From Arenicola marina (lineage: Eukaryota; Annelida; Polychaeta; Arenicolidae): a stretch of 64,000 bases of DNA. The position numbers and the translations under genes are program-made. The notes beneath the pieces are model-generated. The model was not told where the DNA came from. It made no database searches and was given only the letters and a program-made list of their open reading frames with translations. Each line of letters begins with the position of its first letter. Position 1 is the stretch's first letter. Below are positions 1-64,000 of this stretch, piece by piece. The stretch is from positions 33,598,254-33,662,253 of the forward strand of contig OZ025260.1 of assembly GCA_964019135.1 (NCBI GenBank). The letters run 5' to 3'.

Positions 1-315
1 ATCACAACCACTTGTTTCTACATTGCTGCCCGCACTATGGAGTATGGCAAGAGCAATGTGTTCATTCCCACTGCTACAGAGCTAGTCAAATTGAGCCAGT
101 GTGGAGGGAATGAAGCAGATCTTGGACGCATGGAGATGCTCATCTTAGACAAGCTCCAGTGGGAACTTGAGGCTGTCACTCCACTGTCCTTTCTCAAGCT
201 CTTTTATGAAGTCTATGCTGGGACTGGTCAGTGTGATGTACAACCTTCTCTGCTCAATTCACTGATTGCAAAGCTGGAAGTTCTCCTGTGCCAATTTGAC
301 TTCACCAAATACAGG
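1..315 (+). CDS. CCNG: Cyclin G exon (5' partial): cyclin box, first half
   Basis: The frame is open from base 1 and ends at a donor (AGG then GTAAGT) after 105 codons in phase 0. The true exon start lies before the window. Reading past the donor gives a stop at 355-357, so the downstream bases are intronic. Confidence 0.88.
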
Positions 316-1741
316 GTAAGTTTTTGGATAAACTCACAGCCAGCAGTCCTGAAATAGCAATGAGTTTGATTACAGGTTACTTGTGACATTCTAGGGCTAG
401 ATGTAAAGACCAGTTGTTGAAACTATTTTTGCTTCCACTTTCAGGCAGAGACATTGGCTCTTGCACTTCTGAGCTGCTGTCTGCAGGACCAAAACATGCT
501 GAACTGTCCTGAGCAGTTGGCTCCAATTCTTGAACTGCAATACTATTGTCAGGTAGGCTCTTAAGACACTTTCTCTGATTTATAAACTTTAGATTTCATC
601 AATTCACCCGCTTTCATTATGCATCTGATGAGTTAGTAAATAAGATTCCCTTTCGTAACCATATTCTGTTTTTTGTACAAATGCAGGTATCAGATTGTGA
701 ATTTATGCAATGCCGGGGCCTTATCACTGACTACCTGGCTGTCTATGGGAACCAGCCTACAAAAATGCCTCGTCTGCAGTTGGTCTGGAGTGTGTCGAAG
801 CGTACCCTGAACAAGCTGAGGCCGAGCACACGCTGCATCCTGGACCTTGAGCCCATCATGGAGGATGAAACTGACAGCGAGGGGGAGGATGATGATGATA
901 GTGGTCCCTTTGACAGGTACAGTTTACTGTCCGTGTCTTTGACGTGCACTTTCCATGCCCTCTATTAGCCTTTGATGGGTATATTGCAGTCCACTATTGG
1001 CCTTACCAGGTACGCCCCTCTGTGACAGGTACTTTCCTGCCCCGGCTATTCGACATGCACCGTCTACTGCACCCTTTGACCTGCTCTGCTCACTGGTGAT
1101 CTCTGATCAAATTACTCTTTATTGTCACCTTCCAAATGGTGGCTATGATGTCTATCCCATCAGCTCTTGTCTCATTTTCATTCATTGAGTAATCCGTTCA
1201 AATCTGTTTACTTAAATAATGAAGCCGATGACATTGCGACACTTATTAATGATAAAGATTCATTGATTGTTTATTCCATGAAACAGTACCTTGACTTCAG
1301 CCCTGCCTTTCATATGTGTAGCACACCTTGTATTGATCTTAAGATGTGGATTCCCTTTGCAGTGAGAATGATGAGAGCGACCTGATGCGGGCTAGCGGCA
1401 TCCTTGTCCAGCAGTCCGCCAGGCGCCTCTTCCTGCCGCCTCCCCCGGCCAAGATGATAAAGGTAAGCAACGACAAGGACAGCCAGCTGATGGCTGTCCA
1501 GGTGCCCCTGTACGCTGACTGCACCCACTGCCCCGGCAAGCCGCCCAAGACTATGCTTGACCACAACCACAACGCAACCCCGAGTCACGGCAGCTTCGCC
1601 AGCCCTGGCGAACCGTGCCAGGAGAAAGCCTTCCTGGAGCATTCCAACGACCAAGTCTGTGGCGACCGTCGCTGTGACGACCCCGGCACCCCAGCCCAGC
1701 GCTCCGACCTCGTGGGGGGTGCCAACCAACCTCAAATGTGA
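1..1741 (+). CDS. CCNG: Cyclin G-family protein, 3' part of gene (4 exons, 5' end outside window)
   Basis: The spliced CDS joins 1-315, 445-552, 687-916 and 1363-1741 and encodes 343 residues to a TGA stop. Each intron has GT..AG ends and the phases agree (0, 0, 2). The first exon opens inside the first cyclin box, with a CFYIAAR segment like the CIYIAAK of cyclin G2, followed by a KLQWELEAVTPLSFLKLFY segment matching the conserved LHYELEATTALNFLHLY of cyclins G and I. The third exon carries LQLVWSVSKRTLNKL, matching the WIVSRRTAQNL motif near the end of the cyclin G fold, then an acidic run (EDETDSEGEDDDD). The last exon is a poorly conserved Pro/Cys/His-containing tail of about 126 residues. 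Cyclin G proteins are atypical cyclins of stress and growth control that bind PP2A B' subunits in flies and mammals. That role is family knowledge, not visible here. G versus I assignment is less certain than cyclin membership. The N-terminal exons lie upstream of the window. Confidence 0.9.
445..552 (+). CDS. CCNG: Cyclin G exon: second cyclin fold segment
   Basis: A pyrimidine-rich acceptor (TTTCAG) precedes 36 codons beginning AETLALALLSCCLQ, which fits the cyclin G helix that follows the first cyclin box. It ends at CAG followed by GTAGGC. The exon has no internal start, and only splice sites and homology reveal it. Confidence 0.85.
687..916 (+). CDS. CCNG: Cyclin G exon: end of cyclin fold and acidic linker
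   Basis: The acceptor TGCAG precedes GTATCAG and the donor AG|GTACAG leaves phase 2. It encodes the WSVSKRTLNKL motif typical of cyclin G and then an acidic low-complexity stretch. Confidence 0.88.
1363..1741 (+). CDS. CCNG: Cyclin G terminal exon with stop codon
   Basis: The acceptor TTTGCAG completes an AGT Ser codon with the two bases left by the previous exon. It encodes 126 residues ending in TGA at 1739-1741. The tail is rich in Pro, Asp, His and Cys and matches no domain I can name. Confidence 0.8.
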
Positions 1742-4700
1742 TGTGATACATCAACGATCTTTCCATTTTGTATCTTGTTTTCTTTTTCTTTTTTTTTCTT
1801 TTTTTTTTACCGCCGACATGATATTTTAGTGAAAGTAAAACAAAAAAGTTATTACCAAGAGATGCTACCCGCTACATGTTTTAGCCACTAACCACCACTC
1901 AGAATGACAAAAACCTCTTGTGGATAGTTCCATATTCCTGAAGGCAAACAGTGCCGACATATATGGAGATTTGAAGGTGTTTAAGTTTTAAGAAGCTTCC
2001 ATCACAGTAGTATGGTTGCTGGTGGTGTGTATTTATCATGTTCTTTCAGTGGAATCAAAAGCAATGCGATATCACTGCTTGGTGCTAATGGATGTTGAAA
2101 GGGTGATACATTGCAGCGCTGATACTCTGAATATCAATATGAGTGCTACAACAACAACATCGCATCAGTGTTCAAGCTAATATTATGCAGTCGAAATATT
2201 TTTTAAGAAACACTACCTGTGAATTCAACAGAAAGTGTCACTGACTGAAGTCAATCTAGCTCTCAGGCCTTGATCAAGTATCAATTTGATTTGTAATGAA
2301 AACAAATTTCACTTTAAAAAGTATTTTCACTGTTGACACCTGTCGTGATGTTTTGTAGCTGCTTTCAATATTTTATTACATAAGAAAGCTACGTATGGTT
2401 AAGAGTTTGGTGATATTATGTAGTTTGTAGTGTACTTGGTGACTATCCATGTTTGCATTATGATAAGAGAAGCTATTGTGTCACATAACTGCTGAGTGTG
2501 CCATTCGATAATGTATCTCACTATTTTGTGAATTAATGTAACCTATTATTGAACTTGTTGAACTAAAAGTGCATCTCAATTATGTTGAATGAACTGGTGC
2601 CTGCAAAATAGCTCCATAGTATTCCAAACATTTCGCAGGATGGAAACACATTCACAGTTTAGCTTATTTAGTCCTGTGACGTTTCAACCAGATTTTTGTC
2701 TTTTCATGTTTTTAAGTTAAAGGAGATGTACACAGTGCTACCGACACGTCTTTATGTCTTTATACTGGTTGTAATTGGTAATCTGAAGAATGATGTTACT
2801 TGGTGGCCAAATGAGATTTTATTGCGACAACTTTCATGGAAAAGGCAAATAAGGGGAGTTTTATGACTTGTGATTCAGAGTGGAGTTAAAAAGCTGTGAC
2901 ACATTTTGACGGTATAACGGAGGGTGTAGTTGTCATGAATGGTTAAGACCAGCTTGCATGTCATTAATGAGATATCTCGTTCTGCGTATTCCCATGGTCC
3001 AGACCGTAACAAAAAGATACCCTTTTCACAGTTTGTGGTAATGGTCAGGTTTAACTTATAGACCTACCCTAGATAGGGTACCTTGCTTCCATCTTAACGT
3101 ATATATATATATCTATCGCTTATGTTTTATTCATGTGCCAAGTGTGCTGTGGATTGTAGTTAGTTGCTCATGCCATTTATATGATTGAACTTAACTGTGT
3201 CTCACTCTTCTCGGCCTTAAAAGTTTGCTCACAAGGTGTTGTGAGGACAGGACTCTGATAGAAACCATCAAGCTAGATCCGGGCGATCGGTACAGCATTC
3301 AGGTTCAACATGTCTATTTTAGTCATACCAGAGTCTAGTCATGACCAAGGAATTGAAAGGGGTTTCTTACCGGCTACCTTTCGTTCTGGGACGTTTAGTC
3401 ACGATAGTCGAGCATAAACGCAAAACTTAGGCTAACAGGAACCATTTAGTTTGTCTCAGTGGATTAGTTTCAAAGTATTAATGAAGATGCAATAACTGTG
3501 TCATCTGGCCAAAAGAAATGACTTTACCTTGCCAGGAAAATATCCCAACTTACAATGCTCATAGTCTCCCTGTTTAAAGATACCACCAACCAGTGTATAT
3601 ATTTTGTTATCTACTGTAACGCCACGCGGTATTCAAGGTAGATGCTGCAAGCAGCCAGTTTCTGAACCGAGGGTATCTGGCAACTGCAGGAATCAATTGC
3701 GATGAAATTGTGATGTATGGTGCACTCAGAGCTGCTTCAGTGTTCTCACTTCTGTAGTCATTCCATTGTATTATCATTATTATTATGGCAGAATAGTAGG
3801 GAAACGAGCAATAGGCATGACCTCAAATTTTGTTGCCTGAAGGCTACCTACCCTTGTTTGCTAAAGGTTTCTTATTGGAGCATAATATCTTTTGTTTTCT
3901 TGATAAGAAACAAGTGTCCTTAGTCTTGCGATAATCAGTTTGTAAATTTGTTGGCTCGTCACCGTTTATCCGCTTGGACCTTCAGTCCTTGCTCAACGAC
4001 AAAGCTGAAAGACTTCATGTAACATCGGACATGAACTAAGAATTCGCAGGATAATTGATCACAATAGGATCTTCCAAAGAACACTGGTGGGCAATGTATT
4101 TTGTTTCTCATGCTTCGTCCAAGACCAAAACTCATTCTTGCCCTGTTGTGAATGTCGGGTGCCTATTCGCCCGGCCCACTCTGCTCTAAACTGAGTATCT
4201 TAGTGTTTGACAAATTGTAGATGAGCTTAATTTCCACGCTTCTTGCTTTCTAGAGAGTTTGCTTTGGGGATAGCGCCCAGTTACGTCGTTCTTGGATTCC
4301 ACCAGTTTTTGCGCTGCTTCGGACATCGATTTGTAGAGGAAGTGTCTTTGTTTTTTTTTATGCGCACGCTCACATACAGATGACGGGTTTGACAGGTTGC
4401 ATATGGTTTTAAGTTCAGACTGATCTCAAATAGCTTTGGGCTTTCTGCTGCTTTTCTGTAATGTATGACAGTTGTGTTTCCTCTGGTGCACTTGCTTGTT
4501 AATTATGGAGACATCATCCACAGCCATATCAAGTGGGCATTTCGGGCATGCTGCATTTGTTCTTAACTTATGTTACATGTTATGGATACTCGTTTAATCA
4601 AAATGAGTTTGAAGCAATTAAACAACTACCTGCTTAGTTCCTGGATAATGAGTGAGGCCTTCAACCCATTGGACATGGAACTAAGGCCAGCTATAGTAAT

Positions 4701-7600
4701 GCAATGATACGAATTCTCTCGAGAAGGTGAAATTGAATCTCTAGTAAAAAAAAATAATAATACGATTTTTTCACTTAACAATTTACACTTAACCATGTTT
4801 CCTTTGTCTCCTAGCTTGTGATAATTGTGAACAAAGGCATTTTTAATGGTATTTATCCCTATAACTTATGTAGATATGTATTGGCTTGTCAAGGCTTGTG
4901 TCTTCCTGAAGCTACCATGTCAAGAGTGCTTTACAGGATTGTGTTAATCGAGTCCATGTTACCAGCAGCTTAGACTTACACGTCAGCACCCCTGTGACCA
5001 TCCTCACTTCCTTGTTCACACCATGCTGACAATGGTTTTGATAAAATATGCAGTCGTTCATTATCTTGCTCTCTAGTCTCAGTGCATGGAGGCTTGGCCT
5101 TTTAGATACTCCTGTGATAACAGCTGATCAGTTTTGAGGGTCTTGATTTTTCCAGTTTGCCAACTAAAATATACTTATAAAAAGTGAGTTATTTCTGAAG
5201 CAAAATCCACGTGTTTTTGCAAGCGTTGTCATTATCAGGTGAGGGTCATTTCCTGTTCTATATGAAAGCTCATTGGACCAAACCTTTGCTGAGACGTTGG
5301 TGCATATATATCTGCTGATATAATAAATATTGTGGACACTTATTAGACGACATTCTCTTGATACAGGGCAATAAATGGTATCTCTGCAGTATTATGTGAT
5401 TGGAGCATTTAGTCTAGAATCTACGGCAGACTTCAAAAGTTTTCCTAGTCGTGGCCAATGTGTGTGAAACATATGTACCTTAGTCCTTGTATTGGTTGTC
5501 CCACTTCATATTGGGTTTGACGGTCTGTCGGAACTACTTTGATCTCTACTGTGTATCCTGTGTCCTTATACTCTGTATGCAGTATTTTGAGCGGAACTTC
5601 TTTGTGAGCCTCAAATAATTGCTCTGTTTATTTATGTAGTGGACCCCTTTCTCATATAATGATGTCTCCCCTTGGCAGGTGCCCCCTTCACGGTCATGGC
5701 CATTGCTCAGATCAAAATTTCATTAGGCCTTGCTGTCGGGTTGTGGGGGTCATCTCTGAGCCATAGTTCCCAAGTGAAGTCCTGGCTTTCTCAGGAGTGT
5801 ATGCATTGCATGTGTGTTAACTTTGGTTATTTTTCACAGTGTATAAATTCTCAATCGTGGGTTGTGATAGCACTTATCACTGTCGAGGGCAATGCTTTGC
5901 TCGTGTAATAGTTGGATTTTGGACAGGGGATGTGCTATGATGACTTATAAGGTCCAAGGGTAACAGGCATGTCCTACCTTCCTTGCCAGACATTTTAGTT
6001 TGCATATCTCAGGCTTCTTTCTACATACTGAAAGTGTCTTTGGAAGTGAAAATAATGTGGGAGCTGAAAATGTATAATCGACAGTTTCTTCCCTTTGATT
6101 TAAAATATTTAACAAGCTTAATGATGCATTTTCTTTTCATCGAATGTGCTTTTCACTTCCACTATCGAGTATGTGCATCGAGTTACAAGTAGCCCACCCA
6201 CGGTACAGACTAGAGACTGTCATCAAAACTTAAGTATAATGTAAGGCCTGTTGATGGGCTGCGTCTTTCTTGTCCTTTCTCGTCTTACAAGGTGCTCTGC
6301 TTTGTTGTGTTCCAAGCCTTGCCAGAGGGCAGTACTTTGTTTCTTTGCCTCAAAACTGGTACTGTATTATCAAATTTAACAATTGTATGTTATATTTAAA
6401 GTCCACAATATCAGGGTCTATCTAGAGAAGTCATGTATATAGTTAACTAGGTGTTGATGTTAATGCTAATTAAAAAATATGTATGAAAAAATCCAAAAAA
6501 AAGTTCAAGATGCAAATGTTGTCTATATATGATGCCAATATCGTTATTTGAACAAATGAAATATAAATGGAATGCTTTAATATTATTATCATCTAAACTG
6601 GGTTTTAGTTGTATATGATACCGGTAATTGTCTGTGTTTTATTAATGTCAAATACTTAGATTATATGGTGTATTCTATGCATTGTTAGATCAGCTTCTGG
6701 TTTTGCTCACAGTTGTTGTTAAACCGAAAAAGAAAGAGATTTTCTAGTGAAGGCAAGTAAGGTGCTTGTGGGAGAGAGACTGAGACCATATCATATAAAG
6801 GTTGAAACAATGTTGCCAACGTTCACTCCTAAAGGAAACGCTTAAGTGATATGTGATGCCGGCAAAGGCTGAAGCCCAGCCCATGCCATTTGTTAGTCTA
6901 GCCCAAAAAGTTGCCCTAATCCATATACAATTGTCTGGAGTGACTGGTTTTCGTCTATGGCTTGGCCCATAGAAGGAAATGGGAGTTACATATCAAGTAA
7001 TTTTGGTAATACACCGGCTTCTTGGGTCTGAGTGGAAAGGTAAAACCACGCTGTCTAAACCCAAGCGCGTGTAGTTATGCGGTTGCCATGGTGACGATAC
7101 CGTTGTAAACCTTAAAAGGAGTAGGTTTCCGTGGTTACTTGTCGCTGGTCAAATCAACGACACGTGGTAACGCTGTAATCAGAAGAGATGTACTACCAAA
7201 ATGCTATTGTATCGCTGGGCTGTAGGATCACTTGCCCAAAGTGTGCCATACACCCCACATTGTGCCGCATCTGTCGCCTTGTACCGTGTGTAGACAGTAA
7301 TCGAAAGGACTTACTTAATAATTGTCATATTGTGCAGCAAAAGTGATGCGATATTTTGTAGACGATGGTATTGTTTTTGTGGTCGTGTCTGTGAACAATG
7401 TCAGCGTGACGTATTATTGTGTACTTAAGAATTGTGTAAATTATGACGACGCTCTGATGCAATATCGGTTTACCATAACTGTTCCCTGTGTGTTAATGTA
7501 CCAGTTCATGCATATATATATATATATATATATATTCACGTAATTTTGGGTGATGGTTCTGACATATTCTGACAAAATACCAGTCCGACTATTGCAAGGG
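1742..7600. other. Gene-free stretch: probable long cyclin G 3'UTR plus intergenic DNA
   Basis: This is unique, moderately AT-rich sequence with no ORF above about 80 codons and no protein similarity I recognise. Candidate poly(A) signals AATAAA on the + strand are at 5322-5327 and 5370-5375, the second followed by GT-rich sequence. If either is used, the cyclin G 3'UTR would be about 3.6 kb. A short (AT)n microsatellite lies at about 7508-7534. The true transcript end cannot be decided from sequence. Confidence 0.4.
5370..5375 (+). terminator. Candidate poly(A) signal for the cyclin G transcript
   Basis: A perfect AATAAA is followed by a GT-rich stretch (GGTATCTCTGCAGTATTATGTG). A second perfect hexamer is 48 bp upstream at 5322. 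The assignment to cyclin G is inferred only from strand and position. Confidence 0.3.
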
Positions 7601-7639
7601 TAATTTACTCCTTACTGATCCCACCTGTAGAGTGATCAG

Positions 7640-8030
7640 ACCCAGTCTCTCTCTGTGGCACGTGACCAATGGTCAAGGTCGGCCGGGCTGAAAGCAGACG
7701 ACACGCGGAGCTAGTTTGGAAACGCACTATATTCGGAAAGCTGAGTCATTTGGGGACATATCGCGCTGTGTGGTGGGTTTCGTAGCTTGGGACGTTTCGT
7801 CAGTGATCTATAACAAGGAACGGGTTGACGGTAGACGAGTGCGAAAGTTGATCTTTTCGGCCGAGGTTGTTTGCTTTCTTATTGGCTGACTCCAGGTCAC
7901 GTGGTGAGACAGTTGACCAATGGGAGGCGTGGCGCCTGGGGCCGTCAGCGAGGGCGGAACCGGAAACGCACGACCACCCGCGAAGGGGCTGAGTGTTCAT
8001 GCGCTGGTCTCTACGCATGCGTATATCGTA
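7640..8030. promoter_or_regulatory. Orphan promoter-like cluster (CCAAT, E-box, ETS, NRF1-like sites)
   Basis: Three CCAAT boxes (7666-7670 forward, 7881-7885 reverse, 7917-7921 forward), two CACGTG E-boxes (7659-7664, 7898-7903), an ETS-type ACCGGAA (7959-7965) and the palindrome TACGCATGCGTA (8012-8023, NRF1-like) fall within 400 bp of CpG-bearing sequence. No coding exon follows on either strand, so any transcript would be noncoding or spliced to something I cannot see. Confidence 0.35.
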
Positions 8031-11000
8031 CCAATAATGACCCTGTGCAAGGGTATTTCTTCACATTTCGCGTACCACCAGAATTAGTAGGGGCTATGGC
8101 TCACTGTGAATCGTGCTCATTCCGTCTAGCGCTGAGCTGCTGTTTTTTGTCCTCAGTGGTATATAGACTTTTTATCTTTATATATGGGTGCTTACTTCAT
8201 CATACTTATGTGACAATGAATGCAGCAGGTTTGTGATTTCCAGAGTCTGTGTACATGCTTGCCATATATTTACCCCAAGCCCGTCGCTGGTATCTCTCAG
8301 GCTACACAATATAGCTGGTTATAGCAGACTTCCTTAAAAGTGTTTAGCGAGGATATTGATAATAATCTTTGTTGTTTATGACTTTTTTACCTCCACTTAT
8401 GTCTGACCCTAAACGTTTTAATGTGATGTAATGTAACCTGATGTGTTGTTCAACAGTGCTGCGATTGTGGTGATGTACTTGTGTGTATTAAGTGTCCATT
8501 GTGACGTCACTGAACGTGTCTCGCACCTGACTTGACCAGTTAACCAGCTTCGGTGTAACTTATAACGTGGTCGTATTTAACCTGTTTGCCAGGGCATATG
8601 TATATGCAAACTTCCATTATGTATGTACGGCGTCACCCCTCTTAGTTGAGTTGATAGGAGGGTGACTCTCCCTCCCTGCCACCCCCTCCCCCCCCCCCCC
8701 CTGGTTTTTCCCCGCCCCCCATGTGGCCTTGTCACTCTGCTTCCTGCCGCCGTCGATGAATGCCTCTCTCTATGGTGATTGGATCCAGTACACGTGGCCA
8801 CGGTCCCGTTGGTGCATGTGCCACGTGTCTGTATAGGCGCTCGGGCTGAAGTGTCTGTTTCTGTGTGTGGGTGAAGAAAGTCGACCTAATCAAAATCTGG
8901 TGCTAACATCCGAGTACCCAATCTTGAATGAGTGAATCGAGTGCTAACATCCGAGTACCAAATCTTTGAATGAGTGAATCAAGTAAAACCAATCCTGCTG
9001 GATATATACTTATATATAATGTGCCTAGATTGCAATCTCAACCCAACCTTCGGAGTATTATTTCGCCGTGTCCAAGACCCTTCTTGTTTTCTGGAATATG
9101 GGAAGAGTCCAAGGCAGTTCGTTAATTGGCTCCCACCTTGGTTCTCGTGAACCTGCTCATCCCGCTTGGGAACTGTTTAGATGATGCAGTGTCCCGGTCC
9201 TCTACGTGACGACTGTTGCTCTCTTTCCTTGACTGGACCATTCTGTCAATAGTATCCACACACGATGCATCGAAACCAAACTCCCATGGGTTTAGCAATA
9301 CGCTGACCGTCCCCACCGCGTGTCCCTCCACCGCGTGTCCCCCCACCCCTCGACCAGGGAGTGTCTGGCCGGACTCACGTGTCGTCCTCGTCTCTGGTCC
9401 TGCCCTCGGGGCCCTGGCATGGCTGAAACGGTGTAGCTTTATTATCAGGAAGCAGTATGCAGTGCGGGGAAGGTTTATTACAGGTATTTGTCGAGTATTT
9501 CCTTCGCTTGCTCATAGACGTTCGTATTCTAGTTTTGTACGTTTTTATCACCTGTTGAGGGACAATCATAGCATAATCAAATAAATAGATAATACAAAAA
9601 AAAGGGATTGGGTGGGAGGGGAGGGGAGGTATTTTGCCACGTGGTTCCCTCCGTACAGTCATCTGATCTGGTCCTGTGTTAGCCTGGTCGTTCTGCGGGA
9701 GAGGAAGCGAGAGAGGAAACTGGGTCAGGTCAGTCAAGGTCAGAGTGACCTAAGTGAAGGCGATATTGTCTGCTGTTCCCACGGGGGGGAATAGAACCTC
9801 TGCGGCGTAAAGCTAGACATCTCCTGCAATTCGAGCTATAGTAATTGTGTATGAGTGGGTGGCTGGGTGCGGCTACGGCCCCTCCACCCCTCACCCCCCG
9901 CCGCTGTCCCGCCTCCACTACTCGGAGTGAAGCCATCCTGTCGCCTTGGGGACTCTGGTGCTGTTTGCCACCCGCTTTGCTATATTGCTGGCTGGTCGCT
10001 TGGCAGGGTTTGAGAAGCGAGGCTGAAGGCTGGCGGCCCGTCCTGTTGTGTCTTGGCGGCCCGTCCCACTGCGTACACCAACCAACCAACTAACCAGGCA
10101 GGAGTCCTGGGAACAGACTTGACCTTTCTGGCAATGGTGCATTGGGCTTTGCGCCCGTTATTTTTATACTATATCCAATTGTTTATCTTTGACGATGATC
10201 AAACGAGAAAAAAAAAGTTAGAAATATATCGATACAACGTATCTATGGTTACAACTTTAGCGTGAAATGTGATACTTCAAAAAAGCCTTAATTGTAAGAA
10301 CAATAGTCGTGGACTGATATTGTTCGTGCTTCTCTGAGAGAATAGTAAATTAATTAATAGTTTGCATAATGTCAGGCGACAAATGTGGTGCAATGTTAAT
10401 AATAACTAACTAGTCTTTGCCTTATTATACCGATAGCAATATCTGGTCGTATTTGTAGCTGAATGCCAGGCCGGTAGTATTACACCCTCCTCCCCCCCCC
10501 CCCCACCCCTATACCCCCACGCCTGCCTCCGTACCCCTGCCACCCGGAGCAAATTGTGAACATTCCCAATTAAAGTCTCTTACCTCACATCAGCCAGGAA
10601 TGATCTGCTCTGTATTTTTGTTTTCTTTTACGAGTGCTCGAAAGCTGAGTTAATTTATCTCTTTACACCTGTACGTTGTAGTCTATAGTGGTGACTGGAT
10701 GTGGGCAGGAGAAGGTGGGGCTGGGGGGTCGGGATGAGAAAGTCAGTCCCCAGGGCTTGGTCCGCTCGACTTAGGGTCACACCTATATCAAGAAGGTTGG
10801 GTGGGGGGTGGGTCCTGTGGGCGTATCTCCCACCCGCCCAAGGAGTGAAGCCCAAACCCTCCCTATATCGCCCCCCTCCCCTCCCCTCTCCTATCGCCAC
10901 GCCGTAAACATTCCACACAAGCCGCGCTGCATCACAAGCTTATAGCCTTTGCAATGAGCGGACAAAATGTCCACGCTCTCCGTTTGATTATTTCCAGTGT

Positions 11001-14000
11001 TGCGAAAAAAAATCTAGTGCCATGAGTGAAGTGTATTTATTTTCTTGTCACTTTTTGAAACCGTTGCTTTGATATGCACTTAACAGCTATTACAAGCCAT
11101 AAGGAGGTGTGCCCCCCACCCGCCCGTTATACCGGGCGCAGTGACCTTATTCCTTGAACGAATCTTCCATGTCTGGTGTGCTTATGGGAGGAGGGTAAGG
11201 ACCGGCTCGCAGTGCTGTGTGCCTTCTATGCAACGATCCATGGTGTACTGCTGCAGCCTGCCATAACTCATTGTGGCTGTCCAACTTGACCCCCATGACC
11301 TGACCTAATTATGTGACCTCCCGGATCATTAGAACTTGCCTTGCCGGTGATGGACTACGCGGGTAAAGATGGGTGCTCGCTGTAATCGTCCACTCGATGA
11401 CGATGACCTTGTCTTAGGGGTTCCCTGTAACTGCTACTTACGGCCTATATTGCTTCCGCTGACGCTTTCACTTAGAAGATGGTCATCATTTAAAGTATAT
11501 CAGTCTCCACCTCGGTGGAAAGCATTTACCTCCACCCACCCACCAAGTCCACCGTTACAAATACCCCCCCCCCCCCCCCCCCCGCCTTATCTGGAGACTA
11601 TACTCACTCGGGTCGCAAAGTTGCCATTGACATTTCCTCTCCTTGCCAAACTCTGGTTCCAACCAAGCCTGATACGGTGTCTGAAGCGACGCCCTTGTGC
11701 CTTACGTATAACGTATCACAACCCGCCCCTCCCCCGCCCCCACCCACCCTCTCCCCATGCCAAGCAACCAACCAAAGGACCAAAGACCGCTACGATGAAC
11801 CTGCCCTCCCCCTCCCCCACCCCCCACGCCGTGCTACCCCGGAAGGGCCCCAGTATTGTGATGTTTCCAGCAGGTCTCTTGGTGACTGGTGTGTACCGTA
11901 CGTGTGTTGTGATAGCCTCGACATGACGATGTGACCCCCGCAGATGTCTGCAGCTAGCTAAACCTACTCCATCCACAACAACCAGTCTTATTATGTGCGC
12001 GTATGTGTGTGTCAGCATTGCTCAAATTGGCAGAGTGTGGTATTCAAATCTTTTTTTTTTATGGATATATATATAGAGACTGTATGCACTGTTAATGTTT
12101 ATTAATTGTCCTACGTAGTTGGGGAGATTTTGAGGTGGCGGGTGGTTAGGGAGACGTGAGTGACTTGCTAGTGCAATGGTAGCCTGGATCTGTCTCCACT
12201 CTGGGCGCTGCGATGTTTGCTAGCTGTGCGATTTGCATTGGTTGACCGTGTCATAATGATGATGAGTATTCGTGGCATTAACTATTTATGAAAGCGCCTT
12301 GTTGATGTACCAGTAACGACGTTGTTCCTTGCTGTCTGTTATAATTTAGCTGTCGACGACAGGTGACTGTGTTTATCCCCCTGGTACTACTACTCCCGAT
12401 GCTGCTTTGTGTTGTAGGTTATAGTATGTTAAGCCCCGCCGACGGCTCACTTCCGACATTCTCTGGCACCATCTTTCCCCTGGGGACTCCGTTGTTCTGT
12501 TGTCTGAGTCTGAGTCGCAGCGCTTCATTCGAGCTAGCTACTTAACGATTCATTGCAAACAACAGCAAAAAAAAAAAATTGTCAAAAAAATATACGCAAC
12601 GCCTACTTCACGTGTTGTATCTTTTATTTAATTAATATTATTATTACTGCTATTATTACTTATTACTATGTATTATTATTCTATTATCCTAGTGCACCCC
12701 TGCTCTCCCACCCCGGCCCCCACCACCACCACCACCCGGCCTTCCGAATGCTGACCTGTCTCTCATGGAGACCGCGAGTGGTCGCCACCAACCGGTGGAG
12801 CGGGCCGGGTGGTTCCGTGGGCCGCCCCTAGGGGGCAGCAGTAGCTCTGCAGATGGCCATGTGATAATACAATCGAGGAGACTCTTTAGTTGGTTTCGGC
12901 TGGCCGCCTGTGGCTGTGGCTCTCTGGGTCCCCCCATGAGATGACGTCACTGGTGCGGACCCGGCGTTATGGACGTCGTGGATAGCTAGCTAGCGATTTC
13001 CAGAAAGGTTCTATGCTCTCTTAACCGTTTGGGGTTTGGAGGCAATTCGAAAAAAAGGTCTCGTGCGGATGGATCTCAGATTTGTGGTTCCCATTGGACT
13101 GACGATGTGAACGGTGGCGCCACCGAGCGGTGATCGCGCGAAGTGAGTTATCATGGGTTGTGGATCGGTGGTGGTCAGTAACCATGACTGCCGGTCGGTT
13201 ATCTGGGTCGTCACGTCGTTACCACGGTGGAGTCCGTTTACCTGGGGTTATCTGCTGGGTCGCTGGAGTTACGTTTTTTTGTTCACCAATATTTGTTAGT
13301 ATTGGCCCAAACCATGAGAAACACTCACCCAGCATCCTTCGATCTTTTTAGTCAATTGTGAGATCTTGTCCCTTTGGTACATTGTGAGATTTCTTTTTTG
13401 CGAAATTATCGAATATCGGCCGTACGTTAATTTTAAATTTAAGTACTTGATGTAGTGATGATGCTTTCAGGTTTCGGTGAGTTTTGGGTTATAAATAATT
13501 AATGTTGCAAACATGAAGTCGCGTTGTTTTTACGTAGGTAGATTGAATTAAATTTCACAAGGCTTGCCATACAGAACCAACAAGACGCTCAGATTGATTT
13601 GTTTACTGCTGGTGCCTCCAGCAGGCTCAGCAAGACCGTGATCACAAACGAGCAGCGGCACAGGTCAAGATTTTTGCTATGTGTTCAACTTACATTTCAT
13701 TATGTGACAAAATCCAACAATGAATTGCGCGACATTTCCAAGTTATTTACATTGTTGTATAGGCCTAGTCTAGTTTTACAGTGTGCATGTTCTCAGAATT
13801 GTGTGGAATAAAGATCTCACTTATTTCACGTATTGATGACTTTGTTGTTATTTTATCGTGACTGCTTCACACACACAATCGAGCAGCCGTAATAAGCGGC
13901 AGTTGGAACTCAATGGTGGCGCCCCCGTGCGGGAAATGAAACGAAGCACGTGTTGCTTCTGATCAGAGTGGACGTTTCAAACTTAACACAAACGCAAACC

Positions 14001-14009
14001 ACATTCTGT
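8031..14009. other. Intergenic DNA between cyclin G and septin; no gene seen
   Basis: The sequence alternates between AT-rich and C- or G-rich segments. Long poly-C runs lie near 8688-8701, 10491-10504 and 11564-11583. The open frames here (for example the proline-rich frames at 11369-11934) follow the C-rich composition and have no family signature or splice context. An AATAAA on the + strand at about 13808 has no gene assigned to it. Confidence 0.5.
8900..8982. repeat. Direct tandem duplication, unit about 41 bp, two copies
   Basis: The copies at 8900-8940 and 8941-8982 share GTGCTAACATCCGAGTACC and GAATGAGTGAATC with a few changes. It is short and recent, and no function is visible. Confidence 0.85.
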
Positions 14010-15725
14010 TTACGTACAAAACATTTTATTCCATGGATATGGAGAATATAAATAAAGACTAATTGAAGATCACCGACCTTCCTACACATAAACTACGGGT
14101 TGTGTAATCGATACATTCATTGCGCTCGGAAGATGAAAGCTTCGTACAAAACCACCATCTTCACCAGTGGGAAGCACCATCCATGCTACATGTCTAGATA
14201 TTGGGGTGTACACAAAAGTTCGTAAATGTATCCAAAATAAGAATACAGTAGCTGAAATACATAAGTAGGACTAACATTCAGAGTTTGGAGCGGTATGTCT
14301 GAGAACTCCCCATTCTGGAGTGATACACACTTTGTAAATGCGCTGGTCAGTCGTCCCCTCCACCCTCAGGCCGTGGTTTATAGTATGAACCAGGTTAAAG
14401 CTGCTCATACAACAAATTTCCTCCCATAGAATCCCATTAAATCTGCTTATCAAGAAAACAATGAGTTACCATATCTCTACCGGCATATTAAAAAAAAAAC
14501 GGCAGCAATGGCCCAATCTTGATGACTAAAAACCTGAAAAAGCCGCTTTCCCGCACGAGATTCATTAGTTTTGCATGATAATGCATGTTCACGTATTCAT
14601 TGCACACTATATTTGAATTAAGTAACGCAGTAAGTACCTTTTTCAGTAAACACATAAGAGGTATCTGGAGGGGTAAGGTTGCTGTATGACCAGCTTTAAC
14701 GTACAACAAAGCGGCTTCTTGTAGAGGCAGTCGTCAGGGACGTTACGTACCAGAGCTGAGGCGAACAATATCAAATGCATGTCCTGGTATTCCTTCTAGA
14801 TGAAGTGGCGCGTGGCACGAGAACACAGATACACTCATATTCGCGGTTAATATACATTTATATATAGATAGATATATGAACGATGATGATTACAAAAGTA
14901 AAAAATAGGTTCCTTTGGTTCTGGGTAGCGCACGTCGACTGTAGCATCCCACAGGCTGAGAGCCCCCCCCCCCCCAACCTCCTCCTCCGCCAGATCATGG
15001 CTCTCAGATACAGAACACAAAACACCGATACACGAGGCTAAATGCTATAGCTAAAACGAACGCTGTAAAGTATACATAAATAGTTCCCTCTCCACATTTC
15101 GTTTCATGCGTTATATTTCGTTATTACTTTCTTCTAATATGAACTCCGAATAGCACGGCGCAGACGGTTATAACATACTGTAGGTGATAGTTCTGTAGTT
15201 CCAGGCGCTCCAGCTGTTGTAACACCTCACGATGACTCAATTACTCGACAACCTGGTGCCATTAATGTCGCCACTTATAGGGTGTTTTTACTTCTTGTAA
15301 GCATATTATCTCGGTTTCCATAACACGGGTCACACCCAGGCGGCTACAGAGCTTAATCACTCTTCACTCTGCGCTAGGCCTTCAACTTTTATCACTAGAT
15401 AGAAATACTAAAAAACCGTGATTGTGAATAGATTACGCCTAGACCAACTCCTTGGCTTATGGTTTAAGCCCACTATTGGCACACTATTCTCCTATCTCCC
15501 TGCCATTAAGCGTATTTTCTAAAGAATCTAATGCGTTGCCATGGTGACAGGACGCAATATTGTGGAAGACAATATAGGTATCGCACCACTAATAAAGTCC
15601 ATGGCTTAGCCAATAGGGTTATCGCGTTTCCTCGTCAAGCTATTCTCATCTCTCTCCTCAATGTCCCCTCAATGTCCAGACTTCAGCCCCCCTCCCCATG
15701 TACACTTCACTTCACCCTCCGCCCC
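14010..15725 (-). other. Probable septin 3'UTR
   Basis: This region follows the septin stop codon on the - strand and has no coding frame with recognisable similarity. Its end is set provisionally by the AATAAA at 14030-14025. It contains a CT-rich segment just after the stop and a C-run at about 14966-14977. Confidence 0.35.
14025..14030 (-). terminator. Candidate poly(A) signal of the septin transcript
   Basis: The + strand reads TTTATT, so the - strand carries AATAAA, followed in the transcript direction by GT-rich sequence. It lies about 1.7 kb past the septin stop and is the best hexamer I found downstream. Use of this site is inferred. Confidence 0.35.
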
Positions 15726-15899
15726 TCACTTCCTCCCCTTCTTGCTGAGGGTGGAGGCCTGTTGCTGGGCGGCCATGGCGGCAGCTGACTTTTTCTTCTG
15801 GAGCTGGTTCATCTCGTCCTCCAGTTGCTGTTTGCGGTTATCCAGTTTCTTCTTATCCTCGGCGTGTTGCCGTTTGAGGGCCTCGAACTTGGCGTGCAG
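15726..15899 (-). CDS. SEPTIN6: Septin terminal exon: coiled coil and stop
   Basis: Encodes [20 protein letters not shown], continues as a Lys/Gln/Glu-rich coiled coil and ends LSKKGRK with TGA at 15728-15726. The acceptor is GGCCAG. The Lys-rich terminus resembles the KDKDKKN tails of vertebrate SEPT6/8/11. Confidence 0.95.
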   Translation of the reverse strand: MHAKFEALKRQHAEDKKKLDNRKQQLEDEMNQLQKKKSAAAMAAQQQASTLSKKGRK

Positions 15900-18800
15900 C
15901 TGGCCGGACAAAGACAACATACAGTCAATGACCCACTCAGACTTAAAGTTGCATGTGGAGTTGTTTCGCTGTTTTTGAATGCCAAATTTGCGTATAAGAA
16001 CACAAACCTAAGGCCTTAAGGTTCATAACAGAAAATAAACACCTACCATATCACTCACCAATTATCTGCCAATGAGCAAAACATTTCAAATTCATGAATT
16101 GTCCGCCACAAAAATGAAAACTTGAGCTGATTTGAAACGTCATAAACGTGTGTAAACAAGTCGTTAAATTATATGAGACAATAGAAGCGTCCGGAGCGCC
16201 ACTTTTTCTTTGGCGGTGGCCGTTGACGCTGCTTGTGGTCAAAGGTAACATTTCCTGTTTATGTTTATTTTGGTCAGCTCCACATGTAACTTTAAACTTT
16301 TAAACAATTCTGTGCACACTATCAACAGAGGAACTCTGGAGAATTTAAATTCAGTTGGAATTCTTACATATACCTCAAAACACGTTTGAGCCACCTACCC
16401 TTCAAACCTACCCCACCCCTCACCCTACCCTACCTCCAACCCTCCGGACCCCCCCCCCCCCCCCTCGCACATTTCAAACCTTCTCCATCCCCCCCCACCC
16501 CATGCACCCACTTCAAACCCTCCCCCACCCAACCCACTCACATCTTTCTCGGCCTCCTTGAGCTCAGATTCTTTTTCCTTGACGCGAACCACGAACATCT
16601 GCTTCATCTCTTCCTCTTTCTTCTGCAGACTGGCCAGGTGCTCCTGTCGCTTCTGCTCGTAGTTCTCAGTGAAGCTGACGGACAGAGAAGTCTTTTATCC
16701 CCGGGCAATGTTATTTACCTCTCAAACGACGATTACGCGAGCCCCATGTAAACACAACTATTTCATTTAATATTTTTTTATTTTGAATAGTTATTGTTAA
16801 GTCACGGTAACTATGGTTACGAAGCAAGTACAAATAACGGTTGATATGGAATCAATATAAATATTAGTACAACAGATATCGGTACTCAAAATACAAACAC
16901 GATAGAACGCCATAACGGTAGGCCGCCAGTGTCTACCAACAAACACGATAGAACGCCATAACGGTACGCCGTGACGTCTACCAACAAACACAATAGAACG
17001 CCATAACGGTACGCCGTGACGTCTACCAACAAACACAATAGAACGCCATAACGGTACGCCGTGACGTCTACCAACAAACACAATAGAACGCCATAACGGT
17101 ACGCCGTGACGTCTACCAACAAACACAATAGAACGCCATAACGGTACGCCGTGACGTCTACCAACAAACACAATAGAACGCCATAACGGTACGCCGTGAC
17201 GTCTACCAACAAACACAATAGAACGCCATAACGGTACGCCGTGACGTCTACCAACAAACACAATAGAACGCCATAACGGTACGCCGTGACGTCTACCAAC
17301 AAACACAATAGAACGCCATAACGGTACGCCGTGACGTCTACCAACAAACACAATAGAACGCCATAACGGTAGGCCGTGATGTCTACCAACAAACACAATA
17401 GAACGCCATAACGGTAGGCCGTGATGTCTACCAACAAACACAAAACGCCATAACGGTAGGCCGTGATGTCTACCAACAAACGCAGTAGAACGCCATAACG
17501 GTACGCCGTGACGTCTACCAACAAACGCAGTAGAACGCCATAACGGTAGGCCGTGACGTCTACCAACAAACGCAGTAGAACGCCATAACGGTAGGCCGTG
17601 ACGTCTACCAACAAACGCAGTAGAACGCCATAACGGTACGCCGTGATGTCTACCAACAAACACAAAACGCCATAACGGTAGGCCGTGATGTCTACCAACA
17701 AACACAAAACGCCATAACGGTAGGCCGTGATGTCTACCAACAAACACAAAACGCCATAACGGTAGGCCGTGACGTCTACCAACAAACGCAGTAGAACGCC
17801 ATAACGGTAGGCCGTGACGTCTACCAACAAACGCAGTAGAACGCCATAACGGTACGCCGTGATGTCTACCAACAAACACAAAACGCCATAACGGTAGGCC
17901 GTGATGTCTACCAACAAACACAAAACGCCATAACGGTACGCCGTGACGTCTACCAACAAACGCAGTAGAACGCCATAACGGTAGGCCGCCAGTGTCTACC
18001 AACAAACGCAGTAGAACGCCATAACGGTACGCCGTGATGTCTACCAACAAACACAAAACGCCATAACGGTACGCCGTGACGTCTACCAACAAACGCAGTA
18101 GAACGCCATAACGGTACGCCGTGACGTCTACCAACAAACACAATAGAACGCCATAACGGTAGGCCGTGATGTCTACCAACAAACACAAAACGCCATAACG
18201 GTACGCCGTGACGTCTACCAACAAACGCAGTAGAACGCCATAACGGTAGGCCGCCAGTGTCTACCAACAAACGCAGTAGAACGCCATAACGGTAGGCCGC
18301 CAGTGTCTACCAACAAACACAATAGAACGCCATAACGGTAGGCCGCCAGTGTCTACCAACAAACGCAGTAGAACGCCATAACGGTAGGCCGTGATGTCTA
18401 CCAACAAACACGATAGAACGCCATAACGGTACGCCGTGACGTCTACCAACAAACACAATAGAACGCCATAACGGTACGCCGTGACGTCTACCAACAAACG
18501 CAGTAGAACGCCATAACGGTAGGCCGTGACGTCTACCAACAAACACAATAGAACGCCATAACGGTACGCCGTGACGTCTACCAACAAACACAATAGAACG
18601 CCATAACGGTACGCCGTGATGTCTACCAACAAACGCAGTAGAACGCCATAACGGTAGGCCGCCAGTGTCTACCAACAAACACAATAGAACGCCATAACGG
18701 TAGGCCGCCAGTGTCTACCAACAAACACAATAGAACGCCATAACGGTACGCCGTGACGTCTACCAACAAACGCAGTAGAAAGCCATAACGGTAGGCCGCC

Positions 18801-21800
18801 GCCAGTGTCTGTGAGCCTCTCACCTCATGGAGTCGCTGTCAGAGAAGCCCATCTCGCCCAGCTTACAGCGCCGGTACAGCTCGAAGTGCCGGAAGTGCGT
18901 CATGTCCATCAAGTCCTGCATGTTGGTCCGGATCAACATCTCTCGCAACTTGACGAAGTCGCAGTGGTTCTCGTTCTCGACTGAAGCAAACAGTGGCTTT
19001 CATTCAGTCCACACTGTGGGTGTACATTACCAGCCTTCAGTCCACACTGTGGGTGTACATTACCAGCATTCAGTCCACATTGTGGGTGTACATTACCAGC
19101 ATTCAGTCCACATTGTGGGTGTACATTACCAGCCTTCAGTCCACACTGTGGGTGTACATTACCAGCCTTCAGTCCACACTGTGGGTGTACATTACCAGCA
19201 TTCAGTCCACACTGTGGGTGTACATTACCAGCCTATTATTGGTAGGAATGCTAATCGTTTATCTTTATACCGTAAGGTAATGGCCCAGTTTAGCCCTTGT
19301 GTGCACAAAATGGGTCTAAAACACAAATTCGTTTCATTTCATTTGTTAAGGTTAGGTATATATAATGCAAAGGGGAATCTGTGTTTTAGGCCTATTTTGT
19401 GCACAAATGGGCTAAAGCTGACATAAACTGGCCTCCAAAAATAATCCAGGATTTTTGGATCAAACGGTCCCTGTCACAGGTGGGGTTTGAACCCGCTACC
19501 GGTTTGTCTACAGTCGAGCACGCTACCCTCTCGACACTGCCGCTTACCATTTATAATGTATTCAACAACTCATTCAAAAGGCGCGGGGCAGTTTCCATGG
19601 TCCAAAACAATAATTCTATTAGTATAATGTGTTACATATACCGACAATGTCGTGACTTTGACTGACCTTGGACGGTGCCCCAGGGATATTGCCTGGCCTT
19701 GACCATCTTGTTTCCGACCTTGACCTCGTCCATGCTGCCCACCACGGCGAAGGGCAGCTGCCCCTGGCGGCGACAAACAACAACAGACAGTCAGTATGGG
19801 AACTACGCTCGGCTTGCGCCTTGGACGCATTGGGGTTAAACTGAATCCAACTATAATCTCACAAACCAAATATGAAACTTAAATAAGATTCGATGAGGAT
19901 TTAATTAACTAGGCGGCCAGACCACATACACAGTGAAAGTAACTATTGCCCGCTATTATTAAATAATATAAGACTTGTAATAATTATTAAAGTGATCAGA
20001 AGCCGCAGACGCGCGCTCACGCTGCAATGCATCACAATGACATTATAATGACAGCAATATTTAATACCTTATTATTAGTATTGTAATTAATGCTGTTAGC
20101 TTTCGGTACGAGACTCACATTCATGCTGGAGTTGAGTTCGGCGACGATCTCGTCGTCGGTCGGGAACTGGTAGATCTGGACCCCGTTACTCACCAACTCG
20201 TGCATCATCTGCCGCGGCAAGAAAATAGTCCAAGACTCGTAACAAAGACCTTCAAACATGTGTAATGTGTCATCAAGCGTGCACGTGCACCCCTCCCCCT
20301 CCTAATGTTACATATAACATTTGAACAGAGAAGGTCGATAGAATCGTTCTTTGTATTGCTCAATACGGAAAACAAAAGTTGTATTTTAGGATGTGCACAT
20401 AAATATTAAAATTAAATTGGGCCAAGTAAGGAACCTCCCGGGACAATGAACTGGGGTTGGATGAAACAGGCCATGATGCAGGTGTGAGGGAGCGAACCCA
20501 CGACCAGTTGATCTGAATCTCAGCTTGCATGGTCACCAAATGAGCCAAGGGCGCAGCCCAACTGAATACGGTTCCTCATTACGGATCGATATATAAGTGC
20601 TGCGTTATGCCCATGATACATCTGGCGAAGTTTCGGAAACTTTGTGACCGAAACTATTTACTGGTGTATCCTGGAAAGTTTCGGTCACTTTGTGTCAGAA
20701 ACTTTGTGTCCGAAGTTTCAACATGTCTGAATTAGGGACACAAAGTGTCCACATCATTAAAGTTTCGGTTACTTTGTGTCCGAACTTGTTTCAGACACAA
20801 AGTAACCGAAAGTTTAGATGTATCATGGCCATTAGATGCGCTTAGTGAGTTCCGTTGGTACCGAGGATAGAGTCGTTGCGTACCTTGACTTTGAATTTCT
20901 GCAGTTCCTGCTTGGTGATGGTGTCTGCTTTGGCAATGACGGGAATAATATTGACCTTGCTGTCCAGCTTCTTCATGGTCACTAGATCCAGAGCCTTGAG
21001 TCTGCAACAGAGAAGGGAGGGGGTGGGGGCATGGAAATATCAAACAGTCAAGTTTTATGATAAAGGCATAAAAGCCGAAGATCCCAAAATCAGACGTCTC
21101 ATATACGCATTGATACACCAAACTTTTTTCAAAACGCCACTGGTGCCATAACAACGTGGGTGAGAGGGTTACTTTCGAGTGTCCGGTGGGGGCGATGAAG
21201 TAAAGACACGTCGGTGAGAGGGTTACTTACGAGTGTCCGGTGGGGGCGATGAAGTATAGACACACGTGGGTGAGAGGGTTACTTACGAGTGTCCGGTGGG
21301 GGCGATGAAGTATAGACATAAGTGGGTGAGAGGGTTACTTACGAGTGTCCGGTGGGGGCGATGAAGTATAGACATAAGTGGGTGAGAGGGTTACTTACGA
21401 GTGTCCGGTGGGGGCGATGAGGTATAGACACACGTGGGTGAGAGGGTTACTTACGAGTGTCCGGTGGGGGCGATGAAGTAAAGACACGTGGGTGAGAGGG
21501 TTACTTACGAGTGTCCGGTGGGGGCGATGAGGTATAGACACACGTGGGTGAGAGGGTTACTTACGAGTGTCCGGTGGGGGCGATGAGGTATAGACACACG
21601 TCGGTGAGAGGGTTACTTACGAGTGTCCGGTGGGGGCGATGAAGTATAGACACACGTGGGTGAGAGGGTTACTTACGAGTGTCCGGTGGGGGCGATGAAG
21701 TATAGACACACGTGGGTGAGAGGGTTACTTACGAGTGTCTGGTGGGGGCGATGAGGTACAGACACACGTGGGTGAGAGGGTTACTTACGAGTGTCCGGTG

Positions 21801-24800
21801 GGGGCGATGAAGTATAGACACACGTGGGTGAGAGGGTTACTTACGAGTGTCCGGTGGGGGCGATGAATTATAGACACACGTGGGTGAGAGGGTTACTTGC
21901 GAGTGTCCGGTGGGGGCGATGAAGTATAGACACACGTGGGTGAGAGGGTTACTTACGAGTGTCCGGTGGGGGCGATGAAGTATAGACACACGTGGGCGAG
22001 AGGGTTATTTACGAGTGTCCGGTGGGGGCGATGAGGTACAGACACACGTGGGTCAGAGGGTTACTTACGAGTGTTCGGTGGGGGCGATGAAGTATAGACA
22101 CACGTGGGTGAGAGGGTTACTTACGAGTGTCCGGTGGGGGCGATGAAGTATAGACACACGTGGGTGAGAGGGTTACTTACGAGTGTCCGGTGGGGGCGAT
22201 AAAGTACAGACACACGTGGGTGAGAGGGTTACTTACGGGTGTCCGGTGGGGGCGATGAGGCATAGACACACGTGGGTGAGAGGGTTACTTACGAGTGTCT
22301 GGTGGGGGCGATGAGGTATAGACACACGTGGGTGAGAGGGTTACTTACGAGTGTCCGGTGGGGGCGATAAAGTACAGACACACGTGGGTGAGAGGGTTAC
22401 TTACGAGTGTCCGGTGGGGGCGATGAGGTATAGACACACGTGGGTGAGAGGGTTACTTACGAGTGTCCGGTGGGGGCGATGAAGTATAGACACACGTGGG
22501 TGAGAGGGTTACTTACGAGTGTCCGGTGGGGGCGATGAGGTACAGACACACGTGGGTGAGAGGGTTACTTACGAGTGTCCGGTGGGGGCGATGAAGTATA
22601 GACACACGTGGGTGAGAGGGTTACTTACGAGTGTCCGGTGGGGGCGATAAAGTACAGACACACGTGGGTGAGAGGGTTACTTACGAGTGTCCGGTGGGGG
22701 CGATGAGGTATAGACACACGTGGGTGAGAGGGTTACTTACGAGTGTCCGGTGGGGGCGATGAGGTATAGACACACGTGGGTGAGAGGGTTACTTACGAGT
22801 GTCCGGTGGGGGCGATGAAGTAAAGACACACGTGGGTGAGAGGGTTACTTACGAGTGTCCGGTGGGGGCGATAAAGTACAGACACACGTGGGTGAGAGGG
22901 TTACTTACGAGTGTCCGGTGGGGGCGATGAGGTACAGACCCACGTGGGTGAGAGGGTCACTTACGAGTGTCCGGTGGGGGCGATGAGGTACAGACACACG
23001 TGGGTGAGAGGGTTACTTACGAGTGTCCGGTGGGGGCGATGAAGTACAGACACACGTGGGTGAGAGGGTTACTTACGAGTGTCCGGTGGGGGCGATGAAG
23101 TATAGACACACGTGGGTGAGAGGGTTACTTACGAGTGTCCGGTGGGGGCGATGAAGTATAGACACACGTGGGTGAGAGGGTTACTTACGAGTGTCCGGTG
23201 GGGGCGATGAAGTATAGACACACGTGGGTGAGAGGGTTACTTACGAGTGTCCGGTGGAGGCGATGAGGTATAGACACACGTGGGTGAGAGGGTTACTTAC
23301 GTGTGTCCGGTGGGGGCGATGAAGTACAGACACACGTGGGTGAGAGGGTTACTTACGAGTGTCCGGTGGGGGCGATGAATTACAGACACACGTGGGTGAG
23401 AGGGTTACTTACGAGTGTCCGGTGGGGGCGATGAGGTATAGACACACGTGGGTGAGAGGGTTACCTACGAGTGTCCGGTGGGGGCGATGAATTATAGACA
23501 CACGTGGGTGAGAGGGTTACTTACGAGTGTCCGGTGGGGGCGATGAAGTATAGACACACGTGGGTGAGAGGGTTACTTACGAGTGTCCGGTGGGGGCGAT
23601 GAAGTATAGACACACGTGGGTGAGAGGGTTACTTACAAGTGTCCGGTGGGGGCGATGAGGTATAGACACACGTGGGTGAGAGGGTTACTTACGAGTGTCC
23701 GGTGGGGGCGATGAAGTATAGACACACGTGGGTGAGAGGGTTACTTACGAGTGTCTGGTGGGGGCGATGAGGTACAGACACACGTGGGTGAGAGGGTTAC
23801 TTACGAGTGTCCGGTGGGGGCGATGAAGTATAGACACACGTGGGTGAGAGGGTTACTTACGAGTGTCCGGTGGGGGCGATGAAGTATAGACACACGTGGG
23901 TGAGAGGGTTACTTACGAGTGTCCGGTGGGGGCGATGAAGTATAGACACACGTGGGTGAGAGGGTTACTTACGAGTGTCCGGTGGGGGCGATGAATTATA
24001 GACATACGTGGACAGACACACGTGGGTGAGAGGGTTACTTACGAGTGTCCGGTGGGGCCGATGAAGTATAGACACACGTGGGTGAGAGGGTTACTTACGA
24101 GTGTCCGGTGGGGGCGATGAATTATAGACATACGTGGGTGAGAGGGTTACTTACGAGTGTCCGGTGGGGGCGATGAAGTATAGACACACGTGGGTGAGAG
24201 GGTTACTTACGAGTGTCCGGTGGGGGCGATGAAGTATAAACACACGTGGGTGAGAGGGTTACTTACGAGTGTCCGGTGGGGGCGATGAGGTATAGACACA
24301 CGTGGGTGAGAGGGTTGCTTACGAGTGTCCCGTGGGGGCGATGAAGTATAGACACACGTGGGTGAGAGGGTTACTTATGAGTGTCTGGTTGGGGCGATGA
24401 GGTATAGACACACGTGGGTGAGAGGGTTACTTACGAGTGTCCGGTGGGGGCGATGAAGTATAGACACACGTGGGTGAGAGGGTTACTTACGAGTGTCCGG
24501 TGGGGGCGATGAGGTACAGACACACGTGGGTGAGAGGGTTACTTACGAGTGTCTGGTTGGGGCGATGAGGTACAGACACACGTGGGTGAGAGGGTTACTT
24601 ACGAGTGTCCGGTGGGGGCGATGAAGTACAGACACACGTGGATGCGCGAGTCGTGAAACGTGTGCAGTGACCTCTTGACCTTGAGTTCCTCCTGAAGGTA
24701 GGACTCAAACTGGGCGTCGATGTAGTCCACGATCGACTTATAGCTGGTGGCAGGAGAAAAAAGATCGGCACTTAGTTCAGTAACGTGTGATATATTTCAC

Positions 24801-27800
24801 AATGAAATGTTCAATTACAATTTTGCATAATAAATATAACAGGCGAGAAAATACGCTGGCGTTTTTCACCTTGTAACCGAACCTTTGATAAAATACGCGC
24901 ACACAAAGTCATTTTGAAAGAAAAATAACCAGACAATTGCGGTGTGCGCAGGTCTTAATGATGTAGTGAGTGTCTCTATAGTTGGAGACCCGCGCATTCC
25001 TACGCCAGGCTCACCTGTCCGACTTGTCGATCTGGTCCCCGAAGCCCACGCTGTCCACTATAGTCAGCTTCAGCTTCACGTTGTTCTCCTCCAGATCTGT
25101 CAGCAGAACACACGCAACAGTCATCATCAGTGTCACGTGATCAATGGAAGTCATGGCAACCGAAGTTACTGATTTCTAGGAATATGGAGGCAGAGACATA
25201 TTTACCTAACCGAGTTAATTTACGATTATAGAAAAGAAAACATTAACAGTTGATTTTAAGCTGATTTTAAGGAGAACTTTTGAACCTTTACTGACTATAT
25301 AATGTACCCCCCCCCTCACCCCCCTCAACCACCTCCGGGGGTGTCTACCTACCGTATGTGTTGGCCTTCAGCTTCACCCCGGGCAGGTCGTGTGTACTCG
25401 GGGTGTCTACCTACCGTATGTGTTGGCCTTTAGCTTCACCCCAGGCAGGTCGTGTGTACTCGGGGTGTCTACCTACCGTATGTGTTGGCCTTTAGCTTCA
25501 CCCCAGGCAGGTCGTGTGTACTCGGGGTGTCTACCTACCGTATGTGTTGGCCTTTAGCTTCACCCCGGGCAGGTCGTGTGTACTCGGGGTGTCTACCTAC
25601 CGTATGTGTTGGCCTTTAGCTTCACCCCGGACAGGTCGTGTGTACTCGGGGTGTCTCCCTACCGTATGTGTTGGCCTTTAGCTTCACCCCGGGCAGGTCG
25701 TGTGTACTCGGGGTGTCTACCTACCGTATGTGTTGGCCTTTAGCTTCACCCCGGGCAGGTCGTGTGTACTCGGGGTGTCTACCTACCGTATGTGTTGGCC
25801 TTTAGCTTCACCCCGGGCAGGTCGTGTGTACTCGGGGTGTCTACCTACCGTATGTGTTGGCCTTTAGCTTCACCCCGGGCAGGTCGTGTGTACTCGGGGT
25901 GTCTACCTACCGTATGTGTTGGCCTTTAGCTTCACCCCGGACAGGTCGTGTGTACTCGGGGTGTCTACCTACCGTATGTGTTGGCCTTTAGCTTCACCCC
26001 GGACAGGTCGTGTGTACTCGGGGTGTCTACCTACCGTATGTGTTGGCCTTTAGCTTCACCCCGGGCAGGTCGTGTGTACCCGGGGTGTCTACCTACCGTA
26101 TGTGTCGGCCTTTAGCTTCACCCCAGGCAGGTCGTGTGTACTCGGGGTGTCTACCTACCGTATGTGTTGGCCTTTAGCTTCACCCCAGGCAGGTCGTGTG
26201 TACTCGGGGTGTCTACCTACCGTATGTGTTGGCCTTTAGCTTCACCCCGGGCAGGTCGTGTGTACTCGGGGTGTCTACCTACCGTATGTGTTGGCCTTTA
26301 GCTTCACCCCGGGCAGGTCGTGTGTACTCGGGGTTCCGTTGAAGCGGTTGTTAAACAATGTGTCAATCAAAGTCGATTTACCGATTCCCGTCTCGCCTAG
26401 AAGCATAAAAAATATATACAATGGTGACGCAATTGTGTACACAAGCGCTGAACTAGGCCACGAAACCTTCCGGTACGGTGAAGGACGATGGAAAGCATAG
26501 TACCGAACGTCATCAGTCGTGATAACACACAGACAGCAAATTATGAAAAAGTTTATCTGATATCGTTAACTCATTTATCCGATGTATGCATCATATCTCT
26601 CTGCATGCTAAGAGGCAAAAACACGCGATGCCCCGATTTTGAAGATGTAGTACACACGAGAGCCACACTTCCTTTATACGTCTAGCGTGTATGTATTGCG
26701 CACGATAACTATGTACTCATACAGTAGACATCAAGTCAAACAGGACCTTCACGGTGTATGAGCAGCATTAGGACGCACAGTCCAGAGCAACAATCGATAC
26801 GACAATTTGCCGTGAGACGGGACCTCGAGGATGAAATCACATGGCAAGAACTGATAGAGCGCGAGAGCTTTAATTGAACAGCGTCGACGTCGACGGCGCC
26901 GCACCTGCTTGCTCAGTGTGCAGCAGGGATGAGCAGCAGACCAACAGGTCTGGGCTTCGAACACCGACATCTGCATCTTGGGCAGGTGTCGTCCAATCCC
27001 ATTGGTTTGATTATCCCGGAAGTTTTCTTGGCCCAATTTTGGGCCTTCGTGTGCGCTAATAACAGTTGCCTAAACGACCAACATTTCAAAAGGTCGTATT
27101 GCAATGCATGAAATGAGGGAGGCAATAAACCAGGGCTGGTTGTATATTTAGGACGCTTTAACCAATTCTGGTCATATCGCGTCAATGGGAGAAGGAAGGG
27201 AAGAGCGGAGCCATGTCCCCGGGGGTAACCCCCTACTCTTTGCGAAGGAAATCGGATCTTTATCCTGCGACCACACAGACACGGCCACAGCGGGGTTCGA
27301 ACCACAGATCCACGGGCCGTTAGGCTCTCAGCTGACCAGAGCACTCAAGGCGAGCGTTCTGACCCACTGAGCCACCGGGCCGGTCCCTGCTAGTACCCGG
27401 ATGAACTCGGTAAGTGTGACACGTGTGCTCCCAGGAAGTAGCGTATAGCACTATATAAATAGACACATTTCTCCATTTTTTCAGTAATATATATTTACGC
27501 ACATAATGTGCGCTGCTTTTGTTGAGGTCTGTTCGCTGAGATGCTCATTGTAACTGAGGGGGGGGGGGGACTTAACACGCGTCGAGTCAACAAACTCGTT
27601 TGCCGAATTTGCCGCGGAATAAAAAACAGGTTCCTGGTGGTCAGAGGCGTGGCTTATCCCCATGACAACCACGGTTCCTATCAGCGCCGTGTACTGTCAA
27701 GTAGCCCGCCGAGGGAGGCCCGCTCCCCCCGCCCACCCGTCGTTTTGTTCAGGCTGCCTTGTTAGCACGGAGAAGAATTTTTGTGTCGTATAAAAACAAG

Positions 27801-30060
27801 CCGATACGGACAACGGGTAGTAAAGATAAACCTCTTCAATTCAAAACTCAGTATATTAAGTGGTAGTCGAGACAAGAACTCAACAAGAGTATGGCAGGTA
27901 AGTAAGTGATCGGGCAGTTGGTGCTTGTGGAGGGCAACGCCTCGGAGTCCAGGGGAAGTGAAAACGATCGCCGACCGTAAATAGGCTGGAGATTTTTTTT
28001 TGTAATTCTAGCTATTTCTGCGCAGAGCAACACTACGTAGTTCATATAGATTGATGTCTTTGAGTTATGAAGTTTATATTAGCTATTAGAACACCATCAA
28101 TATTTTATGAAATTCAACTAAACTGCACACACAGCTGATCGTAGCAAACAGATTCGTGCAACTCACTTGTCTGCCATGAGAGTAGAATTGCAACAAAAGA
28201 GTAAAATTAATACCTCAAATGTATGAATGTCTATAAACTACTTTTATATAGGACAGGGAGTCTCAGAAGAGCTAGCTAAAATAGTAAAAATCATGTGTGT
28301 GCAGTAGTTGACCATTTTGATGGGTATGTATGATCCTTTCGTGCCTCGCCCGCTGCGAGTCGAGGCGTTCAGGGCGCACAGACTTCTGGGAAGGGGCGGC
28401 TGTGACGTCATCCCGACAGCACCCACGTCAGACGCTGACAGACGCCGGCGTGTAATGGATGACCACTAAGAGTGACAAGGTCGCCGGGGACGTTGGAACA
28501 AGTCACTTGGCTGATAAGAAGTTCCCGGCGAAAGCGTCACCTCGCGAGACTCGCCGAGACTTCACTGATGACGGGACGGGGGGGGGGGGTGGGGGAGGGG
28601 GCTAACACCCCTGATTAGGAGGGAGTTGGTGGGGATGTGGTGGGGGGGGGGGGGTGAGGGTGGAGGGTCAGGGACGGAGGGATGGAAGGTCGGGGAACAG
28701 GGAGGAGATAGTCGCCTTTTATATGATTATCAGTAGGAAACAATGGACCGCTTACAAAGTTGGTCCCTGATGCCTCAAGGTTGACATCTATACATGGGGC
28801 CGGTGGCAGAGATAAGGCTAAGCCATGGCTGCGAGTTAACATGGCAAACACGTGGCCTCTGGCATAGTGTGCTTTGAGGTCAGGATGGAGCAAAAGGACA
28901 GCGCTGACTCCACCAACCGGGACACATGCCTACATTTTTTTCTAGCAAATGTTCACTAGAAAAAAAAACTATTTGCGTTTTTGTTGTATAATTACAAATA
29001 TAAAGTGAGCAGTGATTCTAATAGGTATGTCACTGGTTGAGCCCCGGTGTCCCAGAGCTCATTAAAATTATGGGACACCCGATAAATAATGAGACATTAA
29101 CTTAAATGAATTATTGCATAGTCTGCTCACTATATATTTACAATGCGTCAGTCACATGTCCCATAACCGCTCAATGACATGCGTCATTTAAATTGTTGTG
29201 CTACAAATGACGCAGGACGCGTACCTGTCAAATCGCTGAGTGAGCTATATATTTGCTTTTTGAGGATGTGTGTGGGGGGGGGGGGCAGAATGTGATGACA
29301 AGCTGAACTGATCGGATCGAGCTACAAGTGGGGTTTGAACCTACGACCGATTGGTGGGAGCCCCCCCCCCCCCCTTCCCACCCTCACACCACCCCATTAC
29401 TATGGCGGGGTAGTTACATAAACATAGCGGGTGGTATACTACAGGCGGGCCGGCGGGCGGGCGGGTGGACACACCCCGGTCCCTAGACAGTACGAGTACT
29501 GTGTGGCGGAACCTCGCAGCAGGAACACCAAACAGCTTAGATACAAACAGTTTATCGCAGTCTGACCCCGACACTTCATCACCCACCGACTGCGGCCATC
29601 AAGGCCTGGCTTATGGAAGATCTCAGGAGACAGTCACTCGGCGAACCCAGCAGTGATCAACCACACCCGGGTTTTCATCGCTAATCGTGTATCATAACGC
29701 GCTCGTATCGACCGCCTGCGCTGTGGTATGTGATAAAACGTCCTAACTGCACCCACCACGTACTGGTGCAGGTTGCAGCCTCAGATCACAATCAATATGT
29801 ACCGTGATATATCGAGACCATGGAGACAACGAAAAGGGGTTGAGCCCAAGAGTGCTTTGAGCCACTTGTGTGTCCATGCAGGCTAAAATTGAGCCGGGAA
29901 AGTGCGCGGGACAATGCCATGGGGTTGGATGAAATATGTCCCAGGTGCATGGGCCCGGGTGCGAACCCAAGACCAGAGTCCAATGCTAACCAACTGATGA
30001 GCCAGTGATTGATGATAAGGGGGACCAAGTGTGTATGCACAGTGGTGTCATGACATGGCA

Positions 30061-30102
<42 letters not shown>

Positions 30103-33100
30103 GACCATCTAATGACCAGGAAGTCGCACAACTCACCCACGCACAGGATATTGAAAGCAAACCTCCGTCCGCGAAACTGTCGCTCCAGCCACTTGGTGCT
30201 AGTATCCAGAAGGTCGCAATCTCCGTCCGAGAGTCCCCCACTGTCCGCCTGATCCCGGACAGTCCTGGACAATCCGGATCTCGATGGCGGCGACCGCTGG
30301 CCATCCAGAGGAAGTCCCACCCTAGTCAAGTGCACCTCCTTTTCACACAGTCCCATCGCTAGCTAATATCCCACTATGTATATGATAAACAATATCACAA
30401 GTCGAAAATACTTAATCGTAACATCCTGATTCTGAGTTCATGGAGAGTGATCCTGTATCCAGACAGTTCCGAGAAGGCGTCCGGAGCCTCAGAGAATTAA
30501 GGTATCCAACGATCCTCCTATATATATACAGTATACAGATTGCGCAGTTACAACTATCCAGTATTCCGGCTCATCCCGCGACGTCCGCGCCAGGTATCCG
30601 GCAGATCCTGGTGTACCTGATCCGGACACTCAATACGGTGGCGGGTGAGAAAAAAAACACCCGAAGAAGCAGCCCAAGCAACCTGTGATGTGACCGCAGT
30701 CCACAGACGTCGCCTCGGGATGCCTCACAGCAGCCAACGAGAGTGAAACCAACCGCCAGGGGCCGCCACCGGGAAGCGGGTCGATCCTGACAGCGTGCGC
30801 CGCGCTTGTCCTGAAGCACCGCCTCCACAGGCACTGCCTCTGGCGCCCTGGAGCGGTCGTGTCACTGGCGGTATATCTGTCGTATCGAGAATATAGTAAG
30901 CAGGACGCCTTCGGGATGAGAGACCAGAGCCGCCGTCACTGGGTCACCAATATGTATATCCCGACACTGCGATCACTGGTATCAAGTAACCGCAGACAAA
31001 ACAGAATGTCTGCCTTAACCCACAAGGGAAAGTTACATTACTGTAGTCAACTTCCTATACCAGGAATCCGTCTTTGTCGTAGCCTTACTACATCATGAAT
31101 GAATGGTTGCGGTAGATGTCGTATATCTAAAAGGTGTCATTGTTGTATCTTTCCTGTCAGTAATATGTCGTAGTTTCCTACCCCAGAAATGTAGTTGTTG
31201 TTCATTAGTCACACATCCCTCGCCGACTAACGACTGACCAATGGGTGCTTACGTCCGCATCTACCGCACACTGCCGCCGTGGGCTTGTAAAACAGTTGTC
31301 ATCGAGTGTGTGCGGATATGTTGGCCTTTCGCCTCATGCTGGGGCCACTTACTTACCCGCCCTGTAGCTGTACCACTAACCCGACCGTTTGGAAGTCACT
31401 GTCAGCAAGTAATCCAGCGCTTTACGGTGATGTTACACCCCCACACACAGAGACAGAGAGAGAGAGAGGGAGAGAGAGGGAGAGAGAGGGTGGACAGTCG
31501 GTCGCCCCGCTCTGTCGCCCCCGACAATCAATTATAGAACACACGAATTAGTTTCAGGGCCGAGATGTCTCCGCCTTGGTAGGTACCACGTGACGGCGGA
31601 TCACCCCCTCCCGTCACACTCCCCTCTCCCCCTCCACCCCCCCCCCCTCCACCAAGCCGACCCAGACACGCGGTAACATACACACACCTAAAGTTGGGAC
31701 ACACATCAGTAACAACAGTTCACTTGCCTTGGGCGGCAAAGGCCTTGTTATTACGGGGATCCATGTGCTGGGGGTATATATAGCACGACAGAATATTATT
31801 AGTTGAGTCTATGGAGTATCCACCCCCACCCCCACCCCCGCCTCCGTCTCCTCCACTCCCGCCCCGTACCGGTCGCGCATGACATGGTATGGAATCACTG
31901 CGCTCCGTGCCGTATATAACACCTGACATACACATATATATTATATACATATATACTAATGTATCTTACCGCTGCTCTGATCATATAATACAATACACTG
32001 CGACAAAACAATTTCCCGCAAAATTCGAGCCACAATAATCACCAGTACTCGATCCTGCATGGACTAATCGATCACTTTCAGATCACTGTTAATCACTATG
32101 AATCACTACGGAACTATTTCCACATCCATCAAACACTCTATGGATCACTTTCCGCACCCATCAAACACTCTATGGATCACTTTCCACGCCCATCAAACAC
32201 TCTATGGATCACTTTCTACACCCATCAAACACTCTATGGATCACTTTCCACACCCATCAAACACTCTATGGATCACTTTCTACACCCATCAAACACTCTA
32301 TGGATCACTTTCTACACCCATCAAACACTCTATGGATCACTTTCTACACCCATTAAACATTCTATGGATCACTTTCTACACCCATCAAACACTCTATGGA
32401 TCACTTTCTACACCCATCAAACATTCTATGGATCAATTTCTACACCCATCAAACACTCTATGGATCACTTTCCACGCTAAATCAAACACTCTATGGATCA
32501 CTTTCCACACCAATCAAACACTCTATGGATCACTTTCTACACCCATCAAACACTCTATGGATCACTTTCCACGCTAAATCAAACACTCTATGGATCACTT
32601 TCCACACCCATCAAACACTATATGGATCACTTTCCACGATAAATCAAACACTCTATGGATCACTTTCTACATCCATCAAACACTCTATAGATCACTTTCT
32701 ACACCCATCAAACACTATATGGATCACTTTCCACGCTAAATCAAACACTCTATGGATCACTTTCTACACCCATCAAACACTCTATGGATCACTTTCTACA
32801 CCCATCAAACACTCTATGGATCACTTTCCACACCCATCAAACACTCTATGGATCACTTTCCACGCTAAATCAAACACTCTATGGATCACTTTCTACACCC
32901 ATCAAACACTCTATGGATCACTTTCTACACCCATCAAACACTCTATTGATCACTTTCCACACCCATCAAACACTCCATGGGTCACTTTCCACACGAGGCC
33001 TCATTCTAAGTTTGCTGAATAATTATCACATGGATGAAGATACACAATGCCCGATGAGACAGTTGTGTCATTGCCCCCTCCCATCCCTATCATCGATTTA

Positions 33101-36100
33101 GGCCCTGTGGACACATTATCTGGACGCCCAGTGTGGCCACATCCGCGTCAGTCAGCGTTATAAAACACAGGGAGTGCACAGCACACAGCTTCTCGTCCTG
33201 CCTCGGTATCACAATAGAACAGCTTCGAGAAAGTACCACCTGCACCAAACCCCGACCCCCCCAGCCCCGCCACCGCCCATATTGACCTACATATACGTAC
33301 AGTGAGGAGCGGCTGTAGTTCAGTTGGTAGCACGATCAGCTTGTGAGTCCGGGAATGTTATTATTACATTATCCCGGGATGTCACACATCGATCATGCGT
33401 GCGCAAACCTGGCCCAAAACACCAATAGAATCTACCATTCACTAAATATCCCGGTAATCATTATTACTCAGTAGATTCATCAGCAGTTATCGGCGTTCCG
33501 GCTTAACCCATATGTCCACAAATGTTACCTAAAACACCAATTCACTGGTTCCACCCCCTGGTCGGGCCAACCGCGCGGTGACCCAGCACCACTGGTCCCA
33601 CCCCCTGGTCGGGCCAACCGCGCGGTGACCCAGCACCACTGGTCCCACCCCCTGGTCGGGCCAACCGCGCGGTGACCCAGCACCACTGGTCCCACCCCTT
33701 GGTCGGGCCAACCGCGCGGTGACCCAGCACCACTGGTCCCACCCCCTGGTCGGGCCAACCGCGCGGTGACCCAGCACCACTGGTCCCACCCCCTTGTCGG
33801 GCCAACCGCGCGGTGACCCAGCACCACTGGTCCCACCCCCTGGTCGGGCCAACCGCGCGGTGACTCAGCACCACTGGTCCCACCCCCTGGTCGGGCCAAC
33901 CGCGCGGTGACCCAGCACCACTGGTCCCACCCCCTGGTCGGGCCAACCGCGCGGTGACCCAGCACCACTGGTCCCACCCCCTGGTCGGGCCAACCGCGCG
34001 GTGACCCAGCACCACTGGTCCCACCCCTTGGTCGGGCCAACCGCGCGGTGACCCAGCACCACTGGTCCCACCCCCTGGTCGGGCCAACCGCGCGGTGACC
34101 CAGCACCACTGGTCCCACCCCCTGGTCGGGCCAACCGCGCGGTGACCCAGCACCACTGGTCCCACCCCCTGGTCGGGCCAACCGCGCGGTGACCCAGCAC
34201 CACTGGTCCCACCCCCTGGTCGGGCCAACCGCGCGGTGACCCAGCACTACTAGTCCCAACCCCTGGTCGGGCCAACCGCGCGGTGACCCAGCACCACTGG
34301 TCCCACCCCCTGGTCGGGCCAACCGCGCGGTGACCCAGCACCACTGGTCCCACCCCCTGGTCGGGCCCACCGCGCGGTGACCCAGCACCACTGGTCCCAC
34401 CCCCTGGTCGGGCCCACCGCGCGGTGACCCAGCACCACTGGTCCCACCCCCTGGTCGGGCCAACCGCGCGGTGACCCAGCACCACTGGTCCCACCCCCTG
34501 GTCGGGCCCACCGCGCGGTGACCCAGCACCACTGGTCCCACCCCCTGGTCGGGCCCACCGCGCGGTGACCCAGCACCACTGGTCCCACACCCTGGTCGGG
34601 CCCACCGCGCGGTGACCCAGCACCACTGGTCCCACCCCCTGGTCGGGCCAACCGCGCGGTGACCCAGCACCGCTGGTCCCACCCCCTGGTCGGGCCCACC
34701 GCGCGGTGACCCAGCACCACTGGTCCCACCCCCTGGTCGGGCCCACCGCGCGGTGACCCAGCACCACTGGTCCCACCCCCTGGTCGGGCCCACCGCGCGG
34801 TGACCCAGCACCACTGGTCCCACCCCCTGGTCGGGCCAACCGCGCGGTGACCCAGCACCGCTGGTCCCACCACCTGGTCGGGCCCACCGCGCGGTGACCC
34901 AGCACCACTGGTCCCACCCCCTGGTCGGGCCCCCCGCGCGGTGACCCAGCACCACTGGTCCCACGCCCTGGTCGGGCCCACCGCGCGGTGACCCAGCACC
35001 ACTGGTCCCACCCCCTGGTCGGGCCAACCGCGCGGTGACCCAGCACCGCTGGTCCCACCCCCTGGTCGGGCCAACCGCGCGGTGACCCAGCACCACTGGT
35101 CCCACCCCCTGGTCGGGCCAACCGCGCGGTGACCCAGCACCACTGGTCCCACCCCCTGGTCGGGCCAACCGCGCGGTGACCCAGCACCGCTGGTCCCACC
35201 CCCTGGTCGGGCCAACCGCGCGGTGACCCAGCACCGCTGGTCCCACCCCCTGGTCGGGCCCACCGCGCGGTGACCCAGCACCACTGGTCCCACCCCCTGG
35301 TCGGGCCCACCGCGCGGTGACCCAGCACCACTGGTCCCACGCCCTGGTCGGGCCCACCGCGCGGTGACCCAGCACCACTGGTCCCACCCCCTGGTCGGGC
35401 CAACCGCGCGGTGACCCAGCACCGCTGGTCCCACCCCCTGGTCGGGCCAACCGCGCGGTGACCCAGCACCACTGGTCCCACCCCCTGGTCGGGCCAACCG
35501 CGCGGTGACCCAGCACCACTGGTCCCACCCCCTGGTCGGGCCAACCGCGCGGTGACCCAGCACCGCTGGTCCCACCCCCTGGTCGGGCCAACCGCGCGGT
35601 GACCCAGCACCACTGGTCCCACCCCCTGGTCGGGCCAACCGCGCGGTGACCCAGCACCACTGGTCCCACCCCCTGGTCGGGCCCACCGCGCGGTGACCCA
35701 GCACCACTGGTCCCACCCCCTGGTCGGGCCCACCGCGCGGTGACCCAGCACCACTGGTCCCACACCCTGGTCGGGCCCACCGCGCGGTGACCCAGCACCA
35801 CTGGTCCCACCCCCTGGTCGGGCCAACCGCGCGGTGACCCAGCACCACTGGTCCCACCCCCTGGTCGGGCCAACCGCGCGGTGACCCAGCACCGCTGGTC
35901 CCACCCCCTGGTCGGGCCAACCGCGCGGTGACCCAGCACCACTGGTCCCACCCCCTGGTCGGGCCAACCGCGCGGTGACCCAGCACCACTGGTCCCACCC
36001 CTGGTCGGGCCCGCCGTCCGGTATGAAGGGCGGCGGTATGCATACATGGGTGTGGGGGGGGGGGCAGTAAATCACCCCCAAGGACAGTGGTGGGACGGAC

Positions 36101-39100
36101 AATAGCCTGGTGAGGTCACAGCCCCCCCCCCACCCCCAACCCACTCTTATCCCACATCACCACTGGACACGCAGAGAGCTTTCTAATTATCCCTCCCGCC
36201 CAAGGCGGTCAGAGGTGGTGTACGGACCGTAGTCACCACACCCCATCCACCACACTCCCCCCCCCGCCCCGCCCCGCCAACCCCCGCCGGTCACCCTCAA
36301 CGGGAGACTTGGACAAATAGCGAGGCGAGGACACTAGGACACTCTAGGCCCAAGCCGACACACCCAGGCACCATTAGGGGCGAACCCCCAGGCTAATAGG
36401 CCTTAAACGGCTCAAGGCCTGTATCGTACACGGCTATACAGTACCCAGAGATAATGACGCAGCATACCATTAGTCACAGACTCTTTATTTTCGCACTCGT
36501 CGTTTCCTCAGTAGCAGTGCCGCCCTACGAGAAACATGCAAAGCAATGGATCACGTAACCATGGTTACCATATGGGCCATATTTCAGAGGCCACAGTTGT
36601 CGGATTTCCGGGTTTCGCGAATGCGTGTGTTCTTGCACGATACATATCCCATGGTGACCTTCGAGATACATAGGGTCTTACGAGTAAGGGTTAGTAACCT
36701 GCATCCGTTAGCCAATGAACCAATTGTCTATTTCATTTATTTCGTCGTTCCAAATATGAGATCGACCCCCCCCCCCCCCATTGCTGGATGGAACGTGGGA
36801 GGGTGGAGGGGGGTAGGGAGGGTAACAAGTGATTATTACGGCTCACTCATCTATTGTGTGCAATGCCACCCCTCGCCCCCCCCCCCCCACCCCCTCCCGC
36901 CTCATGACACAGTCTGAATGCCTCAGTACTCTGACGGCATCCCCTCTGAAGTCTAGGGAGGTACCAGCCTAAAGTTCGACATGATTCGACCAGTCATCAC
37001 ATGTACCCAGTGCGTGGTCCACACAAAGGCGAGAGATAATGACTCCGGTCACCAAAACCTCAGCCATCAGACAAAAAAACACGAGTAGATCCGCTTCAGA
37101 GCGACAGTTAACATGGCAAACATGGAGTATAACTGTACTTGATATATTAGAATGATTCACTCTCACATCCAGGGTCCTACTCACTGCAGGAATACAGATC
37201 GCGATCGCTATGTTAGCAGAAAGACATTAATGACCTCCCCCCCCCCCACCCACCCCCACGTGGAGGCATGCTGGGCGGCGGGCGCTCTGCCGCTCACTTA
37301 CAGCTGTCGCGTCATTTGCCGCGGTACGTCCTTCGCCGTCCAACGAGGTCACGCAGCAGACGACAATTTACCTGCCACCCAGGCCGGCGGGTTGTCTGCC
37401 GCGGGGGTCGCACGAGTCAGAAAGCTACCCCCGAGGGGTTAAGCAGCTCGTGATTCTAGAACAACGGCCACATTAGCAGCGACCTTCTGACCGCAGGAAA
37501 ACCACAAGTCACGGTCATCAAAGCAGTCGAGTGACGCACATGTAATACTAAATCTAGAGGTCATACGGGGGGCGAATACAAGATTTTTCATGTTAGCCCG
37601 GACCGTTCTCTACAGCATAGCTCACGTGTTACTCACATGTACTATTTACATCAATCATCAATTTCGTGGAGGTTAACATGTAAGATGAACCGTGTATTGG
37701 CATTAACAGCCCCTTTGTGTCTCTATCTTCCTCACAGTATCGTATTCAAAGCAAAGCGGACAAATGATGGTAAAAAGACCATAACCTCAAACTCCCTAGA
37801 AAAGCATGTGTTGGCAATAAACTAGAGAGACAGGGATCTGGCGACAGGGTATTTCCTGACCGCTTTACTCTGCTGTCTCAAGTTACATATTGCAATGAGG
37901 ACGAGTCTCACAAAAACAGACCAGAACCGATTATTTTTAAACGGCAAAAGAAGGTAACGACTTCCTGAAGTTGTGCGTGAGGTCATCACATACCAGCAGA
38001 ACGTTGTTTTTTCAATTGTAGTGGGTTAATGGCTTGGCTAAACGGTGGCTGGGTTCATCAACAAAACACCGTCACGTTTGAACACTGGAGGCAGCCGGAC
38101 GCGCCACTAATCAAAACGGCCGCAGAGCTGCAGCTGTAGCTATGGTGACACGCTATCGCCAGGGGTTGGGGTGGGGGGGGGGGCAACAGTCAGATGAAAG
38201 GGGGTGGGGGCAAACCCCGAGGCTGGGGGTGGGGGGCGCTACGAGCTCTGAGAGTCCTTACAGGTAAGACTGCCATGTCACCCCCCCCCTAAGGTAGAAG
38301 GGAGAGGTGGTGGGGGGTTAGAGCAGGGACAGCGCAAAGTCGCTGGCAGAACTGGCGTAATTTACCAAAGAACCCAGGGACAATAGCATGGAGCGGTACT
38401 GACAACAGCAAGCGTTGTGAATTAATGACCGGGGAGAGCGGAGACTGGAAAAGATCCGCAATAGTTCTTCTCCGAGTTAACGTTATCATCATTCAGTTGC
38501 GCTTTCATTATCACAGATAACAACGATTGCGGCACCCAGGCTGACCTTCCGCTTAATACGAAACGATATCATAACGCGCGCCTTTCAAATAATATCCCTT
38601 AAACATCTTATCTCGCTGACACATCATAATGCACTCATTCGGAAAACAGCATTACTATAGATAGCACACGGGAAAAAAAACATTGATTCAACCATCGGTA
38701 ACACGGAAAAGCGTTGAAATAGAACCGCCAAAGTGTGGGGATAACAATTCTTGAGATATTTAGCGACTTGGGCAAGAGAGATGAGAGAGACAGGGAGAGG
38801 GAGAGAGAGAGCGGGAGTGTCTGGAGACTCACCAACACATAGGATGTTGAAGGCGAAGCCCTGGCACACGGACTTGTTGACCAGCTGGTTGGGCATGCTG
38901 TCAAAGCCAACGTGACCCGAGAGGTTCAGGCTCCGAGACTTCATCTTGTCCAGCTGCTGCAACAACACATTATGATGGTAAGTTGGTAGTCGTGCAAACC
39001 AACGCGAGCGTCAGATCATTGTCCGCTGCTCGCATCATGACGCGCCCTCTGGCGAATGGGTCGTTCACATGGTGACGGTAACAAGAACACTTTTAACAGT

Positions 39101-42100
39101 AATTGGAAATGTACCAGTGATTACCCGGGGTACCAGTGATTTCTGGGAGGTACCAACCCAGGTACCAGCGATTTCTGGGAGGTACCAACCCAGGTACCAG
39201 CGATTCCTGGGAGGTACCAACCCAGGTGCCAGCGATTTCTGGGAGGTACCAACCCAGGTGCCAGCGATTTCTGGGAGGTACTAACTTAGGTACCAGTGAT
39301 TTCTGGGAGGTACTAACTAAGGTACCAGCGATTTCTGGGAGGTACTAACTAAGGTACCAGTGATTTCTGGAAGGTACTACCCAGGTACCAGATCTGGAGT
39401 CATTGTTAATGTACCAAGGATCTGTAATGATTGTTAATGTACCAGGGATCCGGAATGAGTGTTAACGTACCAGGCATCTGGAATACCTGTGATTAGCAAT
39501 GTACCAGGGATCTGGAGTAGCAGGGATCTGGAGTACCAAGGATCTGGAGTACCAGGGATCTAGAGTAATTGTTAATGTACCAGGGATCTGAAATACTTGT
39601 GATTGTCAATGCACCAGGGCTCTCGAGTACCAGTGATTGTTAATGTATCAGGGATCTGGATTACCAGTGATTGTTACTGTATCAGGGATCTGGAGTACCA
39701 GTGATTGTGAATGTACCAGGGATCTGGAGTAAAAGTGATTGTGAATGTACCAGGATCTGGAGTACCAGTGATTGTGAATGTACCAGGATCTGGAGTACCA
39801 GTGATTGTGAATGTACCAGGGATCTGGAGTACCAGTGATTGTGAATGTACCAGGATCTGGAGTACCAGTGATTGTTAATGTACCAGGATCTGGAGTACCA
39901 GTGATTGTGAATGTACCAGGATCTGGAGTACCAGTGATTGTTAATGTACCAGGATCTGGAGTACCAGTGATTGTTAATGTACCAGGATCTGGAGTACCAG
40001 TGATTGTTAATGCACCAGGGCTCTGGAGCACCAGTGATTGTGAATGTACCGTGATCTGGAGTACCAGTGAATGTTAATGTACCAGGATCTGGAGTACCAG
40101 TGATTGTTAATGTACCAGGATCTGGAGTACCAGTTATTGTGAATGTACCAGGATCTGGAGTACCAGTGATTGTTAATGTACCAGGATCTGGAGTACCAGT
40201 TATTGTGAATGTACCAGGATCTGGAGTACCAGTAATTGTGAATGTACCAGGATCTGGAGTACCAGTGATTGTGAATGTACCAGGGATCTGGAGTACCAGT
40301 GGTTGTGAATGTACCAGGATCTGGAGTACCAGTGATTGGTAATGCACCAGGGCCCTGGAGCACCAGTGATTGTTAATGTACCAGGATCTGGAGTACCAGT
40401 GATTGTTAATGTACCAGGATCTGGAGTACCAGTGATTGTTAATGCACCAGGGCTCTGGAGTACCAGTGATTGTGAATGTACCAAGATCTGGAGTACCAGT
40501 GATTGTGAATGTACCAGGGATCTGGAGCACCAGTGATTGGTAATGTACCAGGATCTGGAGTACCAGTGATTGTTAATGTACCAGGATCTGGAGTACCAGT
40601 GATTGTTAATGCACCAGGGCTCTGGAGCACCAGTGATTGTTAATGTACCAGGATCTGGAGTACCAGTGATTGTGAATGTACCAGGGCTCTGGAGCACCAG
40701 TGATTGTGAATGTACCAGGATCTGGAGTACCAGTGATTGTGAATGTACCAGGGATCTGGAGTACCAGTGATTGTTAATGTACCAGGATATGGAGTACCAG
40801 TGATTGTTAATGTACCAGGGATCTGGATTACCAGTGATTGTTACTGTATCAGGGATCTGGAGTACCAGTGATTGTTAATGTACCAGGATCTGGAGTACCA
40901 GTGATTGTTAATGTACCAGGATCTGGAGTACCAGTGATTGTTAATGTACCAGGATCTGGAGTACCAGTGATTGTGAATGTACCAGGGATCTGGAGTACCA
41001 GTGATTGTGAATGTACCAGGATCTGGAGTACCAGTGATTGTGAATGTACCAGGGATCTGGAGTACCAGTGATTGTGAATGTACCAGGATCTGGAGTACCA
41101 GTGATTGTGAATGTACCAGGCTCTGGAGTACCAGTGATTGTTAATGTACCAGGATCTGGAGTACCAGTGATTGGTAATGTACCAGGATCTGGAGTACCAG
41201 TGATTGTTAATGCACCGGGGCTCTGGAGCACCAGTGATTGTTAATGTACCAGGATCTGGAGTACCAGTGATTGTTAATGTACCAGGATCTGGAATACCAG
41301 TGATTGTGAATGTACCAGGAATCTGGAGTACCAGTGATTGTTAATGTACCAGGATCTGGAGTACCAGTGACTGTTAATGTCTGGAGTACCAGTGATTGTT
41401 AATGCACCAGGGCTCTGGAGCACCAGTGATTGTTAATGTACCAGGATCTGGAGTACCAGTGATTGTTAATGTACCAGGATCTGGAGTACCAGTGATTGTA
41501 AATGCACCAGGGCTCTGGAGTACCAGTGATTGTGAATGTACCAGGATCTGGAGTACCAGTGATTGTGAATGTACCAGGATCTGGAGTACCAGTGATTGGT
41601 AATGCACCAGGGCCCTGGAGCACCAGTGATTGTTAATGTACCAGGATCAGGAGTACCAGTGATTGTTAATGTACCAGGATCTGGAGTACCAGTGATTGTT
41701 AATGCACCAGGGCTCTGGAGTACCAGTGATTGTGAATGTACCAAGATCTGGAGTACCAGTGATTGTGAATGTACCAGGGATCTGGAGCACCAGTGATTGT
41801 TAATGTACCAGGATCTGGAGTACCAGTGATTGTGAATGTACCAGGATCTGGAGTACCAGTGATTGTTAATGCACCAGGGCTCTGGAGCACCAGTGATTGT
41901 TAATGTACCAGGATCTGGAGTACCAGTGATTGTGAATGTACCAGGGCTCTGGAGCACCAGTGATTGTGAATGTACCAGGATCTGGAGTACCAGTGATTGT
42001 GAATGTACCAGGGATCTGGAGTACCAGTGATTGTTAATGTACCAGGATATGGAGTACCAGTGATTGTTAATGTACCAGGGATCTGGATTACCAGTGATTG

Positions 42101-45100
42101 TTACTGTATCAGGGATCTGGAGTACCAGTGATTGTTAATGTACCAGGATCTGGAGTACCAGTGATTGTTAATGTACCAGGATCTGGAGTACCAGTGATTG
42201 TTAATGTACCAGGATCTGGAGTACCAGTGATTGTGAATGTACCAGGGATCTGGAGTACCAGTGATTGTGAATGTACCAGGATCTGGAGTACCAGTGATTG
42301 TGAATGTACCAGGGATCTGGAGTACCAGTGATTGTGAATGTACCAGGATCTGGAGTACCAGTGATTGTGAATGTACCAGGATCTGGAGTACCAGTGATTG
42401 TTAATGTACCAGGATCTGGAGTACCAGTGATTGGTAATGTACCAGGATCTGGAGTACCAGTGATTGTTAATGCACCGGGGCTCTGGAGCACCAGTGATTG
42501 TTAATGTACCAGGATCTGGAGTACCAGTGATTGTTAATGTACCAGGATCTGGAATACCAGTGATTGTGAATGTACCAAGAATCTGGAGTACCAGTGATTG
42601 GTAATGTACCAGGATCTGGAGTACCAGTGACTGTTAATGTCTGGAGTACCAGTGATTGTTAATGCACCAGGGCTCTGGAGCACCAGTGATTGTTAATGTA
42701 CCAGGATCTGGAGTACCAGTGATTGTTAATGTACCAGGATCTGGAGTACCAGTGATTGTTAATGCACCAGGGCTCTGGAGTACCAGTGATTGTGAATGTA
42801 CCAGGATCTGGAGTACCAGTGATTGTGAATGTACCAGGGATCTGGAGTACCAGTGATTGTGAATGTACCAGGATCTGGAGTACCAGTGATTGTGAATGTA
42901 CCAGGATCTGGAGTACCAGTGATTGTTAATGTACCAGGATCTGGAGTACCAGTGATTGGTAATGTACCAGGATCTGGAGTACCAGTGATTGGTAATGTAC
43001 CAGGATCTGGAGTACCAGTGATTGTTAATGCACCGGGGCTCTGGAGCACCAGTGATTGTTAATGTACCAGGATCTGGAGTACCAGTGATTGTTACTGTAC
43101 CAAGATCTGGAATACCAGTGATTGTGAATGTACCAGGAATCTGGAGTACCAGTGATTGTTAATGTACCAGGATCTGGAGTACCAGTGACTGTTAATGTCT
43201 GGAGTACCAGTGATTGTTAATGTACCAGGATATGGAGTACCAGTGATTGTTAATGTACCAGGATCTGGAGTACCAGTGATTGTTAATGCACCAGGGCTCT
43301 GGAGTACCAGTGATTGTGAATGTACCAGGATCTGGAGTACCAGTGATTGTGAATGTACCAGGGATCTGGAGTACCAGTGATTGTGAATGTACCAGGATCT
43401 GGAGTACCAGTGATTGTGAATGTACCAGGATCTGGAGTACCAGTGATTGTTAATGTACCAGGATCTGGAGTACCAGTGATTGGTAATGTACCAGGATCTG
43501 GAGTACCAGTGATTGTTAATGCACCGGGGCTCTGGAGCACCAGTGATTGTTAATGCACCAGGATCTGGAGTACCAGTGATTGTTAATGTACCAGGATCTG
43601 GAATACCAGTGATTGTGAATGTACCAGGAATCTGGAGTACCAGTGATTGTTAATGTACCAGGATCTGGAGTACCAGTGATTGTTAATGCACCAGGGCTCT
43701 GGAGCACCAGTGATTGTTAATGTACCAGGATCTGGAGTACCAGTGATTGTTAATGTACCAGGATCTGGAGTACCAGTGATTGTTAATGCACCAGGGCTCT
43801 GGAGTACCAGTGATTGTGAATGTACCAGGATCTGGAGTACCAGTGATTGTGAATGTACCAGGGATCTGGAGCACCAGTGATTGTTAATGTAACAGGATCT
43901 GGAGTAACAGGGATCGTTAATGTACCAGGATCTGGAGTACCAGTGATTGTTAATGCACCAGGGCTCTGGAGCACCAGTGATTGTTAATGTACCAGGATCT
44001 GGAGTACCAGTGATTGTTAATGTACCAGGATCTGGAGTACCAGTAATTGTTAATGTACCAGGATCTGGAGTACCAGTGATTGTGAATGTACCAGGGATCT
44101 GGAGTACCAGTGATTGTGAATGTACCAGGATCTGGAGTACCAGTGATTGTGAATGTACCAGGATCTGGAGTACCAGTGATTGTTAATGTACCAGGATCTG
44201 GAGTACCAGTGATTGGTAATGCACCAGGGCTCTGGAGCATCAGTGATTGTTAGTGTACCAGGATCTGGAGTACCAGTGATTGTTAATATACCAGGATCTG
44301 GAGTACCAGTGATTGTTAATGTACCAGGATCTGGAGTACTAGTGATTGTTAATGTACCAGGATCTGGAGTACCAGTGATTGTTAATGTACCAGGATCTGG
44401 AGTACCAGTGATTGTTAATGTACCAGGATCTGGAGTACCAGTGATTGTTAATGCACCAGGATCTTGAGTAAAAGTGATTGTGAATGTACCAGGATCTGGA
44501 GTACCAGTGATTGTGAATGTACCAGGATCTGGAGTACCAGTGATTGTGAATGTACCAGGGATCTGGAGTACCAGTGATTGTGAATGTACCAGGATCTGGA
44601 GTACCAGTGATTGTGAATGTACCAGGGATCTGGAGTACCAGTGATTGTTAATGCACCAGGGCTCTGGAGTACCAGTGATTGTGAATGTACCAGTGATTAG
44701 CCGGGGTACCAGTGATTTCTGGGAGGTACCAACCCAGGTACCAGCGATTTCTGGGAGGTACCAACCCAGGTACCAGCGATTTCTGGGAGGTACCAACCCA
44801 GGTACCAGCGATTTCTGGGAGGTACCAACCCAGGTACCAGCGATTCCTGGGAGGTACCAACCCAGGTGCCAGCGATTTCTGGGAGGTACTAACTAAGGTA
44901 CCAGTGATTTCTGGAAGGTACTACCCATGTACCAGATCTGGAGTCATTGTTAATGTACCAAGGATCTGTAATGATTGTTAATGTACCAGGGATCTGGAAT
45001 GAGTGTTAACGTACCAGGCATCTGGAATACCTGTGATTAGCAATGTACCAGGGATCTGGAGTAGCAGGGATCTGGAGTACTAAGGATCTGGAGTACCAGG

Positions 45101-48100
45101 GATCTAGAGTGATTGTTAATGTACCAGGGATCTGAAATACTTGTGATTGTCAATGCACCAGGGCTCTGGAGTACCAGTGATTGTTAATGTACCAGGGATC
45201 TGAAATACTTGTGATTGTCAATGCACCAGGGCTCTGGAGTACCAGTGATTGTTAATGTATCAGGGATCTGGATTACCAGTGATTGTTACTGTATCAGGGA
45301 TCTGGAGTACCAGTGATTGTGAATGTACCAGGATCTGGAGTACCAGTGATTGTGAATGTACCAGGATCTGGAGTACCAGTGATTGTGAATGTACCAGGGA
45401 ACTGGAGTACCAGTGATTGTGAATGTACCAGGATCTGGAGTACCAGTGATTGTGAATGTACCAGGATCTGGAGTACCAGTGATTGTGAATGTACCAGGAT
45501 CTGGAGTACCAGTGATTGCTAATGTACCAGGATCTGGAGTACCTGTGATTGTGAATGTACCAGGGATCTGGAGTACCAGTGATTGTGAATGTACCAGGGA
45601 TCTGGAGTACCAGTGATTGTGAATGTACCAGGATCTGGAGTACCAGTGATTGTGAATGTACCAGGATCTGGAGTACCAGTGATTGTTAATGTACCAGGAT
45701 CTGGAGTACCAGTGATTGTTAATGTACCAGGATCTGGAGTACCAGTGATTGTTAATGCACCAGGGCTCTGGAGCACCAGTGATTGTTAATGTACCAGGAT
45801 CTGGAGTACCAGCGATTGTTAATGTACCAGGATCTGGAGTACCAGTGATTGTTAATGTACCAGGATCTGGAGTACCAGTGATTGCTAATGTACCAGGATC
45901 TGGAGTATCAGTGATTGTGAATGTACCAGGGCTCTGGAGTACCAGTGATTGTGAATGTACCAGGATCTGGAGTACCAGTGATTGTGAATGTACCAGGGAT
46001 CTGGAGTACCAGTGATTGTGAATGTACCAGGATCTGGAGTACCAGTGCTTGTGAATGTACCAGGGATCTGGAGTACCAGTGATTGTGAATGTACCAGGAT
46101 CTGGAGTACCAGTGATTGTGAATGTACCAGGATCTGGAGTACCAGTGATTGTGAATGTACCAGGATCTGGAGTACCAGTGATTGTTAATGTACCAGGATC
46201 TGGAGTACCAGTGATTGTGAATGTACCAGGATCTGGAGTACCAGTGATTGTGAATGTACCAGGGATCTGGAGTACCAGTGATTGTTAATGTACCAGGGAT
46301 CTGGAGTACCAGTGATTGTGGATGTACCAGGATCTGGAGTACCAGTGATTGTGAATGTACCAGGATCTGGAGTACCAGTGATTGTGAATGTACCAGGATC
46401 TGGAGTACCAGTGATTGTGAATGTACCAGGATCTGGAGTACCAGTGATTGTGAATGTACCAGGGATCTGGAGTACCAGTGATTGTGAATGTACCAGGATA
46501 TGGAGTACCAGTGATTGTGAATGTACCAGGATCTGGAGTACCAGTGATTGTTAATGTACCAGGATCTGGAGTACCAGTGATTGGTAATGTACCAGGATCT
46601 GGAGTACCAGTGATTGTTAATGCACCGGGGCTCTGGAGCACCAGTGATTGTTAATGTACCAGGATCTGGAGTACCAGTGATTGTTAATGTACCAGGATCT
46701 GGAGTACCAGTGATCGTTAATGTACCAGGATCTGGAGTACCAGTGATTGTGAATGTACCAGGAATCTGGAGTACCAGTGATTGTTAATGTACCAGGATCT
46801 GGAGTACCAGTGATTGTTAATGTACCAGGATCTGGAGTACCAGTGTTTGTTAATGCCCCAGGGCTCTGGAGCACCAGTGATTGTTAATGTACCAGGATCT
46901 GGAGTACCAGTGATTGTTAATGCGCCAGGGCTCTGGAGTACCAGTGATTGTGAATGTACCAGGATCTGGAGTACCAGTGATTGTGAATGTACCAGGGATC
47001 TGGAGCACCAGTGATTGTTAATGTACCAGGATCTGGAGTACCAGTGATTGTTAATGTACCAGGATCGGGAGTACCAGTGATTGTTAATGCACCAGGGCTC
47101 TGGAGCACCAGTGATTGTTAATGTACCAGGATCTGGAGTACCAGTGATTGTTAATGTACCAGGAACTGGAGTATCAGTAATTGTTAATGTACCAGGATCT
47201 GGAGTACCAGTGATTGTGAATGTACCAGGGATCTGGAGTACCAGTGATTGTGAATGTACCAGGATCTGGAGTACCAGTGATTGTGAATGTACCAGGATCT
47301 GGAGCACCAGTGATTGTTAATGTACCAGGATCTGGAGTACCAGTGATTGTTAATGTACCAGGATCTGGAGTACCAGTGATTGTTAATGTACCAGGATCTG
47401 GAGTACCAGTGACTGTTAATGCACCAGGGCTCTGGAGCACCAGTGATTGTTAATGTACCAGGATCTGGAGTACCAGTGATTGTTAATGTACCAGGATCTG
47501 GAGTACCAGTGATTGTTAATGTACCAGGATCTGGAGTACCAGTGATTGTTAATGTACCAGAATCTGGAGTACCAGTGATTGTTAATGTACCAGGATCTGG
47601 AGTACCAGTGATTGTTAATGTACCAGGATCTTGAGTAAAAGTGATTGTGAATGTACCAGGATCTGGAGTACCAGTGTTTGTGAATGTACCAGGATCTGGA
47701 GTACCAGTGATTATGAATGTACCAGGGATCTGGAGTACCAGTGATTGTGAATGTACCAGGATCTGGAGTACCAGTGATTGTGAATGTACCAGGGATCTGG
47801 AGTACCAGTGATTGTTAATGCACCAGGGCTCTGGAGTACCAGTGATTGTGAATGTACCAGGATCTGGAGTACCAGTGATTGTTAATGTACCAGGATCTGG
47901 AGTACCAGTGATTGTTAATGCACAGGGCTCTGGAGTACCAGTGATTGTGAATGTACCAGGATCTGGAGTACCAGTGATTGTGAATGTACCAGGGATCTGG
48001 AGTACCAGTGATTGTGAATGTACCAGGATCTGGAGTACCAGTGATTGTTAATGTACCAGGATATGGAGTACCAGTGATTGTTAATGTACCAGGGATCTGG

Positions 48101-51100
48101 ATTACCAGTGATTGTTACTGTATCAGGGATCTGGAGCACCAGTGATTGTTAATGTACCAGGATCTGGAGTACCAGTGATTGTTAATGTATCAGGCAGGGT
48201 ATTAGCCAGAGACCCGCCTGCCCGCCGCATGGGCGGGCAGTCTAAATTTTGGCGGGCAGATTTTCAGTTTGGCGGGCAGACACGTGCTCTTTACCCGCCC
48301 AAAAAAGCCTTTTGGTCGGGACGTTCAGAAGAAAATCACAGCGCTCAGAATTTTATATGAATACTTTGCTTCCCAGCCAAAATTTTGGCTGGCAACAAAA
48401 AAAATCTGGCTAATACCCTGGTACCAGGGATCTGGAGTACCAGTGACTGTTAATGTACCCGGGCTCTGGAGTACCAGTGATTGTTAATGTACCAGGATCT
48501 AGAGTACCAGTGATCTGAAGCACCAGTGATTGACATGGGACCAATGGCTTTAGGTTACCGATTGCAGCCTAACCACCATTACCTAATGATAAGATATTAA
48601 GAAGGCAACCATTGCACTTGGCAAAAGATTTGGACCTCTATCAATCTTGAAATACATATTACAAAATGGTAGTGATGTGAACTAAGAGAAAACAAGGTAC
48701 ATAGAATATGTAAGCACTAGTCAATTCCTTACTAGCATCTAAGGAGTTTAACATTGACACTGTTGTGCAGAAGCAGGCTTGCCTGGGGGCACTTGCGCCA
48801 AGGGTGAGTGGTGACGTTAGAGGACAAGATTTAGTTCATATATAAGTTATACTGGTGTATAAGTTACACCCCTTGATAGCGATGGAATTGGAGCTGCACA
48901 TTTTTGGAATTCACATTCAGCGCAAGCGGAAACTGTGCTATCCTTGGACATGAATTTTTTTGGTTTTTATAATAGAATTCTTCAAACTTTACCATGTTTA
49001 CTATAGCAGTCCTACGACATAACTCATAGTAACATATATTTAGCCACTCTCTTATTGCTTAGAGCTTACTTCAATTTCAGGCATTATAAAGCCTTTTTTA
49101 GTCTACCCCTTCTGTGGCAACAAACCAATAACAAGCGGCAAAGCTTGCTGTGGACCATCCATCCCTGTAATACTGAAGACCACAAAAACATTGGTTGGCG
49201 GGAAAGATTTAAGGTGATGCAAAATGGAATTAAAAATGCTGAATAGGTCGGAATTTCGCCAAAAGCAGACATGGCTACAATTGTTTAACCTAGTTCCACG
49301 CTATATCAGAAATCCTATTTGGGCCTGAACTATATCAGAATTATATATTTATATATTAAATTTTGAACTCTAAGAATAACACTTTCTACTGGTAGGAATT
49401 TACTGGTAAATTGTTATTATTATTCAAATGCAGAAATATTGAATTCTATATGATTCCGATATAGCTGCGCCATATGGGAATTCCTGTATGGCACTGCAGC
49501 ATATACGAATATTCCCACATGGCGTGAAACACAACATGACGTAGACCAGTGCCAACAAAATGTTAGGTAGTGGATATTTTACCGTGACCAGCTACTGATT
49601 GTGTACAGTTATTTTGCAGATATTAGCAGCTGATTGGCTGTTGCTCATGACGTCACTATATTGCATCATTGACCATACAGCGCTATTTTACCGACAGGCT
49701 TCAAGGACACAATTGGTAGCCGGTCACTGTCAAATATTCACTGCCACAATGTAATAAAAATGATGTCACAATAACAGTTCCTAAGTAACTGAATGATTTA
49801 TGACAGACCACTTCATCACCCACAGGCTCGCACTAAAGTGGCAGCAGACACCAGCTTTCTTGCTGGTGAAATGCTCCTAATGACATAAAAAATAGCAATT
49901 TCACAATAACATCTTTGCTGTTTTCACATTTCTTTAAAATCAACATAGCCACCAATCATTCAACTTTTCATTTCTAGCTTGTATTTTCGCAAATAAATGT
50001 CTATGTGGGAATCACTGGGCTTTATAACGAGACCCAAATTTCTACAGCTATGATCGTTTTTAACAGCTGGCCAAAGTAACTTTTTTCGCGGGCCTGAAAG
50101 CAGGCAATTGAAGATCGCATGGGATACACAGAGTGGGGCCACTAACATTGGACACTTTAGACTTCAAAGAATAATGGCAATGGCAGCCGAAAACAATCTT
50201 TGCGACAGGTTGCTTTGACAGCAGGCAGATATTTTTAAATTATATTTTTTTTTCAGTTAAGCAGGTATTCATATATAGCGGATAAACACATGACATAATT
50301 AAGCTTTTGGTGAATTTTATGCTAACTCTCACAATCACTGGCTTTCAGCAAGCTGTCCGCTCTGGCCTTTACAGCTTTAGGCCCGCTCTGGTAACTGAAT
50401 GATTTGCCACAAGCATGTACATGGTATACATTATCCCTCAAAGATGCAGTCGAAGTAGGATTTATTTTGAATATTAATCTAGATGTATCCCCACGGAATA
50501 GTGGAATTATGAATACGCTCATATTTTAGGTCAGTGCGTTTAATATCTGCCGCCTCGCTTTCACAAATCATTTTGCCTGTGCACTAATTGCAGTCACAAT
50601 TGATGCATTTATATACTCCATTACACAAGACCCTTGCCATTTTAACTTACTTGAAAGTGTATCTTATATAATAACACCACAACACGATAGTCTCCAGCAT
50701 AAAGTATAGCAGACAAAAATATGTTGACAGTCACATTTTTATGACGTAGTAAGGTGAAGGTCATATTACTGTGTTTTCATACTGCGATGGCCATAGCAAA
50801 AATTGTCTGCTTCGTTTGCGTAAAATTAATAATTTTGGGATCATGTGAATTCTTTTGACAAGAGGACTGTAAGTTTGGTCTTTGGTCGCAGATGATAAAT
50901 ATAAACTGATTTTAGGCTTGTCAAGGAAATATTTTGCGTTAAATTAGAAAACAAGACAGCAAATATTTTCCGTGCTGACTATAGTATAAAGTTAGCCCTG
51001 TAACATGGCCCACCGGCTGCAGGGCGGACCGGAGGGCCATGGATTAACGATCACTGCCTCTCGTCCGAAAGCAGAGGGTGGTGACAAACATTTCTGGATT

Positions 51101-52121
51101 CCACAAAAATGTGATGGAGACGGCACATATCGTTCACATATTCATGTCTAGTATACATTTATGAAGACCTATGCACAAAGATTGAAGACCCCACGCGCTA
51201 CTTGCTAATTCATCAGTCCACCAAATTTCAACCAAAACAAACCTTCTGCCACACACCGCCATTTCAAAAATATGGCTTGTTCCAGGACTCAGCAAAAACA
51301 AGGCTAGTGCCACTGAACACCAACTCTTATGCCAGAGGGCACTCATCCTTACGTCACTAAAGCCATACAAGCAGCTGAGTGCCCGTTGCTGAGAGAGGAA
51401 CCAACCTTATTTTTGAGGAGTCCGGGAACGAGCGTTTTTTTCAAATGGCGGTGCAGCAGTAAGTTCGTTTTGGTTGAAATTTGATGGACTGGTGAATTCG
51501 CAAGTAGCATGTGGGGTCTTCAATCTTTATGCGTAGCTCTTCATAAATGTATACTGGATATGAATATGTAAATGATATGTGCCGTCTCCATCACATTTTT
51601 GTGAAATCCAGAAATATTTGTCACCACCCCCTGCTTTCGGACGAGAGGCTGTGATCATTAATCCATGGCCCTCCGGTCGATGGGCCATGTTACAGGGCTA
51701 GTAGGGGAAAGTGCTAAGTTTAAGTCATAAATGCTGTAGCATGTCGTTTCGGCCAATATTTTCCATGAATTTGTCGTGATCGCTCTAAAAACATGGCTGC
51801 AAACTCTAACAGTTCCTTTAGGCACTAGTCTCGAAAATACAGCAAAAGAATAACTCAAGCCGATATGGGATACTCCCTCTATCACTTGTCTTGAGTGACA
51901 GAATGAGGGCCAGTCAGACAGAAACAGAAAGTTACACCGAGTTCGGGCGATTAGTCAGCATGGGGGACTGTTTATTCCACTTAATTTACGTCAAGGTAAA
52001 CCCGTACTGTCGCTCGATTCGAGCTTTCAAGAACACTTAGTCTATACTAAGCATAATTGTGTTGCAAGACAGCTATTCTTACACTTTTCGACGGCATTTT
52101 CTGTACATCTGGAGCAGCCAT
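15726..52121 (-). CDS. SEPTIN6: Septin, SEPT6 group (SEPT6/8/10/11-like), complete 11-exon gene
   Basis: Coding exons in transcript order are 52121-52083, 38956/38953-38833, 26396-26283, 25096-25015, 24743-24603, 21001-20884, 20208-20119, 19763-19667, 18980-18824, 16674-16542 and 15899-15726. All phases match and give about 421 residues, close to the 427-434 usual for this group. The protein has an N-terminal [12 protein letters not shown] segment, P-loop GETGIGKS, G3 DSVGFG, G4 AKAD, the septin unique element ([18 protein letters not shown]) and a C-terminal coiled coil. The short switch I region and VGFG instead of PGYG mark the SEPT6 group, whose members bind GTP but lack the catalytic Thr of active septins. 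Septins form hetero-oligomeric membrane- and actin-associated filaments. Introns total about 35 kb, mostly VNTRs. A promoter shared with the divergent neurobeachin gene is likely. Confidence 0.97.
15900..16541 (-). other. Septin intron 10: no repeat array
   Basis: This is the only septin intron over 500 bp without a VNTR. It has a C-rich segment (about 16430-16535) next to the donor and no other feature I can support. Confidence 0.6.
16542..16674 (-). CDS. SEPTIN6: Septin exon 10: start of C-terminal coiled coil
   Basis: Encodes [20 protein letters not shown] through [19 protein letters not shown]. It matches the [20 protein letters not shown] region of SEPT6-group septins. The acceptor is CGTCAG and the donor GAT|GTGAGT. 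Confidence 0.96.
16893..18808. repeat. Intronic minisatellite, 45-bp unit with 42-bp variants, about 43 copies
   Basis: The unit contains GAACGCCATAACGGTACGCC followed by GTGACGTCTACCAACAAACA. Some copies lack three bases (CAAAACGCC), and others read GGCCGCCAGTGT in place of CGCCGTGACGT. All lengths are multiples of three, which leaves spurious open frames of up to 475 codons. The array fills septin intron 9, starting 15 bp beyond the donor. Variant order is mosaic: a nearly pure block lies at 16940-17400 and mixed types follow to 18800. Confidence 0.97.
18824..18980 (-). CDS. SEPTIN6: Septin exon 9: septin unique element
   Basis: Encodes [20 protein letters not shown] through [18 protein letters not shown], the septin unique element and start of the C-terminal region. 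The acceptor is CTTCAG and the donor ATGAG|GTGAGA. VNTRs begin within about 25 bp of both exon edges. Confidence 0.97.
19003..19232. repeat. Intronic minisatellite, 33-bp unit, 7 copies
   Basis: The unit carries CAGTCCACACTGTGGGTGTA and CATTACCAGC. Copies differ by one or two bases (CACACT or CACATT, CCTTCAG or GCATTCAG). It lies in septin intron 8, 22 bp upstream of exon 9. Confidence 0.95.
19460..19546 (-). mobile_element. tRNA-related SINE head
   Basis: The - strand shows a pol III box A-like TCGAGAGGGTAGCGTGC and a box B-like GGTTCAAACCC at tRNA-like spacing, but no intact acceptor stem. It resembles the copy at 57476-57550 (GAGAGGGTAGCGTGCT). It is a degraded SINE in septin intron 8. 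Confidence 0.6.
19667..19763 (-). CDS. SEPTIN6: Septin exon 8
   Basis: Encodes [20 protein letters not shown] and [12 protein letters not shown]. It carries the conserved AVVGS and YPWG motifs of the septin G domain. The acceptor is CGCCAG and the donor CAAG|GTCAGT. Confidence 0.96.
20119..20208 (-). CDS. SEPTIN6: Septin exon 7
   Basis: Thirty codons, [20 protein letters not shown] then [10 protein letters not shown], between the acceptor CGGCAG and the donor AAT|GTGAGT, both in phase 0. It matches the septin region after G4. Confidence 0.96.
20405..20561 (-). mobile_element. tRNA-derived SINE with conserved tail
   Basis: On the - strand, a box A-like CTTGGCTCATTTGGTGACC and box B-like GGGTTCGCTCCC are followed by CATCCAACCCCAGTTCATTG, then TCCCGGGAGGTTCC. 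The tail matches the copies at 29880-30012 and 26900-27060. It lies in septin intron 6, 3' to 5' relative to + coordinates. Confidence 0.65.
20611..20828. mobile_element. Foldback (MITE-like) element, about 218 bp
   Basis: It begins CCATGATACATCT and ends with the exact complement AGATGTATCATGG. Inside are several direct and inverted copies of a GTTTCGGTCACTTTGTGTC-type motif, so the strand can fold extensively. No clear target-site duplication is visible. It sits 55 bp from septin exon 6. Confidence 0.65.
20884..21001 (-). CDS. SEPTIN6: Septin exon 6: G4 motif
   Basis: The acceptor GTTGCAG precedes [20 protein letters not shown], then [19 protein letters not shown], which contains the guanine-specificity motif AKAD. 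The donor is AAG|GTACGC in phase 0. Confidence 0.97.
21154..24640. repeat. 56-bp minisatellite built from septin exon 5 end plus its 5' splice site, about 62 copies
   Basis: On the - strand each unit contains 38 nt of exon 5 (codons for [13 protein letters not shown]) followed by GTAAGTAACCCTCTCACC, the donor and the first intron bases. The copy at the right edge (24603 and up) belongs to the real exon, and the others lie downstream in intron 5. Differences among copies are mostly single bases (GTATA or GTACA, AAG or AGG), and GTAAGT is kept in almost all. One unit near 24000 carries an extra partial unit. A transcript using a decoy donor would read an in-frame TAA at the first junction. Confidence 0.97.
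24603..24743 (-). CDS. SEPTIN6: Septin exon 5
   Basis: Encodes [20 protein letters not shown] through [18 protein letters not shown], one of the most conserved septin segments. The donor is CACTC|GTAAGT. The last 38 nt of the exon together with the donor form the unit of the 56-bp array that fills the next intron. Confidence 0.97.
24744..25014 (-). other. Septin intron 4
   Basis: A short intron of 271 bp with a normal acceptor (CCACCAG) and donor. Nothing else is seen. Confidence 0.7.
25015..25096 (-). CDS. SEPTIN6: Septin exon 4: G3 motif
   Basis: Encodes [14 protein letters not shown] followed by the G3 segment [13 protein letters not shown]. The acceptor is CTGACAG and the donor GACAG|GTGAGC. 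Entry phase 1 and exit phase 2 match the neighbouring exons. Confidence 0.95.
25336..26333. repeat. 62-bp minisatellite built from septin exon 3 end plus its 5' splice site, 16 copies
   Basis: On the - strand each unit holds 47 nt of exon 3 (codons for [15 protein letters not shown] plus G) and 15 nt of intron starting GTAGGTAGACACC. The right-most copy is the real exon end (donor at 26282-26281), and 15 decoy donors follow in intron 3. Sequence identity is very high, with G/A at one site (GGGCAGG, GGACAGG or AGGCAGG) as the main variant. Reading through the junction meets TAG in frame. Confidence 0.97.
26283..26396 (-). CDS. SEPTIN6: Septin exon 3: P-loop and switch I region
   Basis: The acceptor TTCTAG leads into the P-loop GETGIGKS, followed by [13 protein letters not shown] and the short switch I ending [10 protein letters not shown]. 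The donor is TACG|GTAGGT. The last 47 nt of this exon and the donor are repeated in the adjoining intron (25336-26280). Confidence 0.96.
26900..27060 (+). mobile_element. tRNA-derived SINE, degraded
   Basis: On the + strand, a TTGCTCAGTGTG box A-like motif and GCTTCGAACACC box B-like motif are followed by CCAATCCCATTGGTTTGATT, ATCCCGG and TTTTCTTGGCCCAATTTT. The tail is the same one seen on the - strand at 20405-20561 and 29880-30012. Confidence 0.5.
27255..27388 (-). mobile_element. tRNA-derived SINE
   Basis: The - strand has GGTGGCTCAGTGGGTCAGAA (box A) and GTGGTTCGAACCCCG (box B), both near consensus for pol III promoters. They are followed by a non-tRNA body (GTGGCCGTGTCTGTGTGGTC). It has the best-preserved pol III boxes in the window. 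Confidence 0.7.
28993..29142. mobile_element. Possible foldback element, about 150 bp
   Basis: The arms AAATATAAAGTGAGCAG and CTGCTCACTATATATTT are near-complements about 115 bp apart. A nested hairpin GGTGTCCCA/TGGGACACC lies at 29046-29079. There is no clear target duplication, so this is tentative. Confidence 0.35.
29310..29360 (-). mobile_element. SINE fragment (box B region)
   Basis: The - strand reads CGGTCGTAGGTTCAAACCCC, a box B-like motif as in the other tRNA-related copies. No box A is preserved. Confidence 0.35.
29880..30012 (-). mobile_element. tRNA-derived SINE with conserved tail
   Basis: On the - strand, ACTGGCTCATCAGTTGGTTA (box A) and TTGGGTTCGCACCC (box B) are followed by CATCCAACCCCATGGCATTG and TCCCGCGCACTTTCCCGGCT. 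It lies just downstream of the alternative septin exon. Confidence 0.68.
30060..30101. repeat. (AT)n microsatellite
   Basis: About 19 uninterrupted AT dinucleotides lie 40 bp from the donor of the alternative septin exon, on its intron side. Confidence 0.95.
30137..30356 (-). CDS. SEPTIN6: Alternative first coding exon of septin
   Basis: A 73-residue frame starts at an ATG with a good context (G at -3, G at +4) and an in-frame TAG three codons upstream. It ends [10 protein letters not shown] plus G at the donor GTGG|GTGAGT. The last eight residues (FAFNILCV), the phase and the donor are the same as in exon 2, and it can join only exon 3 with its P-loop. It therefore provides a different N terminus: a Ser/Arg/Asp-rich segment with a basic RQFRGRR patch replaces the [12 protein letters not shown] helix, giving about 441 residues. 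A TATA-like run (TATATATA on the - strand at about 30520-30531) lies about 170 bp upstream of the ATG. The reading as an alternative promoter and exon is inferred from these matches. Confidence 0.8.
30357..32111 (-). promoter_or_regulatory. Region upstream of the alternative septin exon
   Basis: Sequence on the - strand leading into the ATG at 30356 has a TATA-like TATATATA at about 30520-30531 and a CpG-rich block (about 30690-30860). A GA-rich purine tract at 31449-31491 and C-rich tracts at about 31635-31850 lie further up. It is the expected place for a second septin promoter if the exon at 30137-30356 is a first exon. No transcription start can be assigned. Confidence 0.3.
32112..32992. 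repeat. Minisatellite, 32-bp unit, about 27 copies
   Basis: The unit is TATGGATCACTTTCTACACC plus CATCAAACACTC, with CCACACCC, CTACACCC and CCACGCTAAA variants. It lies in septin intron 2, about 1.8 kb upstream of the alternative exon. Three units (96 bp) keep a frame open, producing spurious ORFs of 100-208 codons. Confidence 0.96.
33308..33370 (+). mobile_element. tRNA-like SINE head
   Basis: A box A-like TAGTTCAGTTGGTAGCACGA lies within GGCTGTAGTTCAG, as at the 5' end of a tRNA. The following 40 bp form an imperfect stem (TCCGGGAATG / CATTATCCCGGGA) instead of a T arm. It is not a functional tRNA. Confidence 0.4.
33543..36012. repeat. GC-rich minisatellite, 47-bp unit, about 52 copies
   Basis: The unit contains CCACTGGTCCCACCCCCTGG, TCGGGCCAACC and GCGCGGTGACCCAGCA. 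The main variants are CCAACC or CCCACC and CACCACTGG or CACCGCTGG. The left third (33543-34340) is nearly pure CCAACC, and the two alternate to the right. Three units make 141 bp, so all three - strand frames stay open for up to 840 codons. That is an effect of the repeat. It lies in septin intron 2, upstream of the alternative exon. Confidence 0.98.
36013..38832 (-). other. Septin intron 2, part next to exon 2; no gene seen
   Basis: Mixed unique sequence with poly-C and poly-G tracts (about 36121-36145, 36766-36779, 36880-36890, 38172-38182). A 14-bp palindrome GTAACCATGGTTAC lies at 36555-36568, and a short GA-rich run at about 38790-38815 lies 20 bp from the exon 2 donor. Confidence 0.5.
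38833..38956 (-). CDS. SEPTIN6: Septin exon 2: N-terminal helix and strand before the P-loop
   Basis: Encodes [20 protein letters not shown], then [20 protein letters not shown] plus the first base of the P-loop Gly, ending at the donor GTTG|GTGAGT. The acceptor is a NAGNAG (TTGCAGCAG), so the exon may start at 38956 or 38953, adding or dropping one Gln. An internal ATG (MKSRS...) could serve as start if exon 1 is not used. Confidence 0.93.
39116..39395. repeat. 32-bp GGTACC minisatellite block, about 9 copies
   Basis: The unit is GGTACCAACCCAGGTACCAG then CGATTTCTGGGA. A second block of the same unit is at 44698-44925, 5576 bp away. Both blocks run into the same flanking words (CCAGATCTGGAGTCATTGTT), so the block and part of the following array were duplicated together. 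Confidence 0.93.
39396..48194. repeat. Giant 33-bp VNTR with higher-order repeats (about 265 units)
   Basis: The unit reads GTACCAGTGATTGTTAAT followed by GTACCAGGATCTGGA, i.e. an 18 + 15 bp dimer of a GTACCAG-headed word. Single-base variants (TTAATG or TGAATG, GGATC or GGGATC, GTACC or GCACC) recur in fixed order. A 1260-bp block at about 40318-41577 is repeated almost exactly at 41578-42838, and a shortened version follows to about 43400. The GGTACC block at 44698-44925 interrupts it. It lies in septin intron 1. The array continues past a MITE to about 48525. Confidence 0.98.
44698..44925. repeat. Second 32-bp GGTACC minisatellite block, about 7 copies
   Basis: Same unit and flanks as 39116-39395 but about two units shorter. 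It marks the second copy of a higher-order duplication about 5.6 kb long. Confidence 0.93.
48195..48420. mobile_element. Non-autonomous hAT-like MITE, 226 bp, inserted in the VNTR
   Basis: The ends are perfect 16-bp inverted repeats, CAGGGTATTAGCCAGA and TCTGGCTAATACCCTG. The element is flanked by GTATCAGG (48187-48194) and GTACCAGG (48421-48428), an 8-bp duplication with one mismatch. CAGGG termini and 8-bp duplications are typical of the hAT superfamily. It has no coding capacity. Inside is a perfect 20-bp palindrome CCAGCCAAAATTTTGGCTGG (about 48373-48392) and a G-rich GGCGGGCAG motif repeated three times. Confidence 0.85.
48421..48525. repeat. End of the 33-bp VNTR beyond the MITE
   Basis: About three degenerate GTACCAG units continue after the MITE and fade into unique sequence, showing that the MITE landed inside the array. 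Confidence 0.85.
48526..52082 (-). other. Septin intron 1, unique part
   Basis: AT-rich unique sequence with no array, except the foldback element at 50995-51698. Small open frames (for example near 49055-49246 and 50322-50522) have no splice or family support and may be old transposon remnants. Confidence 0.5.
50995..51698. mobile_element. Long-arm foldback transposon, about 704 bp, TA-flanked
   Basis: The left arm starts GCCCTGTAACATGGCCCA and the right arm ends TGGGCCATGTTACAGGGC. Complementarity runs for roughly 290 bp per arm (through the CTTTCGGACGAGAGG and AATTTCAACCAAAAC regions) with many point differences, leaving a central spacer of about 130 bp. Both ends are flanked by TA (50993-50994 and 51699-51700), as for Tc1/mariner-type insertions. 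No transposase is present. It lies about 0.4 kb from septin exon 1. Confidence 0.82.
52083..52121 (-). CDS. SEPTIN6: Septin coding exon 1 (initiator exon)
   Basis: The - strand reads ATG in a good Kozak context (A at -3, G at +4), giving 13 residues [13 protein letters not shown], then a donor AGT|GTAAGA in phase 0. The MAA start is like human SEPT6 and SEPT8, and the phase matches exon 2, 13 kb away. The exon is small and rests on phase, strand and resemblance, so it is less certain than the conserved exons. Confidence 0.72.
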
Positions 52122-52503
52122 TCTGAAACTTTTGCAGAGTTCGAATAAGCCGGAAGTGCTTGAAAGAGCTTAGCTGCGGACCATGTACATAAATAAACAT
52201 TACGCCTCGTTGGGCAAAATAAATTGTAAGAACATGAATATCTAATATGTGTATAGTTTTTAAACATTATATTTAATGGTTATGTAGAATAATGTATCAT
52301 CTTATTTTATTCTGATGCTTTTGCAATTTAGTGTTGACGAGGAACATCCCGCATTTTGACCTGAGCTCGGAACCTCCAACATGGCGGCTACCTGCGGTGT
52401 TGTGTGAATACCTACCGGCTTGCTGCTTGTTGGCCTTTTATACTAACGGATACTGTGTCCAGAGGTATTGTTACAAGAAACAGGTCAGATTTGCCCAGGA
52501 GTT
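52122..52503. promoter_or_regulatory. Bidirectional promoter region between septin and neurobeachin
   Basis: Only 382 bp separate the two divergent start codons. A strong ETS-type CCGGAAGTG lies at 52151-52159 and a YY1-like CAACATGGCGGC at about 52377-52388, both typical of housekeeping and divergent promoters. No TATA box stands out at a useful place. Both 5'UTRs must start inside this interval unless further noncoding exons exist. Confidence 0.6.
52381..52407 (+). other. Upstream ORF in the neurobeachin leader
   Basis: ATGGCGGCTACCTGCGGTG continues to a TGA after eight codons and ends 96 bp before the main ATG. The ATG overlaps the YY1-like motif, so this may be a promoter element instead of a translated uORF, depending on where transcription starts. 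Confidence 0.35.
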
Positions 52504-52662
52504 ATGGCTGAGGCTACGCCCACTGGGGAAGCTGATGTCAAAACGGCACGCGATGTGCTGAAAATGACAGGCAAAGATGAGCTGAAATTCGGGGTGCTGG
52601 TCGACTTGATCAAAGTCGGACAGGTACCAAACAAGGATGTCGTGGAGACAGTCCTCAACCTG
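52504..52662 (+). CDS. NBEA: Neurobeachin/LRBA-type BEACH protein, first coding exon (5' partial gene)
   Basis: The exon gives 53 codons from ATG (G at -3, G at +4) to the donor CTG|GTAGGT in phase 0. Residues 28-53 include KFGVLVDLIKVGQVPNKDVV followed by ETVLNL, which aligns with KFAVLIGLIQVGEVSNRDIV-ETVLNL at the N terminus of vertebrate neurobeachin and the near-identical LRBA segment. The variable residues before it (MAEATPTGEADV...) fit the poorly conserved extreme N terminus. Neurobeachin and LRBA are very large (over 2,800 residues) BEACH-WD40 scaffold proteins for membrane traffic and PKA anchoring. That is family knowledge. The next exon, expected to begin near LVGGEFDLEMNF, is not in the window. 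NBEA versus LRBA cannot be separated with this exon. Confidence 0.82.
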
Positions 52663-55600
52663 GTAGGTGTTTAATGGTACCGCTGTCTACCCGAGATCGG
52701 TGATGGTTGCCTCCATATCATTCATTTATGCTCATGCACTGTTTATGCCGACCAGATGTCATAAACATCATACATACATCCACCAGTACAGTGACAGATG
52801 ACATGTCAGACTCAATGACTGACTGCAGCAATTGCCAAAGGTGAATCTTGCCCCTCCCCACTTTTGCTGTTCTCATTAAGCTTATCACTGTTTCAGTATC
52901 GCTTCAACCTCAAAATTTGTATGACAAATATTGGACTGGCAACTTCACAACTTTAATGTGTTGAATAAGATGACTTGTCTATTATTTTGAGATATATAAC
53001 TTTCATCCAAATTTGTAAGTAAGCTTTATAATTCTATATAATTATTAATTCTACTTATTCTCTTATCATATAGACTAAAGGCTTACAGTAACTTTTCCTT
53101 TGATATTACAAAATATGAATAAAATATTTTTAATATAGATCTATAAGCTTATAATGCTTTGTTTTTAAAAAGGATATGATTTATTTTATGATTAATGTCT
53201 AAATATCTAATCATTATTTTATATTTTAAATATAATTGATATTTATTATTTATTTTCTCTTTGAAATAATGATAGATCTCTTCTCTATAGAGATGTATTG
53301 ATACACAGCAATATCACAATGTTATAATGATATAATTAAATTATCTCATATATATACTGCATAATATAACATATTATATGCCATATCAGATTTATCACAA
53401 TAGTATACAAATATGTAATCCAATATCAATTGATATACTGAAGAGACTATAAATAGTAAGTGAATCTGAAAAAGATATAAATACAGATTTGTTATACTGT
53501 AACTTCTAACGTATAAGTACCTTTTTTTATACATCTGAGGGGTGCAACTTATACACCAGGCTAATTTATAACCCATCAAATACGATAGTCATTTAATGAT
53601 GAATGAGGAAGAAGATGTCAAGGCTGTTGGTTAAGGATAAGGTCTTTATAGTCATGGTTTCAAAGTGAGTCAATACAGAGCGCTAATGGAAGGGTTGTTA
53701 TCTTAGGTACTTATATGATATATTTATTTACACATTATTTGTCTAACATATTATAGTTGGAACCTCTATGATAGAGGCCAATTTTCTGTTGGACAGGGCT
53801 TGCTATCTGAAGTGTACTTGATAAATATGGTGGGTTATAGACTTCCCAAGATGATCTATAGTTACATAATAAAATACATAAATATGTGTGACTGAGGGAA
53901 TGGTTAAAGTTATGTAGAGGTAAGCTGTAATCTCTTCATATCAGCTGGTTTATTGAGTAATGCTTCAGGTATAGGTGATGCTGTAACAATACAGAGATCA
54001 GACATATGCAATCTTCACATATTGCAACTTTTTGAGGTTTTGTGGACGATATTGAATAATGACAGAATGCAGGTATATAATGTTTTCAACATAAGTGTAG
54101 CACCAATCTGATAACACCAGATACATGTACAATCATTATCATACAGAAGCCCTATCTATCATAAAATATATGACTGCTTAAATTTACAATTCACAATTCT
54201 TATGGAATACTTGGATGGAATGTCATCTTAAGATCATGATAACTTAATCTGTGACAAAGTGATTTATTCAACCTACTGGAAACTGACCTAGAAGGTTTAA
54301 GCTGAAAACATTTAGACCAACCCCCTGACTTTCAGTACTTGTATCACTTCTTGATCCTACTTCAAACAAGACTAATTACTGTCAGAGCTCAACACCACAG
54401 GAAAATGTGTATTTTTACATTAGCATAAACACCTAAAGTAATAGTATACGGTAGGATATATATGTTCCTTACTTTGGGCATTGTTAGAGTTAAATTGCTG
54501 AAGAGCAAAAAACAGTTCTCATTTGCATTCATTACTGTATCTCACCCAGCTGCCATGTAGTGAGTACTTTGATGGTAGTAAACACTATATCATTTACAGT
54601 TAAATCTAGCATGTTTACCCATTTTACTTAAATTACCCAATTGAAAATACAGTAAATTAATGGTATCCAGAAACAGTTCCATATAAGGTCATCAACAGTG
54701 ATTGATTTCATTCCACATTAGAGGTATTTATTGCGCATTTTATGCAGTCATTCACTGAGTCTCACTTAGCCTGCCATATTTAAATTATCAGAGTTGTCTT
54801 ATGTGGCATTATTTTTCAGACACTGCAAGCAGGTAGGATCGTGTTGTATCAAGGAGTACATGTAGTTACCTCAGCAGATACAACATCAAATCTAGTCTTG
54901 GTGATTTATTTCAGTAAATGTTTATCATGTGATGATGTTTTGATTGACATATCATATTGACATATCATGCTTATGTTACATTCGGGGTGAGAGTTGGTAT
55001 CTTCATTGGTACATTGATGCCCTGAACTGCTATGTTGTTATGTGAAGTGATAGCTGAAGTCGTGTGTTCAGCAATAATGTCATATCAGTGAAGAAATGTT
55101 CAACTACAAGATCCCCTTTCTGTTATAAATATTAACTAGTAGTATATGGTGACAGCTGCGTGTCATGAGTCAGATATAATGTTACTCATGGTAAAGAGGG
55201 TAGTATAGCCATGCACATCAGACTGTCTGCATGAGATCAGATCTTAAGTGTTGATGCATTTACAGTGAGATCCGCTCAGCCCGAGCTAGTGTATGGACAG
55301 ATAAAAGGGGGGTGTTTGTGTGTGATTGACACGTGAATGATGTCAACATGGGAGGGAGTGGGCCTGCCCTGGACTCCCCGGACCCCATAGGTATGTGTAC
55401 GTTAGCAGATAGGGGCGGTTTGCAGCCTTTAAAGGTGTCTAGCTGGACGTTCCCCTTGAGATGTCCCGTAACTGGGTGCCCGGTCCCTAGCTCACTATCC
55501 GCTCCACTCCCCTATCGATCCGCCTCCACCCGAGGCTCGTCATAGTTAACGCAGGCCAATTATTGAGTCAAGCGGACATATTGATTGCGGACTCGCGACT

Positions 55601-56087
55601 TCCCGAATCTGGGGTGCTTCAGGCATGCGGGGTCAAATGGGCGGAGAGGTCATCCCCTGCTCCGTTTCTTGCCCTCCACCCCCCACCCACGTACTGCACC
55701 CCCCCCCCCCTCTACCTACCACTCCCTAGTGACCTCCGCTAAACGGCTTTAGCGAGCGAGTCGCCGCGATGGCCCGTCTCGACCCCGCCCCTTTGTTGCC
55801 GCTATATTGGACCCCTTCTTGTCTTGTCATGAAGGAAAGTCGGACTACTGTGTATGAACGGGCTGCAACCTTGGCTGAATGGATACCAGAAGCCCCCACC
55901 CCCCTCCCAATGCTCCACCCACACCCACACCCCACACACTTCTCCTCCAAAGCGTTTTTTAAAGGCCTAGTCAGCCCTTTTTGTCCTGTTTTTCTGCCGG
56001 ATAACTACCCTCATTCCCCTCCACACACACACACGACCAGCAGTTCCATCCCCTCCAGCACGCTCTATCTCCCCTTGCTATGCTGGC

Positions 56088-56279
56088 CTCGATCATATTC
56101 CTGTGATGCCCTCTGCTTGCTCTCCTCCCCCATACCCGATCATATTCCTGTGCTGCCCTCTGCTTGCTCTCCTCCCCCATACCCGATCATATTCCTGTGC
56201 TGCCCTCTGCTTGCTCTCCTCCCCCATACCCGATCATATTCCTGTGCTGCCCTCTGCTTGCTCTCCTCCCCCATACCCC
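56088..56279. repeat. 47-bp tandem repeat, about 4 copies
   Basis: The unit is GATCATATTCCTGTGCTGCC then CTCTGCTTGCTCTCC and TCCCCCATACCC, almost identical in each copy. It is unrelated in sequence to the other 47-bp array at 33.5 kb. Confidence 0.93.
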
Positions 56280-57475
56280 GGGCTTCTCTTCAATGGCTTT
56301 CCAGTGGCTGCATCCAGTGGGATTCCGCGCCGCCGACTTAATCATGGACTGTCGTTTTTAGGGATGCCGGTCGTTGGCGGGGGGCCTGGTTTGACGGATA
56401 GCCCCACGTCGCCTGGCTTGTTGGGATGCACTCGTCATGTTTCTCGCTTCCCAGATTTTCACGATATCATCATGTTTGTCAGGATGAGTTTTTCTTGTCC
56501 CAAAACATCGTAGATAAAAAAACTCGCCGCTCGTCTTCCGCTGTCTATTATTTGTAAAGGTTTGCTGTAGTGGATCTTGTGTCGAGCCCCAGCGACGTCA
56601 CCCTGGGAGGTGAAGTCCGCCTCTGCTATATACCTACAGCCTGGTGACCTTCCCATCCTGTCGGGAAAGCCCATGATCTCCCGGCGCTTAACAAATATAG
56701 ATGTCGCATTAAGTCTAAGCACGCGATTCATCTGACTTCACTTTCATAAAAGCGAAGGCTAAATCTGCCACAAGGAACTATGGTGGTACAGGAGGCGAGA
56801 GGATGGTGGTGGGGGGGGGGGGTGCTTAGACTGCCTGGGAACGGTGGCACTGTGTCTGTCAATACAGGACTGGTGGGCCCTCGTTTTGGGAGAGACCTAA
56901 TGGCTGCCATGGCCATAGGGGTTCAGTCTGGGGCTCTGTCGGGCTGGATGCAATCCTGAATCTATACCACATCCGAGACTCATGTAACGTAATGAAATGA
57001 TTGGTACTCCGGGGAAACCAGACGCGATAGAACATCATGGAGGCCTTTTGTGTGTCTATTGGAGTGTTCCACTGCAATGGGGGTGTGGGAGGGATGGTGG
57101 GTTAAGTGGTGGAGCGGTAGTCAGGACACGGCTGTTTTCTGAATATGCAGCAGCGTCCATTCCAGTACGTATCCGTTGTGGACCGTGTCCCCCTGGCATC
57201 TGACGTCTCTCTCCCTCTCCCTCGCCCTCTCCCAGCTGGACTTGGGCAACCTGGGCGGAGACAAGACATGGGTAGCCATGTGTTGTGCTTGTACATGATT
57301 AACGTTTCGTATTGAAGGATGGAACAATGAGATGAAATGTTTATGAAACAATCCCCAGATTGGGGCTTCGATGGGGCGTGGTCGCGGATATGGATCTGTC
57401 GGTCTTCCTGATGCTCAGTGCTGCCACTTGAGCTGCGGGGGTTCCTATAGATTGACCCAGGGCGACGAGCGGACC

Positions 57476-57550
57476 TCCGTAGCCGAGAGGGTAGCGTGCT
57501 AGGCTGCAGACCAAGCTATTTCCGCTTCAAAGCCCACATGTCTTGTGGAC
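57476..57550 (+). mobile_element. tRNA-related SINE head
   Basis: CCGTAGCCGAGAGGGTAGCG (box A-like) and CCGCTTCAAAGCCC (weak box B) are at tRNA spacing. It shares GAGAGGGTAGCGTGCT with the copy at 19460-19546. Confidence 0.55.
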
Positions 57551-57745
57551 CGTTCATAGTTTTCATCTCAATATCAACACAATGTTAACTCAGCTGGTAA
57601 ATTCGTAAACATGATAATCGACAGATGCGAGGGAGTTATGTGTATTTATTTATTTACCCGGTTTTCATGCCCCATCGATTGGCCAATACGGTACATAGAT
57701 ATGCGTAAAACAAAAACACTCCTAACATTGACATTAGAGGGGGGG

Positions 57746-57865
57746 GGGAACTTTGCACTGGTGAAGAAATTTGCACTGGTGAAGAAATTTTCACTGGTGA
57801 AGAAATTTGCACTGATGAAGCGATTTCGAACGGGGAAGAAATTTACATTGATGAAGTGATTTGCA
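57746..57865. repeat. 18-bp tandem repeat, about 6-7 copies
   Basis: The unit TTTGCACTGGTGAAGAAA decays to the right (CTGATGAAGCGA, GGGGAAGAAA). The period is a multiple of three, hence the open frame across it. Confidence 0.85.
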
Positions 57866-58848
57866 CGGATAAAAACAATGTTTAACACTGGTGAAGACGT
57901 TACTCCGCTTCTGAGCGTTGCCGCTGGTCAGCGTGACGAACAGACACTCCTGGGGATCACTCCTCTGTGTATGCGGTCCATTCCCAGCCATATGCTTCCC
58001 TCCCAGCGGAACCCACACCAGACACCGACATCCTGAAACTCCCGCTCCGTTCAGTGTTTGCCTGGGACGCCAAACGTGGTTACCACGGTAACGATATCCC
58101 CGTCGCGAACTCCCCACTGTGAGTGGAACGCGGCGCGCCGTTTGCCTGGGGGTCCCTGGGGGATCAGATTCGAAATGTGAACTGGGGGCGGCGGGGTGTG
58201 GGGGGAGGGGGGGGAGGTGTGAGCGTCGTCTATCCGGCCCTGGCCCTGGTCGCCATTTGTAATCACCGTAAACTGACTGCGGCCCGATGGTCATTAAGAG
58301 AAGTGGCCATGTTGTGTGGTGACGAGGTAGAGTCTTGTCGCTGCCCGCCTGTCGTTCTGAACAACGACGGCCGCGACGGAGGCATTCGCTGATAATATCT
58401 TTGGTCGGCTTTGGTGAGGTGTAGATAGGAATGATCGTCCTCAGCCCGGCCAAGATATTGATTGATTCGGCGGAGCTGCTGTACGGGTTTATATATGAGA
58501 GAGCCCCTTGGGAGTGCTCGACCCCGTGTGTCCTCTGACATGGCTATTGGCGGCCTGTCACCACACGCTTATAGCATTGGCTTCATTCAATCACTGAGGT
58601 TCTGAATGTGATGTAATCCGATGCTCGTCTTGTCAGCAGAAAGTGGGTACACGTGGGCTGCTTTCTAAACCACCTTTGCCATCTTCCCTGTTAATGTCGC
58701 CACCTGCCTGGTCTTGGCAGACGTAATATGACCTTTAACCTGCACCAACAAAGAGGTTGGCACATGTGGGATAGAGCTGGTTGGCCATCCAGGGTGGTGA
58801 TGGGTTCTGTGGCCACGTACGTCATCGATGATTGAGCCAGCCAGTACA

Positions 58849-59060
58849 CTACCACGTTACTTAGCAGTACACTACCACGTTACTTAACAGTACACTACCA
58901 CGTTACTTAGCAGTACACTACCACGTTACTTAACAGTACACTACCACGTTACTTAGCAGTACACTACCACGTTACTTCACATTACTTAACAGTACATTAC
59001 CACATTACTTCACATTACTTAACAGTACATTACCACATTACTTCACAGTACATTACCACA
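58849..59060. repeat. 23-bp tandem repeat with degenerate continuation
   Basis: About six copies of CAGTACACTACCACGTTACT plus TAA or TAG lie at 58849-58980, then decayed CATTACTTCACAGTACATT variants. Confidence 0.9.
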
Positions 59061-59377
59061 TTTAGCTCACAGTATATTTCTACATATAGTTCACAGCACA
59101 TTACATTATTCCAAGTACATTATCGCGTTTATAGTATGTAATTACATTATTTCACAGTACGTTACTACATTACGTCACTGTGCGCTACCGCATGACTTCA
59201 CAGTACAGCACAGCATATTACCGCCTCTGCTACATGAGACCTGCATGCGGCCTGATTGTCCCTTTTACCTGTGTAATCTCGTTTCGCTGTCTTTAGAGCA
59301 GTCAAGTATCGTGTGCGTGCCTGCCACGTAAGCACCGGAAACTGTTGGGTCGCCAGCTCTGGACCGGCGTCTCTGGC

Positions 59378-59805
59378 GGGACTTGTCTGGCGGGATTGTT
59401 GTCTGGCAGCACTTGGCTGGTGGGATTGTTGTCTGGCGGGGATGTTGTCTGGTGGGGATGTTGTCTGGCGGGATGTTGTCTGGAGGGACTTGTCTGGCGG
59501 GACTGTTGTCTGGCGGGACTATTGTCTGGTGGGACTGTTATCTGGCGGGACTATTGTCTGGCGGGACTGTTGTCTGGCGGGACTATTGTCTGGTGGGACT
59601 GTTATCTGGCGGGACTATTGTCTGGCGGGACTGTTGTCTGGCGGGACTGTTGTCTGGCGGGACTGTTGTCTGGCGGGACTTGTCTGGCGGGACTTGTCTG
59701 GAGGGACTTTTGTCTGGCGGACTGTTGTCTGGAGGTACTGTTGTCTGGCGGAACTGTTGTCTGGCGGAACTGTTGTCTGGCGGCACTGTTGTCTGATGAC
59801 TCTTT
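59378..59805. repeat. 16-bp tandem repeat, about 25 copies
   Basis: The unit is GTTGTCTGGCGGGACT with GTTATC, ATTGTC and GGAGGGACT variants. The 16-bp period keeps all + frames open for long runs (up to 256 codons), which I take as spurious. Confidence 0.93.
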
Positions 59806-60730
59806 GGCGGGTCTGTTGTGGCAGTGTCGGGTGTGTTGTTATTGTTACTCGAGACACTGCTATTATTGTCACTACTTTTATTGTCACCAGTGTCTCCCTC
59901 GCTCGTGAACGATCTATTTATGGTTTCCATGTCACAACCCTCGTTATGGGTCGACTTAACTACACCCCCCCTGCCACACTAACCCCCTCCAACCCCCACT
60001 CCTACCCCATACCACCACCAGCTTGGTTGCGGACTCGCACGAGGATCCATGGAAATATGAGAAAATGCTGCCATAATTCCTGACCCGCACTTGAATCTCT
60101 TACCCCTCCCAGCCCCCTCCTGGTCGATGGTCTTTGCCCAGTTGCCCCTGCCCCCCCCCCCCCATGATCCGGTGATGGATCACGGACGTGGGACGCCCGC
60201 GGGTGGGGCTATCCGGACGGCTTGAAAGCCGCCACGCCTGTCGGGATATGCTAACGCCGACCGAGACAAAAACTTGGGGCGGCGCTTCGTCTTGATGTGT
60301 GCCCCGTGGCCCAGCGGCGAACAACTGTGAGTGGGGGTGGGGGGGGGGGGGTGGCAGGAGAGCCACGGGGGTCGTGGCGTAAGGCGACACCATATCTGGG
60401 TTTATTGTTTCCTTGGGAGAAGGGGTGGGGTGGTGATGCCGGTGGGGGGGGGAGGTGCCGCGTCCGTCTTGGTGTCAGAAGACGGGCCGGGCTCCCGGAA
60501 ATCTACATGTGTGGTGTGGCCCAAAACTGTCCATTTCACGATGATAGTACTCTGGAGCCTGGTTTGCGGCGTGGATGACGACAGTTCGGTCTGCTCGCAG
60601 GGCGTTTGAAGTGTTTGAATAGAGGGCTTGCGGAATGGCATCCTCAGTTTTGTTTGTGTTTTTTTGCCTTTTTTGGTGCGCCATTCGGTTTGAACAGGGT
60701 TGGATCTGATTAGAGCGAGCAAGACGACGA

Positions 60731-61152
60731 AGCTATGCCCCGGGTGTGTCTGCCTTGGCGAGAGCTATGCCCCGGGTGCGTCTGCCTTGGCGAGAGCTAT
60801 GCCCCGTGTGTGTCTGCCTTGGCGAGAGCTATGCCCCGGGTGTGTCTGTCTTGGCGAGAGCTATGCCCCGGGTGTGTCTGCCTTGGCGAGAGCTATGCCC
60901 CGGGTGTGTCTGCCTTGGCGAGAGCTATGCCCCGGGTGTGTCTGCCTTGGCGAGAGCTATGCCCCGGGTGTGTCTGCCTTGGCGAGAGCTATGCCCCGGG
61001 TGTGTCTGCCTTGGCGAGATCTATGCCCCGGGTGTGTCTGCCTTGGCGAGAGCTATGCCCCGGGTGTGTCTGCCTTGGCGAGAGCTATGCCCCGGGTGTG
61101 TCTGCCTTGGCGAGAGCTATGCCCCGGGTGTGTCTGCCTTGGCGAGAGCTAT
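60731..61152. repeat. 32-bp tandem repeat, about 13 copies
   Basis: The unit is AGCTATGCCCCGGGTGTGTC then TGCCTTGGCGAG, nearly invariant. All three + frames stay open across it because three units make 96 bp. No coding signal exists outside it. Confidence 0.95.
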
Positions 61153-61451
61153 GTTCACGTCTTACTCGCGACTGCTGTCTGCCACGGAACTCATGGAGAT
61201 TTACATACACAATGGGCCATATTGGGCGGTGATTAGCATATCATTGCTTCCAATCAGTGTACATTATCTAAAGTACGGATCAGCTATTGTACAATAATTA
61301 TTAGGTACAATATTTATTACGCTATCGAATGTGTTTGTTGCATATTCCAGATGTAGATTGATGGTCAAGAGGTTCAACACGATATGAGGGATGACACATC
61401 GGGGTTTTCGAACACTTTTCGCCTAAAGAGTCCAAGAAATAGCGAAACGAT

Positions 61452-61940
61452 GTTGGGGTGAATCATGGCCTAATGTAACGGGGTTGGGGTGAATCATGGC
61501 CTAATGTAACGGGGTTGAGGTGAATCATGGCTCAATTTAACAGGGTTGGGGTGAATCATGGCCTACTGTAACAGGGTTGGGGTGAATCATGACCTAATGT
61601 AACAGAGATGGGGTCAATCATGGCCTAATGTAATAGGGTTGGGGTTAATTATGGCCTAATGTAACGGGGTTGAGGGGAATCATGGCTCAGTATAACAGGG
61701 TTGAGGGGAATCATGGCCTAATGTAACGAGGTTGGGGTGAATCATGGTCTAATGTAACGGGTTGGGGTGAATCATGGCCTAATGCAACGGGGTTGAGGGG
61801 AATCATGGCCTAATGTAACGAGGTTGGGGTGAGTCATGGCCTAATGTAACGGGTTGGGGTGAATCATGGCCTAATGCAACGGGGTTGAGGGGAATCATGG
61901 CCTAATGTAACGGGGTTGGGGTGAATCATGGCCTATGTAT
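61452..61940. repeat. 31-bp tandem repeat, about 16 copies, apparently SINE-derived
   Basis: The unit is GGGGTTGGGGTGAATCATGG then CCTAATGTAAC. Its right end runs without a break into a SINE copy (61936-62012), and the unit matches the SINE segment GGGGTTGGATGAAACAGGCC found at about 20450-20475. Confidence 0.9.
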
Positions 61941-62012
61941 GTAGGTGTGAGGGCGCGAACCCATGACCTGAAGGTCTGCAGCCCCGCCCGTGCACCGGCT
62001 AAGCTAGAGAGG
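61936..62012 (-). mobile_element. tRNA-derived SINE fragment at the end of the 31-bp array
   Basis: The - strand has CTTAGCCGGTGCACGGGC (box A-like) and CATGGGTTCGCGCCC (box B-like), followed by CTCACACCTACATA as in the copy at 20405-20561 (CTCACACCTGCAT). Confidence 0.6.
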
Positions 62013-62306
62013 TGGACTTAGGTGGTTCGGCCTGCACTGCCGACTGCATTGTGTGTAGGTCCAGCTCCCTGTGGTTGTCCCTGTCGAAGTCATATCGCCG
62101 TGTATGACGTACTGAGGATGCCGCAGTCGCCACGTAAAAGCCGAGGTTTTGGTTGTTCTGGCAGGCTTCATCCATAACTAATGTGTGTTTGTTTTGTGTC
62201 TGTTTTACGGACATATGGCATTTTTACTGTATCGTTAGAGACACGCTGAAGTCGCCAAAATATTTCTGAATGTTATGTAGACAAACTCCGCCAACTTTCT
62301 GGCGCC

Positions 62307-62522
62307 TCCACCCCGCCTCCACCCCGCCTCCACCCCGCCTCCACCCCGCCTCCACTCCGCCTCCACCCCGCCTCCACCCCGCCTCCACCCCGCCTCCACC
62401 CCGCCTCCACCCCGCCTCCACTCCGCCTCCACCCCGCCTCCACCCCGCCTCCACCCCGCCTCCACCCCGCCTCCACTCCGCCTCCACCCCGCCTCCACCC
62501 CGCCTCCATCCCGCCTCCACCC
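62307..62522. repeat. 11-bp tandem repeat, about 20 copies, C-rich on + strand
   Basis: The unit is CGCCTCCACCC, occasionally CGCCTCCACTC. The - strand carries about 20 runs of four G at 11-bp spacing (GGGGTGGAGGC), a strong potential G-quadruplex array. The repeat gives short spurious open frames on both strands. Confidence 0.95.
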
Positions 62523-63173
62523 ATCAGGCACGGTGCAAGTGGCAGTTTTGGCCGCAGCGCTGTCCCGGCTGCCTTTATGCGATATACCCTGTCGTTACCT
62601 TGAATATCTGGAGCGTCCTGCAGACGGGTGGCGGTGGGTGACAGGGTCTTGGTATGGCTGATGGCAAGGCAAATCCGGCTGACAGCGACTGTACCCTCCC
62701 CCCACCCCCACAGTCCCGCCAGCCCCCTTCACCGTTACCATGCCGATGACGCTCGGACCCTCTGCGTAATTCTGGGGGTTCTGTCCGTTCACTCGCGGCG
62801 TCCTCTGCGGAGTGGATGGCGGGGGGGGGGGGGGGGAGTCCCAGCTGCCCTTCCCTACGCCAGCCCCAGGCGTGTCTGGGGTCGGTCGCCCGTCTCTCTG
62901 CCCTCAAAAGACGTGGCACCCGGTATCCGGGTAACCGGGTATCTGGGTGTTGCCACCCACCGCATAGGCAAACCCCACAACCTTGAACCTTGGTCGCTTT
63001 AAAGCACCGGGTTATAGCGTCTGCTATGTTGCTCCTACCATCGGCATGTAAAATGTAGCCCCCCTTCCCACCACCCCCACCCCACCCCTATGCACCCCTC
63101 CCTCTTCTTTGACCTGCCCCAGTCAACCCTGTTGTCGTCCTGACGACGATGGGTCTATCACCCCCTGGTGTGG

Positions 63174-63206
63174 CCTGGTGTGGCCTGGTGTGGCCTTGTG
63201 TGGCCA
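63174..63206. repeat. 10-bp tandem repeat, about 4 copies
   Basis: The unit TGGTGTGGCC repeats with one change (TTGTGTGGCC). Confidence 0.85.
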
Positions 63207-63654
63207 TGGTTGGGAGAGAGGGAGGGAGAGAGGGGAGGGAGGAAAAAAAGGAGAATTGCGGCACCATCTCTACCGCTCTGGCAATGACTGACTACTAATG
63301 ACTAACCTTCCTGCAGGAGTAGTCACCCCTCGGGGTAGTCACCTCACCGCCGCTGTCAATTTGGGCGTCAGGCTCGGGCTGTAAGCTGTGTAATCGGTGC
63401 GGGATTAATCGTATCATGCTCCACCGTTCCACCCCGCCTCCACCCTCTACCCCGTCCACCCCGCCCCTCGCCCCCTCCACCCCCCCCCCTCCAGCCCCAC
63501 CCCACCTCATGACGCGAGCCTGACGGCGCCAGAATAACTGTCAGGGGTAAGGATGCTGTGTTTTGAGATGACAGGACGTCGGATCTCTCCGTCACTCTCA
63601 ACCTCTCTCAATCGGGGCATTGTGCGACTTCTTTATGACGACGGTGATGACATT

Positions 63655-63990
63655 ACAGGTGACGCTAAAGGTGTCATACATGTGACGCTAAAGGTGACAT
63701 ATATGTGACGCTAAAGGTGATATACATGTGACGCTAAAGGTGACATATGTGACGCTAAAGGTGACATACATGTGACGCTAAAGGTGACATACATGTGACG
63801 CTAAAGGTGACATACATGTGACGCTAAAGGTGACATATATGTGACGCTAAAGGTGACGCTAAAGGTGATATACATGTGACACTAAAGGTGACATATATGT
63901 GACGCTAAAGGTGACACTAATGATGACATACCTGTGACGCTAAACGTGACACAAAAAGTGACTAAACATGACGCTAAAGGTGACGTTAAC
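63655..63990. repeat. 23-bp tandem repeat, about 14 copies with degenerate end
   Basis: The unit is GTGACGCTAAAGGTGACATA then CAT, with an internal half-repeat (GTGACGCTAAA / GGTGACA). It becomes irregular after 63850 and reaches the window edge region. Confidence 0.92.
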
Positions 63991-64000
63991 GATGCGTTAA

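Follow-up and report, generated by a model that had tools for sequence, protein, structure and literature searches.

Minisatellites spanning exon–intron boundaries repeat two 5' splice sites of a septin gene

Introduction

Arrays known as "mirages" have been described in lancelets, in Adh3 and the globin genes BflGb6 and BflGb9 (PMC3087553) and in Adh and troponin C, together with related PGBD5 repeats (PMC3902484). Their units measure 10–72 bp in Adh3 and 150–160 bp in the globins, RT-PCR suggests that splicing is regular, and such arrays have been proposed as raw material for intron gain in the lancelet globins (PMC3087553). In intron gain by tandem genomic duplication, a duplicated splice signal gives extra splice sites (PMC4974935; PMC3443670). 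Earthworm metallothionein genes are reported to carry tandem repeats in the first intron, as well as fourth-exon duplications that are missing from the final transcript (PMC12783039). As for donor choice, the preferred donor of large introns is reported to be the closest one across the exon (PMC9225289), and U1 is described as tethering the upstream 5' splice site to Pol II (PMC8316553).

Results

The window, by which we mean the whole 64-kb stretch of DNA analysed, carries a septin gene on its minus strand (15726..30320) whose exons E1 to E10 were placed by hand. The start of E1 is uncertain, and the numbering is provisional because further 5' exons may lie upstream; our E4 is the "exon 5" of the initial annotation. 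The predicted protein matches the Pfam profile of the septin GTPase domain (PF00735) with 318 bits, and the best solved chains in a PDB search are Septin-6 (593 bits), Septin-11 (475 bits) and Septin-8 (462 bits), with Septin-7 at 300 bits. One chain named Septin-2 (8dkt_B) scores 451 bits, the remaining Septin-2 chains reaching at most 227 among the matches listed. Judged by its domain and closest structures, the predicted product is a septin of the 6/8/11 group. In a septin tree it falls in a group of 29 rows (support 98/91) whose named members are all spiralian; by the AU test, a nemertean placement was rejected (p 0.015), a molluscan one was borderline (p 0.064), an annelid one was not rejected (p 0.19) and a grouping with Branchiostoma (lancelet) was rejected (p 0.011). 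The septin thus groups with spiralians, probably near the annelids.

Array A1 (21154..24641, minus strand), delimited with Tandem Repeats Finder and fuzzy matching, runs from the end of E4 into intron 4. E4 (24603..24743; 141 nt, YKSIV...IAPTGHS, acceptor ccaccag/CTATAA, frame checked) is followed by an intron of 3601 nt, which is closed by the acceptor tgttgcag/ACTCAA of E5 (20884..21001; LKALDL...). Tandem Repeats Finder gives a period of 56, 62.1 copies and 94% matches. Fuzzy matching gives 62 units including the true exon end, 60 of them 56 bp long (two of these bore extra leading bases, which were trimmed) and two of 54 bp. The roughly 62-fold repetition of exon end and donor described in the initial annotation is therefore borne out, as is the 56-bp unit with its own GTAAGT; its division into 38 nt of exon and 12 nt of intron needs correcting, since 39 exonic nucleotides precede the donor and 11 intronic ones follow it. 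The array begins 39 nt upstream of the 3' end of E4 and includes the donor ACACTC/GTAAGT, the true 5' splice site of intron 4 lying at 24597..24602.

GTAAGT is intact in 56 of the 62 units, which leaves 55 intact decoys beyond the true donor, and 51 of these match it in their flanks too (TC/GTAAGTAAC). About 61 decoys had been claimed, all near-perfect; the number holds and the description is too strong, GTAAGT being lost in 6 of 61. Intron 4 contains 56 GTAAGT, true donor counted, versus 17 on the two strands of the remaining 60.5 kb, so that the density in A1 is far above chance. The decoys stand at nearly regular 56-nt steps between E4 and the E5 acceptor. The furthest downstream intact one, at 21225..21230, would leave an intron of 229 nt if used; in the final unit beyond it, the donor at 21176 reads GAAAGT. 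An in-frame TAA (24601-24599) directly follows the codon that the true donor interrupts and is met if that donor is unused, as the initial annotation had stated, and by frame and stop only the first donor keeps the reading frame open. The decoys had also been called close to the U1 consensus: most keep GTAAGT, but the true E4 donor has C at -1 and T at -2 rather than G and A, and its U1 duplex (-7.3 kcal/mol) ranks in strength below those of the E1, E2, E3 and E8 donors (-9.7 to -11.1 kcal/mol) and above those of E5, E6, E7 and E9 (-5.5 to -6.6 kcal/mol).

Within A1, the change T17C (Phe to Leu) occurs in 21 of 60 units, which have therefore not kept their exon-derived portion coding. Higher-order structure was sought by comparing unit-to-unit identity over lags 1 to 15, and no dependence on distance was seen (0.958 to 0.965). 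Three units of RNA fold slightly better than shuffled sequences (z -1.8), with 12 of 200 shuffles equally good. Use of the units as cassette exons or recursively was set aside, as a scan of A1 found only six YAG sites, each preceded by 14 bases of which 9 to 11 are pyrimidines.

A second array, A2 (25338..26334, minus strand), consists of 16 units of 62 bp across the end and donor (G/GTAGGT) of E2, the P-loop exon (26283..26396; GETGIGKST...KANTY). GTAGGT is intact in 15 of the 16 units, and a TAG stands in frame at 26277-26275, after the true E2 donor. This second boundary array and the lancelet precedent go beyond the initial annotation. Two further minus-strand arrays lie wholly in introns: A3 (16893..18798; 45-bp unit, 42.7 copies) starts in intron 8, 25 nt past the E8 donor, which is outside the array, and A4 (19003..19234; 33-bp unit, seven copies) ends in intron 7, 22 nt ahead of the E8 acceptor. 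The single-unit footprints of all four arrays of the gene thus lie 0, 0, 25 and 22 nt from a splice junction. Their summed distance gives p 0.003 against random placement (0.002 with wholly exonic footprints excluded) in a test that is post hoc and confined to one gene; for two or more arrays overlapping junctions, taken alone, p is 0.063 (0.074 with the same exclusion).

Both donor-carrying arrays are bounded by short direct repeats. CCACGT in E4 (24636..24641, minus strand) recurs at the intronic end of A1 (21154..21159), and ACCCC in E2 (26330..26334, minus strand) has its partner at 25338-25342 at the other end of A2. When pairs are drawn at random from the septin gene outside its arrays, such microhomology (6 bp for A1, 5 bp for A2) is rare, reaching at least 5 bp in 0.78% and at least 6 bp in 0.26%. 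The repeats therefore point to a duplication seeded by microhomology and followed by expansion.

For the conservation of the donors, we counted kinds of variant over 60 of 62 A1 units and all 16 A2 units. The 12 donor sites show 6 kinds and the 106 other sites 28 (p 0.15 two-sided; p 0.95 in a one-sided test for depletion), a comparison of low power given the 12 donor sites. Counted in this way, and subject to that power, donor sites are, position for position, no less variable than the remainder of the unit. In A1 alone, deviating cells make up 1.4% at donor sites, 3.0% at exonic and 0.5% at intronic sites. The decoy donors are thus not specially conserved, and this speaks against a U1 platform being maintained; weak selection for decoys would, however, also leave 55 of 61 intact.

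Elsewhere in the window, a cyclin-like protein is encoded at the start, and a plus-strand exon at 52504-52663, a candidate neurobeachin exon, had no match in Pfam and PDB searches. The full 64 kb gave no matches in Rfam or tRNA scans. Arrays in the window total 22 kb, about 15 kb of it outside the septin gene, where exons are only partly mapped.

Discussion

As in the lancelet mirages, minisatellite-like repeats here span an exon–intron boundary and copy a splice signal beside the authentic one, and the unit lengths of A1 (56 bp) and A2 (62 bp) fall within the range of mirage units. Unlike those, they sit in a septin gene whose phylogeny points to a non-lancelet host, and we therefore class A1 and A2 as mirage-type rather than as lancelet mirages, a distinction of distribution and not of anatomy. 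The septin gene carries 62 and 16 units, counted in one haplotype, against the 6 and 3 reported for two BflGb6 haplotypes, and only 5' boundaries are repeated, whereas both kinds of boundary are described in the lancelet globin mirages (PMC3087553). The arrays resemble intron gain by tandem duplication in that a duplication across a splice signal yields extra splice sites, but a new intron is not evident, donors being present in nearly all units and YAG in only six places in A1. The earthworm metallothionein repeats are likewise minisatellite-sized, intronic and found in an annelid gene; the account of these first-intron repeats, in the parts that concern them, does not describe a unit spanning a splice junction (PMC12783039), as the septin arrays do for their donors.

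We consider it likely that A1 is a tolerated mirage-type intronic minisatellite, in which exon definition takes the first donor, errors are destroyed and the decoys probably have no selected function. The two short repeats may have given rise to the first tandem duplication, either through slippage or through microhomology-mediated repair, with later growth by slippage or unequal exchange. The spliceosome would pair the E4 acceptor, across the exon, with whichever donor is closest; because of this pairing the true upstream donor would win and the array would be tolerated. Transcripts spliced at a decoy would contain a junctional stop codon, and nonsense-mediated decay would be expected to eliminate them. 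Against this explanation counts the size of introns 4 and 2, which, collapsed to one unit, would measure about 169 and 251 nt; at such lengths intron definition may operate, and it would favour downstream or last decoys.

The initial annotation had suggested that the decoys tune septin dose through splicing and decay or serve as a U1-binding platform, and we found support for neither. A splicing rheostat, in which decoys compete for U1, some transcripts take a decoy and are lost, and copy number sets the septin level, could draw on the 55 intact decoys, the 51 with identical flanks, the in-frame TAA and the fact that two donors of the gene are affected. We nevertheless think it improbable, given that the donors are not preferentially conserved and that lancelet mirages reportedly leave regular splicing undisturbed (PMC3087553; PMC3902484). 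A role of the array as a U1 snRNP platform that guards the transcript against premature cleavage and polyadenylation is extremely unlikely: U1 has a described role in suppressing polyadenylation (PMC3826338) and 56 GTAAGT in 3.6 kb is dense, but besides the unremarkable conservation of the donors, neither of the two hexamers sought, AATAAA and ATTAAA, occurs in intron 4, and these are found in introns 1, 6, 8 and 9, none of which holds a donor-carrying array.

A purely random origin would leave unexplained why all four arrays lie within 25 nt of splice junctions, a pattern recognized post hoc. The same distances, with their summed-distance p values, would fit growth driven by junction-linked DNA damage, for example transcription stalled near a donor, such that minisatellites of this genome start preferentially at exon–intron borders. 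We regard this as rather unlikely, since the test is post hoc in a single gene, the overlaps taken alone are less striking (p 0.063 and 0.074) and most of the array sequence in the window (about 15 of 22 kb) lies beyond the septin gene. Assemblies often miscount near-identical repeats. Inflated copy number or a misjoined array is nonetheless a very improbable source of A1, whose 60 full-length units comprise 28 distinct sequences and whose single-copy flanks, E4 and E5, are mutually in frame; one globin mirage was assembled aberrantly in the lancelet draft (PMC3087553, additional file 4 legend), but a boundary-spanning unit would be real even with a wrong copy number. A broader proposal, in which allelic copy number shifts the balance of exon and intron definition and so sets the surviving septin mRNA, and in which junction-starting arrays are general in the lineage through junction-linked mutation, seems to us about as improbable as the simpler rheostat.

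With 55 decoys that share the GTAAGT of the true donor lying between exon and acceptor, the locus lends itself to a natural test of how splice sites are chosen: exon definition predicts the first donor, and intron definition the last intact ones. Ordinary long-read RNA data could show which is chosen. Boundary-spanning minisatellites occur beyond lancelets, here in a conserved cytoskeletal gene with two affected donors, and the septin arrays may be raw material for intron gain.

The septin gene and its placement

The gene carrying the arrays lies on the - strand between 30320 and 15726, with ten exons (E1-E10) that were placed by hand and their junctions checked; E10 has no donor, as the reading frame ends there. 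The protein joined from these exons matches Pfam Septin with 318 bits and, among the solved-structure matches listed, scores highest against Septin-6 (593 bits), followed by Septin-11 (475) and Septin-8 (462), with a Septin-7 chain lower at 300 bits; one chain named Septin-2 (8dkt_B) reaches 451 bits, and the remaining Septin-2 chains listed at most 227. Among 120 septin relatives listed, the best full-length-like identities are 79-80%, annelid and nemertean rows included, and a Branchiostoma belcheri row stands at 74%. A tree of 39 rows places the protein within a set of 29 (support 98/91) whose named members are all spiralians, adjoining annelids with moderate support (98/76, 88/77, 81/84). 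Forced grouping with the lancelet (p 0.011) or nemerteans (p 0.015) was rejected, grouping with annelids was not (p 0.19), and grouping with molluscs was borderline (p 0.064), these values being guides only, since the constraint groups were named after the tree had been seen.

Tandem arrays across two exon-intron boundaries

The larger array, A1, runs on the - strand from 24641 down to 21154 across the end of E4 into intron 4, with a period of 56 bp and 62.1 copies. Its first unit consists of the last 39 nt of E4, the donor TC|GTAAGT and 11 nt of intron. Fuzzy matching recovered 62 units (60 full-length and two of 54 bp), 56 of which, counting the true donor, retain an intact GTAAGT; the six decoys (intronic copies of the donor) lacking it read ATAAGT, GTAAGC, GTAGGT, GTAAAT, GCAAGT and, most downstream, GAAAGT. 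A GACAC-anchored script caught 61 of the 62 donors, and a direct GTAAGT count in intron 4 gave 56; the remaining 60.5 kb of the window holds 17 on both strands together. The true E4 donor, with a U1 duplex of -7.3 kcal/mol, is of middling strength within the gene, four of the other eight donors being stronger and four weaker.

The donor of the P-loop exon E2 is likewise spanned by an array, A2 (26334 to 25338, - strand), with 16 copies of a 62-bp unit. Its first unit comprises the end of that exon with the donor ACG|GTAGGT, and GTAGGT is kept in 15 of 16 units. A2 is absent from the initial annotation.

Two further arrays, neither with a splice signal inside, flank E8: A3 (45 bp, 42.7 copies) starts 25 nt after its donor in intron 8, and A4, with 7 copies of a 33-bp unit in intron 7, stops 22 nt short of the E8 acceptor. 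When four single-unit footprints were placed at random in the collapsed septin gene, a summed junction distance as small as that observed had p 0.003 and at least two junction overlaps p 0.063, in a test that concerns one gene and was picked after the arrays were seen.

Other repeats and genes in the window

Some 34% of the window, or 22.0 kb spread over 21 stretches picked from the repeat table, consists of minisatellite-like arrays. Upstream of septin E1 lies a 47-bp array (33543-36011; 52.6 copies, 97% matches), and G+C reaches 75% in 34001-36000. A very long 33-bp minisatellite of about 260 copies occupies 8.6 kb (39564-48194); a 32-bp GGTACCAGCGATTTC... block found at 39129-39391 recurs within it at 44705-44935, which suggests a multi-kilobase duplication in 39129-48194. 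At 51027-51678, a 228-nt inverted repeat (90% complementary, arms 196 nt apart) is possibly a hairpin-type mobile element. Cyclin-like exons occupy 1-1400 on the + strand (Cyclin_C 20.3 bits, under the Pfam cut-off of 22). A + strand exon at 52504-52663 resembles the neurobeachin N-terminus, with no match in Pfam or PDB searches; several minisatellites follow it, in what would be the first intron.

Origin and turnover of the arrays

Both ends of A1 share CCACGT and both ends of A2 share ACCCC. For pairs of positions drawn at random, 56 or 62 bp from each other, where the septin gene is free of arrays, such homology reaches at least 5 bp in 0.78% of draws and at least 6 bp in 0.26%. The end homology fits an origin in which two short direct repeats, an exonic and an intronic one, gave rise to an initial duplication, which would then have expanded into an array. 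The true E4 exon copy differs from the A1 unit consensus solely by a synonymous change in a Leu codon, whereas the copies drift, 21 of 60 carrying a Phe to Leu change. Similarity between A1 units is independent of the distance between them, as expected with frequent turnover. An irregular 70-bp unit pair at 23944-24081, restarting at CCACG, is perhaps a trace of unequal exchange within A1.

Nothing in the sequences points to upkeep of the decoys by selection, although power is small. Donor positions show five variant kinds in 6 sites in A1 (60 of 62 units) as against 23 in 50 elsewhere in the unit, and one in 6 as against five in 56 in A2 (16 units). Pooling both arrays revealed no donor-site depletion of variants (6 in 12 versus 28 in 106; two-sided p 0.15, and p 0.95 in a one-sided test for depletion). 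Deviating cells in A1 amount to 1.4% at donor, 3.0% at exonic and 0.5% at intronic positions.

Comparison with lancelet mirages

Minisatellite-like tandem duplications of exon-intron boundaries, called mirages, have been described in lancelet globin genes, in a paper that also cites the same duplications in Adh3, reports length instability, gives 6 and 3 units for two haplotypes of one globin gene and says that RT-PCR suggests undisturbed regular splicing (PMC3087553). PMC3902484 adds PGBD5 repeats and mentions troponin C. As far as these texts go, A1 and A2 have the defining anatomy of mirages and differ in host lineage, in copy number relative to the globin figures of 6 and 3, and in the presence of two boundary arrays in a single gene. 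We recognised no boundary-spanning minisatellite outside lancelets in the titles and abstract openings of the papers listed, a literature that leaves subscription journals mostly uncovered and absence unproven, nor in the available text of PMC12783039. We class A1 and A2 as of a kind already known, in a new lineage.

Donor choice

Translation past the end of E4 reads ...IAPTGHS and then a stop, so use of a decoy would terminate the protein at the junction; past E2 it reads NTYGR and then a stop. According to PMC9225289, a study of alternative splice sites, large introns favour the donor nearest across the exon and short introns the one nearest across the intron. Intron 4 measures 3601 nt, a length at which exon definition would select the true E4 donor. 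U1 has been reported to tether the upstream donor to Pol II in human cells, with cryptic intronic sites also involved (PMC8316553), and such tethering may further aid this choice. Going beyond the sequence itself, we infer that the first donor is chosen and that decoy-spliced products would be removed by NMD.

Collapsed to one unit, intron 4 would measure about 169 nt and intron 2 about 251 nt, lengths at which the decoy side could have had the advantage, through intron definition, early in the history of an array; today, use of the most downstream intact A1 decoy would leave an intron of 229 nt. Exon and intron definition are thus in conflict here, which makes the septin locus a useful test of one against the other.
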